A stretch of DNA of 38,823 bases from a virus. The notes beneath the pieces are model-generated. The model was not told the DNA's origin. It made no database searches and saw only the letters and a program-made list of their open reading frames with translations. Positions 1 through 38,823 of this stretch are shown here, piece after piece; position 1 is the stretch's first letter, and each line of letters opens with the position of its first letter. A program made the position numbers and the translations under genes. The stretch is taken from positions 1 through 38,823 of the IMG/VR virus record IMGVR_UViG_3300048817_000012; one strand, written 5' to 3'.

Positions 1-66
1 CTTAAACCAATGCCGGTTGGTCCAATGCCAGTTCTGTGTGGGATCATCGTGCAGTGGATTTTCCAT
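1..66 (-). CDS. start of an unidentified gene, truncated by window edge
   Basis: An ATG at 64-66 opens a frame with no stop before the window ends, so only the first 22 codons are seen. The peptide is polar and rich in Trp, His and Asn. It begins 4 nt after the stop of the upstream small membrane protein, which fits continuation of the lysis operon. A purine-rich GGGAA lies before the start but is not a strong Shine-Dalgarno. Function cannot be told. Confidence 0.45.
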   Translation of the reverse strand, partial: MENPLHDDPTQNWHWTNRHWFK

Positions 67-70
67 GATT

Positions 71-289
71 TTAATTCCCAACTCCGTGATGAAGAAAAGC
101 TTGCACGATAGTGTAGACCGCCAGCATCGCAGTCGGCAATCCCAACACCCACGCGCCCCAAACGCGGATGGACGCCCGAAAGACCACGCGTCTCTCGTAC
201 CACTTGAGCACCCGCCGAGTCTGCTGAGACTCACGAGGTTCAAGCGGCTCTTTGGATAAATCGTTGTCGGGGTCCCACTGAAACGGCAT
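71..289 (-). CDS. small membrane protein of the lysis region
   Basis: This 72-residue protein has a charged N-terminal half (many Asp, Glu and Arg) and one hydrophobic segment near the C-terminus (about residues 45-65), so it probably sits in the inner membrane with the N-terminus in the cytoplasm. The ATG at 289 is chosen over an upstream TTG because GGAGG lies 8 nt before it. It follows the neighbouring signal-anchored protein by 4 nt. Position beside holin and lysozyme suggests a role in lysis, but no family is recognised. Confidence 0.6.
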   Translation of the reverse strand: MPFQWDPDNDLSKEPLEPRESQQTRRVLKWYERRVVFRASIRVWGAWVLGLPTAMLAVYTIVQAFLHHGVGN

Positions 290-293
290 CCGC

Positions 294-584
294 TTAACCT
301 CCAAGGCAATCGCGAACTTGATCCTGCTTTTTGAACGGGAACGCTTTTACGAAAGCCTCCTCGTCCGGGTCCAGGTTCTTTGATTTCTGGAACGCTTCCT
401 TGACGCCATCGCAGAATGCGCCCGCTATCGGGGGAGGAGACGGAGAAACCGCAGGACGCGCCGACCTATGTTTGTGGCCGCAAAAGAAAAAGCATGGCGT
501 GCTGCCGGGCCGCGCGCTCGCGACGACTTCCACGACAAGAATAAGTGCCAAAGCGAACACAAGAGCGACCACGATGGATTTCAT
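294..584 (-). CDS. small secreted or membrane-anchored protein
   Basis: This 96-residue protein starts with a clear hydrophobic signal or anchor segment (residues 1-24), followed by a Cys-rich stretch (Cys at about 32 and 36), a Pro/Ser-rich linker and a charged C-terminal part with two more Cys. This is the layout of a periplasmic domain tethered to the inner membrane, with possible disulphides. Its ATG shares a base with the stop of the preceding gene (TAATG), which implies translational coupling. A spanin-like role is possible from context, but no spanin motif is clear. Confidence 0.6.
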   Translation of the reverse strand: MKSIVVALVFALALILVVEVVASARPGSTPCFFFCGHKHRSARPAVSPSPPPIAGAFCDGVKEAFQKSKNLDPDEEAFVKAFPFKKQDQVRDCLGG

Positions 585-847
585 TACCGCACCCGATAGG
601 CTACGCAGCCGAGTCTCTGCCCGATTTGATTTCGCTGCTTCAAGTCCATGCCGAGGATCGGCCCGGCGTACCGGCCACTTGTTCTGTTGTAGGTGTTGTA
701 GACGATTGGCCCGACCAGCGCCGAGCAAACGGCGTGTAGGCCAGCGGGCGACATCTGTACGCAGCCGCCGGGATCGGCCGCGCCCATGAGAAGCGTCGCG
801 AACATGATGATCCAAAAAGGTTTGCGCATCGGGATGTACTTACACAT
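584..847 (-). CDS. small exported protein, possible lipoprotein
   Basis: The 87-residue product has a short polar start, a hydrophobic segment (about residues 9-22) and then ADPGGC, where Cys could be lipidated, although the sequence before it is not a standard lipobox. The mature part is uncharged at first and basic near the end. The ATG at 847 has GGAGG 7 nt upstream, one of the best ribosome sites in the region; an internal ATG six codons later is less well placed. It is coupled to the next gene through TAATG. An outer-membrane spanin partner is one idea from position only. Confidence 0.55.
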   Translation of the reverse strand: MCKYIPMRKPFWIIMFATLLMGAADPGGCVQMSPAGLHAVCSALVGPIVYNTYNRTSGRYAGPILGMDLKQRNQIGQRLGCVAYRVR

Positions 848-920
848 GGCGCTTCCTCCGCCTAAACAGCAATGCGAGCGGGCAAATCAGATAGAGCAAA
901 CTCCAATTGGTCCTGCGCAT
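840..920 (-). CDS. possible 26-residue hydrophobic peptide
   Basis: A short frame with an ATG at 918-920, AAGGA about 8 nt upstream, and a stop at 840-842. The peptide has a hydrophobic core (residues 7-19) and a strongly basic tail (RRRKR). It begins one base after the stop of the upstream gene and overlaps the next start by 8 nt, the same packing as other real genes here. It could be a tiny holin-like or lysis-regulating peptide, or chance. Confidence 0.35.
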   Translation of the reverse strand: MRRTNWSLLYLICPLALLFRRRKRHV

Positions 921-921
921 C

Positions 922-1242
922 TTAGTTGTCCTTGCTGTCCCACGGGTCGGCGCGCTTGCGCGCCTTCGGGGCGGTCGTGCCCTTGACGGTCCGGTCTACA
1001 AAATTGTTCGTTGCCGCTTGCTGCGCCATGACGTGAGATTTTTCAAGTTTTATGCCAAAGCCTTCGCCGACGAGGAACGCGACCACGAAAATCGCGAGAC
1101 CAATGAGGGCTATCTTGGCTTTCACAACGGGGATGAAGTATGCGCCCGCGAGCAACAGGATAACCACGCCGATGCCGACACCGAAGTGCCAGATCATTGT
1201 CCACAATCCAGCGAAGAAGTGCTCGACGAGATACGACAACAT
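922..1242 (-). CDS. membrane protein with two or three transmembrane segments
   Basis: This 106-residue protein has hydrophobic segments at about residues 4-18, 20-38 and 42-60, then a polar and highly charged C-terminal tail. The ATG at 1242 has a G-rich stretch about 7 nt upstream. It lies between the Ala/Pro-rich membrane protein and the possible 26-residue peptide, within the cluster that includes lysozyme and holin. Holin or antiholin activity would suit topology and place, but the family is not recognised. Confidence 0.6.
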   Translation of the reverse strand: MLSYLVEHFFAGLWTMIWHFGVGIGVVILLLAGAYFIPVVKAKIALIGLAIFVVAFLVGEGFGIKLEKSHVMAQQAATNNFVDRTVKGTTAPKARKRADPWDSKDN

Positions 1243-1270
1243 AATTCAGCCCCCCGAAAAAGAGTGTTGG

Positions 1271-1290
1271 CCCCGCGCCGAAGCGCGGGG
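1271..1290 (-). terminator. UUCG-loop hairpin, possible terminator or RNA stabiliser
   Basis: An 8 bp perfect G+C stem closes a TTCG tetraloop when read on the minus strand. A run of five T follows only after about 9 nt, so it is not a textbook intrinsic terminator. It sits between two membrane protein genes, just after the stop at 1300. Confidence 0.45.
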
Positions 1291-1299
1291 CGAGTTTGG

Positions 1300-1725
1300 T
1301 TAGACCTTCGCCGCTACGTCAACGACGGCGGCCTTCACATCGGTGGCTGCGGTCTTGGCCGCAGCCTCAATGGTGGAAGCGGCTTTTTCCCCGACTGTCG
1401 TTAGGTCGGAGGCCGTGGACGACGTTCCCGGCGCGGCTGCGGCGGGCTTAGCCGGTGCCGCCACTAGAGCCGCAGCTACGGGCACGGGCTTGACCGCTAC
1501 GGTAGCGGGGGCGGCGGGCGCGAGTGTCCCGGTTACTTTGGCGATGGCATCCGCTTCTGCGGTCTTGAGGGCGGCCAACGCGTTCGTTTCGTTGGCGTTG
1601 AGGGCCGTGCGCAGGGAGGAGGGGACGCCCTTGAGCACGTCCTTGACGTACCGAACTGTGAACGCACCGATGAGGTATGCGAGCACGAGCGCGCCGTACA
1701 GCCACAGTCCTGAAAGCTCGAACAT
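1300..1725 (-). CDS. membrane-anchored Ala/Pro-rich protein
   Basis: The 141-residue product has one N-terminal transmembrane segment (about residues 5-22), a short amphipathic stretch, then a long low-complexity region rich in Ala, Pro, Thr and Val, and an Ala/Lys-rich C-terminus that may form a helix. The ATG at 1725 has GGAG 8 nt upstream; the longer frame has no such site. A tethered, extended chain that could span the periplasm would suit a spanin-like or envelope-associated protein, but this is only inference. Confidence 0.6.
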   Translation of the reverse strand: MFELSGLWLYGALVLAYLIGAFTVRYVKDVLKGVPSSLRTALNANETNALAALKTAEADAIAKVTGTLAPAAPATVAVKPVPVAAALVAAPAKPAAAAPGTSSTASDLTTVGEKAASTIEAAAKTAATDVKAAVVDVAAKV

Positions 1726-1742
1726 GGGAATTACTCCGGGAT

Positions 1743-1919
1743 AAGAGGGTTGCAAACCTGCCTTTATGGCACGACGGCGGCTCGTCGGCAACCTGAGTTA
1801 ATTTTCGGGCCGGGCGGGAGCGAACTCCGCCTGAGTCTACCAATCTCCCCGGCTTGTGACACACCCGCGTCAATTAGGTAGCGGGTGGCCCAAACGCTTA
1901 CCGGCGGCCCGTATTTTTG
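1743..1919 (-). other. gap between lysozyme and the next gene
   Basis: No gene is seen. It contains an inverted repeat with 7 bp arms (CACCCGC / GCGGGTG, about 1863-1889) and a GC-rich stretch, perhaps a weak attenuator. No clear promoter. Confidence 0.4.
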
Positions 1920-2462
1920 TCAGTCATCCTTGTGGCAAAGGGCTGTCTCCGCGTTGCGGCGGCGGACTAGCCCGGTCAATACCCGTCCGTTGGCGTGAAC
2001 GTAACCCGTGAGCGCGTTGCATGCGGAGGGGTGATTTCGCTTGTAGGCCGACGACTGAGGCAGGAACGTAGTGTAGTCGCCGCCCGCATTCAAGTAGCGC
2101 GTCATCGCCCCGTGAGCGAAGATGCCAGCGCCGAGATTGTACGCGGCGTCCGTCATCGCCGCTTCGGTCTGCGCGCCCATGACGACGTGGATGTATTTCT
2201 TGATGCCGACGTTGTACTTCACCAAGCTCTGTTGAAGAAGATCACTGCACTGAGCCTTCGTGAACGTGGCGCGCATGGACGGGACAGGTCCGTCAGCTTT
2301 CGTCTCCCCATAGCACCACGTAATCGGGTGGCCGGTGCCGACGCGATCCACATATGGATGCGCCGCGTAGCCCTCGAAGCTGGCGCACATGGCGACGGTC
2401 ATCGCGCCCGCGACCGCCCATCCGGTTCTCTGCCGCGCCGTCTGTGGGACGAAGTTAGGCAT
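1920..2462 (-). CDS. endolysin, GH24 lysozyme with SAR-type N-terminus
   Basis: A 180-residue muramidase of the T4/P22/R21 lysozyme family, which cuts the glycan strand of peptidoglycan. The catalytic Glu is E30 in SFEGY, the Asp is D39 eight residues later, and the WCYGET motif that follows is typical. The segment between D39 and T48 is three residues longer than in most relatives I recall. Residues 14-29 form a weakly hydrophobic, Ala/Gly-rich helix directly before the catalytic Glu, as in signal-anchor-release endolysins such as R21. It overlaps the holin-like gene by 8 nt. Such endolysins are held inactive in the membrane until it is depolarised. Confidence 0.9.
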   Translation of the reverse strand: MPNFVPQTARQRTGWAVAGAMTVAMCASFEGYAAHPYVDRVGTGHPITWCYGETKADGPVPSMRATFTKAQCSDLLQQSLVKYNVGIKKYIHVVMGAQTEAAMTDAAYNLGAGIFAHGAMTRYLNAGGDYTTFLPQSSAYKRNHPSACNALTGYVHANGRVLTGLVRRRNAETALCHKDD

Positions 2463-2805
2463 CAGGGAGTCCCTTCTGGCCGGTGAAGCGCGCGAAGCAA
2501 ATCGCTATTGAGAAGCCGACGCTTATGAACATCATGCGCCACGCGCCGAGGTATTGCTGGAATGACGGGAGTGCAATCCAAAGGCCACCGACGACTGCCC
2601 AAAACAAGGCGATCTGTACGCTGCGCAGACGGTGCGCGAGACGCCACTCGGGCGCGGCGTGCGCGTCCATCCACAGGGACATGCGGCCCCGCGACGGGAA
2701 ATTCTGCCACACGCTCTCGATGCACCATCCTACAAAGCCGAGCGCGGCGATGCCGAGCACGGTGAGGAAGATGATACTGGCGAGAGTTGAGATTGCAGCG
2801 TCCAC
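2455..2805 (-). CDS. putative holin
   Basis: The 116-residue protein has three likely membrane segments (about residues 8-29, 64-82 and 88-106), with a polar loop containing several Arg and Trp after the first. The second half resembles small phage holins found before lysozyme genes in alphaproteobacterial phages. The start is a GTG at 2803-2805 with only a weak G-rich ribosome site. It overlaps the lysozyme gene by 8 nt, so the two are likely translated together. Holin function is inferred from topology and position. Confidence 0.65.
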   Translation of the reverse strand: MDAAISTLASIIFLTVLGIAALGFVGWCIESVWQNFPSRGRMSLWMDAHAAPEWRLAHRLRSVQIALFWAVVGGLWIALPSFQQYLGAWRMMFISVGFSIAICFARFTGQKGLPDA

Positions 2806-3056
2806 GGGGACCCCCGAATGTCATGTCGAAGAATACCCCGAAAACGGGCATAGTTCGACACGGTGCGGGGGGACGCAAGGATCGGTTTATCACCAGCCTG
2901 ACCCCACGTCAATCGTGAAACGTCTCCGTTGACACGACCATAGATGCCGTGCCATAAAACTCAAATGCCTGCCGAGACCCCTCGGGGTTTAATCGCGACG
3001 GATAAGGGCATTGAAGGGGGCTCCCGGTCGCTGCGTCGGGGGCCTCTTTCTCATTT
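2806..3056 (-). other. gap between tRNA array and lysis genes
   Basis: No convincing gene. A GC-rich hairpin (about 3017-3042) just after the last tRNA of the array could end the tRNA transcript, but it lacks a good T-run on the minus strand. A TTGACA at about 2925-2930 is on the plus strand and points the wrong way for all genes. The promoter for the lysis genes, if separate, is not obvious. Confidence 0.4.
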
Positions 3057-3131
3057 TGGCGGGAGAGGTAGGGATCGAACCCACGACGCGCGGCTTTGGA
3101 GACCGCCGCTCTACCACTGAGCTACACTCCC
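3057..3131 (-). tRNA. tRNA-Trp (CCA)
   Basis: Cloverleaf with 7-nt anticodon loop CTCCAAA, T-loop TTCGATC, G73 and encoded CCA. Acceptor stem has one T-T mismatch (position 6-67). Last tRNA of the array in transcription order. Confidence 0.95.
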
Positions 3132-3135
3132 GTGT

Positions 3136-3210
3136 TGGTACTACCGTGCAGAGTCGAACTGCAAAGACGCCGGTTCACAGCCGGGCCGCCTAACCGTCAG
3201 CATCGGTAGC
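3136..3210 (-). tRNA. tRNA-His (GTG), alphaproteobacterial type
   Basis: Anticodon loop CTGTGAA. G1 pairs with T72 as a wobble, the discriminator is A73 and the base before G1 is C, so no G-1 is encoded. Most bacteria have G-1 and C73; many alphaproteobacteria have A73 without G-1. This supports an alphaproteobacterial host. CCA is encoded. Position 8 is A rather than T. Confidence 0.93.
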
Positions 3211-3217
3211 GTAAAGT

Positions 3218-3294
3218 TGGTGCCGGTGCGAGGCATCGAACCCCGGACCTTCCGCGTATGAAACGGACGCTCTGGCCGACTGAGCTACACCGGC
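3218..3294 (-). tRNA. tRNA with CAT anticodon (Met-like elongator)
   Basis: Fully paired acceptor (G1-C72), anticodon loop TTCATAC, A73 and encoded CCA. G1-C72 argues against initiator tRNA. Elongator Met is most likely; tRNA-Ile2, whose C34 becomes lysidine, cannot be excluded. One of three CAT genes in the array. Confidence 0.9.
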
Positions 3295-3298
3295 AAAT

Positions 3299-3373
3299 TG
3301 GCGGGGGCAATAGGGATCGAACCTACGCGTGCGGGAGTCAAAGGCCCGTGCCTTACCTCTTGGCTATGCCCCT
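3299..3373 (-). tRNA. tRNA-Gln (TTG)
   Basis: Anticodon loop CTTTGAC, G73 and encoded CCA. Counting back from T8-A9 puts A1 opposite C72, an unpaired end like the weak 1-72 pair favoured by GlnRS. Six other acceptor pairs are intact. Confidence 0.92.
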
Positions 3374-3378
3374 TTATT

Positions 3379-3453
3379 TGGTGCCTCCGGCCGGTTCCGA
3401 CCCGGCTTTACCCGCTTGAAAGGCGGGCCTCCTAGCCACTAGAGGACGGAGGC
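3379..3453 (-). tRNA. tRNA-Glu (TTC)
   Basis: Anticodon stem CCCGC/GCGGG around loop CTTTCAA, G1-C72, A73, encoded CCA. 5 nt from the preceding tRNA-Gln. Confidence 0.95.
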
Positions 3454-3459
3454 GTTGAT

Positions 3460-3533
3460 TGGAGCGGGCACGGAGGATCGAACTCCGATCTTTCGCTTGG
3501 AAGGCGTTGGCTCTACCGTTGAGCTATGCCCGC
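3460..3533 (-). tRNA. tRNA-Gly (TCC)
   Basis: Loop CTTCCAA, perfect acceptor GCGGGCA/TGCCCGC, U73 as usual for tRNA-Gly, encoded CCA. Confidence 0.95.
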
Positions 3534-3544
3534 GTGATATGAAA

Positions 3545-3573
3545 CGTCGGGTATGATCGTGTTATGCCCGACG
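3545..3573. repeat. spacer hairpin between tRNA-Ser and tRNA-Gly
   Basis: Inverted repeat with 10 bp arms (one G-T pair) and a 9 nt loop, filling one of the few long spacers in the array. Possibly a processing signal or weak terminator; no T-run follows on the minus strand. Confidence 0.6.
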
Positions 3574-3576
3574 AAT

Positions 3577-3664
3577 TGGCGGAGAGTGGAGGGATCGAAC
3601 CTCCGCATCGCTTGCGCGATGTATAGGGTAGCAGCCTACTGCCTTGCCGCTCGGCCAACTCTCC
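3577..3664 (-). tRNA. tRNA-Ser (GCT)
   Basis: Class II tRNA with a long variable arm (stem around GCGCAAGC), loop CTGCTAC, G73 and encoded CCA. Reads AGC and AGT codons. Confidence 0.95.
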
Positions 3665-3711
3665 ATGCGCGCTCGCGTATAAAGATCACATATGCGTGGT
3701 CGCGTATATTT

Positions 3712-3788
3712 TGGTGCTCCCGGGAGGAGTCGGACCCCCGACGACCCGGCTTAGAAGTCCGGCGCTCTGTCCGCTGAGCTACGGGAGC
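3712..3788 (-). tRNA. tRNA-Arg (TCT)
   Basis: Loop CTTCTAA in a CCGGA/GCCGG stem, perfect acceptor, encoded CCA. It reads AGA and AGG, usually rare in GC-rich hosts. The 47 nt spacer after tRNA-Ser(GCT) repeats CGCGTAT. Confidence 0.95.
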
Positions 3789-3792
3789 AAAT

Positions 3793-3858
3793 TGGAGACG
3801 ACGGGGTGAGTCGAACGGGTTTGCAGCCCGCTGCCTGTTACCGTTCGGCCACGTCGTC
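3793..3858 (-). tRNA. tRNA-Cys (GCA), shortened, lacks half of the T-arm
   Basis: Only 66 nt with CCA. Acceptor GACGACG/CGTCGTC, D-arm, anticodon stem GCGGG/CCCGT with loop CTGCAAA, and U73 (a Cys identity element) are intact. Between the anticodon stem and the acceptor only 11 nt remain instead of about 22: the variable loop and the 5' strand of the T-stem are gone, although TTCGACT survives. It may be a decayed gene or a tRNA working without a normal T-arm. Confidence 0.8.
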
Positions 3859-3866
3859 ATAGGAAT

Positions 3867-3940
3867 TGGCTGGCCCTCAAGGACTTGAACCTCGATCAGC
3901 GGAGTCAGAGTCCGCCGTCCTACCATTGAACGAAGGGCCA
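3867..3940 (-). tRNA. tRNA-Gln (CTG)
   Basis: Loop CTCTGAC, stem GCGGA/TCCGC, weak U1-A72 end pair and G73 as expected for GlnRS, encoded CCA. Confidence 0.95.
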
Positions 3941-3942
3941 AT

Positions 3943-4018
3943 TGGTGAACCCGAGAGGGGTCGAACCTCTAACCGCCCGGTTCGTAGCCGGGTGCTCTTT
4001 CCATTGAGCTACGGGTCC
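3943..4018 (-). tRNA. tRNA-Arg (ACG)
   Basis: Loop CTACGAA, stem CCGGC/CCGGG region, A34 expected to become inosine through the host TadA. A73 and encoded CCA. Only 2 nt from the preceding tRNA-Gln. Confidence 0.95.
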
Positions 4019-4020
4019 GT

Positions 4021-4097
4021 TGGCGCGGCGAGGGAGATTTGAACTCCCGTTACCCGCGTGAGAAGCGGGCTTCCTGACCATGCTAGAAGATCGCCGC
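4021..4097 (-). tRNA. tRNA-Glu (CTC)
   Basis: Stem CCCGC/GCGGG around loop TTCTCAC, perfect acceptor, G73, encoded CCA. Second tRNA-Glu, reading GAG. Confidence 0.94.
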
Positions 4098-4104
4098 GTG
4101 GAAA

Positions 4105-4180
4105 TGGCTGGCAAGGCAGGGATCGAACCTGCGAACCTCCGGTTAACAGCCGGGTCGAATTACCACTCTCGCACTTGCCA
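4105..4180 (-). tRNA. tRNA-Asn (GTT)
   Basis: Loop CTGTTAA, U1-A72 pair, G73, T-loop TTCGATC, encoded CCA. Confidence 0.95.
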
Positions 4181-4189
4181 ATAAAAGAT

Positions 4190-4265
4190 TGGTGGACCTG
4201 CGGGGACTCGAACCCCGACTGCACGGTATGCAAAACCGGCGTGCTCCCGTTATCACTACAGGCCC
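4190..4265 (-). tRNA. tRNA-Ala (TGC)
   Basis: Loop TTTGCAT, A73, encoded CCA. The acceptor has a G3-T70 wobble pair, the main AlaRS identity element, which confirms the assignment. Confidence 0.95.
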
Positions 4266-4269
4266 GTAT

Positions 4270-4345
4270 TGGTGGCAAGGGGAGGACTTGAACCTCCGAC
4301 GCCGGGCTTTTCAGACCCGCGCTCTACCATCTGAGCTACCTCGCC
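4270..4345 (-). tRNA. tRNA-Phe (GAA)
   Basis: Loop CTGAAAA, acceptor with two G-T or A-T variants only, A73 and encoded CCA. Confidence 0.95.
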
Positions 4346-4371
4346 GTAACCTGAAACCTAAAAACGTCAAA

Positions 4372-4445
4372 TGGCGCGGATGCCGGGAATTGAACCCGGG
4401 CCTCATGAGTGGCACTCACGAACTCGACCGTCAAGCTACATCCGC
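4372..4445 (-). tRNA. tRNA-Gly (GCC)
   Basis: Loop GTGCCAC, stem CGTGA/TCATG, perfect acceptor, encoded CCA. The discriminator is G, whereas bacterial tRNA-Gly usually has U73. Confidence 0.9.
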
Positions 4446-4449
4446 GTGT

Positions 4450-4486
4450 GAGTTATAGATTTTCAGCGTTGAGTTATAGGTTTTCA
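4450..4486. repeat. short tandem repeat in tRNA spacer
   Basis: Two 16 nt units (4450-4465 and 4471-4486) that differ at one base, spaced 21 nt apart, fill the 42 nt spacer before tRNA-Gly. AT-rich compared with the flanking tRNAs. Confidence 0.7.
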
Positions 4487-4487
4487 T

Positions 4488-4573
4488 TGGTGGAGAAGGC
4501 AGGACTCGAACCTGCGAAGGCGTTAGCCGCCGGATTTACAGTCCGGCCCCTTTGCCACTCGGGCCACTTCTCC
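4488..4573 (-). tRNA. tRNA-Tyr (GTA)
   Basis: Class II tRNA with long variable arm, loop CTGTAAA, A73, encoded CCA. Its first bases GGAG directly follow the AACAAC spacer seen elsewhere in the array. Confidence 0.95.
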
Positions 4574-4578
4574 GTTGT

Positions 4579-4663
4579 TGGTTGCGCGAGCGCGGATTTG
4601 CACCGGCGTCGGCAGCTTATGAGGCTGCATAGGGGCTTGGTTACCTACTCCTACTATCGCGCA
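4579..4663 (-). tRNA. atypical tRNA with CAT anticodon and enlarged D region
   Basis: The 7 bp acceptor TGCGCGA/TCGCGCA, anticodon stem GCAGC/GCTGC with loop CTCATAA, A73 and CCA are clear. The stretch between acceptor and anticodon stem is 28 nt instead of about 19, and can fold as GTAGG/CCTAT with a 16 nt loop. The T-stem has a bulged C and the T-loop begins TG rather than TT. It could be Met or Ile2, or a decayed gene. Confidence 0.7.
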
Positions 4664-4666
4664 AAG

Positions 4667-4759
4667 TGGAGGAAGGGGAGTGGATTTGAACCCTCGAAAC
4701 GCTTTCACGTTTACTGGTTTTCGGGACCAGCGCCTTAAGCCTGACTCGGCCACCCTTCC
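4667..4759 (-). tRNA. tRNA-Ser (CGA), several unusual bases
   Basis: Class II tRNA with long variable arm and CTGGT/ACCAG anticodon stem. The loop is CCCGAAA, so the almost invariant U33 is C. The discriminator is U rather than the G73 usual for Ser, and the T-stem has a bulged A. Acceptor GGAAGGG/CCCTTCC is perfect and CCA is encoded. Function is uncertain. Confidence 0.8.
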
Positions 4760-4832
4760 GTAATTGCGCAGTTTTGTTTAGGACTTTCGTCGGCGGATGG
4801 TCTGCAACACCCGACCGGGACCCCCGGCTATT

Positions 4833-4907
4833 TGGCGTTCCCGGGGTGAGTTGAACACCCGCCTCCCGCTTCGGAGGCGGGTGATCTATCCATTAAACTA
4901 CGGGAAC
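4833..4907 (-). tRNA. tRNA-Arg (CCG)
   Basis: Loop CTCCGAA in stem CCCGC/GCGGG, G73, encoded CCA. Its nucleotides 8-10 (TAG) are the stop codon of the upstream RusA-like gene. A 73 nt spacer without recognisable features separates it from tRNA-Ser(CGA). Confidence 0.95.
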
Positions 4908-5221
4908 ATAATTCCTATCTTCTCAAGAAAAACAATCTGTCGGTCGTCCTTCAACAACGTCGGACCTTTGCCGGTCTTGCCATCGAGCGCCTGAAACAGC
5001 GCGGTGACGAGGTTGTCAAGATCGGGTCCGGTCGGGTCGATGAACAACGCCGACAACGAAATTTGATGCGACATCTGTTCGAGGCCCGCTTCTTGAGCCG
5101 CGCGCCAAATCTCGACGCGGTATTGTTCAAGCACCTTGCGGTGGATGCGCCGATGCGGCGCGCCACGCACATTAGCGATCAAGAGACGCCGACGATGGTC
5201 GTACTGCAACTGCACGCGCAT
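4898..5221 (-). CDS. RusA-like Holliday junction resolvase inside the tRNA array
   Basis: The 107-residue protein matches the small RusA family (about 120 residues), dimeric nucleases that cut Holliday junctions and branched DNA during replication or packaging. The acidic motif D67-L-D69-N70 and the D92-D93-x-x-I motif near the C-terminus fit the metal-binding site; the usual Lys after DxDN is replaced by Thr73. The ATG at 5221 has GGAG 9 nt upstream, just after the CCA of the previous tRNA. The stop codon TAG lies inside the following tRNA-Arg and equals its nucleotides 8-10. Family call is good; activity not certain given the missing Lys. Confidence 0.75.
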   Translation of the reverse strand: MRVQLQYDHRRRLLIANVRGAPHRRIHRKVLEQYRVEIWRAAQEAGLEQMSHQISLSALFIDPTGPDLDNLVTALFQALDGKTGKGPTLLKDDRQIVFLEKIGIMFP

Positions 5222-5239
5222 TATCACGCACTCCGTTGT

Positions 5240-5314
5240 TGGTGGTCCCGGCAGGACTTGAACCCGCAACCCGGCCGTTATGAGCGGCTGGCTCTACCAT
5301 TGAGCTACGAGACC
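5240..5314 (-). tRNA. tRNA with CAT anticodon (Ile2- or Met-like)
   Basis: Loop CTCATAA, stem GCCG/CGGC, G1-C72, A73, encoded CCA. The variable and T-arm region resembles bacterial tRNA-Ile2 more than elongator Met, but this is a visual comparison. If Ile2, host TilS would have to make lysidine at C34. Confidence 0.88.
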
Positions 5315-5326
5315 CGCAAGAGGAAT

Positions 5327-5404
5327 TGGTCGGGGCGGCAGGATTTGAACCTGCGTCCTCCTCGTTCCGAACGAGGCCGTCTGACCGGGCTGGCTTACGC
5401 CCCG
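5327..5404 (-). tRNA. tRNA-Pro (CGG)
   Basis: Loop TTCGGAA in stem CCTCG/CGAGG, C1-G72 end pair typical of bacterial tRNA-Pro, A73, encoded CCA. Confidence 0.95.
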
Positions 5405-5407
5405 AAA

Positions 5408-5437
5408 GTTATACTCATTTTGCGGATTGAGTATAAC
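5408..5437. repeat. perfect hairpin between nuclease gene and tRNA-Pro
   Basis: Two perfect 10 bp arms (GTTATACTCA / TGAGTATAAC) around a 10 nt loop, AT-rich, lying just before the 5' end of tRNA-Pro and after the nuclease gene stop. Could be a processing site or the trace of an insertion boundary. Confidence 0.65.
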
Positions 5438-5471
5438 CAGAATTGGCGCGACTGGCGGGTGCTGACCCGAA

Positions 5472-5885
5472 TTACCACTCGTATCCGCCTGCGAACCAAC
5501 AATCCTTTTTCTGGCCATTCTTTGCTGGCGTCAGGCGCAACGAGATTTCAGTTTTCCCGCCCCACGTATACGGCGGGAGCCTGTAGACTTTGCCGGTTTG
5601 CGGCAAGTAAACCATGACGCAATCAACTTCAAGCGGGCTGTATTTTCGTTGACCGCCGCGTCTATGGTTCGTTTGAGTTTTTACGCGAACCGATCCGTTA
5701 CTCGCCGGTTTTCCATCCGCGTATTTTACTTGCACACGCGAGAGCTTCCCGCCCTCGTCGATGATTAAATCGTACCGATCAAAATCACCGACTGGCCGAC
5801 TTACAGTGATCCGTTTTTCAAATGCACGGAAGATGACTTTCATCAAGGCTAACTCGCCTTTGAGACTGGTTTCGGACACTGGCAT
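5472..5885 (-). CDS. PD-(D/E)XK nuclease, homing-endonuclease-like
   Basis: The 137-residue protein has the small PD-(D/E)XK layout of the family that includes the intron-encoded I-Ssp6803I: E11 in the first helix, D39 in DRYDLII, then Q52-V-K54 in a beta strand, followed by basic residues likely to touch DNA. It sits between tRNA-Asp and tRNA-Pro, and I-Ssp6803I is also known from a tRNA gene. The ATG at 5885 follows the CCA of tRNA-Asp by 2 nt; the Shine-Dalgarno AGGAG, 7 nt upstream, is the acceptor stem of that tRNA, so tRNA maturation would cut it off. Substrate unknown; a defence or decay role is possible. Confidence 0.75.
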   Translation of the reverse strand: MPVSETSLKGELALMKVIFRAFEKRITVSRPVGDFDRYDLIIDEGGKLSRVQVKYADGKPASNGSVRVKTQTNHRRGGQRKYSPLEVDCVMVYLPQTGKVYRLPPYTWGGKTEISLRLTPAKNGQKKDCWFAGGYEW

Positions 5886-5887
5886 TT

Positions 5888-5961
5888 TGGCGCTCCTAGG
5901 GAGAATTGAACTCCCGTTCTCCGCTCGACAGGCGGGCATTCTACCATTAAATTATAGGAGC
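5888..5961 (-). tRNA. tRNA-Asp (GTC)
   Basis: Loop CTGTCGA, perfect acceptor GCTCCTA/TAGGAGC, G73, encoded CCA. The 3' acceptor strand doubles as the ribosome site of the nuclease gene. Confidence 0.95.
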
Positions 5962-5987
5962 CTCAAGAGTGAGCTACAGCCGCAATT

Positions 5988-6071
5988 TGGTGCGAACAAG
6001 GGGACTCGAACCCCTAACCCTTGCGGGCAACGCTTCTCAGGCGTTTGCGTAAACCATTCCGCCATGTTCGC
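5988..6071 (-). tRNA. tRNA-Leu (GAG)
   Basis: Class II with long variable arm, stem AACGC/GCGTT and loop CTGAGAA, A73, encoded CCA. Confidence 0.95.
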
Positions 6072-6076
6072 ATTGT

Positions 6077-6152
6077 TGGTGGGCACTCGGGGGATCGAAC
6101 CCCGGACGTTCGGATTAAGAGTCCGACACTCTACCAACTGAGTTAAGTGCCC
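6077..6152 (-). tRNA. tRNA-Lys (CTT)
   Basis: Loop CTCTTAA, perfect acceptor GGGCACT/AGTGCCC, A73, encoded CCA. Nucleotides 8-10 (TAA) form the stop codon of the upstream small gene. No TTT tRNA-Lys is present. Confidence 0.95.
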
Positions 6153-6355
6153 GGGAAGAAGTGCTCCATGATGACGGTCATGGCGCTGAAAGTGTCCTCG
6201 ACCTTGCGTACCTGCTCCCCGAGACCGGCATCCGGGGGAGGAGGAAATGGTGAACCTGTGTGGTACTGCCCCACTTGCGGACGGGTTAAAAGGCCGTTGC
6301 CGAACTTCTCTGGCTTTACGCTACAGGTCCGGCATCGTTTGAGTGGATCGCTCAT
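6143..6355 (-). CDS. small unknown protein inside the tRNA array
   Basis: The 70-residue product has one CxxC near the N-terminus, a Pro-rich middle (FPPPP) and a hydrophobic C-terminal stretch. The ATG has GGAG 8 nt upstream and overlaps the stop of the preceding small gene (ATGA), so the two are translationally coupled. The stop TAA is nucleotides 8-10 of tRNA-Lys. The codons for the CxxC contain 12 bases (6320-6331) identical to the 5' end of tRNA-Ile (6657-6668), perhaps a tRNA remnant. No family recognised. Confidence 0.6.
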   Translation of the reverse strand: MSDPLKRCRTCSVKPEKFGNGLLTRPQVGQYHTGSPFPPPPDAGLGEQVRKVEDTFSAMTVIMEHFFPGT

Positions 6356-6576
6356 TTTGTTTGCTCCGTTGTTTGGTGGACCAGTGAGGAATTGAACCTC
6401 CATGCGGGCCCCGTCGAGCCTTCGCCGCGCGCTATTTGATCCAACGCGCTGTTGATCTGCCCGCATATTTCTTCCGCCGTGGCCCGGCGCGTGCCGGGGG
6501 ATATGTGGAAGTTGCGGGTGCGCCGGTTCGGGTCATCAAACAAGCGCGCCATCAGTTTCTCTTGCTCGGGTCCCAT
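6352..6576 (-). CDS. small unknown protein whose C-terminus is encoded by a tRNA fragment
   Basis: The 74-residue protein has a charged, probably helical body. Residues of about 58-68 are encoded by a 30 bp copy of the tRNA-Ile 3' end, read through in frame. The ATG at 6576 is preferred because AGGAG lies 7 nt before it; another ATG at 6582 is too close to that site. The gene begins 17 nt after the CCA of tRNA-Ile and ends in an ATGA overlap with the next gene. No function can be assigned. Confidence 0.6.
   Translation of the reverse strand: MGPEQEKLMARLFDDPNRRTRNFHISPGTRRATAEEICGQINSALDQIARGEGSTGPAWRFNSSLVHQTTEQTK
6374..6403 (-). repeat. duplicated 3' end of tRNA-Ile
   Basis: Thirty bases identical to 6594-6623, the CCA, acceptor and T-arm part of tRNA-Ile(GAT). 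The remainder of a tRNA is missing. The two copies are direct repeats 220 bp apart, the pattern left when an element enters at a tRNA 3' end. Confidence 0.85.
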
Positions 6577-6593
6577 GTTCATTCTCCTGTTGT

Positions 6594-6667
6594 TGGTGGA
6601 CCAGTGAGGAATTGAACCTCCATCGAGCGGTTATCAGCCGCTTGCTCTACCGTTGAGCTACAGGTCC
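6594..6667 (-). tRNA. tRNA-Ile (GAT)
   Basis: Loop CTGATAA with GCGG/CCGC stem, perfect acceptor GGACCTG/CTGGTCC apart from one wobble, A73, encoded CCA. Its 3' 30 bases are repeated at 6374-6403. Confidence 0.95.
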
Positions 6668-6672
6668 GTGAT

Positions 6673-6747
6673 TGGTGGGTCGTCGATGAATTGAACATCG
6701 GACATCCGCCATGTCAAAGCGGCGCTCTACCACTGAGCTAACGACCC
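6673..6747 (-). tRNA. tRNA-Val (GAC)
   Basis: Loop TTGACAT in stem CCGCT/GGCGG, perfect acceptor GGGTCGT/ACGACCC, A73, encoded CCA. Confidence 0.93.
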
Positions 6748-6753
6748 GTAAAA

Positions 6754-6828
6754 TGGTAGGCGCGGGGAATTTTGAAATCCCGACATCCGGTATGTAAAAC
6801 CGGCGCTCTGCCTCTGAGCTACGCGCCT
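6754..6828 (-). tRNA. tRNA-Val (TAC)
   Basis: Loop TTTACAT in stem CCGGT/ACCGG, acceptor AGGCGCG/CGCGCCT, A73, encoded CCA. An 81 nt spacer without recognised features lies upstream. Confidence 0.94.
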
Positions 6829-6909
6829 ATAGGACCACACGACTGCACACAAGTGGGTCCCCGTCCGCTCGCCTACCTGTGCCGGTTACGAGCCGCGACG
6901 TTTTCGATT

Positions 6910-6987
6910 TGGTGCCCAAGGCAGGACTCGAACCTGCATGTGAGCCGCTTTTGAGGCGGCGGCCTTTACCAGTTTGGCTACAAGGGC
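6910..6987 (-). tRNA. tRNA with Leu anticodon CAA but short variable loop
   Basis: Stem GCCGC/GCGGC around loop CTCAAAA gives anticodon CAA (Leu, TTG codon). The variable loop is only 6 nt, whereas tRNA-Leu is normally class II with a long arm, as in the GAG and CAG genes nearby. The acceptor has one T-T mismatch. A73 and CCA present. Which synthetase charges it is unclear. Confidence 0.82.
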
Positions 6988-6994
6988 GTTTGTT

Positions 6995-7081
6995 TGGTGC
7001 GCGTGGCAGGACTTGAACCCGCACGGGAGTTTACCCCGACGCATTCTGAGTGCGTTATGTCTACCGTTCCATCACACGCGC
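6995..7081 (-). tRNA. tRNA-Leu (CAG)
   Basis: Class II with long variable arm, stem ACGCA/TGCGT and loop CTCAGAA, perfect acceptor GCGCGTG/CACGCGC, A73, encoded CCA. Starts 1 nt after tRNA-Thr(GGT). Confidence 0.95.
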
Positions 7082-7082
7082 G

Positions 7083-7154
7083 TGCCGCTAGGGTGAGTCG
7101 AACACCCGACATCTTCCGTACCAAGGAAGCGGTCTACCACTGGCCTATAGCGGC
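7083..7154 (-). tRNA. tRNA-Thr (GGT), CCA not encoded
   Basis: Stem CTTCC/GGAAG around loop TTGGTAC, perfect acceptor GCCGCTA/TAGCGGC and A73. The next base is followed at once by the 5' end of tRNA-Leu, so no CCA is encoded; it is the only tRNA of the 33 that must get CCA from the host enzyme. Confidence 0.93.
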
Positions 7155-7159
7155 GTAGT

Positions 7160-7234
7160 TGGTGCTCGGTGGAGGGATCGAACCCCCGCATCCTCGTTAC
7201 AAATGAGGCGTTCTACCACTGAAACTAACCGAGC
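7160..7234 (-). tRNA. tRNA-Thr (TGT)
   Basis: Loop TTTGTAA, acceptor GCTCGGT/ACCGAGC perfect, A73, encoded CCA. The top pair of the anticodon loop (31-39) is an A-C mismatch. Confidence 0.93.
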
Positions 7235-7240
7235 GAAATT

Positions 7241-7316
7241 TGGTGCCGATGCGAGGGCTTGAACCCCGGGCCTCCTGAGTACGAAACAGGCGCTCTACCA
7301 TCTGAGCTACATCGGC
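7241..7316 (-). tRNA. tRNA-Thr (CGT), first of the array
   Basis: Loop TTCGTAC in stem CCTGT/TCAGG (one T-T mismatch), perfect acceptor GCCGATG/CATCGGC, A73, encoded CCA. First tRNA in transcription order. Confidence 0.93.
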
Positions 7317-7657
7317 AAAAGGGGGACCGTCTGCTACGCATCGCCGAAGGCGAAGGCAGTGGCGAGTCCCCCGAAGGAGACGTTTCACAATGGCAAACAT
7401 CCCGACGCGCTCTTGCGAGCGGTCGTCAGGCAGACGGGTTTTCGTGTGATCGGGTCTCTGCGACCCCCCTGCCTGTGTTCGGCGGAGGGTGAGAAATCCT
7501 TCGCCGGTTAGATGGTATCTTTGATGAACACTTTTTCTTGGCACAATAAGGTCCACCCGCGCGGATTACTCCGCGTTGTGGCTGGCTTATTATGTGAGCG
7601 TCCTAGATACATCGACACGGCACTTCTCCACGCACGCAAAATGCGCGCGAAGGTGAC
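7317..7657 (-). other. leader of the tRNA array, no gene
   Basis: About 340 bp between the promoter-like site and the first tRNA. Short frames here either run into tRNA sequence or lack a ribosome site. It holds an inverted repeat with 7 bp outer arms (GGGGGAC at about 7321 and GTCCCCC at about 7366) enclosing further complementary bases, so the transcript leader is probably structured. Confidence 0.5.
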
Positions 7658-7686
7658 GACATAGAGGAAGATGGCGGGGATGTCAA
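7658..7686 (-). promoter_or_regulatory. sigma70-like promoter for the tRNA array
   Basis: On the minus strand TTGACA (7681-7686) is followed after 17 nt by TATGTC (7658-7663). It lies between the ParB-like gene and the tRNA array, in the right orientation, and the -35 is a perfect match. The -10 is only moderate. Confidence 0.55.
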
Positions 7687-7699
7687 GCAAGAATTTTTC

Positions 7700-7945
7700 T
7701 CAGCGTCCCGTAGAACTCACGATGACGCGGATTGTTTCACACTTTTCAAGGACATGAGCGTACCAGCGATGATGTCCATCGACGATGAACATCCGGGCGT
7801 CAACGGTGATCGGCTCAAGCTCTTTGCCGTTGCGGATTTGGCCGCGATAGTATTCCACCCATATCAGCGCAGCGGAGTCGGTCCACAGCCGCGTCGGGTG
7901 ATATTGCGGCCCGATACGTACGTCGGCGAGCGGCACGGTGCGCAT
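7700..7945 (-). CDS. ParB-like (ParB/Srx fold) domain protein
   Basis: The 81-residue protein is almost exactly one ParB N-terminal-like domain: a VRIGPQY-type first strand, a G-KELEPITVD strand, then the IVDGHHR nucleotide-binding motif (around residues 53-59) and a following helix. There is no helix-turn-helix or dimerisation domain, so it is not a full partition protein. Such stand-alone domains occur in many phages, as CTPase or nuclease-like proteins of unclear role. The ATG shares a base with the upstream stop (TGATG), so it belongs to the sugar operon transcript. Confidence 0.75.
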   Translation of the reverse strand: MRTVPLADVRIGPQYHPTRLWTDSAALIWVEYYRGQIRNGKELEPITVDARMFIVDGHHRWYAHVLEKCETIRVIVSSTGR

Positions 7946-8529
7946 CACATGCCCCGGCGCGGGATGTCGGCGAGGAGCCACAGGAATGTCGGTTCGCCTA
8001 GCTGGTCTTTTGTCCAGCCGCTCATTGATCTAACGAACGGCTTAATCTCCCCCGTGTGCCGGTGCCAGCCACGGATGAAGCCCGGCGCGGCATGCCACGG
8101 CTTGTGCCGGGTGATGTGATCGGCATCCACTTCCATCGGGATGCCGCAGAGGATGATGTGCGTGAAGCCTTGTTCGAGCGCGACCTTCGCCATGAACAGG
8201 CCCGACGATCCTTGCCAGTCGCGCGTGTGATTGGTGAAGCCGAGATAATCGCGGTGGCACCATATCGAGCCGAACGGCATCGGCAACTTGTTCTTGATGC
8301 GCTCGCGCTGCCAGCCGTGCATCTTGTCGGGGTGCAGCGTCCCGGCGTAATCTACGATGTCGGGGAAAAATGTGAGCGTGTCGTTGCAGACGAATGTCGA
8401 GACCGACTTGCTCGCGGACTCGCACAGGGCCCGAGCGGCCCCGTACTCCGATAGAGGATCGCCACCGCCGCCGACAATGAGAGCTACGTCAGCCCGTGAT
8501 GCGGAAAGTGATGTGGGGATTGCGGCCAT
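7945..8529 (-). CDS. MptE/DUF115-like protein, possible sugar-transfer role
   Basis: The 194-residue protein starts with a VALIVGGGGDPL segment that looks like a nucleotide-binding loop, continues with CNDT, and has the conserved pattern SSGLFMAKVALEQGF then ILCGIPM before a His-rich end. This pattern is shared with phage proteins I would place near the DUF115/MptE-like group, often found beside glycosyltransferases. The ATG at 8529 is inside the previous gene (41 nt overlap) with only a weak GGAAG upstream, so the start is uncertain. Role in the sugar island is inferred from neighbours. Confidence 0.6.
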   Translation of the reverse strand: MAAIPTSLSASRADVALIVGGGGDPLSEYGAARALCESASKSVSTFVCNDTLTFFPDIVDYAGTLHPDKMHGWQRERIKNKLPMPFGSIWCHRDYLGFTNHTRDWQGSSGLFMAKVALEQGFTHIILCGIPMEVDADHITRHKPWHAAPGFIRGWHRHTGEIKPFVRSMSGWTKDQLGEPTFLWLLADIPRRGM

Positions 8530-8743
8530 AGTAGCACTGCTTCTTCCGGGCGATACCGGCGACCCATTCAATACGGTTATCAGGCGAGCTAACGTGGCTG
8601 TTGAAATAAGATGTCGCGGTGCGCTTTGCATTGTCAATGGAGCCTCCGATTTGGTCAATCACAAAGAACGTCTCCTCGCCGGGAGTATTGCGCGTGTTCT
8701 CCCACCGTCCTTCGATCAGGTAGTAGCCACGGCCTCCGTTCAC
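8489..8743 (-). CDS. unknown 84-residue protein of the sugar operon
   Basis: A soluble protein, 84 residues, with mixed composition and several aromatic residues. The start is GTG at 8741-8743 with GGAG 6 nt upstream, overlapping the stop of the fucose synthase-like gene by 4 nt (GTGA). No domain is recognised. The tight overlap on both sides shows that it is translated with the sugar genes. Confidence 0.6.
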   Translation of the reverse strand: MNGGRGYYLIEGRWENTRNTPGEETFFVIDQIGGSIDNAKRTATSYFNSHVSSPDNRIEWVAGIARKKQCYYGRNPHITFRITG

Positions 8744-9696
8744 GCCGGTCTCCCCTGCATGAGTTGCTTATGCCCGATGTTGGCTTGTTCCCCGGTGTAC
8801 CACTCCCACGTTTCATGCAGGCCGCGCTCTAGCGAGTATTGACATTTGAACCCGGTCTCGTTCAACCGACTCAGATCGGCGGCGCGGAAAATTTGACCGT
8901 TTGGCTTGAGCGTGTCCCACTTGATGTTCGTGACCCCGCTGATTTTGGAGAGCGTCTCTACAAGCTGTCGGATCGAATAGACTTTCCCGTCGCCGACGTT
9001 GATCGCGTCTTGAACGGACTCCATCACGACTATCGAGAGGCGCGCCAAATCCTTGACGTACAAGAAATTGCGCTCCGCCGAGCCGTCGCCCCAAATGGTG
9101 ACGGGAGTGCCGTCGCGCTTCGCCTCGTAGAATTTGCGGATGAGCGAAGGCACCACATGGCCGTTGACCGGATCGAAGCGGTCGTTCGGCCCGTACAGAT
9201 TGCACGATACGATGTAGGCCCAATCAATGCCGTAGCTTTCCCCGTAGGCTTCGAGCATCGCGAGCATTCCGCGCTTGGCGTGGGCGTAGCCACTCTCGGA
9301 CGAGTGCGGCCGACCGTCGAAAATATCGCGTTCGTTGAACGGCAACTTCGGCGGGAAGGGGTAAACCGCGTTCGTGCCCATGACGGTGATCTTCTCGACG
9401 CCGACACAGTGTGCGGCTTCGATGACGTTCGTGTTGATAAGCGTGTTCTCAAGGTACGAGCGTCCCTGATTATTCATGTTGCCCATGATGCCGAACACGC
9501 GAGCGGCGGAGTGGAACAGGTACTTCGGCTGCACCGCTTTGAACAGGCCATACGTCTCCGAATAGCTGCGAAGGTCGCAAACTTGACTCGACGTGCCGAC
9601 GACTGCGGTGTAGCCGCGCTCGGCGAACAGGTTGCGCATGGCGGTGCCGACGAGGCCCTTGCTGCCGGTGACGAGTATCGTGTCTGACTTGTTCAT
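8740..9696 (-). CDS. fcl: GDP-L-fucose synthase-like epimerase/reductase
   Basis: The 318-residue protein is a short-chain dehydrogenase of extended type: TGSKGLVG dinucleotide motif (residues 11-18), YxxxK in GYAHAK, and the NLYGPND/GHVVPSLI segments typical of GDP-fucose synthase. That enzyme turns GDP-4-keto-6-deoxymannose, the product of the gmd enzyme encoded nearby, into GDP-L-fucose. In the enterobacterial enzyme a GSSCIYP motif carries the catalytic Ser and the Cys used for epimerisation; here it reads GTNAVYP, so Thr replaces Ser and Ala replaces Cys, while the His of the HV-P motif is kept. It may therefore reduce without full epimerisation. The start overlaps the previous stop (ATGA). 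Confidence 0.85.
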   Translation of the reverse strand: MNKSDTILVTGSKGLVGTAMRNLFAERGYTAVVGTSSQVCDLRSYSETYGLFKAVQPKYLFHSAARVFGIMGNMNNQGRSYLENTLINTNVIEAAHCVGVEKITVMGTNAVYPFPPKLPFNERDIFDGRPHSSESGYAHAKRGMLAMLEAYGESYGIDWAYIVSCNLYGPNDRFDPVNGHVVPSLIRKFYEAKRDGTPVTIWGDGSAERNFLYVKDLARLSIVVMESVQDAINVGDGKVYSIRQLVETLSKISGVTNIKWDTLKPNGQIFRAADLSRLNETGFKCQYSLERGLHETWEWYTGEQANIGHKQLMQGRPA

Positions 9697-10598
9697 GCTT
9701 TTACTCCCGGGGCTCTTACTTGTTGTACGCGGTTGGCGTGTCGTTTGTTTGCCATACGTTGCCCGTGTTGCGAGGGTTGCCCGCTACGTGCGCGAGCGAT
9801 TTGGGCTTCCGCCGCCATTAGCCGAGTGCGTGATCGCGATTGTTCTTTGGACCACTGCATAAGTGGTGGGCACGACGGGGGTTTCGCGGAGCGGTTACCA
9901 GCGAGGTAAAACCCGCGTGCTTGCATGAGGGGTTGCCAGAATTGCGGCCCCTTGACGGAATGTATCATGACCGCGCCGCGTTGTTGGACCGCCCGCCATG
10001 CCTGCTCGAAGGCGTTTGTGCTGCCGGAGACTGGACCAGTGAACCCGTCGTTAAAGTTCTTCCCCGGGACTCCGGCCTTGACCGCCAATTGTACCATGTA
10101 GTGATCTATGAACGGCAACGTCGGGTTCATGTCGAGATTTTTCTCCATGACCGGAGCGAGCAACCGCTCAATCACTTTTCGGCTCATGAAATACGGCGGC
10201 TGAAAAGCGAGGCGCGGGAACCCGTCCATATAGAAGCCGTGCTCGCGCCCCTGCATATCATCTTTGACAAGGTTCGACCAAAGGACATCCTCCGCGTAGA
10301 GGTACTTCGGGATTTCGGGGGAGAGACAAACGCTGTCGCTGTCGTGACAGAGAAAATAATCTTCGGGGTACGTCAATAGAAGCTTCATCTGTTCCCACTG
10401 GCGGTCAAGCGAAAGCTGCCCGGTGTACTGGCGTTGCCCGGCGAAACGGCTTTCGACGCCCTGAATTGCGACTTGCGAGTCCACGGGCGATAAGATCGTG
10501 ACCGGGCACTCATGGTGCAAAAGGATCGGGAGTGCCCCGATCACTTGAGGGGCGTCGCCCGCGTAACAGCACACCGCTACTCTTGTGCTCGGGTTCAT
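9693..10598 (-). CDS. glycosyltransferase-like protein, paralogue 1
   Basis: This 301-residue protein and its upstream neighbour are clear paralogues: both open with MNP-TR-AVCCY, have CPVTILSP, a LLTYPE segment, a DSD motif in DSDSVCL, a PPYF or APWFLSRK stretch and end near IHSVK. DSD looks like a DxD motif that binds the metal and nucleotide sugar in GT-A enzymes. This copy has an extra Arg/Lys/Gln-rich tail (about residues 250-301). ATGA overlap with genes on both sides. Donor may be the GDP-sugar made by the flanking genes. Confidence 0.65.
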   Translation of the reverse strand: MNPSTRVAVCCYAGDAPQVIGALPILLHHECPVTILSPVDSQVAIQGVESRFAGQRQYTGQLSLDRQWEQMKLLLTYPEDYFLCHDSDSVCLSPEIPKYLYAEDVLWSNLVKDDMQGREHGFYMDGFPRLAFQPPYFMSRKVIERLLAPVMEKNLDMNPTLPFIDHYMVQLAVKAGVPGKNFNDGFTGPVSGSTNAFEQAWRAVQQRGAVMIHSVKGPQFWQPLMQARGFYLAGNRSAKPPSCPPLMQWSKEQSRSRTRLMAAEAQIARARSGQPSQHGQRMANKRHANRVQQVRAPGVKA

Positions 10599-11380
10599 GA
10601 CTTCTTCCGATTTTGATACGCCACCAACAACTCTTTCGCAGCGATTGAGTTTTTCACCGAATGGATCATGTTCGCACCGTTGTTGACATATTCAAGCGCC
10701 TGCGCAAAGCTCGCGTTGTAGATTTGAGCAAGCTCGGGGCAGATAGGGTCACCTTCGACCCCGGCCCCAAATGGCGTAAAAAATTTCCCGGTCGCCTCGT
10801 CGTACCGTCCTGAAATGGGGCCGAGATAGCGATCACGAAAGCCCTTGTGCGGGAGCTTCGCCGCGTATGTGAGTTGAACGAGATAGTTGTCTACCCACTC
10901 CAACTGAGGGATGTGTGGGACTTGAGGTGCGACCGCGACAAAAGCCTCGATAGTTTTCCGGGACAAGAACCACGGAGCTTGAAACGACAGAGGCGGGCAG
11001 TCGGGGGGAAAGCTATCTACCGTGGTCTCCATTGCGCGACCCTCGTTCGTCCAGACGATGTGCGGCTCCGCGTAGAGATAGTCCGGGATTTTCGGATCGA
11101 GGCACACGCTGTCGCTTTCGTGCATGAAGAAATGGTTTTCGGGATACGTGAGCAAGATTTTCAGATGCTCCAAATGCCGTGCGTGTGCGTCGGGACCTGA
11201 CCGACCGCGCAACCCGGCGTGCCGGTTATCGACGCCCGGGTGGTTGATGACGACTTTAGAATTCTCCGGCGACAGGATGGTGACCGGGCATTGATGATGC
11301 AAATAGAAGTCAAGCGATTGTTCGACCTGTTGCTTGTCCCCCTCATAGCAGCACACTGCAATTCTCGTATCCGGGTTCAT
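10595..11380 (-). CDS. glycosyltransferase-like protein, paralogue 2
   Basis: At 261 residues it shares the fold signature of the next gene: a short first strand (RIAVCCYEGD), CPVTILSPENS, LLTYPENHFF, a possible DxD in HESDSVCLD, and a C-terminal MIHSVK. It lacks the basic tail. The pair probably arose by tandem duplication and then diverged to about 35-40 percent identity as judged by eye. The start overlaps the stop of the 52-residue gene (ATGA). Catalytic function and acceptor are unknown. Confidence 0.65.
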   Translation of the reverse strand: MNPDTRIAVCCYEGDKQQVEQSLDFYLHHQCPVTILSPENSKVVINHPGVDNRHAGLRGRSGPDAHARHLEHLKILLTYPENHFFMHESDSVCLDPKIPDYLYAEPHIVWTNEGRAMETTVDSFPPDCPPLSFQAPWFLSRKTIEAFVAVAPQVPHIPQLEWVDNYLVQLTYAAKLPHKGFRDRYLGPISGRYDEATGKFFTPFGAGVEGDPICPELAQIYNASFAQALEYVNNGANMIHSVKNSIAAKELLVAYQNRKKS

Positions 11381-11535
11381 TTGCGCTCCCCCGCATCCAC
11401 CAACGCTTCGCAGATCGCTTGTTCCAGCCGGTCGGCGCGGCGACCCGATATGATAATGCCGCCGCCATTTATAGCCCGGTAATCGGACAGGATGTTGCGC
11501 GCGATTTCCGCTTCCTTCGCGTGAACTTTATTCAT
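11377..11535 (-). CDS. 52-residue protein between gmd and the glycosyltransferase pair
   Basis: A small gene of 53 codons. Its ATG at 11533-11535 has GAGG 7 nt upstream, it overlaps the end of gmd by 8 nt and ends in an ATGA overlap with the next gene. The peptide is charged and probably helical at both ends, with a Gly/Ile-rich centre (NGGGIII). Overlaps at both ends with correct ribosome site spacing make it a real gene. No family known to me. Confidence 0.65.
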
Positions 11536-12541
11536 GGGCCGCCCTCATATCGCTCGCGACCATTTCTCGGACGAGTTCGTTGAGGCCGGTCTTGTGACGC
11601 CAGCCCAACTTGCGCGCCTTGGTCGGGTCCCCCAACAGTTTGTCAATCTCGGTCGGGCGAAAATAGCGCGGGTCTACCTGCACCAACTTGCGTTTGGTTT
11701 TTGTGCATATTCCACACTCTTGTGCGCCCTCTCCGAGCCATTTGATCTTGACCCCGATTTCCGCGAACGCCAACTCGACAAACTCGCGCACGGTATGAGT
11801 CTCGCCAGTCGCAAAAACGTAATCGCCCGGCGCGGGCTGTTGCAGCAGGAGCCACATGCCCTCCACGTAATCGCGGGCGTGGCCCCAATCGCGCAGGGCG
11901 TCCAGATTTCCGAGGTAGAGACAATCTTGTTTGCCCGCGTGGATGTCCGCTATGGCCCGCGTTATCTTGCGCGTCACGAATGTTTCGCCGCGCCGAGGGC
12001 TCTCATGATTGAACAGGATGCCGTTTGAGGCGTGCATCCCGTAGGCTTCGCGATAGTTGACCGTGATCCAATGGGCGTAGAGCTTCGCCGCTCCGTAGGG
12101 GCTGCGAGGATGGAACGGCGTGGTCTCGGATTGCGGAGTCGGAGTGTTGCCGTACATCTCAGAAGTTGACGCCTGATAGAACCGAACATCCTTCAAGCCC
12201 AACGTGCGGATACCTTCGAGCAGGCGCAGCGTGCCGATGCCGTCCGCATTCGCGGTGTACTCGGGCGTCTCAAAGCTGACGTGAACATGAGACTGCGCAG
12301 CGAGGTTATAGATTTCAGTCGGCTGGATTTCTTGCAGGAGCCGAGTAAGGTTGGTGGCGTCCGTTAGGTCGCCGAAATGCAAGTGGAATTTTTTGTGGCC
12401 GATAAGGTGGGTGATGCGTCCGGTATTGAACGACGACGACCGACGCTTGACGCCGTGAACCTCGTAGCCTTTTTCCAATAGGAGTTCGGCGAGATAGCTG
12501 CCGTCCTGTCCGGTGACCCCCGTAATCAATGCCTTGCTCAT
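11528..12541 (-). CDS. gmd: GDP-mannose 4,6-dehydratase
   Basis: The 337-residue enzyme has the full family signature: [13 protein letters not shown] (NADP-binding GxxGxxG, residues 7-19), [16 protein letters not shown], the catalytic [16 protein letters not shown] with Tyr and Lys, [20 protein letters not shown] (substrate loop) and FRPTEID near the end. It turns GDP-mannose into GDP-4-keto-6-deoxymannose, the common precursor of GDP-fucose, GDP-rhamnose and related sugars. Length is close to that of bacterial Gmd. The ATG overlaps the previous stop (ATGA). It is probably paired with the reductase 2 kb downstream in the same operon. Confidence 0.95.
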
Positions 12542-13401
12542 GCCTTGACTCCCTTCCCTCGGATTGCGTCCCGGATCGCCAGCACTCTTGGCTGTCGTGA
12601 TCGGATTTGCGGGCGCGCTCGCGGATGATGGTGCCGCACCGCCGCATCGAATTCCAGTTCGCCGATTTCGGCACGCACCCACGGCCATGACCGCGCCAGC
12701 AAACCCAATTTCGAGGTACGAGTGACGACGTAGATGTTGTCTATCACGAGCCGTGTGCGGCGGATAACCTCGGCATGATCGAGTGCGAGCGGCCAGTTGA
12801 AGATGTCGTGATAGCCGAAACTCGGTCCCGCGAGCGCGCGAGGACGTGTCGGGGGATAGTGCTCGTATGAGAATTGGGTCGCAACATCCTCCGGGGCCCA
12901 CTTCGCGCCGATTTCGTTTTCGAGTCGGCGGCGATTGGTGCGAGCGTATTGCATGTCGGTCACGATACCGAAAGAGGCACGATGGTCGTAGACGTAATCC
13001 GCCATCCGCTTTGACAGCAACATGAAGCCGCCGTTGCCGACCGTCATGCTATCGCGCTGGCCGACCCAAGGAGCGCCGATGTAGTCGTAATTCAGGAAGT
13101 CGTCGCGCCACATACTCACGTCGCGGAGACCACCGTCCCATTCCATGAGAAGTGCGTGCGATGTCGTGATCGCGTGTGCCGCCTCCATGTAGTAGAATGC
13201 ACCCTGCCTCGTTTTGTCGGGCCAGTTCGGAACTTGGATGTACGTGGCCGGGACCGGGATGCCGATAAGCTCGGGCCTGTCCGTATAGATGAGGACGCCG
13301 CCGAATTGGACCTTGAGCACGATGTCGGTGAGAGTGAGCCGCATCAATTCGTGGCAGCGAGTCTCGACCACAACGAGGGTTACTTCGGGCAAATTGAGCA
13401 C
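12538..13401 (-). CDS. DUF5672-like putative glycosyltransferase
   Basis: The 287-residue protein has the pattern of the DUF5672 group: an N-terminal [11 protein letters not shown] strand, EWDGGL region, a [15 protein letters not shown] motif and [12 protein letters not shown]. These are found in proteins of bacterial and viral glycan loci and are thought to be glycosyltransferases of GT-A type. The last 40 residues are Arg/His-rich. It starts with GTG and has GGAGG 8 nt upstream. A promoter of the common late type lies just before it, so it heads the sugar operon with gmd. Confidence 0.7.
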
Positions 13402-13429
13402 TGGCGGGGCCTCCGGGGGAGAGGGAAGC

Positions 13430-13458
13430 CATTAACCATGTCGAGAATGGGTCGTCAA
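13430..13458 (-). promoter_or_regulatory. promoter with late motif, before the sugar operon
   Basis: TTGACG (13453-13458) and TTAATG (13430-13435) are 17 nt apart on the minus strand, with ATGG just before the -10, so that the shared 10-mer ATGGTTAATG is complete. It lies between two genes and 29 nt before the GTG start. The -35 overlaps the stop of the upstream gene. Confidence 0.7.
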
Positions 13459-14540
13459 GCCCTTACGCCGGGTCCACGCTGCGCTAGGAGGCTTGGGTGC
13501 CCCACACGTACCCTCGGCATCACGCGCGGCGCAGGGGTCGTCCCTGACGATTGTGGGGGATGGGTGGCCGGGGTGAAAATTTCAGTGATAGGGCGGCTTT
13601 CAGCGGGCGTTGAAATGCCAAGTTTGCCTATGAATTCGGTTACCGCCGCGCGGGCGCGGGGCATATCGAGGAGCTTGGTGCAGGGCTTGGTGCAGGCCGA
13701 CGTTGCGCAGACGCACGGGCTGAGCGTGTCAATGCCGAGATAGGGGGCGAACTTCGCGCCGCTTCCGCCGAGCCAAGCCGCAGGCTCATAGCCGCCTTGG
13801 ATCGAGATTGTCGGGACCCCCACGGCGGGCCCGAGGATCGCCGGGAAGCCGTTCGACGTGAACACAAGCGCCGCCCTCGACATCAAAGCCGCCAGCGACT
13901 CGAACGAAAGCTCGCCGTGGTTGTACGTCGCGTCGGCGATCAGTTGCGGGCCGACGATCCATTCCCGGTTCAATTCTAGGTCGGCAATTGACACGACAAA
14001 GAAGCTATCCCGCACCATAGTTATCAATTCTGCATACTGGTCGGGGTTCGCGTTGCGGATGCCGCTGCCGCGAAACTCCGGCCGCGCGACCAGCGGCCGA
14101 TAAATCATGACCGGCTTTGTGCCGGTCCACTTGCTCGAAAACGCGTATGCGTCCGTGACCCACGACACCGGGATCGGCAAGCTGTAGTCGGCCTCGGCGT
14201 AGTCCGGTTGGATACCGGCGGAGGCAAACATTGCTTCGAGGACTGTGCCTGACGGCAGGCCCGAGATGGTCCCTCGATTGTAGGAGATGTGGATCGAGCG
14301 GCCGCCGTGATGCGCTGGCACCGCCGCCGAAAACTTGTCTATTTCGCGTATTGCGTTCTTGAGTTGCGTGCGTAGCGCAACCGGCCTGCGGATGAAGCGG
14401 ATGGGAAGATCGTGATAGACGCAAGGCCACGATGTCTCAAGCGCGATCTGATAATCGCGCTTGAGCAAAGCTCGGATGATTGCTCGTTGGTGGACGTTAT
14501 CGCCGAGGCCGTGCATGCCGCGCACAAGAAGCGAAGTCAT
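13455..14540 (-). CDS. glycosyltransferase of GT9/heptosyltransferase type
   Basis: The 361-residue protein begins with LLVRGMHGLGDNV, the G-lGD motif by which GT-B enzymes of the ADP-heptose transferase family start, and its second half has the SRAALVFTSNGFPAILGPAVGVPTISIQGG stretch that binds the nucleotide sugar in this fold (Ser/Asn, Gly-Val-Pro). A Cys-rich segment (CVCATSACTKPC) follows, resembling the end of such enzymes that bind no metal or a structural one. The ATG at 14540 is one base after the preceding stop. It could transfer the GDP-sugar or another sugar. Confidence 0.7.
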   Translation of the reverse strand: MTSLLVRGMHGLGDNVHQRAIIRALLKRDYQIALETSWPCVYHDLPIRFIRRPVALRTQLKNAIREIDKFSAAVPAHHGGRSIHISYNRGTISGLPSGTVLEAMFASAGIQPDYAEADYSLPIPVSWVTDAYAFSSKWTGTKPVMIYRPLVARPEFRGSGIRNANPDQYAELITMVRDSFFVVSIADLELNREWIVGPQLIADATYNHGELSFESLAALMSRAALVFTSNGFPAILGPAVGVPTISIQGGYEPAAWLGGSGAKFAPYLGIDTLSPCVCATSACTKPCTKLLDMPRARAAVTEFIGKLGISTPAESRPITEIFTPATHPPQSSGTTPAPRVMPRVRVGHPSLLAQRGPGVRA

Positions 14541-14541
14541 G

Positions 14542-14925
14542 TTAGCCGTGGGTGATTGTCGCCGCAGTGATCGTGACTGACTGTCCCGAGACAATCGACG
14601 TGGACGAAAGAACGATGTCCGCTGCCGACGTGGCGACTGTCAGACCCGAGATGACGACGTGACCGACGCCATCCTCGACTTCGGCTTCCGCCGCCGTGCC
14701 GGTGTTAGCGGCCGACGCGTCAACGAGCGGGGTGCCCGAAAACGTCAGGACGCCGCCCGAGACGGTGCCGCAAGTCGCCGAGAAGGCGATGGTTGCGAGG
14801 AGGTTTGCGCCAGCGAAGCCCGACGATGTGCCGAACAGAAGCGAACCCGCGCCGCCGTTGTCGATGGCTGTCACAACCGCAGTCATGCGGGTGTTTTTCA
14901 GCGTGGTGTCATAAATGACCGACAT
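14542..14925 (-). CDS. small beta-rich phage structural protein
   Basis: The 127-residue protein begins SVIYDTTLKNTRM and is full of Gly, Ala, Ser and Thr in alternating beta-like patterns, ending SVTITAATITHG. I have seen this sequence type in alphaproteobacterial phages near tail fibre genes; its function is not known to me. GGAG stands 6 nt before the ATG. Its place between the 1176-residue fibre protein and the sugar genes suggests a virion part that may be decorated by the sugars, but this is a guess. Confidence 0.7.
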   Translation of the reverse strand: MSVIYDTTLKNTRMTAVVTAIDNGGAGSLLFGTSSGFAGANLLATIAFSATCGTVSGGVLTFSGTPLVDASAANTGTAAEAEVEDGVGHVVISGLTVATSAADIVLSSTSIVSGQSVTITAATITHG

Positions 14926-15025
14926 GGGATACTCCGTTGCCGCCGAACTTAAAAAAGGGGACTAGGGGTCCGGGGCGGGCGTCCGGGTTTCCTAGCAGGA
15001 TGGTTAATGGGCGTCAAGCCCATTT
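14926..15025 (-). other. intergenic region with a plus-oriented late motif
   Basis: A 100 bp gap. ATGGTTAATG (15000-15009) reads on the plus strand here, opposite to other copies. On the minus strand TTGACG (15012-15017) is followed 17 nt later by TAGGAA, a weak -10. A short GC hairpin before TTTTTT (14951-14956 as A on plus) could terminate the fibre transcript. Confidence 0.45.
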
Positions 15026-18000
15026 TTAGGTGATAATCAGAAGCCTCCGCTTGATGGCGGCGGGCGGATAAGCCTTGGGAATTTCAAAGCCCGCCGATGA
15101 CCAGCGGTCCTTGTATTCTACCGACCCCCACGTTCCCGTGACGGTCGAGCGATTGCTGAGAGACAGACGGTCGTCGGACTCGTATGCGCCCATCTGGCCC
15201 GTGATCCGGTTGTTGATGAGCCATCCCGAGAAGCCCATCGTGTCCTTGTGCTCGGTGGAGGCCCAAGCGGCATACGCCTTGACCCATCCGAGCCATCCTT
15301 CGCCGAAGTAGGGCGCGAACCCGGGTGCGCCCGTGAATTCGTCGGCGTGATCGGTGGAGTGCCACGCGACTTGCACCGGCACGAACCCGTGCGCGCTCCA
15401 AACATCCGTGTGCTCGACGGACTCCCACACGCCGGTCGGCGGCTGCGGCGGTCCGACCGGGATCGCGTCGGCGATCACGATCCATCCATCGGGCTCCGGC
15501 GATTGCAAGAATTCGGCGGTCTCGTCCGACGCCAGCCCCGACGAGTACAGGTACTCGAAGCCCATATAAACCGGCGGTGCGTCTGACGCGTATTGCATCC
15601 TAGGCAGGATGGTGTTCGGGGTGTCTAGGGTGAGCGCGACAAATGGCTCCGTGAAGCCCGGCACCGCTTCGGTGAGGTTCGATGTCCACGCGACCAACAA
15701 CGTCGAGAGTTCCGACGTGGAAATATCTGAGGCGTTCGGCGGCGGCGAAGCGCCGACACAACCAACCTCTACCGGGAGAGCCGGGTTCGTATCCCAAAAC
15801 GCATCGCCTAGACCATATGCGCCGGTCGAGCCGCCGAGGCCCAATATCTGCGCGGCGATAAGGTCGCCCGCCGCTGTGCCCGACGTGTTGATCGTGATCG
15901 TGTCGTTGGTCGCAAGTTCGGCTTGCGTATACATCGGCATCCATCCCCACCAAATTTCGGTAGCGATGGTGCCACCCGGGGTCGCCGTCACGACGCGCGA
16001 GCGCCGCTCGAAGCCAGCCGACGAGAGTGAGCCTTGCCCTTCCGAGATAGACGTGACTTCGCCGGTCCCGCTCGCAGACTTTATCATGACTTGAATTAGG
16101 ACCATGAGGTTGAAGTTCACCACCGTATAGGTCAACACAAGATCAGTCGTGGTGGAAAGTTGAATGGAGCCGCTGACGGAACCGTTATCCCAAAACCAAT
16201 AGATTTCCTCCGCAGTGCCGCTCTCGCCTGCCGCGACGATGCTGTCAAACATAACCCCTGCGGAACTGTAGGGCTGCTCTGTGCCAGCGTAAATTGGACC
16301 GCCGACCAACACCGCCGTTCCTAACTGTGGCTCCGTCACAGTCTGATAGACGAGACTCCCGAACACGCCGTAGCCATCAGTCTCAGTTTCAAGCGCGGTC
16401 GCCGTGACATAAGTCCACGGGTCCTGCGCGACGCCCCCGTCACCGGCATAAGTCACACCTATACCGTGAAATCCAAACAAGAGAGTGTTGTCTGCATTCG
16501 TGGCGAGTTGCGACACGGAGGGGTTAAAGAAACCGCCGCTGCCATCGACATACCCCCCGGCTTGCGTATGCGTATCAAAAGGCGTCGTGTAGTTCGCCCC
16601 TGCGACGCCGAACGCAAGGACGGCGAATGCGCCTTCGCCGCCGGTCGCGTGGACGGTGATGACATCGCCCGATAGCGGGTTCGGCGCGTGCGCCCACCAA
16701 AGCTCCACGATGGCCCCTTTATTGATTTCCGTGCCGGGGCCAGCCTTAAGACCACCTTGCTGCCAGCGTTGATTGCGCCGCTTCCATACCAGCCCGGCCG
16801 TGTCAGTGATACTTGTGATCGGCGACGCCGTATAAGCGCCACCGGCTGTAATTCCGACGACGATCACGTCGTTGTGCTGTGTGGTCGTGAGCGTGACAGT
16901 AGCCGAGTCAATGCCCGTCGTGTCGAACGGGCCGCCGCCCGCCGCGCCGCCGGTCGCGTAGCCGTCGATCATGAGCGGAGACGCTGGCGGTGTCGCGGTG
17001 TCCCAAGCCGAGAAGCCGGATGGAGGCGTGTGGGCGAATGCCGAAGCCCCGGCATTCAGCATGGCAGTATCTTCTGGCCCGTAAAGCCCGGCGAACAGAT
17101 AGATCGCGGAGCCGGTAATCATGGAAATATCGTAGCCGCCGGACCCCTCTTGCGGCTGGCCCGTTGTCGGCGGTCGTGGTGAGGCCACACCGTTTGCCGG
17201 GTTCGCTCCCGAGATACCGTTCCATAGGCCGCCCGCGACACGGAACCAAATCAGGTTGTTGTCAAGGTCGATGGCGACGCCGACATTGACCGCCGTATTA
17301 TCATTAGGACCCAAACCTTGAGTGTTGCTGCTCAAACTTGTCCCGGCCCAATTGGACATATCCTGACCGTTGATCCAAATCGTGCCGTTCTCGCTGGCGA
17401 AAACGCCCGCGCCGTTTGTGGCCGGTCCTACGGGATTGGCCCAATTCCCGAACGCCGCCGCAGCGTTTATGACGCCAACACCCGACTCGCCTGCCTCAAA
17501 CTCGACCGAGAATTCGGTGTAGAACTTGCCGGTAGTTTTGAATGTGTTCGACCGCGCGCCGACTGACTCGTTGAACGCCTCCTGATTGATCGCGGTCAGG
17601 TTATCGTTTTGAAGGGAGACGCCTTCCGACACGGTAGCGGGATCGAAGTACGTCGCCGTCGCGCCGGTGCCCGCCGCCGCGAGAGTGTCGGCCGTTTCGG
17701 TCGAGCCCCACGTACCGCTTGGGTGCGCCGAAGTAAAATCGAAGATGTCCTTGGCTTCGGTCGAGTGCCACGAACCGCCGAGCACGCCGCCGTGCGCGGC
17801 CATCGCGTCGGCTGCTTCGGTCGAAGCCCAAGTGCCGGTGGGGCCCGCGATCACCGCAGCTTGGATTGCGTCTACGTAGCCAATCCAATCGGTCGAGTCC
17901 AAGCCCGCAAAAAGATTGAATGTTTGACTTGTGATTGGACCCGATAGGGCCTGATACTCCGAACCCGCCCCTAAAAAAGACGCTGCCTGCTCGCCATCCG

Positions 18001-18556
18001 CCGCGATTAGCGTGAAGTCGCTGTCCGCCGTGGCATAAGCGACGGGTATCGAGCTAGGCTCGTTATTTCCTGTCAGTATTGCGATCAACAAAGTGCCGCT
18101 GGCGGTGGTCGAGACACCCGTAACATTGCGAGTCGTGACCTGTGAGCTTTCGGGGGAGGAAGCGACGGCAGGCAATGAGACGTTGACATCGAAAGGCGCG
18201 GTTGTTTTCGCGCCCGCAACGCTGAAAACCATACAGGTATCGTAGGTGGTGGTCGCGTTGTTGATCGCCACCGTGACTGACGAGGCTCCGGTGGTGGCGA
18301 GGCCCCACCACACTTCTTGGATCAGCGGAACGCCGTCATTGCACGTTATATACGTGCGATTACGCAACGTCCACGATCCGGTAACGCCGCCGCCGGTTAT
18401 CCCGGAGACGCCGACATCCGCTTCGGGCTGGTTCGTAAAGAAACTCGCGGCAACGACGACGATGTCGTTGGTGACTGTGGTGAGGGAGATAGCGCCGAAC
18501 GCGCTGCCGTTCTCCGAGTTTGCGACCCCATATGAGCGGAGTGTTGGGCTGGTCAT
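15026..18556 (-). CDS. large tail fibre-like protein with SPRY-like and WxSxExxD repeat segments
   Basis: This 1176-residue protein is almost all beta structure by composition (Gly, Ala, Ser, Thr, Val; very few Cys). It contains three large similar domains with VNDIVVVAASF / NDVIVVGITAGG / NLMVLIQVM openings. About residues 310-530 hold a SPRY-like domain (KFYTEFSVEFEAG, IDLDNNLIWFRVAG). A short motif G-x-W-x-S-x-E-x-x-D occurs seven times: three near residues 240-300 and four in the last 100 residues. The C-terminus (KRRLLIIT) is basic. Likely a tail fibre or distal tail protein that contacts the host; AAGG lies 9 nt before the ATG. Confidence 0.75.
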   Translation of the reverse strand: MTSPTLRSYGVANSENGSAFGAISLTTVTNDIVVVAASFFTNQPEADVGVSGITGGGVTGSWTLRNRTYITCNDGVPLIQEVWWGLATTGASSVTVAINNATTTYDTCMVFSVAGAKTTAPFDVNVSLPAVASSPESSQVTTRNVTGVSTTASGTLLIAILTGNNEPSSIPVAYATADSDFTLIAADGEQAASFLGAGSEYQALSGPITSQTFNLFAGLDSTDWIGYVDAIQAAVIAGPTGTWASTEAADAMAAHGGVLGGSWHSTEAKDIFDFTSAHPSGTWGSTETADTLAAAGTGATATYFDPATVSEGVSLQNDNLTAINQEAFNESVGARSNTFKTTGKFYTEFSVEFEAGESGVGVINAAAAFGNWANPVGPATNGAGVFASENGTIWINGQDMSNWAGTSLSSNTQGLGPNDNTAVNVGVAIDLDNNLIWFRVAGGLWNGISGANPANGVASPRPPTTGQPQEGSGGYDISMITGSAIYLFAGLYGPEDTAMLNAGASAFAHTPPSGFSAWDTATPPASPLMIDGYATGGAAGGGPFDTTGIDSATVTLTTTQHNDVIVVGITAGGAYTASPITSITDTAGLVWKRRNQRWQQGGLKAGPGTEINKGAIVELWWAHAPNPLSGDVITVHATGGEGAFAVLAFGVAGANYTTPFDTHTQAGGYVDGSGGFFNPSVSQLATNADNTLLFGFHGIGVTYAGDGGVAQDPWTYVTATALETETDGYGVFGSLVYQTVTEPQLGTAVLVGGPIYAGTEQPYSSAGVMFDSIVAAGESGTAEEIYWFWDNGSVSGSIQLSTTTDLVLTYTVVNFNLMVLIQVMIKSASGTGEVTSISEGQGSLSSAGFERRSRVVTATPGGTIATEIWWGWMPMYTQAELATNDTITINTSGTAAGDLIAAQILGLGGSTGAYGLGDAFWDTNPALPVEVGCVGASPPPNASDISTSELSTLLVAWTSNLTEAVPGFTEPFVALTLDTPNTILPRMQYASDAPPVYMGFEYLYSSGLASDETAEFLQSPEPDGWIVIADAIPVGPPQPPTGVWESVEHTDVWSAHGFVPVQVAWHSTDHADEFTGAPGFAPYFGEGWLGWVKAYAAWASTEHKDTMGFSGWLINNRITGQMGAYESDDRLSLSNRSTVTGTWGSVEYKDRWSSAGFEIPKAYPPAAIKRRLLIIT

Positions 18557-18578
18557 GATAGCTCGCCTTGGAGAAAAA

Positions 18579-19418
18579 TTACGGGAGCACCACTTCGCCG
18601 ACCAACGTGAAGTTGATCTGCGTCATGTGGGGGTCGGGCACGGATGGCGCGGCGATGGTCAGCACGTCGCCCGCGTGGAATGTGATCGCAGTCGGGAACG
18701 TGAATGACGCGCTGTCGGTCGGCGACTCGTGGAAGTTGATGCTGCCGACGTTCGCGCCATTCTGGTAAATCTCGTACACTTGAGTGCCGGTGCCCCGAGT
18801 CCCCATGCTGCCCATCGAACCCGCCAGTCCGACCGGGAATTGCGTGCTCTCGACGAACTGATAACGGACCACGACTTCGAGCGGGTCCGGTGGCTCCTCG
18901 ATGTAGACGCCGATGGGGCGGTTGATGTAGGCCCACGCCACGCCGCCGGGGCTGTCGTTCGCGGTCCATTGCAGGAATTGCCCGGGCAGGCCGTCGTCGG
19001 GAAGCTCGTTCGGCGGAGCCGCGAGCAAGAGGCCATAGTAGTTGTGGCCTAAGCCGTCATTCGCTGCCGCGTAGAAGGTTGCGCCGGAATTGATTTGCCC
19101 GTAGATAACAAGATAGACCGCTCCGTCTGCGGTGAACACGTCATTGATGGCGTAAGCGTTATTTGGTGCCCACGCTCCCCGGAAATTCCACACCGAAGTC
19201 GGGATCGTGAAGGGACCGAAAACGTAGTGGTCCGTCATCGTGATCCACATATTGTTGCCGGTCACCGTGAAGTAGGAAATCGTGTCCGGCTCGGCGTCTT
19301 GAAGGGCTTGGATCAGGCTGTAGAGTATCCAAAAGTTCGTATCGACCTGAGCGCCCGTCAGGTCAGCCCCGAGGCCCGGGCCCCACGGGCCCGCAGTGCG
19401 GTAAATGATGTCGCTCAT
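18579..19418 (-). CDS. tail fibre or tip protein with carbohydrate-binding-like segment
   Basis: The 279-residue protein has a polar N-terminus (IIYRTAGPWGPG), then WNFRGAWAPNNAYAINDVF (about residues 82-100), a pattern seen in small carbohydrate-binding modules of chitinases and of many phage tail proteins, followed by a Gly/Met stretch (GSMGSMGTRGTG) like a short collagen-like hinge, and a beta-rich C-terminus. GGAG stands 7 nt before the ATG. It is placed between two other tail-tip proteins. Receptor binding is a likely role but not proven. Confidence 0.7.
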   Translation of the reverse strand: MSDIIYRTAGPWGPGLGADLTGAQVDTNFWILYSLIQALQDAEPDTISYFTVTGNNMWITMTDHYVFGPFTIPTSVWNFRGAWAPNNAYAINDVFTADGAVYLVIYGQINSGATFYAAANDGLGHNYYGLLLAAPPNELPDDGLPGQFLQWTANDSPGGVAWAYINRPIGVYIEEPPDPLEVVVRYQFVESTQFPVGLAGSMGSMGTRGTGTQVYEIYQNGANVGSINFHESPTDSASFTFPTAITFHAGDVLTIAAPSVPDPHMTQINFTLVGEVVLP

Positions 19419-19452
19419 GGCAATTCTCCGGGAGAGTTGATCCTGTAGCTTA

Positions 19453-19462
19453 TATTAACCAT
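19453..19462 (-). promoter_or_regulatory. late motif variant before the fibre gene
   Basis: ATGGTTAATA differs from the shared 10-mer ATGGTTAATG by one base. No -35 stands 17 nt upstream, but TTGACC lies 6 nt before the TTAATA. It is in the 48 bp gap between the 625- and 279-residue genes. Confidence 0.45.
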
Positions 19463-19466
19463 ATGG

Positions 19467-21344
19467 TCAAGCCGGGGGTGGTGGCGTCTCGCTTGCCCAT
19501 GTGACCGGCTGAGTGCCGTTATTTACGACTGGCGAGACATCCCACACCGAGGGGTCAAGCTGCCCCACGGCAATCGTCGGGACCGTCTCGCATAGCTCCA
19601 TGACGGCGGGGACGATCCACCCGTTTGAGAATTGTTGCGCGGTCGCCACCGTGCTGCCCCCATAGGGCTTCGCCCAATTCCACCCGGGCGGCGGGATGAG
19701 TGTACCGACGAGGCCTGTCTCCGAATTGACATTCCCAAATAGATTTTGGATCGCGTTCGCCACTGCATTCCAGTTATCGGCAAACTTCTGACAGACTTGT
19801 TTCGCCAACGCGAGACCCGGCTGTTGATGTGGGTTCGTGGTCGGGTCCCAATCGGGAGGGGGCGTCCCCGGCGGCGATCCCGGCGGCGGCGTTGTGTTTG
19901 TCAATCCCGGTTGTTGGATACCCGTTAGCTCCCACACATTCGGCATCGGTCCGCCGTAGTTGGTGTAAGCCTTTTCAAGTCCAAATTTTGTCGCGTACTT
20001 GAGGAGTTCGGCCGCAGTCGGCGCAGTCAAATCAAACGCTCCGTATGGCGTGTAGTAGGGATCGAGCGTGACAATAAAAGACGGTAACCCGGCAACCGCC
20101 ACCCCCGTTACTGCGGTGTTCGCGACGCCCCACCCTCCATCCGGGGTGCCAACACCCATCCAAGAGAGTCCGTCTTGATCTAACGCGGCGGTAGCAAGAT
20201 TGTCCGCGCCGTAAGTTCCAAGTGGGATAAAAGAATAGTTCACCGCCAAAATATACGTCACCGAGAAATAAGGAAGGGCGGTGAAGCCGCTATAGCCCCA
20301 CCCTCCTAAGTACGCGAAGGCTTCGGAAGGTCCGCCGGGTCTAAAGTAGGAAAGATCGAGCGGCTGTTGCACCGGGCTGAGATACCAAAACCAAACATTG
20401 TCTACTGCCCCGAGCGCGCGTATCCACCAAATCGGCCCCATGTCGATTGCTGGAATTGACATTGATGCTTGATTGCCGGGTAAGCCGCTCGCCGTGTATG
20501 GCGTCGCGCCGAGGAACGGCCCCCCGGTGTTGTCAGGGAAGTAGACATAGACGTTCGGGTCAGTGTTCGGCGGCGGCACTTGCTGACCCGTGCCGGGATC
20601 GGTCACGTACTGAGTTAGGTCGAGTGTGTTCGCGCCCGGCGACAGCGCGCCGTTAAGCACGGTGTCATAGTTGTAGAATTGCAAAACGTGCATGTCGTAC
20701 CACGGTCCCGAATTCCAGTCAGTGTATCCGGGGGGATCGCCGGGGCCGCCGAAGTCTGCGGTGGGTATCAGCCACGGCATTCCTAGAGTTTGTAACGGAC
20801 CTTGTTCAACAAACGCGTCCGTCAGAAGCGTCAACGTATAGTCAGTCGCTATTTGCTGATTAGCCAGCCCGGGTGTTCCGCTGCCGACTTGGCGCAATAG
20901 CTTGACCGCGTGCTGTGCCTTGGTCGATCCATTGGTGGCCCCGACCGCCAAGCCGCTGCCGGTTGTGTCCGTGATCGCCACGACCGACTTCGGATTGGGA
21001 GTCTGACACGCAATGCAAAAATCCGCATTGTTCGGGCCGGTGATCGTGAACGCGTCACACACTTCCACATCGAAAAACATCGCCGGGTTTGCCGTGCTTG
21101 TCACCCGCATCATATGCGAAGCCCGAGTCGATGACTCCTTGCCGGGCTCACCGTTACCGTCCCCCGTGTTGTCGGTGATGTTGGGCGCGTTGACGTTCGG
21201 TTTGGAGATTTTATAGGCAATCTGAAAGTTGTTCGGGAGGGTAAGCGAAATCGCGTCGAGAACTTCGACATCGGCGTAAAACCGTTCGTCCGCACTCTTG
21301 ACACGAACGGTGTGCGTTGCGCGGGAATACTGAGACACTGACAT
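19467..21344 (-). CDS. tail protein with three related N-terminal units
   Basis: The 625-residue protein begins with three similar stretches (about residues 8-45, 75-112 and 140-190), each with a TRA-H or TKA-H start, a hydrophobic VEVLDA/VEVCDA strand and a similar turn. The centre and C-terminal half is rich in Trp, Tyr, Pro and Gly, as in receptor-binding or baseplate wedge proteins. A Pro-rich segment (PPPGSPPGTPPPDWDP) lies near residue 490. AAGG is 8 nt before the ATG. It follows an 84-residue gene with 3 nt between. Exact tail part unknown. Confidence 0.65.
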   Translation of the reverse strand: MSVSQYSRATHTVRVKSADERFYADVEVLDAISLTLPNNFQIAYKISKPNVNAPNITDNTGDGNGEPGKESSTRASHMMRVTSTANPAMFFDVEVCDAFTITGPNNADFCIACQTPNPKSVVAITDTTGSGLAVGATNGSTKAQHAVKLLRQVGSGTPGLANQQIATDYTLTLLTDAFVEQGPLQTLGMPWLIPTADFGGPGDPPGYTDWNSGPWYDMHVLQFYNYDTVLNGALSPGANTLDLTQYVTDPGTGQQVPPPNTDPNVYVYFPDNTGGPFLGATPYTASGLPGNQASMSIPAIDMGPIWWIRALGAVDNVWFWYLSPVQQPLDLSYFRPGGPSEAFAYLGGWGYSGFTALPYFSVTYILAVNYSFIPLGTYGADNLATAALDQDGLSWMGVGTPDGGWGVANTAVTGVAVAGLPSFIVTLDPYYTPYGAFDLTAPTAAELLKYATKFGLEKAYTNYGGPMPNVWELTGIQQPGLTNTTPPPGSPPGTPPPDWDPTTNPHQQPGLALAKQVCQKFADNWNAVANAIQNLFGNVNSETGLVGTLIPPPGWNWAKPYGGSTVATAQQFSNGWIVPAVMELCETVPTIAVGQLDPSVWDVSPVVNNGTQPVTWASETPPPPA

Positions 21345-21347
21345 TGA

Positions 21348-21602
21348 TTACGCCTTGGGCTTGGACTGCGGATTTTCGATGACGTGCTGAATGACGCCGC
21401 TGCTTGAGGGGGCTTCCGTATGAACCGCACCGAGTTTATTTGTCTGCGTATAACTAAAGTTCCCCGTGAACGTCTGAGTGCCGCCGGTCAAGCCTATCTT
21501 CACAAGCGCAGGCACGTTCGGCTGGCCGGTCAAAGGACCATAGGGTTCCGGGCCAACATCTCGACCTTGAAACGGCTGGACAATCTGTTCCATCGTGGGC
21601 AT
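21348..21602 (-). CDS. small tail-region protein, 84 residues
   Basis: A soluble, polar 84-residue protein rich in Gly, Thr and Gln with no clear domain. Its ATG shares a base with the stop of the 980-residue protein (TAATG), so the two are coupled. Position among tail-tip genes suggests a virion or assembly part. A second ATG three codons later is possible. Function unknown. Confidence 0.65.
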   Translation of the reverse strand: MPTMEQIVQPFQGRDVGPEPYGPLTGQPNVPALVKIGLTGGTQTFTGNFSYTQTNKLGAVHTEAPSSSGVIQHVIENPQSKPKA

Positions 21603-24544
21603 TAGTCATTGTCTCCCGGTGCTGAGAGGTTGACGCCTTGCGGCAGTTCAAGGGGGCTCACAGTGATGGTGTACGCGCCGAGGAATGGCCCGTTTACGAC
21701 CGAGTCAATTTCGCAAATCCACCCAATCGGATTGCTTTTCATAAGGTTCGGTAGGATCGCCGCGTCCACCGCCGCTGTCCACACCGTTGCCGGGCCAACC
21801 CCTGTGGTAACGATGGTCTCGCCACCGACGCCGCTTTGCACCGGCGTGATTGGCTGCGGCGGGTTCAAAATCTTCATGGAAATCAATTCAGCCAAGATAC
21901 CCGGCTCAAGAGCCGCGTATTGAGTGGGGAGCGTCTCGGTGAAGAAGCCACCATCGGACGGTAAATCACCGAGCGGGAATTGCAGCCCGTCATCGAACGG
22001 CTCGAACACGGCCCCGGTGTACGAAATGTCAGCGTTCGGCGATCCGAAAGCATTGTAGCCTACCGAACATCCGATTGTAACACTCCCCCGAATTTTGCCT
22101 TTACTCGCGGTCATCCCGTACTTGATGACCTTGCCGGTGGCGACGCCGCCGGGCAGGCGCGGCTCATACAGTGTCGCATTCATTCGGCAGGACATGCCGA
22201 GCACCATTTCAATCGGGCACGCCCATGACACTTCTAGAGCGCGCGAGCGCATCCGAATTTTGGCCCGAGCACGGTTGATCGCGTACTCGATTGACTCTTT
22301 CCCGCGTGCGGTTGGGAAGTAGCACCGCGCCGTGACGTTATCCGCCGTGCCGCCGACCGGGATGCCGGGTACACTGCCGAGAACCGCCATTCCAGCGACC
22401 CCCGCCGCTCCCCCTGAAATAATCGTGAAATCGGTGCAATTGATCGAAGTTAAGACGGCATCGGAGTTAGGATCAAAATAAGGAACGCCGGTGATGGTGA
22501 GGGCTGGCGGGAATAGAAGTTGATCGCTCTCGGTGGGCAGAGGACGGTATTGAACTACGGTGAATTCACCTTCGCCGCCCTCGCCTACATTGGGGACCGC
22601 CCCCGCAGAGTCCGATAACGCCGCTCCTGTTGTACCCGCCTCGGCGGTGCAAATCCAATAGGATGTGCTCGGGGGGACGACATCTTCGAGCGAGCCCGGG
22701 CCGCCATTAAAAACTGTATCTGCATAGAGCAAGATCGTACCAACGTCATAGTTCGTAGCGAACGCCATTTTCTGAATTTTGGCTTGCGGGTTCTCGCCGA
22801 GTGAAACCCACGACCCGGTGCCCGGAGAAATTTCTGCCGTTACCGCCCCGGGTACATCACTGAAATCGGGCTCAACATTGCCGCCTGTTCCGGGACCAAG
22901 GCTAATTTGGTATGCCAGCCCGCCCGGCGTGAGCGGGTTGTTCGGGTAAATAAGTTGGCCCTTACCGAAATGTTTTCCCCCGGCAAAATCTGACCAAGCG
23001 TCATAGATAAGCAACGGCTCGCCGACTTCACCATTCATTTTGATTAGCGCGGTGTCCTGCTCGACGGTCGGCGATGTGAGGATGGCTTGCGTGTTGGCGG
23101 TTACATCGACAAAGATGACTTCGGTGAACTCGCGCTTCGCTTCATACTTTAGCTCCCACGAACAGTTCAAGCCCCACAGCGGCACGTAAAGAAGCTTCTC
23201 TACTAGCTTTGCTGGTATGTTGGTCGGCGGGATGGAATACGGATCACAGAAGCTGCTTTGACCTGTTGTGATGACGGTAGGGATGCCACCACCCGCCGTC
23301 CAAACAGGGCCGAGCAACGCGGGCTGGCTTGATGACTCGTTGATCGACACGGTGGCGCAATCATAATCGGTAAGAGTGCCGTAGAATTGTGTGTCGGTCG
23401 TGATGTTCCACATCGGGGTTTCTTTGATCGTGTAGGGGTCATCAACATAGCTCGTCTCGACTGTCCATCCAGCGCCAAGACCCTTGCCCGGCTTCGGCCA
23501 GTCGTCAGCGAAGGACCCGCCGGTATAGCTGGCGACGCTCACATCCGGGCCGTCCACGTAGCCCGTAGTCCGCTGCATCCAATGAACCGTCGTCTGCACT
23601 TGCACGTTGGTGAGCGGGGCCTGCCCGATCTTGACTTTCACACTGTCGTAGATCGCGCTTGGCGGCGACTCGGCGAATACCACAGTGCCATCCTCGCCGA
23701 CCAGCACGTCGCTTGCTGTCACTTCGAGAGAGCAACGGTCCACATGATATAGCGACGACCATCCTTCGAGGATGCTGTCAGGGTTATCCTGTTCCTTTTC
23801 CTTTAGGAAAACCGGATCGTAATTCCCGGGGATTTTCAACGTCTCGGCACACGCCTGTTTCCACTGGATGTAGTTCTCCGAGCGTGCAAGGAATTTGAGT
23901 GTGATCTTTTCCGCGAACAGATCATCGGGCACGCCTATAAGTTCGCCGAAGAATATCGGAACGACGGTGTTGCCATTCGTGTATGGCGGGGGGCCCGACG
24001 CTCCGCCGGAAGGGGACGGCGAAGTGCCAAGGTTCGACGACGAGGGGATCGGCGGAACGAGAATGATTGTTGCGTCATCGTAGACCTGATAGCCCGGCTG
24101 CACATAGCCATCCACGACGTACTCGGGGGTGCCTTCGACAGTTTCAGGCGCAAGATCGGTTGCGCCGCTCGATCCATAGCCGTTCGGGATATTGGTGAAG
24201 TCCCCCGGGCCGCTGAAAGTCCCTTCCGCGTATGGATCAAGGTTCGGCGGCTGATATGCGAGCCACGCCCATTGATGACGGGTCGCATTAAGGAGACCCG
24301 TGTACGGATTTTTGATCGTGACCGATAGTGTCGGAACTTGACCTTCTTCATGTTGCAAGTTGATTTCGAGAATTTCCTCGTCATTACGAAGCATCGTTTC
24401 GTCGAACGTGGTTTGATCCGAGTTCACCCAAGCGAACAGAAATGGCAAAGCATAGCCGGGCGATGTGGTGCCCATGCCGGTGCCTTCGCCGTCGCCGGGG
24501 CTGGCTACTCCGGTGATTTCGGGAGTGGTAAGTTCGTCGGTCAT
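21602..24544 (-). CDS. baseplate hub or tail-tip protein
   Basis: The 980-residue protein lies directly after the tape measure and the 152-residue distal protein, where siphophages encode their tail hub. Its N-terminal region (FAWVNSDQTTFDETMLRNDEEIL, then SVTIKNPYTGLL) resembles the start of hub proteins that bind the distal tail ring, and residues of about 700-840 (AINRARAKIRMRSRALEVSW, KVIKYGMTASKGKIRGSVTIG) resemble the later part of such hubs. The middle is beta-rich. It starts 1 base after the previous stop. Exact family not fixed. Confidence 0.65.
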   Translation of the reverse strand: MTDELTTPEITGVASPGDGEGTGMGTTSPGYALPFLFAWVNSDQTTFDETMLRNDEEILEINLQHEEGQVPTLSVTIKNPYTGLLNATRHQWAWLAYQPPNLDPYAEGTFSGPGDFTNIPNGYGSSGATDLAPETVEGTPEYVVDGYVQPGYQVYDDATIILVPPIPSSSNLGTSPSPSGGASGPPPYTNGNTVVPIFFGELIGVPDDLFAEKITLKFLARSENYIQWKQACAETLKIPGNYDPVFLKEKEQDNPDSILEGWSSLYHVDRCSLEVTASDVLVGEDGTVVFAESPPSAIYDSVKVKIGQAPLTNVQVQTTVHWMQRTTGYVDGPDVSVASYTGGSFADDWPKPGKGLGAGWTVETSYVDDPYTIKETPMWNITTDTQFYGTLTDYDCATVSINESSSQPALLGPVWTAGGGIPTVITTGQSSFCDPYSIPPTNIPAKLVEKLLYVPLWGLNCSWELKYEAKREFTEVIFVDVTANTQAILTSPTVEQDTALIKMNGEVGEPLLIYDAWSDFAGGKHFGKGQLIYPNNPLTPGGLAYQISLGPGTGGNVEPDFSDVPGAVTAEISPGTGSWVSLGENPQAKIQKMAFATNYDVGTILLYADTVFNGGPGSLEDVVPPSTSYWICTAEAGTTGAALSDSAGAVPNVGEGGEGEFTVVQYRPLPTESDQLLFPPALTITGVPYFDPNSDAVLTSINCTDFTIISGGAAGVAGMAVLGSVPGIPVGGTADNVTARCYFPTARGKESIEYAINRARAKIRMRSRALEVSWACPIEMVLGMSCRMNATLYEPRLPGGVATGKVIKYGMTASKGKIRGSVTIGCSVGYNAFGSPNADISYTGAVFEPFDDGLQFPLGDLPSDGGFFTETLPTQYAALEPGILAELISMKILNPPQPITPVQSGVGGETIVTTGVGPATVWTAAVDAAILPNLMKSNPIGWICEIDSVVNGPFLGAYTITVSPLELPQGVNLSAPGDND

Positions 24545-24545
24545 G

Positions 24546-25004
24546 TTAGATTTCTTCCAACTCTAAAGACCATGTGTTCTCGTTCTTCCATTCCGCGAAG
24601 TCCTCGCTCCACGGCTGGACTAACATTACGAGGATGGGCCGGTAGAAAGTGAAAAGTCCTTGCGTCCAACTTGATCCACTGACTACGGGCCGCGACGGCG
24701 AGCCCGAGTTGCCGGTCAGGTAGGCGAGGCTCGCGGCGCATTCGACTGTGACTTCCATCCCCGGCCAGATGCCGTCGAGAGGGGGCGCGTCAATGTCGGT
24801 GCATGTAATCTTGCTCTTGTATTTCCGAAACACCGGGTTGCTTAGATCAATGAGCACGCCGTTCACCGACCGCTCTTGGCTGTTGGCCTCGGGGATGACG
24901 CTAAGCGTTTGAGTGAGGCCGCGCGCCTGATATTGAAAGCCGCCCATTCCAGAAATGGTCAGCAACGTATCGGCATTCGCTGGAAGTACGTTTTCCTGTG
25001 TCAT
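24546..25004 (-). CDS. tail protein next to tape measure, distal tail candidate
   Basis: The 152-residue protein follows the tape measure gene by 6 nt and precedes the hub-like gene by 1 nt. It has beta-type composition with a clear C-terminal ENTWSLELEEI. In siphophages this place often holds the distal tail protein or a tail assembly protein. AGGA lies 9 nt before the ATG. Function is inferred from position. Confidence 0.6.
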   Translation of the reverse strand: MTQENVLPANADTLLTISGMGGFQYQARGLTQTLSVIPEANSQERSVNGVLIDLSNPVFRKYKSKITCTDIDAPPLDGIWPGMEVTVECAASLAYLTGNSGSPSRPVVSGSSWTQGLFTFYRPILVMLVQPWSEDFAEWKNENTWSLELEEI

Positions 25005-25010
25005 GGCTTG

Positions 25011-28000
25011 TTATCCTGCGGCCCAACTAGGTTTGCGGCCAGTCGAAGATGTTTGCTGGCCGATAGCGAACTGCTTAAGCTTTGCCGCGACATTGTCTGG
25101 CACTTTCAGGCCGTCGAACGTCTGATCGCCGATGGTCAGGTTCAATATCGAGTCTGCCTTCTCAATCGCACCGCCCGCCGCGAAGTAAGGTAGCGAGGAA
25201 GTGGGAACCATGCCGCCCATCGCGTACCTCTGCGACGGCATTTGAATGTTGTTCATCGCGTGCATGGTGTCCTCGCCGTAGGCGCGCACCGCCGCCGCCC
25301 TCATGACGAACTCACCTTTCGAGAGCCGCGCAAGAACGCTGTCGCTTACGTCGGTGCCGGGACCGCGAACTACACCATCACAGATACCCCCCTCACAGAA
25401 ATGAGGTTGTCTCCCCTGCGGTATATTTTTAGAGTCGGCGGGGCACGGCGGGAAAATTCCAAGAGCGGTAATCATGGCTGCATTCAAATACTGAACGTCC
25501 GGTCGAAGCGGATGGGTCTTGATATAATCTTGCAATTTCGCAGGATAATACTTCGCGACCATCGCGTTGGTTGCCTGTTGGTCTGGTACGCCGTTCGTCG
25601 AGGCCATGTGAATTCCGAAACGTGCGGTAGGCTCGACACACCCCTCGTTATAGGGAAGTCCCGTTGACATGACGCAGGCCGAAACACAATCTCCTCTGAA
25701 ATGCACCTTGTCCTTTTTGTCGTGGATACGCTGCCAGTAGCTGTCGGCTACATCAATGGAGCCTCCCGGATTATTTCCTATGACGATGTCCTTCGCACCC
25801 ACAGTAGCCCCATACGGCAACGGTCGCGGACTCGGGGGTCCGGGCATTGCGCCGGGAGTGCCGGGATAGCCGGGAGTGCCGGGAGTACCGGGAACGGCGT
25901 TGGGGTTCGGAACTAATGATGACAATTTACTCGCTAAGGACATAAGCGCCGATGCAACTGACGTGCCGCCGCCGCCTATAGCTGATGCCACGGAGGTAAA
26001 CGCCGAACTAATGCCCGAAGCGCCGCCGCCTATACTGTCCGCGCCAGCTTGTTTTAGCGCGGTGGCTACTTCCAGGCCCGAAATCTCTTTAGATGTAGAT
26101 GTAGGCATATTAGCGGCATCGGCTTCCGGGTGCGGAGGCGGCTCTCCCGAGGGCCCCGAGCCGACGCGAGCATCGCCCGCGCCTTCCGTTCCTACCGAGG
26201 GAAGCATATTTGTTGCTCCGCCCGTGCGCCATGGTGCATTCATTGGATCGGTTACAGATATGGTTTCATGTGTGACCGGGCCGCCGCCGCCGCCGCCGGG
26301 CCACGTTCTCGCATCGCGTCTACTTTGGTCGCCAGTCGGTGTGTTAGGGGCACCGGACGTTGTATGCACCACGAGGCCGCCAAGCGCAGCCTTAATAGCA
26401 GCAGCGCCCTCAGTGATGACGCCAGCAAGGGAGTTCAACGCGCCGCTGACTGTAGCGCCGCTGGCGTTGATGTCAACGGCCGCGCCTCCGCCGTAGCCAC
26501 GGCCTTCTGGCGGGAGCGGCTGTCCGCCGCCAGCCATCGGCGCAGCACCATCGTCCGGCAGATGATAGATGCGAGTTGTGCCGGATGTTTGCTCCGTCTT
26601 TACGCCGGGCCCCGGCTGGTTAGAGTGACCGAACCGAAGTACCTTTATAGGTGAGTTAGGGTCATCTTTATCGCCCGGCCGAACAATGCCGGGAGTGCCG
26701 GGAGTACCGGACGACGGACCCCCCGTTAACGGGCCGCCCCCGTGCAAAATATCCAATCCGTGAAAGGGGGTGGCCCCCGTTGGCTTGGTAAAAAAATCAA
26801 TAAGTCCTTGCGGCAGGAGAGACTTCATCCAGTCCGCCGCCCCCTTCGTTGCGGAACTTATAGCGTCTACAATACCCGGGAGTTGTTCTAAATTATGTGC
26901 TGCATTGGTTTCGGCGACTGCTTTAATTGGGGCGATAGCGGCGGCGCTTTTTTCTTTCATCGCGTCTATAACTTGCAGAAGTTTCGCACCCGCCGCCGCC
27001 GCCTTCTCTGCGTTATCGACATCCTGCTTCGTAATACCTAAACCATGTGCAGCGATTTCGGCGGTAGCCGCCTGCATTTTCGCCAGCCCGCCGTCTTGCG
27101 CGAATTTGAGGAGCTTCTCGGCGTCCATGCCGCCAGCGCCGCCTGCCCGCATAGACCCCATCTCTGCTTTGATTAGGGCGAGCCCCTTCTCTGCGCCAAT
27201 AGCGCCAGTTTGAATGCCCTCAAATAGTTTTTGGATAACATCTAGCCCCGACGCGGGACCAGTTCCGGTTCGTGCGAGGTTCTCAAGAGACTTGGTTAGG
27301 GTTTGAATGTCGGTATCGGCAACATCCGCCGACTCCTTGTGTGTTTTGATGCCCTCTTTGAGTTTCTCAGTGATGTTCGGGATACTCTTGAGTGCTTGTT
27401 CGCGCTGCGCCTCTATCGCCTCGTTCTTTGCGATCTGAGCCTCTTGCTGTGCGATCCACTTATCCTGCTCCGCGAATGCTTCCTTCGGAACGCCGTAGGA
27501 CTCTTGCAACTTTTCGTTAGCTTTGGTGACACGGAGCGCCGAGGACGCGGCGGTATCATGGTCAGTGCGAATGTTTTTCATCATGCTCGCATAGTCGGTC
27601 GCGACCCGCGTGGACATGCGGTTGACTAGGCGTTCAAATCCTGACGCGCTAACCCCGGCTTCCCCAAGCGCCGCGCCCATGCCTTGAATAACCTCGGGCG
27701 TCGTCCCCATCGCCCTCGCCATCGAGGCGGTCTTGAGGATGGCGGCGTCTTGCTGGTCAATGAATTGGCTTAGTTGCTCGGCGGCTTGAGTGAAAGACCC
27801 GGCGACCGGGCCGCCCATCAAAGTCGCGAGGCCGGTCAAGTTGCCGCTGGTCGCACTGCTAAGAATTTGAGAGAAGGACTGCGCGGCTGTCGTTCCGATA
27901 TTTTTGAACGCGGTATTCAGGCCCTCAATGCCGCCGCCGCCACCGCTCGCTTTGCTACCGGCGGCGGCAAGGTTCTCAACGGCCTTCGTCACGCCATCAA

Positions 28001-28076
28001 TTTTATTGACGGCGTCATCGACGCCGTCAGTCTTGACGCTGACCTGTACGCCTTGAACTACATCTTCTAGGGCCAT
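25011..28076 (-). CDS. tape measure protein with embedded serine-protease-like domain
   Basis: The 1021-residue protein has the tape measure hallmarks: N-terminal helix-rich region with Ala/Lys/Glu (residues 1-420), Gly/Pro-rich linkers, and a C-terminal motif DSVLARLSKGEFVMRAAAVRAYG that I know from many tape measures. Unusually, about residues 755-870 match a ClpP-fold or periplasmic predicted-protease pattern: NNPGGSI, then GDCVSACVMS with possible Ser799, and RFGIHMAS with His823. Cys-rich residues around it may form disulphides. If active it could help DNA entry or cell wall passage. Length predicts a tail of about 150 nm by the usual rule. It follows the previous stop by 1 nt. Confidence 0.85.
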   Translation of the reverse strand: MALEDVVQGVQVSVKTDGVDDAVNKIDGVTKAVENLAAAGSKASGGGGGIEGLNTAFKNIGTTAAQSFSQILSSATSGNLTGLATLMGGPVAGSFTQAAEQLSQFIDQQDAAILKTASMARAMGTTPEVIQGMGAALGEAGVSASGFERLVNRMSTRVATDYASMMKNIRTDHDTAASSALRVTKANEKLQESYGVPKEAFAEQDKWIAQQEAQIAKNEAIEAQREQALKSIPNITEKLKEGIKTHKESADVADTDIQTLTKSLENLARTGTGPASGLDVIQKLFEGIQTGAIGAEKGLALIKAEMGSMRAGGAGGMDAEKLLKFAQDGGLAKMQAATAEIAAHGLGITKQDVDNAEKAAAAGAKLLQVIDAMKEKSAAAIAPIKAVAETNAAHNLEQLPGIVDAISSATKGAADWMKSLLPQGLIDFFTKPTGATPFHGLDILHGGGPLTGGPSSGTPGTPGIVRPGDKDDPNSPIKVLRFGHSNQPGPGVKTEQTSGTTRIYHLPDDGAAPMAGGGQPLPPEGRGYGGGAAVDINASGATVSGALNSLAGVITEGAAAIKAALGGLVVHTTSGAPNTPTGDQSRRDARTWPGGGGGGPVTHETISVTDPMNAPWRTGGATNMLPSVGTEGAGDARVGSGPSGEPPPHPEADAANMPTSTSKEISGLEVATALKQAGADSIGGGASGISSAFTSVASAIGGGGTSVASALMSLASKLSSLVPNPNAVPGTPGTPGYPGTPGAMPGPPSPRPLPYGATVGAKDIVIGNNPGGSIDVADSYWQRIHDKKDKVHFRGDCVSACVMSTGLPYNEGCVEPTARFGIHMASTNGVPDQQATNAMVAKYYPAKLQDYIKTHPLRPDVQYLNAAMITALGIFPPCPADSKNIPQGRQPHFCEGGICDGVVRGPGTDVSDSVLARLSKGEFVMRAAAVRAYGEDTMHAMNNIQMPSQRYAMGGMVPTSSLPYFAAGGAIEKADSILNLTIGDQTFDGLKVPDNVAAKLKQFAIGQQTSSTGRKPSWAAG

Positions 28077-28077
28077 T

Positions 28078-28587
28078 TTATTCCCCCGCCATCTCCGCCG
28101 AGAAATAATCAGCGAAGTTCTGCATGACGTTTTGCACCACGCCGTTCAAATCCCACTTCTTCGGGATCGTGACAGACGCCGTGCCGAACAGTTTGGGGGA
28201 CTTGTCGGTGATCGAAAGCATCATAGGTTTCTTAGCGTTTCTGGCCGAAACTAACGTGTCGCCCTCCGCCGGGCCATCGCCGATGGGGAGCCACAGCAAC
28301 GGACTGCCGGTGATCGTGCCGCCGGTCTCGAAGATGTCGGCGTAGGGAATATCGTGGCTCATGCTAATACGCATGTTGTCGAGCGTGACGTGCAAGCCAT
28401 CGGTCCATCTGCCGCCGAACTTGCCCGAGCTAGAAATCACACTACGAGCTTGTTCTTCTATCATCGACCGGCACATATTCAGGGCGGCGGTGACGGCCGT
28501 ATTGACCTGCGCGATAGTCGCGTTGATATTTTTCGTGACCTTCTCGGCGATGTCGCCCCCGGTGACGGTGATTGTTACCTCAACCAT
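28078..28587 (-). CDS. minor tail protein, gp10/DUF6441-like
   Basis: The 169-residue protein has an N-terminal helical part (EKVTKNINATIAQ), then YADIFETGGTITGSPLLWLPIGDG, a pattern found in head-tail joining or tail completion proteins of the HK97-gp10 kind. The ATG at 28585-28587 overlaps the frameshift ORF stop (TAATG), so it is coupled to chaperone translation. It directly precedes the tape measure. Assigned to tail assembly from pattern and position. Confidence 0.6.
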   Translation of the reverse strand: MVEVTITVTGGDIAEKVTKNINATIAQVNTAVTAALNMCRSMIEEQARSVISSSGKFGGRWTDGLHVTLDNMRISMSHDIPYADIFETGGTITGSPLLWLPIGDGPAEGDTLVSARNAKKPMMLSITDKSPKLFGTASVTIPKKWDLNGVVQNVMQNFADYFSAEMAGE

Positions 28588-29236
28588 TAGTTCATTTCCC
28601 CTTCCCAAGTCTGCAATTGCTTGTTGAGAGCTTCCTCTTTCCCGCGTGATGCCATCGCGCCTAGCGACAGAAAATCGTAGTTGTCACGATCCCGTCGCCG
28701 ATCAGCCAAAAAGAGGAAGGCTGTTATTTGGCGAGGGGTGTAGTTCCAGACGACGCTTGTGGGGTGTCCATTGGCAATGAGGGCTTCGACTCCGGCAGCG
28801 ATTTCATATCCGGGCCCTTGCCATCGCTTCCTGATTTGACTGCGACGGCGGCCTCGTGCATACGGAGCACCCTCGATACGAAAGGGCCGAAGCCACTCCT
28901 AAAGGTTTGCCTAAAGACCGCCTCGACTATGTTTATTTGCGTCTCGATTGGCAGGCCGCTCGCGATTTCTTCACTATCTGGATCGCCCGGATTTCCCGTT
29001 CCGGCTGCGATGATTGCACCGACCGCTTCTGGCGCTTGTAAGACAACATCGTTGATAGAAATGATGTCACCACTAAGCCACCGCTGCATGTCGGGGAAAC
29101 GAACTATAAGAATGAGACAGCCTTTTGCCGAGATACCTTTCACCTTGAGTTTTTTGCCGTCGCCGACTTCGACATCTTCCCCGATGTCGGCGATGTCTGC
29201 CAAGCTCAAGCCTTGTTCTTTGGGGGGACTCGTCAT
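28587..29236 (-). CDS. tail assembly chaperone, -1 frameshift fusion
   Basis: Ribosomes that slip back one base at GGGCCCG (28811-28817, read G GGC CCG) leave the 170-residue frame and continue in the -1 frame to a stop at 28587-28589, giving a 216-residue fusion. The added 74 residues run from GYEIAAGVEALIANG through RQITAFLFLADRRR to LQTWEGEMN, with a helical, well-mixed composition unlike a random frame. This is the classical arrangement (G and GT in lambda) directly upstream of a tape measure. No independent start exists for the second part. Confidence 0.85.
28724..29236 (-). CDS. tail assembly chaperone, unshifted form
   Basis: The 170-residue product of the normal frame, with acidic N-terminus (ADIGEDVEVGDGKKLKVKG), a helical middle and a Ser/Pro-rich end after the slip site. 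It starts at ATG 29236 with GGAG 10 nt upstream. In siphophages the short form binds the growing tape measure and the long form recruits tail tube subunits. It lies between structural genes and just upstream of the tape measure, as expected. Confidence 0.8.
   Translation of the reverse strand: MTSPPKEQGLSLADIADIGEDVEVGDGKKLKVKGISAKGCLILIVRFPDMQRWLSGDIISINDVVLQAPEAVGAIIAAGTGNPGDPDSEEIASGLPIETQINIVEAVFRQTFRSGFGPFVSRVLRMHEAAVAVKSGSDGKGPDMKSLPESKPSLPMDTPQASSGTTPLAK
28811..28817 (-). promoter_or_regulatory. -1 ribosomal frameshift site GGGCCCG
   Basis: Heptamer of X XXY YYZ form in the 0 frame (codons AAG GGC CCG). Both tRNAs can re-pair after a one-base backward slip. The -1 frame is open from upstream of this point to the stop overlapping the next ATG. 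The downstream RNA is GC-rich, but no pseudoknot was worked out. Confidence 0.8.
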
Positions 29237-29377
29237 GATGAGGGGACTCCGTTATCGGTAAAGTGGGGAATTACAGATAGCCGCGTCAGCCCCGACGAGC
29301 GCGCCCGCCGGGGCCTCCGCAACCCGCGCCACTCCTAGAAGGTGGCGAAGCTAGTTTATGCGGGGATTAAGTGCCTT

Positions 29378-29402
29378 AATCGCCGCAAATTCTGCGGCGA
29401 TT
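29378..29402 (-). terminator. hairpin at the end of the 153-residue gene
   Basis: Perfect 10 bp arms (AATCGCCGCA / TGCGGCGATT) with a 5 nt loop overlap the stop codon at 29401. The following minus-strand bases are not T-rich, so it may be an attenuator or RNA end protector rather than a true terminator. It is within the 164 bp gap before the chaperone gene, which otherwise shows no gene. Confidence 0.5.
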
Positions 29403-29862
29403 ACGCGCCTGACCGCGATGAACCCGCGACCGGAGCCGGACGGGGTGCCGCCGGGCTCGGCCGGGTATTCTGCCGCATGCCCGCCGGTACGGTCGGCGGC
29501 ATCGGCTTGATCGAGGAGCGCGACATCGGCTGCGCGCCTGCTGTCATTGTGGGGGCCGCGACGGGGGCTTTGACCACTGTTGCTGCGGCCGGTGTGGCTG
29601 CGGTCGTCGGAGCGGCCGGGATGATCTTGGGCCGCGTCGTAGCAGGAGTCAGTGCAGGAGTCAGTGGCATGAGGGACGCCTTGGCCGACGTAGTGGATGC
29701 GGATGTCACGGTGCCCTGCATAGTCAAATCGGCAAGCTCGGCTTGGGCCGCCGCGAGAAGCGGGGGAAGATCGGTGTTGAACGGATCGGCCGCGACGCGA
29801 GCAGTAAGCTCGTTCACGATGCTTTGCAACTGAGTGGTGCGCTGCGCGATGGTCTCTGCCAT
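29401..29862 (-). CDS. Ala/Pro/Thr-rich protein in tail region
   Basis: The 153-residue protein has a helical N-terminal third (IAQRTTQLQSIVNELTARVA) and a long low-complexity remainder of Ala, Pro, Thr and Val with scattered Lys and Arg. GGGAG stands 6 nt before the ATG. It lies between the tail tube and chaperone genes. Such extended proteins may decorate the tail or act as scaffolds. No family recognised. Confidence 0.6.
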   Translation of the reverse strand: MAETIAQRTTQLQSIVNELTARVAADPFNTDLPPLLAAAQAELADLTMQGTVTSASTTSAKASLMPLTPALTPATTRPKIIPAAPTTAATPAAATVVKAPVAAPTMTAGAQPMSRSSIKPMPPTVPAGMRQNTRPSPAAPRPAPVAGSSRSGA

Positions 29863-29877
29863 GGTCGTCTCCCTTTA

Positions 29878-30105
29878 TTACACTGCCGAGGGCGGGTAGC
29901 CCGGAACTACTGCCGCGTTCACGGCCGTCTGATCGAGAGCGGCAAGCGCCGCCTTTGAAGCCTGTAGCTGCGCCTTCACCAGTGCAGCGTGTGAAGTCAT
30001 TGACACCACATGCTGCTTCAACGCTATGATCTGTGCCGAAGTGACCTTTCCAAAAACCGGGCCCATCCGGTAAGCGGGCGATATGACGCGCGTCTCTTGA
30101 GTCAT
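29878..30105 (-). CDS. small helical protein after the tail tube
   Basis: A 75-residue protein with a long predicted helix rich in Ala, Gln and Leu (about residues 25-62). No strong ribosome site precedes the ATG at 30105 (only a G/C run), so the start is less sure. Position between tail tube and an Ala/Pro-rich protein places it in tail assembly. Function unknown. Confidence 0.5.
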   Translation of the reverse strand: MTQETRVISPAYRMGPVFGKVTSAQIIALKQHVVSMTSHAALVKAQLQASKAALAALDQTAVNAAVVPGYPPSAV

Positions 30106-30214
30106 GCGAGGGGGACCCTAGTTCCTTGTCCCGGTCGCCCGAACGGCCCCCTTGCGGAAGCCGTCCGGGTTCGCGAGACGAGCCGCGCCGCCGAAGCGGC
30201 GCAGCAAGCTCAAA

Positions 30215-30796
30215 TTACAGTTCCGTTGCGGACGGGCTTGCAGGCAGGGTGGTCGTCGCCGTGCCGAAGCCGCCGGTGAGCCGGTCGTACAGCACGTCGC
30301 CTTTGAGTTCGATGGTGCCGTAGGCATTTCCGATGAACGCGATGGCCTTCGAGGGCTTGAGCGAGACCAGCGGGAATAGCGTCGTCCAGATTGGCCCCAC
30401 GTCGTTCGCGCCAATGAATTGCACTGCCCCGTAAATAACCGGGTCGGCGAAGATGTCGATGGTGTCGGGACTCGGCGACGGGCCGCCAGTCGGCAGACCG
30501 AGCAGCGCGAGGCCCATGTTGCGCGCGGTGAATTCTTCGAGGACCATCGTCAGTTCGCCCGAGATTTCGGTGACCGCCGTGAAGTCCTTGACCTTGACGC
30601 CGGTCATGGACGAATAGTGGTCAAGCTGAGTGACCTTGGCGAAAAACTCGAATTGGGGACTGTTGCCGCATGGCGTGTAGGTGTTCTCGCCGAGCAACTG
30701 AATGCTGACCAGTCCGCGACCAATGTAGTAGTTGCCGATGTTCGGGCTGGAAAGCGAGCCTTCGATGTCGAAGGCCGGATTTTGCGTGTCACCCAT
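30215..30796 (-). CDS. major tail tube protein
   Basis: The 193-residue protein has the size, composition and place of a siphophage tail tube subunit: beta-rich, with GNYYIGRGLVSIQLLG near the N-terminus, a VTEISGELTMVLEEFT central strand region, and a closing GTIELKGDVLYD strand. GGGAG is 8 nt before the ATG. A promoter with the late motif lies 64 nt upstream, consistent with a need for many copies. It precedes the chaperone and tape measure genes in transcription order. Confidence 0.75.
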   Translation of the reverse strand: MGDTQNPAFDIEGSLSSPNIGNYYIGRGLVSIQLLGENTYTPCGNSPQFEFFAKVTQLDHYSSMTGVKVKDFTAVTEISGELTMVLEEFTARNMGLALLGLPTGGPSPSPDTIDIFADPVIYGAVQFIGANDVGPIWTTLFPLVSLKPSKAIAFIGNAYGTIELKGDVLYDRLTGGFGTATTTLPASPSATEL

Positions 30797-30859
30797 GGCA
30801 CCGTCTCCCTAAAAGGATCAAAGCGCAAACCCCCATGGGCGGCGCGGAATTAGATGGAC

Positions 30860-30888
30860 CATTAACCATATTCTGAGGGGGATAGCAA
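30860..30888 (-). promoter_or_regulatory. promoter with late motif, before tail tube gene
   Basis: TTGCTA (30883-30888) and TTAATG (30860-30865) are 17 nt apart, with ATGG before the -10. It matches the sites at 13430-13458 and 37555-37583. The -35 overlaps the 3' arm of a hairpin (30884-30911). Confidence 0.7.
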
Positions 30889-30911
30889 CCGGGGACTTGA
30901 CCCCGGTTGCT
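30884..30911 (-). terminator. hairpin between tail terminator and tail tube genes
   Basis: Perfect 11 bp arms (AGCAACCGGGG / CCCCGGTTGCT) with a 6 nt loop. No T-run follows on the minus strand. It could slow transcription from upstream, in front of the tail tube promoter. Confidence 0.5.
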
Positions 30912-30942
30912 GCCCGGGTAAAACCCTGAATTGGAGGGGCTT

Positions 30943-31488
30943 TTAGCCCCCGCTCGGCAGGTTGATCCCGACGTACTCATTCTGAATGAGGGGGTACGTG
31001 AACGTGATCGAAATTCCCAACTGGCCCTTCATTGTTCGGTTACGGGCCAAGTCCGTCACGCAACCGTCGTACACGATGTTGCCGTTCGGCCCGACGATAC
31101 CCTGCAACGCCTTATCCGGTAGCACCGCGCCCAAGATCGCGAGTCTCGCCGTGTTCAAGTCCTGCCCCACGTTTCGGTTCGTGATACCTCGAACTTCGAG
31201 GACCACGTAAATCTCTGGCGTCATCTTCATGATGCTCGGCGGGACGGCCCGCTCTATCAAGCCTCGCGCGGGTAACTGAGCACGCGGGTCCTTGATTTCG
31301 TCGGCGTCGAGAATGATAATTCCCGGCACCAACAGCGCGGGAAGTTCGTTCCGGTTTGAAACGATATTCCCCGGTACAATCGGCTTTGGTCCATCGGGGC
31401 CGCCTAGCAGCGGGATATTCAAGCCACCGAGCAACACATAGAGGCGGCTCAAAACAAGTTGCCGCCGGTCGTTTACGGAAAAAGCCAT
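30943..31488 (-). CDS. tail terminator or neck protein candidate
   Basis: The 181-residue protein has an N-terminal helix (NDRRQLVLSRLYVLLGGL), central ALLVPGIIILDADE and EIYVVLEVRGITN strands, and ends TFTYPLIQNEYVGINLPSGG. This alpha/beta layout between connector and tail tube genes suits the tail terminator (gpU-like) role, in which a ring caps the tail tube. AGGAG is 8 nt before the ATG. Assignment rests mainly on position and size. Confidence 0.55.
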   Translation of the reverse strand: MAFSVNDRRQLVLSRLYVLLGGLNIPLLGGPDGPKPIVPGNIVSNRNELPALLVPGIIILDADEIKDPRAQLPARGLIERAVPPSIMKMTPEIYVVLEVRGITNRNVGQDLNTARLAILGAVLPDKALQGIVGPNGNIVYDGCVTDLARNRTMKGQLGISITFTYPLIQNEYVGINLPSGG

Positions 31489-31500
31489 GGGGGACTCTCC

Positions 31501-31914
31501 TTACAATTTCACGTTTGTTTGGTACAGCACGACGATGCCGCCGGGGGAGTAAAGCTTCAAAGGTTGAGTGAAGGACAAGACTTCGTTGACGACTGTGCCG
31601 CCGGGCTGGACGTAGGTAATCAGTTGCTCGTACTCCCAATCCGGGGCCAAGTTCGGGATGTCGCCGAGCCCGGCCGCGAACAGGATCGTCCGCTCGGTGG
31701 GGTTCGCGAGTTGAGTCTGAGCGTCCCGGGGCATGTAGTCGGAGACCACTATAACGCACGGCCGTAGCACGAGCGTCTCGTTATTTCTGAGGTTCGCTGG
31801 CATCCCGTAGTCCGCGATTAGCTCGTCCGCGACTGCGAGCATTTCGGCATAGAACAACTCGCCGACCCCGATGTTGCCCGCGCTCGATCCGCCGCCGCTG
31901 AATTTTGCGAGCAT
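31501..31914 (-). CDS. head-tail joining protein candidate
   Basis: The 137-residue protein has an N-terminal GNIGVGELFYAEMLAVADELIAD helix and a beta-rich remainder with several hydrophobic strands. It sits between the DnaT-like connector and the tail terminator candidate, where siphophages encode head completion and head-tail joining proteins. A G-run precedes the ATG. No family is certain. Confidence 0.55.
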   Translation of the reverse strand: MLAKFSGGGSSAGNIGVGELFYAEMLAVADELIADYGMPANLRNNETLVLRPCVIVVSDYMPRDAQTQLANPTERTILFAAGLGDIPNLAPDWEYEQLITYVQPGGTVVNEVLSFTQPLKLYSPGGIVVLYQTNVKL

Positions 31915-31926
31915 GACTAACCCCCC

Positions 31927-32907
31927 TTACAGGATGATGCTTCGGCCGCCGCCAGCGCGCAGAATTCCGGCGCTACCCATGATCCGATCAACTTGCGGGA
32001 AGGTCGCGAAGAAGCCGAGGCCAATCGCGACGTTGTAGGCTTTGGTCACTTTGATAGGCCCGACTTCCTGAGAGTAGCTGGACAACACGCCGCCAGCCGT
32101 GACGATTGTTGGATCGTAATCCGGTTGCAGCACGACGCCGTTGAGCGCGCGAGCCGCAAGCTCGGCGCACGCGTACTTGATCGCCTGCGGAATTCCGAAC
32201 ACCGTGTCGCCGTTCATATCAATGACACCGACGCGCGGCCATTCGAGAGCTTGCTGTGTGGCGCTCGGCGTAAACCACGCCGAGTAGTTCGTGCCCGGGC
32301 CGCCGCCGAGGAAGCCCATCTCACCAAGCCACGGGTCAATGAAGCCGATGCTCGGGTCAAATGCGCCGTTACTCATGAATTGCAAAAGCTTGACGCCTTT
32401 GTACCGATACCGCTGGTCGATGTAGTCGGATGCTTGCACGATGGCGTTTTGGATCGCTTCGGACGGGCTGTCCGGGTAGGTGAAGTTGCCGCGCGCTCCG
32501 GTGTACTGCGCGAGGAAGTCGGGATAGATGTAGGCGTTCGCCATTGTTGCGGCGGCGATGTCGAGCGTCAGGCCCTCGTTCGCGCCAGTCGTCCATGTCA
32601 CAGTGCCACTCTCGGGCCACGCTGAATTCAAGAGTGAGCCGGGGCCGGAGCCTTCGCCGTCGAGTCGGATCGGCCCGACTGCGGTCGTGATACCGAAGTC
32701 ACCGTTCCCGCTGTTCTCGACATTTTGATTGACGGTGAACGGGAGCGAGACGGTTTTGCCACTCCACGATTGAAGGCCCGCGTAAACGCCGGTGTCGCCG
32801 ACTTCGACAGGGTTCTCGGGACCCGGCGAGCTAACAGGCGAAAGCTGCGCCACGGTGCCCGTGCGGTCCTGCACGGCGAAGATTAAAAGGGTCCCAAAGT
32901 CACTCAT
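31927..32907 (-). CDS. head-tail connector with DnaT-like domain
   Basis: The 326-residue protein has a beta-rich N-terminal part (residues 1-120) and then NAYIYPDFLAQYTGARGN...ASDYIDQRYRYKG, and later WPRVGVIDMNGDTVFGIPQAIKYACAELAARAL. This second half matches the helical phage neck domain annotated as a putative DnaT-like family, found in head-tail adaptors. The start overlaps the previous gene by 4 nt (ATGA). The extra N-terminal domain is longer than in simple adaptors. Confidence 0.75.
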   Translation of the reverse strand: MSDFGTLLIFAVQDRTGTVAQLSPVSSPGPENPVEVGDTGVYAGLQSWSGKTVSLPFTVNQNVENSGNGDFGITTAVGPIRLDGEGSGPGSLLNSAWPESGTVTWTTGANEGLTLDIAAATMANAYIYPDFLAQYTGARGNFTYPDSPSEAIQNAIVQASDYIDQRYRYKGVKLLQFMSNGAFDPSIGFIDPWLGEMGFLGGGPGTNYSAWFTPSATQQALEWPRVGVIDMNGDTVFGIPQAIKYACAELAARALNGVVLQPDYDPTIVTAGGVLSSYSQEVGPIKVTKAYNVAIGLGFFATFPQVDRIMGSAGILRAGGGRSIIL

Positions 32908-33194
32908 GGCGTTGGCGCTCCCATATAGAGGAATTGCAAGAGAGACTGATTATCAGCGCGGACCCAAGTCACGCCACCACTTTCCGCATCGGTGAACGAC
33001 TGACCATAGGGAGCGTTGGGACCAGTCGTGCCACTGTGTGATGCGATGTAAGCCGCCCCGCCGCTCGACACGTACTGGCCCTCGCTCACGTCAAGGTTCT
33101 CTGACCATGGCGTGAGCGATTGCAGCACTTGGTTCGCGAGTCTACGCCGACGCGCGTAATACATGGCCGCCTGTTGAGCACGGGTGATCGTCAT
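32904..33194 (-). CDS. small protein before the connector, 96 residues
   Basis: The 96-residue product has a helical, Arg-rich N-terminus (TRAQQAAMYYARRRRLANQVLQ) and a beta-like C-terminus with VSSGGAAYIASHSGTTG, a segment that resembles small carbohydrate or tail-associated modules. It starts 6 nt after the hydrophobic peptide gene with a weak ribosome site and overlaps the connector by ATGA, so it is translationally coupled. Function unknown. Confidence 0.6.
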   Translation of the reverse strand: MTITRAQQAAMYYARRRRLANQVLQSLTPWSENLDVSEGQYVSSGGAAYIASHSGTTGPNAPYGQSFTDAESGGVTWVRADNQSLLQFLYMGAPTP

Positions 33195-33199
33195 TTTAT

Positions 33200-33343
33200 T
33201 TACAGGACCCCGAGAAGAAACAAGATCAGGAGAATGATGAGGATTGTTCCGAGTCCGATGCCCCCTCCGCCGATGCCGCCGATGTAGTGGCCGCCGCCGC
33301 CGAACAGGAGAATGAGAACGATAATCAAAAGGATCAAGCCCAT
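33200..33343 (-). CDS. DUF3309-like hydrophobic small protein
   Basis: Only 47 residues: two hydrophobic stretches (LILLIIVLILL and TILIILLILFLL) separated by a Gly-rich turn. This is the pattern of DUF3309, a short membrane protein family common in alphaproteobacteria. The ATG at 33343 has GGAGG 5 nt upstream. It is unusual inside a phage head module; a late membrane role is possible. Confidence 0.75.
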   Translation of the reverse strand: MGLILLIIVLILLFGGGGHYIGGIGGGGIGLGTILIILLILFLLGVL

Positions 33344-33364
33344 GGTCGCCTCCTCTGTTGTAGA

Positions 33365-33416
33365 ACAAAAAAGCCCCCGCCCCACGCGGCCATTAGGCCG
33401 CTGCGGGGCGAGGGCT
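33365..33416 (-). terminator. strong intrinsic terminator
   Basis: Read on the minus strand, AGCCC-CGCCCC-GCGGCC arms pair around an ATTA-type loop to give a long GC-rich hairpin, followed at once by TTTTTTG (33366-33372 as A on plus). It lies between the 251-residue gene and the DUF3309-like gene, so head and tail modules can be transcribed separately. Confidence 0.85.
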
Positions 33417-33463
33417 GTATATGATTGGGTTGACAGTCCCGCGTATTCTGTCAACGGATGTGT

Positions 33464-34219
33464 TTACGCTTTGGTTCCCGGAGTCATCGCCCGAGCTTCC
33501 CGCGCTGCGGTTTGCGCCGCCTCCGCCGCACTACCCGGGACAACCATTCCGAGCTTCGCCGCTTCTTTCAGGCTGAAAGTGCCCTTGGAGCGGCCGGGTC
33601 CGTAACCTTTATTCGCCGAAAAACCACCGGGACGCCGAATTTGATCCAAATGAGACGCCGCCGCCGCCCCCTGTTGAACCCGAGCTTGGCGAATTTCCGC
33701 TTCCGCCCGTAAGTGCGCCTTGATGTTCTCCGCCGCCGTCATTGGCGGAAACCATTTGTGCAGGTCACGCTGAGCGGCGGTTAACTCGTGAGCCGCATCG
33801 TTCTGCATCACAATGCCGTCGCGCTGCATCGCTTTACCCGCTTCGCGCTTCTGTTCGGCGTCCTTGACGCGCTTCGTGAGATGCGCCCGAAGCTGAGCAT
33901 CCGAAACTACTACTTCCTCAGTCCCCGCGATTGCAGCAGCCTTGGCGGCTTTGTCGTCGAGAACAGGCTTCGTCACTGAGACCTTGGCTTCGACCGGAGC
34001 GATTGGCTCGATTGGAGTCGCCGCCTTCGGCGCTTTCGCTTCTACAGCCGCAGCCCGGTCAAAGCCCGGACGCGCGGCCTGAATGTCACTGCGCTTGATT
34101 GTCTGGTCGTTGGCGAGCTTCTGGACTGTGCCGGTATTCGGGAGTCCATCGGTATTCCAATGACTGTCGTCGGACGGGTCGAGTTGCGCGAGCGCAGCTA
34201 GAACTTTGGGGGTTTCCAT
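33464..34219 (-). CDS. phage protein with HWNTDGLPNT motif
   Basis: The 251-residue protein starts with LDPSDDSHWNTDGLPNTG, a motif found in several unrelated phage proteins of alphaproteobacteria and thought to form a small helical domain. A basic middle (KRVKDAEQKREAGKAMQRDG) and a long coiled-coil-like stretch (AENIKAHLRAEAEIRQARVQ) follow. AGAGG is 7 nt before the ATG at 34219. It stands downstream of the capsid gene, suggesting a head-associated or DNA-related role. Confidence 0.65.
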   Translation of the reverse strand: METPKVLAALAQLDPSDDSHWNTDGLPNTGTVQKLANDQTIKRSDIQAARPGFDRAAAVEAKAPKAATPIEPIAPVEAKVSVTKPVLDDKAAKAAAIAGTEEVVVSDAQLRAHLTKRVKDAEQKREAGKAMQRDGIVMQNDAAHELTAAQRDLHKWFPPMTAAENIKAHLRAEAEIRQARVQQGAAAASHLDQIRRPGGFSANKGYGPGRSKGTFSLKEAAKLGMVVPGSAAEAAQTAAREARAMTPGTKA

Positions 34220-34365
34220 TTGATAGCCTCTTGCTTGGGGACACGCCCCGATGCCCATGCAGCGGGGAAAGCTCTTAAAGGTTGGCGGCGGAGAGGGTTT
34301 TCCACCCCCGTCCGCCGCCGATCAGTATCCGCCGGAAGTCCCCCCTCTGGACGGACACCGAAGGC
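34220..34365 (-). other. gap with GC hairpin
   Basis: No gene. An inverted repeat with 9 bp arms (GGCGGCGGA / TCCGCCGCC, 34284-34319) could act as an attenuator between the 70- and 251-residue genes. Confidence 0.45.
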
Positions 34366-34578
34366 TTAAAGCTGACCGAGGCTTGTCGCCGCCGCGATTT
34401 GCTCAGCGGTGTAGCTGTCGAGCAAGCCGAAGATCGCGGCCGAAGTCGTGCCGAGGCGCGTCGCCTGTAAGGACAGGAACGAAAGCTCTTGCTTGCTATG
34501 ATTGAGTCTCGTGAAGTTCGCATAGCGTTGGTGACGCTTGTGCAAACGAGGCGAAGCGAGGGAGTCAAAATCAGCCAT
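34366..34578 (-). CDS. small protein after the capsid gene, 70 residues
   Basis: A 70-residue, mainly helical protein with a basic N-terminal half (RLHKRHQR) and an Ala/Thr-rich C-terminal half. The ATG at 34578 has AGGA about 9 nt upstream. Small proteins directly after the major capsid gene are often decoration or head assembly factors; here there is no direct evidence. Confidence 0.6.
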   Translation of the reverse strand: MADFDSLASPRLHKRHQRYANFTRLNHSKQELSFLSLQATRLGTTSAAIFGLLDSYTAEQIAAATSLGQL

Positions 34579-34606
34579 TGGCGTGCATCCTTGGTTTGAA
34601 GAAGCG

Positions 34607-34637
34607 GCCGGAAGCCAAGTCTTAGTTGGCTTCCGGC
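34607..34637 (-). terminator. hairpin after the capsid gene
   Basis: Perfect 12 bp arms (GCCGGAAGCCAA / TTGGCTTCCGGC) with a 7 nt loop, 21 nt after the capsid stop. The next minus-strand bases (CGCTTCTTC) are only moderately T-rich. Probably a partial terminator that boosts capsid mRNA, as is common for capsid genes. Confidence 0.6.
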
Positions 34638-34657
34638 GTATCTCTTAAACCCGCTGG

Positions 34658-35839
34658 TTATGGACCAGTGTTCGCGGTTGCCGCCGTGGTTCCAAAGACC
34701 GCCAAGTTCTGACCGTCGCTCGGGTCCGCCGTCCATGCGTAGCCGCTGGTGGACTCGCGCGTAATCAGGCGGGAGAGCTTGATCTGCTTGCGTTCCGGGA
34801 ACACGCGGACAAAGGAGCCGCTGGCCGAAAGCTGACCGTTCGTCGGGCCGCCTTCATAGTGAGGCGAAGAACCGACCCACGCGTGGCCGACCGGGTGGAT
34901 GACCCACTCGACGCGGTTGAACAGGGTGTCCGAGCCCGCGCCGTTGCCGCGCGACGGGTAACGGAACACTTCGGTCGGGACGACCGGGGTGCCGACGCCG
35001 AGTCGGAACGAGGCCGGTCCAACGAGCCAAGTGTGGTAGAGGCCGGAGCCGCCGCCAGTGTTGGCGTTGTTGGACGTGTCGCCCGCCGGGTTGGGCATTC
35101 CGTCGTCCACGATGACACGGCGACCCAAAAACACCGGGATGTTGATGTGTCCTTCCGCGTCCGGGATGAAGTCGATCAGGTTATTCTTCTGAGCCTTCGA
35201 GTAGACGATGGAGTGCATGAACACCGCCGTCACATCTTCGGCCGCGTCGCCGAGCAACGTGCAGGCGTCAATGAACGCCTCCGCGTTGAAGTCGGTGACG
35301 CCCGAGCTATAGCCCGAGGCAGAAATGTCATGAGTCAGGTCGTCCTGATTGCCGTACTGAGCGGCAAGGCCCAAGCCGCCCGGGGTAGCACCCGCGTTGG
35401 CCGAGGCGTTGGTGAAGAACACGCCGTTGGCTACGGCGACGAAAGCACGCTGTAGACGACGGACCCAATAGTCGGAGACGCGCGATGCGATGGACTGCAT
35501 CGGGTCGGCACCGGCCAAGGCCGTCGCAAGGCGCATCGTGCTCCACGAACTATTACGGGAAAGTCGAACCGCGACTTCGGCTGACGTTCCAGTGATGTTC
35601 GGGGTCGAGTCGTAATTGGGGTCGTCGGAGCCGACGTTTTCCGCCGGGTCACCGATGTCCTGCCAAGACGGGACCGTGAAAGTCAAGCCGCCGCCAGCGA
35701 GGAGGTTGTCCAAGAAGTCGTCGCGAGCCGCGATGCCCGACTGGACGATGGCGGTTTTCTCCATCGTCAACTGTTGGGTGTACGGCGTAAAGATCGCGGG
35801 GACGATAACGTCTGAGATTGTGGTGGATACGTTAGCCAT
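34658..35839 (-). CDS. major capsid protein
   Basis: The 393-residue protein has the features of the HK97-fold capsid group of the gp13/gp20 coat type: a disordered start (MANVSTTISDVIVPAIFTPY), FTVPSWQDIGDP, WVRRLQRAFVAVANGVF, then DLTHDISASGYSSGVT, MHSIVYSKAQKNNLIDFIPD and RRVIVDDGMPNPAG near the middle, which in this family build the A-domain and P-domain. The ATG at 35839 has GGAGG 7 nt upstream; a longer frame to 35998 has no such site. It is flanked by the scaffold-like gene upstream and hairpins downstream. Highly expressed. Confidence 0.9.
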   Translation of the reverse strand: MANVSTTISDVIVPAIFTPYTQQLTMEKTAIVQSGIAARDDFLDNLLAGGGLTFTVPSWQDIGDPAENVGSDDPNYDSTPNITGTSAEVAVRLSRNSSWSTMRLATALAGADPMQSIASRVSDYWVRRLQRAFVAVANGVFFTNASANAGATPGGLGLAAQYGNQDDLTHDISASGYSSGVTDFNAEAFIDACTLLGDAAEDVTAVFMHSIVYSKAQKNNLIDFIPDAEGHINIPVFLGRRVIVDDGMPNPAGDTSNNANTGGGSGLYHTWLVGPASFRLGVGTPVVPTEVFRYPSRGNGAGSDTLFNRVEWVIHPVGHAWVGSSPHYEGGPTNGQLSASGSFVRVFPERKQIKLSRLITRESTSGYAWTADPSDGQNLAVFGTTAATANTGP

Positions 35840-35982
35840 GGCACTGCCTCCAAGGGGTGAAACTGGATAGCTCCGGCCTCCCCATGGAGGTATCGGGTAT
35901 TTTGGTCCGGGCGCATCGAGCACTGCCATGAGGCTCAAGAAACGATGGGACCTGATTTCGATGCTGGTATGATTAACGCGTT

Positions 35983-35998
35983 TTGCTTCGCGAAGCAA
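35983..35998. promoter_or_regulatory. 16 bp perfect palindrome, operator-like
   Basis: TTGCTTCGCGAAGCAA is its own reverse complement. It overlaps the -35 part of a possible promoter (spacer 16 nt, -10 TTAATC) and is flanked by ACGCG on both sides. A dimeric repressor or activator could bind here to control the capsid gene. Confidence 0.5.
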
Positions 35999-36118
35999 CC
36001 CGGTAAACGCGAAAAAGAATTTTGGGGGATGAAATTCGAGGAAATGCTTTGTTATTCGGCGTTTGCGCTATATTCGCTGCACAGCAAATTTGAAATGCAA
36101 AGCCCTAACGCTTTGTAA

Positions 36119-36195
36119 TCATGGGGCGGGGACCGGCTTGAGTGCCATGGTTTCGACACGACACGCCGCCTCAACCGCGAACGTCCCCGCCCCAT
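36119..36195. other. long structured hairpin
   Basis: ATGGGGCGGGGAC (36121-36133) pairs with GTCCCCGCCCCAT (36183-36195). Inside, CGGCTTGAG (36134-36142) pairs with CTCAACCG (36070 onwards at 36170-36177) with one bulged C. The stem thus reaches about 20 bp over a 27 nt loop. Either strand could fold; in the minus-strand transcript it is between scaffold stop and capsid start. Confidence 0.65.
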
Positions 36196-36229
36196 CAAAA
36201 CAACAATGCCGCCCCGGGGGCGGCATTGT
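36195..36229 (-). terminator. intrinsic terminator after scaffold gene
   Basis: Perfect 13 bp arms around one base (ACAATGCCGCCCC and complement, 36203-36229), followed on the minus strand by TTGTTTTG. It stands 32 nt after the scaffold stop at 36261. Confidence 0.75.
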
Positions 36230-36260
36230 CAAGTTGCCTTAAGTCAGGTTACGGACTGGT

Positions 36261-37124
36261 TTATGCGACCTTCCGAGTTGGCCGCACCGCACCGATCTTC
36301 GAGTTGGCGCGAGCCGCCAACGCCGCGCCTTTTTCCTCGCCGTTATCGCGGATGTACTTGCCTTGAGCGGTGAGGTTCCAAGCTTCGGCGCTCCAAGGAT
36401 TGTCCTTGTTGCTGACGCCGCCGCCCTTGCCGCCCTGCGCGCCGCCACCTTGGCTAAGCGGCCACCAATGCGGGCGTTTTTCCTTCATGTCCTTAGCCCA
36501 TTCCTTCGGGTCGAGACCCGGAGTCATGCCGTTGTCGGACTTGGTGACGAGTTTGCCATCGACGAACTCAAACATGCGTTCACCGACCAGCACCGCGTCG
36601 TCGATAGCCGTGGGGAGAACCTGCGCCGCGATGACCGCATCGCGGATCGAAAGCCGAACATGCTCCTGACGGATATTCTCGTTGAGCTTGCCGATTTCGG
36701 CTTCCTTCTCGACGACGGACTTCTTCGCCACTTCGAGTTGTTTGGCTAACGAGTCCTTCTCACGGCCGACCGGGCCGACTGCGCGGTTCACCGCCGCGCT
36801 GATTTGCGCCTCCACCTTGCCCTCGTCAAGCTTGCCTTCCGCCGTCAGCGTGTCGAGACGCGCCTTGGCTTCGGCCAGTTCTTCATTCAGGGCCGGGAGA
36901 GTTGTGGGATCGACATCGCCGAACAATTGCAGCTTATCACGAACTGCCTTGTGATCGGTGCGCTCTTTCAAAAGCGCCACATTCATGCGGTCGATGTCGG
37001 CTTGAGTCTTGACCCCTTCGATATTGGTCAACTCAAACTTCCCGTTTTTCTCGGTGTAAAGTTCACCGTAGCCTTCGGGGACATCTTCCTGTTTTTCGTA
37101 AACCGTCTTGAGCTTTACAGCCAT
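36261..37124 (-). CDS. scaffold-like coiled-coil protein
   Basis: The 287-residue protein is rich in Lys, Glu, Asp and Ala. Residues of about 35-165 contain long helices with heptad-like spacing (LKERTDHKAVRDKL, AKARLDTLTAEGKL, KQLEVAKKSVVEKEAEI), typical of capsid scaffolds such as the GP20 group. The C-terminus is Gly-rich then basic, fit to bind capsid protein. AGGAG is 8 nt before the ATG. It directly precedes the capsid gene in transcription order. Scaffolds form the inner core of the procapsid and leave on maturation. Confidence 0.75.
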   Translation of the reverse strand: MAVKLKTVYEKQEDVPEGYGELYTEKNGKFELTNIEGVKTQADIDRMNVALLKERTDHKAVRDKLQLFGDVDPTTLPALNEELAEAKARLDTLTAEGKLDEGKVEAQISAAVNRAVGPVGREKDSLAKQLEVAKKSVVEKEAEIGKLNENIRQEHVRLSIRDAVIAAQVLPTAIDDAVLVGERMFEFVDGKLVTKSDNGMTPGLDPKEWAKDMKEKRPHWWPLSQGGGAQGGKGGGVSNKDNPWSAEAWNLTAQGKYIRDNGEEKGAALAARANSKIGAVRPTRKVA

Positions 37125-37185
37125 TGTCGTTACTCCTCACTGTTCCCGTTCGACCATTCGCCCGGGCGGACCCCATGTTCCCTTT

Positions 37186-37527
37186 TCAGTTCAAACAAAC
37201 GCGCAATGCCGAAACCTGTGCGGGGGACAAACCGTACTGTTTAGCTGCGGCGAGAACTTGAGCCTTCGTGTATTCTGCTGCGGCCGACCGGACTTGCTTG
37301 CAAGCCATCGCGTCGCCGAGTTTGCCACCCTTGAGCACCTTGCGGTACACGACGGACTTTTTCGTAACCGGCGGTTTCAACACTGGCGCGTCCAAAACGG
37401 GCGCAACTGTTGAAACGGTCGGCGGGACCCCGGCGCAGGGAGACGCCTGCACACCGAAAAAGATCACCGCCCCGAGGGCGGCGACTGCGAGTGCTCCACC
37501 TATAAGATTGATTGAGGGGACTTGCAT
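37186..37527 (-). CDS. small membrane-anchored protein of head module
   Basis: The 113-residue protein has a hydrophobic N-terminal segment (residues 8-28) ending near ASPC, which may be a signal peptide or anchor, then a Pro/Val-rich linker and a Lys-rich helical end with three Cys in total (one at the C-terminus). GGAG is 5 nt before the ATG at 37527; an in-frame ATG at 37557 is less likely because no ribosome site precedes it. A promoter with the late motif lies upstream. Function is unknown; unusual in a head module. Confidence 0.6.
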   Translation of the reverse strand: MQVPSINLIGGALAVAALGAVIFFGVQASPCAGVPPTVSTVAPVLDAPVLKPPVTKKSVVYRKVLKGGKLGDAMACKQVRSAAAEYTKAQVLAAAKQYGLSPAQVSALRVCLN

Positions 37528-37554
37528 TGCCGCTCCGGGGAGGTTAAGCCCGGG

Positions 37555-37583
37555 CATTAACCATGTTTAGGGGCTGCTGTCAA
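37555..37583 (-). promoter_or_regulatory. promoter with late motif, before the small membrane protein
   Basis: TTGACA (37578-37583) and TTAATG (37555-37560) are 17 nt apart, with ATGG before the -10 (complete ATGGTTAATG). The best match to a sigma70-type promoter in the head module, lying in the 52 bp gap after the repeat-protein gene. Confidence 0.75.
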
Positions 37584-38823
37584 GTCTTTGGTGGCGGCTT
37601 CCGCGCCCAAGTATGGGCGGGAGTGGTGAGGTTTCTATCGGCGATTGAGCGCGGGGGGACCATGCTGCGGACGCCTCTATCGAAGCTCTTTCCACGGAAC
37701 AATTCCAAAGTATCGGCATAGACCGCCTTCGGGGCCGATCCACCCCCGCGCCCCATCTGCTCTTGCTCCGGCGGAGTCGGCGGCGGCGCGTTGGGGTTGA
37801 ATACGATCAGGTTCGCATCGCTCCCGTTCATTGAGAACGATCCGGTCTCGCACGATAGAATGTGCGTCATAAGTAAGCCTGCGGGCGCGCCGGTCATTTC
37901 GTAGGACCCGGCCGCAATCCCGAACTCCACGACTTCCTCGAACTCGGCGGTTGCGCCGGTCATCGAGTAGGACCCGGCCTGCGCATCGAGCACTCGGTTG
38001 TAGAGAAGCGCCGCGTCGCTGCCGGTCATCGAGTAGGACCCGACCGCTTCGTCGAGGTACGCGCCGCTCAAAACTTGAAGGAGCGCATCGCTGCCGGTGA
38101 TCGAGTAGGACCCGACCGCTTCGTCGAGCACGCGATTGTAAAGGAGGGCCGCGTCGTCGCCCGTAATCGAGTAGGACCCGACCGCGAAGTCGAGTAGGTG
38201 CGCGGTGAGCAACGCGGCCGCATCGCCCGTGATCGTGTACGCGCCCGGAGTCAGCCCAAGCATATCGGCGAAGGCCAACGACGATCCGGTGATCGCGTAG
38301 GTGCCGACCGCGAAATCCAACACTCGATTGTAGAGAAGCGCGGCGGCGTCGCCCGTGATCGCATAGGTGCCCTCCGCGAACCCGAGCGTATCGGCGAAGG
38401 CCAACGGCGAGCCGGTGATTGCATAAGTGCCGACCGCGAAATCCAACACGCGATTGTAGAGAAGCGCCGCCGCATCGCCCATGATCGCGTAGGTGCCGAC
38501 CGCTTCGTCTAGCACACGCGCAATGAACAGCGCCGCCGCGTCGCCCGTGATCGTGTACGCGCCCGGCGCGAACCCGAGCGTATAGCCGAAGGCCAGCGGG
38601 GAACCTGTGATTGCGTAGGTGCCGACTGCGAAATCCAACACACGCTTGCGGAGAAGCGCCGCCGCGTCACCCGTGATCGTGTACGCGCCCGGCGCGAGCC
38701 CGAGCATATCGGCGAAGGCCAACGGCGATCCGGTGATCGCGTAGGTGCCGACCGCGAAGTCGAGAACGTGATGATAAAGAAGCGCAGCGGCGTCACCCGT
38801 GATCGCGTAGGTGCCGACCGCCA
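37580..38823 (-). CDS. repeat protein with GxYxITG units, truncated at window edge
   Basis: The frame is open to the right edge, so the start is outside the window. The visible 414 codons contain 16 units, mostly 22 residues long, of the type G-[ST]-Y-x-[IM]-[TM]-G then about 5 residues, an Ala/Leu stretch, and LD-AV. Some units are 20 residues (with SPLAFADTLG) or 24. Alternate units differ, so the array grew by doubling pairs. The last about 70 residues are Pro-rich and basic (no repeat). Similar repeats occur in alphaproteobacterial phage virion proteins; they probably form a beta-solenoid or rod. Function is not known. Confidence 0.75.
   Translation of the reverse strand, partial: AVGTYAITGDAAALLYHHVLDFAVGTYAITGSPLAFADMLGLAPGAYTITGDAAALLRKRVLDFAVGTYAITGSPLAFGYTLGFAPGAYTITGDAAALFIARVLDEAVGTYAIMGDAAALLYNRVLDFAVGTYAITGSPLAFADTLGFAEGTYAITGDAAALLYNRVLDFAVGTYAITGSSLAFADMLGLTPGAYTITGDAAALLTAHLLDFAVGSYSITGDDAALLYNRVLDEAVGSYSITGSDALLQVLSGAYLDEAVGSYSMTGSDAALLYNRVLDAQAGSYSMTGATAEFEEVVEFGIAAGSYEMTGAPAGLLMTHILSCETGSFSMNGSDANLIVFNPNAPPPTPPEQEQMGRGGGSAPKAVYADTLELFRGKSFDRGVRSMVPPRSIADRNLTTPAHTWARKPPPKT
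37580..38823. repeat. tandem DNA repeats of about 60-66 bp
   Basis: The codons for the GxYxITG units are also very similar as DNA (for example ATCGCGTAGGTGCCGACCGC on the plus strand recurs many times), which shows recent unit duplication. Length may vary between relatives. Confidence 0.8.

Follow-up and report, generated by a model that had tools for sequence, protein, structure and literature searches.

The window, i.e., the whole 38,823-nt stretch of viral DNA analysed here (IMG/VR record IMGVR_UViG_3300048817_000012), carries a large tRNA array which is probably best understood as a tailed-phage tRNA operon serving self-supply with CCA-encoding tRNAs, a set acquired piecemeal, spread in part by a homing nuclease and belonging to a phage of a host with A73-type tRNA-His. 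The array sits between tail/sugar genes and the holin-endolysin cassette of a siphovirus fragment, and the location of the flanking phage genes on the same strand supports this explanation. The main landmarks are the following.

1920..2805, minus strand: endolysin (phage lysozyme) gene and holin-like gene, downstream of the array
3057..7316, minus strand: tRNA array
8740..12901, minus strand: NAD-dependent epimerase and GDP-mannose dehydratase genes, upstream of the array
34658..35998, minus strand: major capsid protein gene, the marker used for phage placement

Position and orientation had been given correctly in an earlier note on this DNA, with all tRNA genes on the minus strand. That note had read 33 tRNAs by eye, and its isotype tally indeed sums to this number, whereas ARAGORN, proposed there as a check, accepts 31 (7.3–7.7 genes per kb for the two counts) and misses the eye-read tRNA-Cys and one CAT tRNA. 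The Rfam tRNA model retrieves 29 genes above the gathering threshold when scanning the window and 31 when searching the own record, the latter set lacking tRNA-His but including the shortened tRNA-Cys, so that 30 genes are common to ARAGORN and the own-record search. The count by eye thus corresponds to the ARAGORN genes plus the shortened tRNA-Cys and a CAT tRNA rejected by both programs. As E-values of single tRNAs reach 1.5e-13 in the window scan, the array is far beyond chance. With 31 tRNA genes in 4.26 kb, it also qualifies as a viral tRNA gene cluster, for which about 15 or more tRNA genes and a density of two or more per kb are expected (PMC6409571). Such clusters, with 15–37 tRNAs, are reported for 228 of 1,824 tRNA-bearing viral genomes, eight of them covering all 20 isotypes, and for genomes of 72–617 kb (PMC6409571). 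Hence, the array belongs to a known kind and represents rare but already known phage equipment; the earlier statement that such sets occur in only some large phages holds for the minority of viruses concerned and is roughly right for genome size. Relatives of the present phage reach 127 kb.

The earlier note had also claimed coverage of all 20 amino acids, and a near-complete set is indeed encoded. The twentieth, however, depends on the damaged tRNA-Cys, a probable pseudogene judging from its missing 5' strand of the T stem, while well-formed genes cover 19 amino acids by ARAGORN and 18 when only genes passed by both scanners are counted; a 20-isotype set is not required for cluster membership. 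The CCA end is encoded in 32 of the 33 genes, as had been noticed before. The exception is tRNA-Thr(GGT), the orthologue of which in the related contig G003 retains CCA. Several individual genes deserve closer description.

3136..3210, minus strand: tRNA-His(GTG) with G1-U72, A73, no G-1 and a short D stem, found by ARAGORN only
3218..3294, minus strand: CAT-anticodon tRNA resembling an altered tRNA-Thr(CGT) in identity comparison
3795..3858, minus strand: shortened tRNA-Cys(GCA), found in the Rfam own-record search only
about 4577..4664, minus strand: CAT-anticodon tRNA-like gene with large D loop, failing both scanners
6594..6667, minus strand: intact copy of tRNA-Ile(GAT), found by ARAGORN and Rfam
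7082..7316, minus strand: tRNA-Thr trio (GGT, TGT, CGT), in an order common to G003

The tRNA-Cys match of the own-record search (3796-3858) has a score of 31.4 bits, with the cut-off at 29, and the gene is absent from both the ARAGORN result and the window scan. For the CAT gene at 4577..4664, a cloverleaf is obtained as predicted single-strand fold. The other CAT tRNA (3218..3294) looks like a changed tRNA-Thr(CGT), being 83% identical to the G003 tRNA-Thr(CGT) and 79% to that of the array itself, compared to 71% for the best tRNA-Met and a within-array median of 59%. Besides, odd T arms are read in Glu-TTC (GTC replacing TTC), Val-TAC (with T facing T at positions 53-61) and Ser-CGA (29.6 bits with Rfam). 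These irregular genes (Cys, CAT at 4577, Glu-TTC, Val-TAC, Ser-CGA and His) count against the self-supply explanation, as does the fact that most capsid relatives are without such an array. Matches to plastid-ycf2 and YrlA in the RNA-family scan were under their cut-offs and overlapped tRNAs, and were ignored.

According to the self-supply explanation, the array would provide a nearly complete tRNA set with CCA pre-encoded, so that, once expressed and charged, it could keep phage translation going under conditions that dilute, degrade or cut the host's own tRNAs, a presumed selective benefit. Scans for promoters and terminators gave counts close to shuffled expectation. The set would have been assembled and reshuffled piecemeal, single tRNAs being gained, lost, truncated and re-purposed.

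Codon use is consistent with self-supply. The anticodons match 17 of the 20 top codons of the phage, and 47 of the 61 codons, accounting for 86% of 9,065 codons, are readable by phage tRNAs. Codons matched by own tRNAs are commoner in the phage (mean RSCU of 1.24 versus 0.78, P 5e-4). That the matched codons are those preferred by the phage would also agree with codon compensation, in which the tRNAs supply codons used more by the phage than by its host, a trend reported for XacN1 versus its host (PMC5852040). However, a GC-rich genome is probable for both phage and host, the codons served by the phage tRNAs are ordinary, common ones, and the account of mycobacteriophage arrays reports no such trend (PMC10264068). 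A GC-rich host tRNA set might match the phage codons equally well, and the anticodon fit falls short of mismatch repair. Compensation is considered unlikely.

Within the array, the following ORFs are interspersed with the tRNA genes.

4898..5224, minus strand: 108-aa ORF, weakly RusA-like (Holliday junction resolvase; PHROG 140, E 0.0013; no Pfam match)
5472..5885, minus strand: PD-(D/E)XK (PDDEXK_5) homing-endonuclease homologue with Pfam, PDB and PADLOC matches
6143..6355, minus strand: 70-aa ORF with ATGA overlap with the 74-aa ORF, no family match
6352..6576, minus strand: 74-aa ORF ending in codons that duplicate the tRNA-Ile 3' end, no family match

The RusA-like ORF directly follows tRNA-Met (5240-5314). 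The nuclease matches Pfam PDDEXK_5 (4e-26) as sole domain, a GIY-YIG domain not being among its matches, and is assigned to the I-Ssp6803I family (PDB 2ost; 1.1e-7 with phmmer, 3.1e-22 by profile) by sequence and by the retained catalytic-type D...QxK; PADLOC also labels it 'homing endonuclease' (3.7e-8). Single-sequence structure prediction was poor (mean pLDDT of 50). I-Ssp6803I is encoded within a group I intron, whereas the start codon of the array nuclease lies 2 nt past the CCA of an intact tRNA-Asp and the gene is hence free-standing; no intron family was over threshold in RNA-family scans of the window. Free-standing homing genes occur in other families. Where the nuclease ORF has its 3' end, about 5443-5471 resembles a tRNA, but a tRNA remnant could not be demonstrated there. 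The home of I-Ssp6803I is described as a tRNA-fMet gene (PMC1995217).

In 26 of the 29 phage and archaeal-virus records opened, the distance from the nuclease homologue to a tRNA gene is no more than 250 bp, against an expectation of at most 3.5 (an upper bound), and in 20 of the 29 it is no more than 25 bp (expectation of 1.9). Exceptions are the PDDEXK_5 members of phages JD05 and HSd1, which adjoin a DNA polymerase gene and lack any nearby tRNA; one further member is about 450 bp from its nearest tRNA. Phage PA-SR01, which encodes three tRNAs and a PF11645 protein, may also be exceptional. Lists of defence-system domains include PF11645 as well. Scanning viral contigs with the window's own nuclease or with alignment A2 returned no relative; alignment A3 gave four, all with tRNAs in the locus, one (L228) probably being phage My1 again. 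An additional pattern match, L127, had no tRNA, and searched plasmids gave no match. The PDDEXK_5 homologues seem to be a homing family that is free-standing and linked to tRNAs, a counterpart of SegB in T-even phages. SegB, a homing endonuclease of the GIY-YIG family, is likewise free-standing and associated with phage tRNA genes, and has been shown to amplify tRNA segments (PMC13096335). No published description of a tRNA-linked free-standing PD-(D/E)XK homing family was found in our literature search. Near-complete isotype sets in clusters of 15–37 tRNAs, some with endonuclease genes inside, are also reported for cluster C mycobacteriophages and other viruses (PMC6409571, PMC5966550, PMC10264068), but these endonucleases are described as HNH and the hosts and phage lineages are others.

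The array nuclease would probably cut the tRNA-gene sequence of genomes without the nuclease gene, and repair would then copy the nuclease plus neighbouring tRNAs. Whether I-Ssp6803I-type nucleases of bacterial and archaeal viruses constitute a free-standing homing family that is widespread, arose in parallel to SegB and usually targets tRNA genes, and whether they are a general engine of array gain, swap and amplification, appears evenly balanced. Found beside tRNA genes in very different viruses, the family may help arrays to grow and spread. Should its members indeed cut tRNA genes, laboratory phages already carrying the nuclease, such as the T5-like SelmaRatti and mycobacteriophage Wilder, would allow direct tests of array growth, and the SegB finding would then apply to archaeal viruses and to a second enzyme family unrelated to the first.

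The same linkage, together with the nuclease in the array, the partial tRNA copies and the broken Cys and CAT genes, could also mean that selfish homing endonucleases and tRNA-directed insertions produced most of the array as a by-product, to little benefit of the phage. This is improbable, since the anticodons fit the phage codons and are spread over nearly all amino acids instead of repeating a few, and since the Thr trio changes in a stem-preserving manner. G003 shows Thr-CGT, Thr-TGT and Thr-GGT at its contig edge in the same order as the array and with 89-92% identity; it shares the first three tRNAs before its contig ends, leaving only these comparable with a close relative. Stem changes between both trios are paired, e.g., A-U in place of G-C within the T stem of Thr-GGT, suggesting that folding is under selection. 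An origin of the array from host DNA, or from misassembly onto a phage contig, can be virtually dismissed. In its favour, the record is linear and fragmentary, and the array is not covered by any second, near-identical contig; against it, phage genes lie on both sides on the same strand, the G003 trio is found at a like distance from its capsid gene and related contigs bear smaller arrays.

How and why some phages collect dozens of tRNAs is an old open question, and with the present array an uncultured phage lineage, probably infecting alphaproteobacteria, becomes available for it. Capsid-clade relatives have 0–11 tRNAs, 23 of 33 records, many of them fragments, being without any; as the lineage thus spans no detected tRNAs to about thirty, gain and loss are comparable. 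The signature of the phage tRNA-His (no G-1, G1-U72, A73) points, by the reported clade rule (PMC3937112), to a host of the Rhizobiales/Rhodobacterales/Caulobacterales type. It matches all four Rhizobiales/Rhodobacterales-type genomes examined and differs from the three others, so that an alphaproteobacterium possessing the unusual A73 tRNA-His is the most likely host. Counting against this, C7 and U15-G48, traits reported for tRNA-Tyr and tRNA-Glu of the clade (PMC3937112), are not seen in the phage Tyr and Glu genes. The Sphingobium phage Lacusarx (KY629563), with a 130-kb genome and an alphaproteobacterial host, likewise bears a single run of 25 annotated tRNAs, several being 72-83% alike to those of the array, but differs in gene order and in an ordinary C73-type tRNA-His.

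The homing endonuclease, the Thr-derived CAT tRNA and a tRNA-Ile duplication were absent from the earlier note. In the latter, the 3' end of tRNA-Ile recurs as a 30-nt exact repeat (6373-6402 and 6593-6622). A permuted tRNA-Ile was considered, as on the minus strand the 3' piece at 6373-6402 precedes a 24-nt, 79% 5'-like match (6308-6331); this match is short and in a coding frame and the anticodon arm is absent, and the repeat is consequently kept as a duplication.

Inside the row of tRNA genes at 3057–7316 (minus strand), an ORF at 5472–5885 (minus strand), beginning 2 nt past the CCA of tRNA-Asp, encodes a homologue of PD-(D/E)XK homing endonucleases matching the PDDEXK_5 family (PF11645) at 4e-26. 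The structure 2ost, which we take to be I-Ssp6803I, is matched at 1.1e-7 by phmmer and at 3.1e-22 with a 17-member profile, and the D...QxK motif is retained, with D39 and K54 invariant and Q52 nearly invariant across the 17 sequences. I-Ssp6803I is assigned to the PD-(D/E)XK class in PMC1995217, its home being a tRNA-fMet intron.

For relating the nuclease to tRNA genes elsewhere, phages were searched by tblastn (38 records, of which 18 were opened, picked for variety, the other 20 being mostly near copies), and searches with two of the homologues gave 50 and 24 records, from which 11 new ones were opened. A tRNA lies within 250 bp of the nuclease gene or match in 26 of the 29 opened phage and archaeal-virus records and within 25 bp in 20, compared to upper bounds of 3.5 and 1.9 records expected by chance (tails 2e-24 and 2e-19). 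The bounds were computed from the tRNA count of each record, and related phages are not independent. Groups outside these 29 records include BUCT640 and Felixounaviruses, and for Chester, one of the 29, the tRNA was already visible in the match listing before opening. Since the hosts are diverse (Streptomyces, Mycobacterium, Arthrobacter, cyanobacteria, enterobacteria, Vibrio, Acinetobacter, Enterococcus and haloarchaea) and identity of the window nuclease to the 16 other proteins in the alignment is 23–34%, the linkage is not accounted for by descent from a single cluster. The nuclease gene overlaps the next tRNA in at least six records, while in LNA6 its reading frame is broken early. Exceptions are LR756508, with the nearest tRNA about 450 bp away, and the genes of JD05 and HSd1 (L235 1480–1887 and L238 1477–1905), which adjoin a DNA polymerase gene and have no neighbouring tRNA; hence, targets within the PDDEXK_5 family may not all be of one kind.

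Among known tRNA-linked endonucleases, SegB of T-even phages is a GIY-YIG enzyme that amplifies tRNA segments (PMC13096335), and HNH genes are described for mycobacterial and mycobacteriophage arrays in PMC6409571, PMC5966550 and PMC10264068. No description of the PD-(D/E)XK family tied to phage tRNA genes was found in searches of the open-access literature, which is weak evidence of novelty. The nuclease is likely a new variant among tRNA-linked homing endonucleases, a kind already known. The array itself belongs to a known kind of phage tRNA array; of the two, the link between nuclease and tRNA genes deserves more attention.

Over the span 3057–7316, ARAGORN finds 31 tRNAs and Rfam 29 above gathering in the window scan or 31 in its own-record search, the sets disagreeing at His, Glu-TTC and Cys. 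The 33 counted by eye in the earlier note correspond to the 31 of ARAGORN plus a shortened Cys and one CAT tRNA. In the Cys gene the acceptor and anticodon arms are intact, but the 5' side of the T stem is missing; the CAT gene at 4577–4664, whose lowest-energy fold is a cloverleaf, is rejected by both scanners. Consequently, the proposed coverage of every amino acid is insecure, amounting to 19 of the 20 by ARAGORN and 18 when counting genes accepted by both. CCA is indeed encoded in 32 of the 33. In tRNA-Thr(GGT), it has been lost where the gene abuts tRNA-Leu(CAG) (7075–7090); the orthologue in G003, an uncultured relative from the same capsid clade, has it.

In 27 ORFs (9,065 sense codons), mean RSCU is 1.24 for codons that a phage anticodon matches exactly (n = 28) versus 0.78 for others (n = 31; P 5e-4), and of the 25 codons preferred in the capsid gene, 19 have a match. 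With standard wobble, phage tRNAs can read 86% of codons; those unread include UCN except UCG, CCN except CCG, UUA, CUA, AAA, AUA, GCU, GCC and the Cys codons, of which AUA could be gained through lysidine modification of a CAT tRNA. This supports broad self-supply of tRNAs by the phage; the codon data do not show compensation of a host deficit.

The window comprises the entire IMG/VR record, a linear fragment of 38,823 bases with all main genes on the minus strand, running from scaffold, capsid, head-tail, tail and tape-measure genes via sugar-nucleotide genes and the tRNA array to holin-like and endolysin genes. Genes around and within the array are:

8740–12901: epimerase and GDP-mannose 4,6-dehydratase, alphaproteobacterial type, adjoining phage tail genes, perhaps for sugar decoration
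7700–7981, minus strand: short ParB-like domain protein (PHROG 1033, E 9.5e-7), adjoining the array
4898–5224, minus strand: candidate RusA-like resolvase, flanked by the tRNA-Arg and tRNA-Met genes and matched only weakly (PHROG 140, E 0.0013)

As to the host, the phage tRNA-His has G1-U72 and A73 with G-1 not encoded, and according to PMC3937112 the combination of A73 and a missing G-1 is characteristic of Rhodobacteraceae, Rhizobiales, Caulobacterales and Hyphomonadaceae. Among the seven of nine searched genomes in which tRNA-His was read (the Bradyrhizobium and E. coli genes were not among the matches listed), G1-U72 and A73 occur in Mesorhizobium, Hyphomicrobium, Paracoccus and Parvibaculum (4/4), and G-1 and C73 in Arenibaculum, Azospirillum and Novosphingobium (3/3). 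Unlike the window phage, Lacusarx (KY629563), a phage of Sphingobium, has a tRNA-His of ordinary type. Relatives of the GDP-mannose dehydratase are mostly alphaproteobacterial. A host in the A73 clade is therefore suggested as likely rather than certain, because the Tyr and Glu tRNA traits reported for this clade in PMC3937112 were not seen in the phage Tyr and Glu genes, and the tRNA-His has a short D stem and is not accepted by Rfam.

Identity of the capsid protein to those of PaMx25-like and Roseobacter phages is about 53%. With four 100% copies set aside, it reaches at most 86% to the proteins of uncultured relatives, whose records extend to 127 kb. tRNAs were found in 10 of 33 scanned relatives, drawn from 80 capsid loci, with a maximum of 11, these counts being minima since many records are fragments. 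The G003 contig stops three tRNAs into its array (Thr-CGT, Thr-TGT and Thr-GGT, ordered as in the window and 89–92% identical), and in alignments read by eye the differences are largely in loops or paired, as in:

Thr-GGT, T stem: A-U for G-C
Thr-CGT, anticodon stem: C-G for U-A
Thr-TGT, D stem: G-C for U-A, plus one unpaired change beside it

This pattern argues for selection on folding of the trio. Best matches of the other array tRNAs in more distant relatives are mostly 60–80%, so that much of the set was probably acquired separately. The CAT tRNA at 3218–3294 looks like a Thr tRNA with altered anticodon, as it is nearer to Thr-CGT (83% in G003, 79% in the window) than to the Met tRNAs, of which the best of those compared reaches 71% (median within the array 59%). 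Directly after the intact tRNA-Ile, a 74-aa ORF overlapping the following ORF by ATGA ends in a second exact 30-nt copy of the tRNA-Ile 3' end, and this segment (6352–6622, minus strand) looks like an insertion that duplicated part of tRNA-Ile.

Follow-up and report, generated by a model that had tools for sequence, protein, structure and literature searches.

The window analysed here, meaning the whole stretch of DNA under study, is an entire IMG/VR virus record (IMGVR_UViG_3300048817_000012; 38,823 bases). Positions 3057-7316 of the window hold an array of 31 tRNAs identified with ARAGORN, every one of which is encoded on the minus strand. Four open reading frames (ORFs) are wedged between these tRNAs, namely a RusA-like gene, a gene encoding a PD-(D/E)XK nuclease, and two short ORFs of 70 and 76 codons. 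Two additional minus-strand sequences within the array resemble tRNAs and were left uncalled by ARAGORN. The first, at 4579-4660, exhibits 86.7% identity over nucleotides (nt) 31-74 to a tRNA-Met(cat) of a related viral locus (L004) and is probably a degraded or unusual tRNA, while the second, at 3795-3866, is similar to tRNA-Cys and carries the anticodon GCA. The array may comprise 32-33 tRNA-like units in total.

The RusA-like gene (107 codons; 4898-5221, minus strand) is situated between tRNA-Met(cat) upstream (5240-5314, minus strand; ARAGORN) and tRNA-Arg(ccg) downstream (4833-4907, minus strand; ARAGORN and Rfam). Its predicted product ends in GIMFP, and the last two codons together with the stop fall within tRNA-Arg, which begins GTTCCCG-TAG. 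The first-pass annotation of this DNA had equated the TAG stop (4900-4898) with nt 8-10 of the tRNA, and the coordinates of the ARAGORN tRNA and the ORF bear this out. It was equally right to equate the TAA stop (6145-6143) of the 70-codon ORF (6143-6355, minus strand, with its start at 6355) with nt 8-10 of tRNA-Lys(ctt) (6077-6152, minus strand; ARAGORN), which begins GGGCACT-TAA. The RusA-like gene is conserved across nine loci. Its tentative family assignment derives from a match to PHROG 140 (E 0.0013) and from a Pfam RusA score of 13.3 bits against a cut-off of 22.8, with all four members matching weakly, and rusA was listed in the PDB search only at E 0.39.

Relatives of the RusA-like gene in other viral contigs always have tRNA-Arg(ccg) directly downstream where the contig extends far enough. 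The position of their stop varies with respect to this tRNA. It lies at nt 8-10 in L003 and L004 (76% and 69% identity, respectively), both of which belong to the same clade as the window, and also in L138 and L139. The stop is found immediately 5' of the tRNA in L136 and in L135, a sister of L138 and L139, and 19 nt ahead of it in L005. By parsimony, this distribution suggests that the overlap between the RusA-like gene and tRNA-Arg was acquired at least two times independently. As the protein from L005, which lacks the overlap, and that from the window, which has it, terminate at about the same residue, we conclude that the tRNA stop replaced a native stop and that the protein was not extended.

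A stop triplet occupies nt 8-10 in 22 of the 31 tRNAs in the window, which means that any frame entering in the right register ends there, and in 57% of the 1265 tRNAs of our first locus set. Two such ends in one array are unremarkable, since about 0.24 per gene are expected under a random frame. Given how often this triplet is a stop, spurious ORFs in GC-rich arrays could end at nt 8-10 by chance alone, and both the frequency of short ORFs in the tRNA array region of the window and the 70-codon ORF, for which no relatives were found in phage records or viral contigs, are in keeping with this. Codon usage, the one support for that ORF, suggests that it is coding (0.175 in-frame, compared with -0.18 and -0.35 off-frame). 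Conservation of the RusA-like gene, however, refutes chance as the explanation for its own end, and known nuclease families likewise end at nt 8-10. Furthermore, dinucleotide-shuffled gaps yielded 0.18 ORFs of at least 80 amino acids (aa) ending at nt 8-10 as opposed to the nine found in an earlier set of 558 gaps, which indicates that these are real gene ends. We regard chance as a poor explanation overall, with little probability left to it.

We surveyed the ends of genes in tRNA arrays using loci gathered by three tRNA-pair patterns, by relatedness to the RusA-like and nuclease genes, and from annotated isolates. tRNAs were called with ARAGORN, and the longest ORF with a Shine-Dalgarno (SD) motif was taken from each tRNA-to-tRNA gap, which gave 411 loci with 4075 tRNAs, 932 gaps and 105 ORFs of at least 80 aa. 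The dominant pattern amongst these ORFs is tight packing with the stop just upstream of a tRNA, as 45 of the 105 (43%) end at positions -12 to -3, no more than 12 nt ahead of it. Positions 8-10 are the commonest site of a stop inside a tRNA (12 of 105, or about 11%); a further 15 ORFs end elsewhere in or touching a tRNA and six run through one. We then compared ends at nt 8-10 with a random-frame expectation of one third multiplied by the presence of a stop at these nucleotides. For overlapping genes of at least 80 aa, 12 such ends were observed across all loci compared to 5.7 expected (p=0.005), and seven compared to 4.0 when counted per homology cluster (p=0.09). Amongst loci chosen independently of the gene families in the window, there were four compared to 2.3 at a threshold of 80 aa (p=0.19) and nine compared to 6.0 at 45 aa (p=0.13). 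The suggestion that stops at nt 8-10 follow a general rule is therefore weak, as the excess across all loci shrinks when counted per cluster and is not significant in the independently chosen loci.

The related idea that the conserved U8-A9-(G10) of tRNAs provides a ready-made stop has fared better. The RusA-like genes acquired such an end at least twice, unrelated array genes (HNH and PD-(D/E)XK nucleases, amongst others) likewise end at nt 8-10, and the number of such ends is far above that of ORFs in shuffled gaps. These data point to a ready-made stop that has been used repeatedly, while selection for a stop at nt 8-10 is not established. We infer that most of these stops reflect neutral compaction. 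Protein genes in phage tRNA arrays would be squeezed against the next tRNA, and a gene that loses both its spacer and its native stop, and whose frame happens to fit, would be closed by the conserved U8-A9-(G/A)10. We found no relevant description of stop codons inside tRNAs in the open-access literature. Annotation procedures that forbid overlap between coding sequences and tRNAs may lose or trim genes that end in this manner.

The nuclease gene (5472-5885, minus strand) is in contact with a tRNA at its other end. Its ATG (5885-5883) lies 3 nt from the 3' end of a tRNA-Asp, and an AGGAG that may serve as its ribosome site is present at 5897-5893 on the minus strand, 7 nt from the ATG. As had been proposed, this motif belongs to the acceptor stem of the tRNA, where it forms part of the 3' strand TAGGAGC. 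The arrangement has few parallels, as the SD core started inside the upstream tRNA in only four of 83 array ORFs, a count that led us to reject the borrowing of ribosome sites as a common practice among array genes.

The first-pass annotation had also proposed that tRNA and protein production compete on one transcript, and a regulatory switch of this kind would require that selection placed both stops and ribosome sites in tRNAs, such that excision of a tRNA is set against translation. Cleavage by RNase P at nt 1 of tRNA-Arg would strip the RusA-like mRNA of its last two codons and stop, and 3' maturation of tRNA-Asp would leave the nuclease mRNA beginning two bases before its ATG. Based on established tRNA processing, each transcript is predicted to give rise to either a tRNA or a normally terminated protein. 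Same-strand packing of the array makes co-transcription likely, the overlap has been kept in L003, L004, L138 and L139, and the short distance between the nuclease ATG and tRNA-Asp would fit a switch as well. The same RusA-like gene works without the overlap in L005, L135 and L136, however, and two survey results also count against a switch, namely that ends at nt 8-10 show no significant excess over a random frame in the independently chosen loci and that SD cores starting in upstream tRNAs are rare. We consider a regulatory switch unlikely. Genes with a stop in a tRNA would nonetheless offer a clean test case for competition between tRNA maturation and translation.

The product of the nuclease gene scores 92 bits against PF11645 (E 3.9e-26; cut-off 26.1). 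Its Pfam matches comprised only PDDEXK_5 and one insignificant family, and no GIY-YIG domain was found amongst them. The only credible solved relative is PDB 2ost, which matches a profile of nine member nucleases with an E of 5e-22 and aligns at the catalytic positions (D ... QxK), where D38, Q51 and K53 are invariant in the nine relatives. The 2ost structure is that of I-Ssp6803I, a homing endonuclease whose gene resides in the group I intron of Synechocystis tRNA-fMet. One reference of PMC3943268 names I-Ssp6803I as a homing endonuclease of the PD-(D/E)XK class. A group I intron was matched neither in the array of the window nor in the relatives of the nuclease, and we rejected an intron-encoded arrangement on these grounds.

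The tRNA-Asp(gtc) adjoining the nuclease (5888-5961, minus strand; ARAGORN and Rfam) is complete, is the only tRNA-Asp in the window, and is unlike the tRNA-Asp of L003. L003 exhibits the same order of tRNAs without the nuclease, and its tRNA-Asp reads GCGGCTGTAGCTCA...GGGTCAGCACCCGCCAGTCGCGCCA. Both ends of this tRNA have counterparts in the window on the minus strand. A 5' remnant corresponding to nt 1-14, GCGGCTGTAGCTCA, matches at 5970-5983, and a 3' remnant corresponding to nt 51-75 is identical at 25 of 25 positions (5444-5468; E 6e-9), with the ancestral tRNA-Asp inferred from L003, a relative at 76% by the RusA-like protein and not a near-identical genome. The order in the window comprises the 14-nt 5' remnant, the complete and divergent tRNA-Asp, the nuclease gene, and the 25-nt 3' remnant. 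From this order, which the first-pass annotation had overlooked, the nuclease gene looks like it sits within the remains of an older tRNA-Asp together with a replacement tRNA. The start of the nuclease would be fused to the end of tRNA-Asp because the two form a single cassette placed in those remains. The 5' remnant is short at 14 nt, and this counts against the cassette reading.

An outline similar to that of the nuclease cassette, lacking a recognisable nuclease, is seen at the 76-codon ORF (6352-6582, minus strand). The last 15 or so codons of this ORF, for which a search for homologues found none, traverse a remnant of tRNA-Ile, and its TGA stop and the ATG start of the 70-codon ORF share bases as ATGA. 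The remnant (6374-6403, minus strand) duplicates the 3' 30 nt of the tRNA-Ile at 6594-6667, and is identical to nt 45-74 of that tRNA at 30 of 30 positions. We rejected an 11-nt sequence, GGACCTGTAGC, which is shared by the tRNA-Ile 5' end and the 70-codon ORF, as a corresponding 5' remnant, since matches of at least 11 nt turned up in about 20% of the shuffled controls. A second copy of a tRNA 3' half beside an insert is also the classic trace of integrase-type attachment at tRNA 3' ends, and the tRNA-Ile duplication bears it. The nuclease inserts, however, are large enough for the nuclease ORF only (approximately 0.4-0.5 kb) and have no integrase, 5' as well as 3' tRNA pieces occur, and the points of insertion vary from the anticodon in Enterococcus phage EFP01 to the D arm and T arm in others. 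Attachment of this type is the least probable of the explanations considered here, and we give it very little weight.

Relatives of the nuclease were identified using a three-member profile, as the full set of nine nucleases was too diverse for the scan. At least one tRNA was present in the fetched locus for 33 of the 36 relatives, and about half end between -14 and +19 of a downstream tRNA. tRNA pieces beside the nuclease matched on the sense strand in 15 query regions and on the antisense strand in two, with a few of the 15 being degraded whole tRNAs or lying some distance off. The cassette architecture recurs in relatives from both archaeal and bacterial viruses, and several of these could be compared with an allele lacking the nuclease at the same site (HSTV-4 with HRTV-21, EFP01 with phage 163, SelmaRatti with JLBYU43, and PM10 with dinky), so that the presence and absence alleles described here belong to relatives and not to the window itself.

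The clearest case is that of the Halorubrum viruses HSTV-4 and HRTV-21, which are 98.4% identical across their aligned flanks. The tRNA-Asn of HRTV-21 is intact and represents the empty allele, whereas that of HSTV-4 carries 16 changes, 14 of which fall in the anticodon arm and variable region. The HSTV-4 nuclease begins 1-2 nt after this tRNA and is followed by the 3' end of the former tRNA, in a copy identical to the empty allele. When Salmonella phage PM10 is compared with dinky, the tRNA-Asn before the PM10 nuclease has exactly four changes, which make up two compensated anticodon-stem pairs (28-42 and 31-39). The nuclease of EFP01 splits a tRNA-Asn directly after its GTT anticodon, while the tRNA-Asn of phage 163 is intact; no rescue tRNA was found in the stretch of EFP01 that was fetched, which counts against the cassette reading. 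Amongst carrier alleles, the anticodon arm is recoded in HSTV-4 and PM10 and the tRNA has been exchanged in the window, such that these alleles may lack the putative target sequence. What sequence comparison shows is the cassette architecture itself, alleles with and without the nuclease, and the recoding of anticodon arms.

Two further comparisons conform to this picture in part or not at all. In the T5-like phage SelmaRatti, a repeat of the first 15 nt of tRNA-Ser precedes the nuclease and a complete tRNA-Ser follows it, the latter being changed in its 5' and anticodon half compared to relatives and hardly at all in its 3' half. This arrangement supports the cassette reading, but the 5' repeat matches the new tRNA and not the old one, which counts against it. 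A counter-example is Kahlid, which carries the nuclease while its tRNA is unchanged compared to that of Vetrix. This case would be expected if ordinary phage recombination had replaced the tRNA next to a nuclease that is a passenger without a role; phage arrays are mosaic, and foreign tRNAs can enter via homologous recombination between conserved tRNA ends. Against such recombination, the change between the near-identical genomes of HSTV-4 and HRTV-21 is confined to the tRNA that touches the nuclease, pieces of old tRNAs flank the nuclease in unrelated viruses, and the nuclease family is that of a homing enzyme. We think it improbable that the nuclease is a mere passenger.

Taken together, we favour a two-part reading, to which we assign a probability of roughly 0.7: the gene ends are mostly the product of compaction closed by a tRNA stop, and the nuclease belongs to an I-Ssp6803I-type homing cassette without an intron. 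The nuclease would cut near the anticodon region of a tRNA gene. A carrier would then serve as the repair template, through which the nuclease is copied in along with a divergent tRNA, or tRNA half, of the same specificity. Entry of the cassette would restore the tRNA, destroy the target and leave fragments of the former tRNA lying to the outside, such that the target is lost and tRNA function is kept because the carrier copy brings both nuclease and tRNA. Cutting by the nuclease, resistance of the recoded tRNA, and homing or transfer are putative steps that we infer from these alleles. Such cassettes, combined with deletion, would be expected to leave genes whose ends are pressed into the 5' end of a tRNA. 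The broader proposal, that widespread intron-less homing elements in bacterial and archaeal viruses cut tRNA genes at the anticodon region and carry a recoded, cut-resistant replacement tRNA, and so constitute a natural cut-and-rescue drive, is in our judgement an even bet.

The viral nucleases resemble I-Ssp6803I in their family and in having as their probable target a tRNA gene near its anticodon. Unlike I-Ssp6803I, which has a self-splicing intron, the viral nuclease gene has no intron around it and brings a replacement tRNA or tRNA half, and the viral nucleases affect several tRNA isotypes. Fungal mitochondrial homing endonuclease genes, such as that in Allomyces atp6, supply the invaded gene with a new 3' end. 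There too the invader replaces the displaced part of a gene and the old part is left behind, but the target is a mitochondrial protein gene, whereas here it is tRNA genes of bacterial and archaeal viruses that are concerned. Overlaps between coding sequences and tRNAs occur in compact genomes such as mitochondria, where a coding sequence likewise ends inside the following tRNA; in our case, by contrast, the stop is formed by the U8-A9-G10 of a tRNA from a phage array.

That phage tRNA regions can harbour free-standing homing nucleases is already known from SegB, according to passages in PMC13096335 and PMC6409571. A passage of PMC13096335 citing Brok-Volchanskaya 2008 describes SegB of T4/T6 as a GIY-YIG homing endonuclease that is free-standing and encoded in the tRNA region; the same source states that SegB promotes the inheritance or amplification of tRNA genes, and reports that the 5' end of the tRNA shares microhomology with the 3' end of segB. 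The nuclease described here is similarly free-standing in a phage tRNA array, but has a PD-(D/E)XK instead of a GIY-YIG fold and, unlike SegB, splits one tRNA that a recoded copy would restore. Homing by a PD-(D/E)XK nuclease from within a tRNA intron is already known, but we found no intron-less PD-(D/E)XK member accompanied by a replacement tRNA in the open-access literature. The interest lies mainly in this combination and not in the stop codons. If the favoured reading is true, it would explain how phage tRNA arrays turn over so fast and how small genes come to be wedged between their tRNAs, and it would represent a natural counterpart of engineered cut-and-rescue drives. Such a drive, if real, would spread without costing its host the tRNA and would keep rewriting viral tRNA arrays.

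Some of the surveyed loci exhibit additional features. In EFP01 (L011), a ROOL RNA (Rfam RF03087, 264.8 bits) is located at positions 2912-3498 of the locus, approximately 500 nt downstream of the tRNA-Asn-splitting nuclease gene. Klebsiella phage K54_rec1 (L008, 80052-84429) contains 11 tRNAs that are without annotation in its GenBank record, along with an HNH-type ORF and a 51-codon ORF that both end at tRNA nt 8-10, the tRNA in the case of the HNH-type ORF being tRNA-Lys. Several PF11645 nucleases amongst L399, L402, L405, L406, L408 and L008 lie directly before a tRNA-Tyr, those of L406 and L408 running into it, and others sit before tRNA-Asn or tRNA-Asp. These differing tRNA neighbours hint at subfamilies of the nuclease with different tRNA targets.

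Follow-up and report, generated by a model that had tools for sequence, protein, structure and literature searches.

How did the 3' end of a tRNA-Ile gene come to stand a second time, inside a short coding gene, within the tRNA array of an uncultured tailed phage? The source is a 38.8-kb fragment (an IMG/VR record), analysed here at its full length of 38,823 nucleotides and called the window. The fragment carries at least 31 tRNA genes; 31 were called by ARAGORN, between 3057 and 7316 and all on the minus strand. The gaps of the array hold four coding genes, encoding a RusA-like protein, a PD-(D/E)XK endonuclease and two small proteins, the products of gene 1 and gene 2. Read on the minus strand, tRNA-Ile (6667-6594) is followed by gene 1 (start at 6576 or 6582, stop at 6352), gene 2 (6355-6143) and tRNA-Lys. 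The features of concern are the following.

6594 to 6667, minus strand: intact tRNA-Ile (GAT), found by ARAGORN; Rfam tRNA 62.3 bits
6593 to 6623, minus strand: first copy of a 31-bp repeat, the tRNA-Ile 3' end, from an exact-repeat search
6373 to 6403, minus strand: second copy of the 31-bp repeat, a 5'-truncated tRNA-Ile stub, from the exact-repeat search; no 5' tRNA remnant before it
6352 to 6576, minus strand: gene 1, an ORF of 74 aa (76 aa from the ATG at 6582), assessed by codon score; its last 17 or so codons are the stub and the tail of the stub
6143 to 6355, minus strand: gene 2, an ORF of 70 aa with a CxxC-like N-terminus and its leader directly after the CCA of the stub; codon score 0.078 per codon
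6320 to 6331, minus strand: 12-bp match to the 5' end of tRNA-Ile (11 bp within the tRNA), p=0.15; no permuted-tRNA fold
5472 to 5885, minus strand: PD-(D/E)XK endonuclease related to I-Ssp6803I, same array; PF11645 E=3.8e-24, PDB 2ost E=8.5e-8
4898 to 5221, minus strand: RusA-like resolvase gene behind tRNA-Met, same array; phrog_140 E=0.0013, Pfam RusA below cut-off

The repeated tRNA-Ile end and its array

The earlier note had reported that the last 30 bases of tRNA-Ile recur exactly at 6374-6403, 220 bp away, and that the copy is read in frame within a coding gene. Both observations were confirmed: the copy lies inside the end of the 74-aa ORF, and the full direct repeat, TTGGTGGACCAGTGAGGAATTGAACCTCCAT, is 31 bp long, at 6373-6403 and 6593-6623 with an offset of 220. 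It covers the final 30 nt of tRNA-Ile with one further base: the last two bases of the variable loop, the T-arm, the 3' strand of the acceptor stem, the CCA and one A. By simple arithmetic, about 1e-10 exact repeats of 31 bp would be expected by chance in 38.8 kb. A longer exact repeat was found in the window only within a visibly repetitive gene at 37.9-38.8 kb. The protein encoded there (37580-38722, minus strand) is made of many near-identical repeats (TYAITGDAAALL...) and is the source of the other long repeats of the window.

The boundaries of the stub are sharp, at the start of the T-arm and one base after the CCA, and the two copies are 100% identical over the 31 bp. The 190 bp before the stub match none of the array's tRNAs significantly (p=0.59), and the first 44 nt of tRNA-Ile have left no trace there. 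In 12 comparison arrays with about 190 tRNAs, no copy of a tRNA 3' end that reaches the CCA and measures at least 16 bp lay outside a tRNA. These arrays came from four relatives of the phage and from eight named phages, among the latter Lacusarx, Yut3, CcrRogue, T5, XacN1 and FelixO1. The few internal tRNA matches in these arrays may be unannotated tRNAs or tRNA-like RNAs.

Other parts of the array are also irregular. Between tRNA-Ser(CGA) and tRNA-Tyr (4578-4664, minus strand) the sequence folds like a tRNA, with CAT in the anticodon loop and ACCA at the end of the outer stem; neither ARAGORN nor Rfam called it, and it is perhaps an initiator tRNA (fMet-like). A tRNA-Cys-like sequence (GCA) lacking part of the variable region and of the T-arm lies between tRNA-Gln and tRNA-Arg (3792-3862, minus strand). 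The 26-nt spacer before tRNA-Asp (5962-5987, minus strand) contains GCGGCTGTAGCTCA, which resembles a tRNA 5' end without the remainder (p=0.045), and the 42-nt spacer between tRNA-Tyr and tRNA-Gly (4446-4487, minus strand) is made up of a direct repeat about 20 nt long, GAAAAYCTATAACTCA.

The two small genes and the stub

Coding potential was scored with a codon model built from 20 genes of the window, under which non-coding frames had their 95th percentile at 0.041 bits per codon and true genes their 5th percentile at 0.070. Gene 1 up to the stub scored 0.085 and gene 2 scored 0.078, values above the non-coding limit and near the lower limit of true genes, which weakly supports that both are probably coding. 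The stub and its tail scored -0.262, so that gene 1 looks like a short gene ending in a tRNA fragment. Its stop codon TGA overlaps the ATG of gene 2 (ATGA) and, as the frame runs through the stub to this stop, the last residues are probably a junk tail. Across gene 2 (6147-6395) cysteine-pair motifs are present on both strands, CRTC on the minus and CPTCGRVK on the plus strand, and codon usage favours the minus strand.

Gene 1 has no relatives in Pfam, PHROGs, NCBIfam, phages, viral_contigs or genome_contigs. For gene 2 none were found in Pfam, PHROGs, NCBIfam, phages and viral_contigs apart from one weak match, in phage CcrRogue (E=0.007); the best PHROGs E-value for the two genes was 0.08. 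The regions of gene 1 and gene 2 show no DNA similarity to each other (p=0.77). The sequence after the second copy of the repeat thus differs from that after the first, and a plain tandem duplication of 220 bp is excluded.

The two CCAs are followed by similar leaders, ACAACAGGAG and AACAACGGAG, which resemble each other no more than do other ribosome-binding leaders in this genome. A common leader, ACAACGGAG, after tRNA-Ile, the stub and tRNA-Met was considered as a special link and rejected, the resemblance being no greater than that among other leaders.

It had also been claimed that another 12 bases, from the 5' end of tRNA-Ile, recur in the gene after the stub. The match exists, but only 11 of its bases belong to the tRNA and it is unsupported as a tRNA remnant: when the best local match of the 6320-6331 region to any tRNA of the array was compared with shuffled sequences, p was 0.15. 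These bases encode the motif C-R-T-C (CxxC), and the resemblance is probably due to chance. The match matters for one reading of the stub, according to which the stub would be functional: it would serve gene 2 as a tRNA-like element for processing or as a leader, or it would be one half of a permuted tRNA, the other half being the 12-bp match. The leader of gene 2 does follow the stub directly, and the 3' piece does precede the 5' piece as in permuted tRNAs. However, besides the insignificance of the match, the region folds no better than shuffles (z=+0.44), the covariance model reports no tRNA there, and there is no anticodon arm, so that the two pieces do not jointly form the full tRNA expected of a permuted gene. 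A permuted or split tRNA was therefore rejected, and we find a functional stub extremely hard to believe. The stub is without tRNA function.

How gene 1 may have entered the array

An intact tRNA, a stub running exactly from T-arm to CCA, and an intervening gene that shows no relation to gene 2 are together best fitted by an insertion or exchange. A single step of this kind would account for all of these features and for the perfect identity of the copies. We consider it an even chance that recombination or illegitimate repair within the tRNA-Ile gene placed gene 1 where it now lies, between that tRNA and gene 2. Before the event, tRNA-Ile was probably followed by a short leader, gene 2 and tRNA-Lys. 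A break or template switch inside tRNA-Ile would have been repaired with DNA in which gene 1 follows a tRNA-Ile 3' end; gene 1 would thereby have come to lie behind an intact tRNA, and the displaced 3' end would have become the 31-bp stub before gene 2. We infer this direction of the event. Recombination between the 31-bp copies should reverse it, deleting 220 bp and restoring tRNA-Ile followed by gene 2.

The enzymes encoded in the array count for the recombination reading, both the RusA-like gene and the relative of I-Ssp6803I. The domain of the latter and its similarity to I-Ssp6803I place it in a homing-endonuclease family; it is 137 residues long and aligns with I-Ssp6803I (PDB 2ost) over 103 residues with the YDL and VQVK motifs kept. 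I-Ssp6803I comes from an intron of a cyanobacterial tRNA-fMet gene, whereas the array endonuclease is free-standing in a phage array. Its ribosome-binding site (AGGAG; 5885-5895, minus strand) is part of the tRNA-Asp 3' end, and a transcript may therefore either mature into the tRNA or be translated into the endonuclease, but not both. The presence of such an enzyme in the same array makes a homing or repair event plausible. We infer that this or some other endonuclease may have taken part; that this very enzyme made the junction is a guess. On a bolder reading, gene 1 and its leader would form a minimal cassette, itself non-autonomous, that travels from one tRNA 3' end to another in phage arrays. 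The I-Ssp6803I-like endonuclease of the array would mobilise it in trans by cutting within tRNA anticodon arms, and stubs from T-arm to CCA would be left behind. We regard this as speculative and very improbable.

The earlier note had likened the pattern to the traces of integrases or homing events at tRNA 3' ends, with a segment far too small to carry an integrase of its own. Insertion at the tRNA end holds as the best fit, with homing or repair plausible, while an integrase gained no positive support and is not needed for an insertion or exchange inside tRNA-Ile. Under that alternative a tyrosine recombinase would have acted site-specifically at the tRNA-Ile 3' end, and a 220-bp remnant would be left, with the stub as its far att copy. 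The segment from T-arm to CCA is a usual attachment segment of tyrosine recombinases and, as in integrative elements at tRNA 3' ends, a direct repeat of the tRNA end flanks the insert on both sides and the tRNA is intact. Unlike such elements, this one is only 220 bp long and its target is the phage's own tRNA. No tyrosine recombinase domain (PF00589) was found in the 38.8-kb record, itself a fragment; the insert has one gene of about 57 codons; and a host attachment site was rejected, the 27-nt tRNA 3' end being absent from the bacterial contigs of genome_contigs. Integration of this type is very unlikely.

Duplication followed by decay is a more serious alternative, one that we hold possible but doubtful. 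In this case tRNA-Ile would have been duplicated, with or without a neighbouring gene, and the first 44 nt of the second copy would have been deleted or overprinted by gene 1. The array does hold other degenerate or incomplete tRNAs (the Cys-like and fMet-like sequences described above), which show that tRNAs do decay in it, duplication and loss of tRNAs are common in viral clusters (PMC7589089), and similar leaders would also be expected if a tRNA were duplicated together with its leader. Nevertheless the stub is fully identical and sharp-edged, with no decaying 5' part, the genes behind the two tRNA ends are unrelated, and a second step is required that removed 44 nt tracelessly.

Relatives that might hold an empty site or a donor were sought with gene 1, gene 2 and the endonuclease, and with the 30-bp repeat and variant patterns. 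No relative covering the segment of tRNA-Ile, gene 1 and gene 2 was found in the collections searched, neither an empty-site nor a donor genome, and the repeat patterns had no match in viral_contigs. The best contig (36 kb, 78% protein identity in a neighbouring gene) ends inside tRNA-Thr genes. Contigs with an identical capsid protein come from data sets 3300037178, 3300037114, 3300037180 and 3300037201; the array was unmatched in the two such contigs that were searched. The arrays of relatives with capsid proteins about 77-81% identical are much smaller, with further tRNAs behind tRNA-Ile, and these relatives are too distant to serve as evidence of an empty site. Three contigs matched in a search for tRNA-Ile-like 5' ends elsewhere, and all were unrelated. 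As the site is seen in a single contig, with no independent contig covering it and a repeat about as long as an assembly word, two strain variants might have been joined across the short repeat during metagenome assembly. We give this little credence: both junctions of the stub would still have to exist in some genome, and 220 bp should fit within one read pair.

Relation to known rearrangements of phage tRNA clusters

Rearrangement of phage tRNA clusters by endonucleases is documented for SegB and has been proposed for HNH enzymes. Recombination driven by SegB in T6 joins tRNA-Tyr to a truncated neighbouring gene (PMC13096335), and in T4 illegitimate break repair with microhomology junctions has been described (PMC2988022). 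The locus resembles the segmental amplification by SegB of T6 in the proposed recombination within a tRNA cluster, the junction of a tRNA with the truncated 3' end of a small gene and the endonuclease in the cluster. In T6, however, whole units of tRNA-Tyr and segB of 718 bp repeat in tandem (PMC13096335), whereas in this phage the repeat is confined to the tRNA 3' end and the flanking genes differ; the enzyme families differ too, PD-(D/E)XK in this array and GIY-YIG for T6 SegB. Small ORFs and endonucleases between tRNA genes are likewise seen with the free-standing homing endonucleases SegB of T4 and Heg of T5. Moreover, hegC and hegD of T5 also read into the following tRNA, as gene 1 reads into the stub, although the following tRNA sequences are whole in length in T5 and gene 1 is not an endonuclease.

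The junction is a new example of the already known mosaicism of phage tRNA arrays, a modest and putative case of array rearrangement paired with a predicted I-Ssp6803I-like enzyme. Unique small genes abound in phage tRNA arrays, and how they arrive there is mostly guessed; a junction as sharp and recent-looking as this one, marked by a repeated tRNA 3' end, would be one concrete case of such an arrival.
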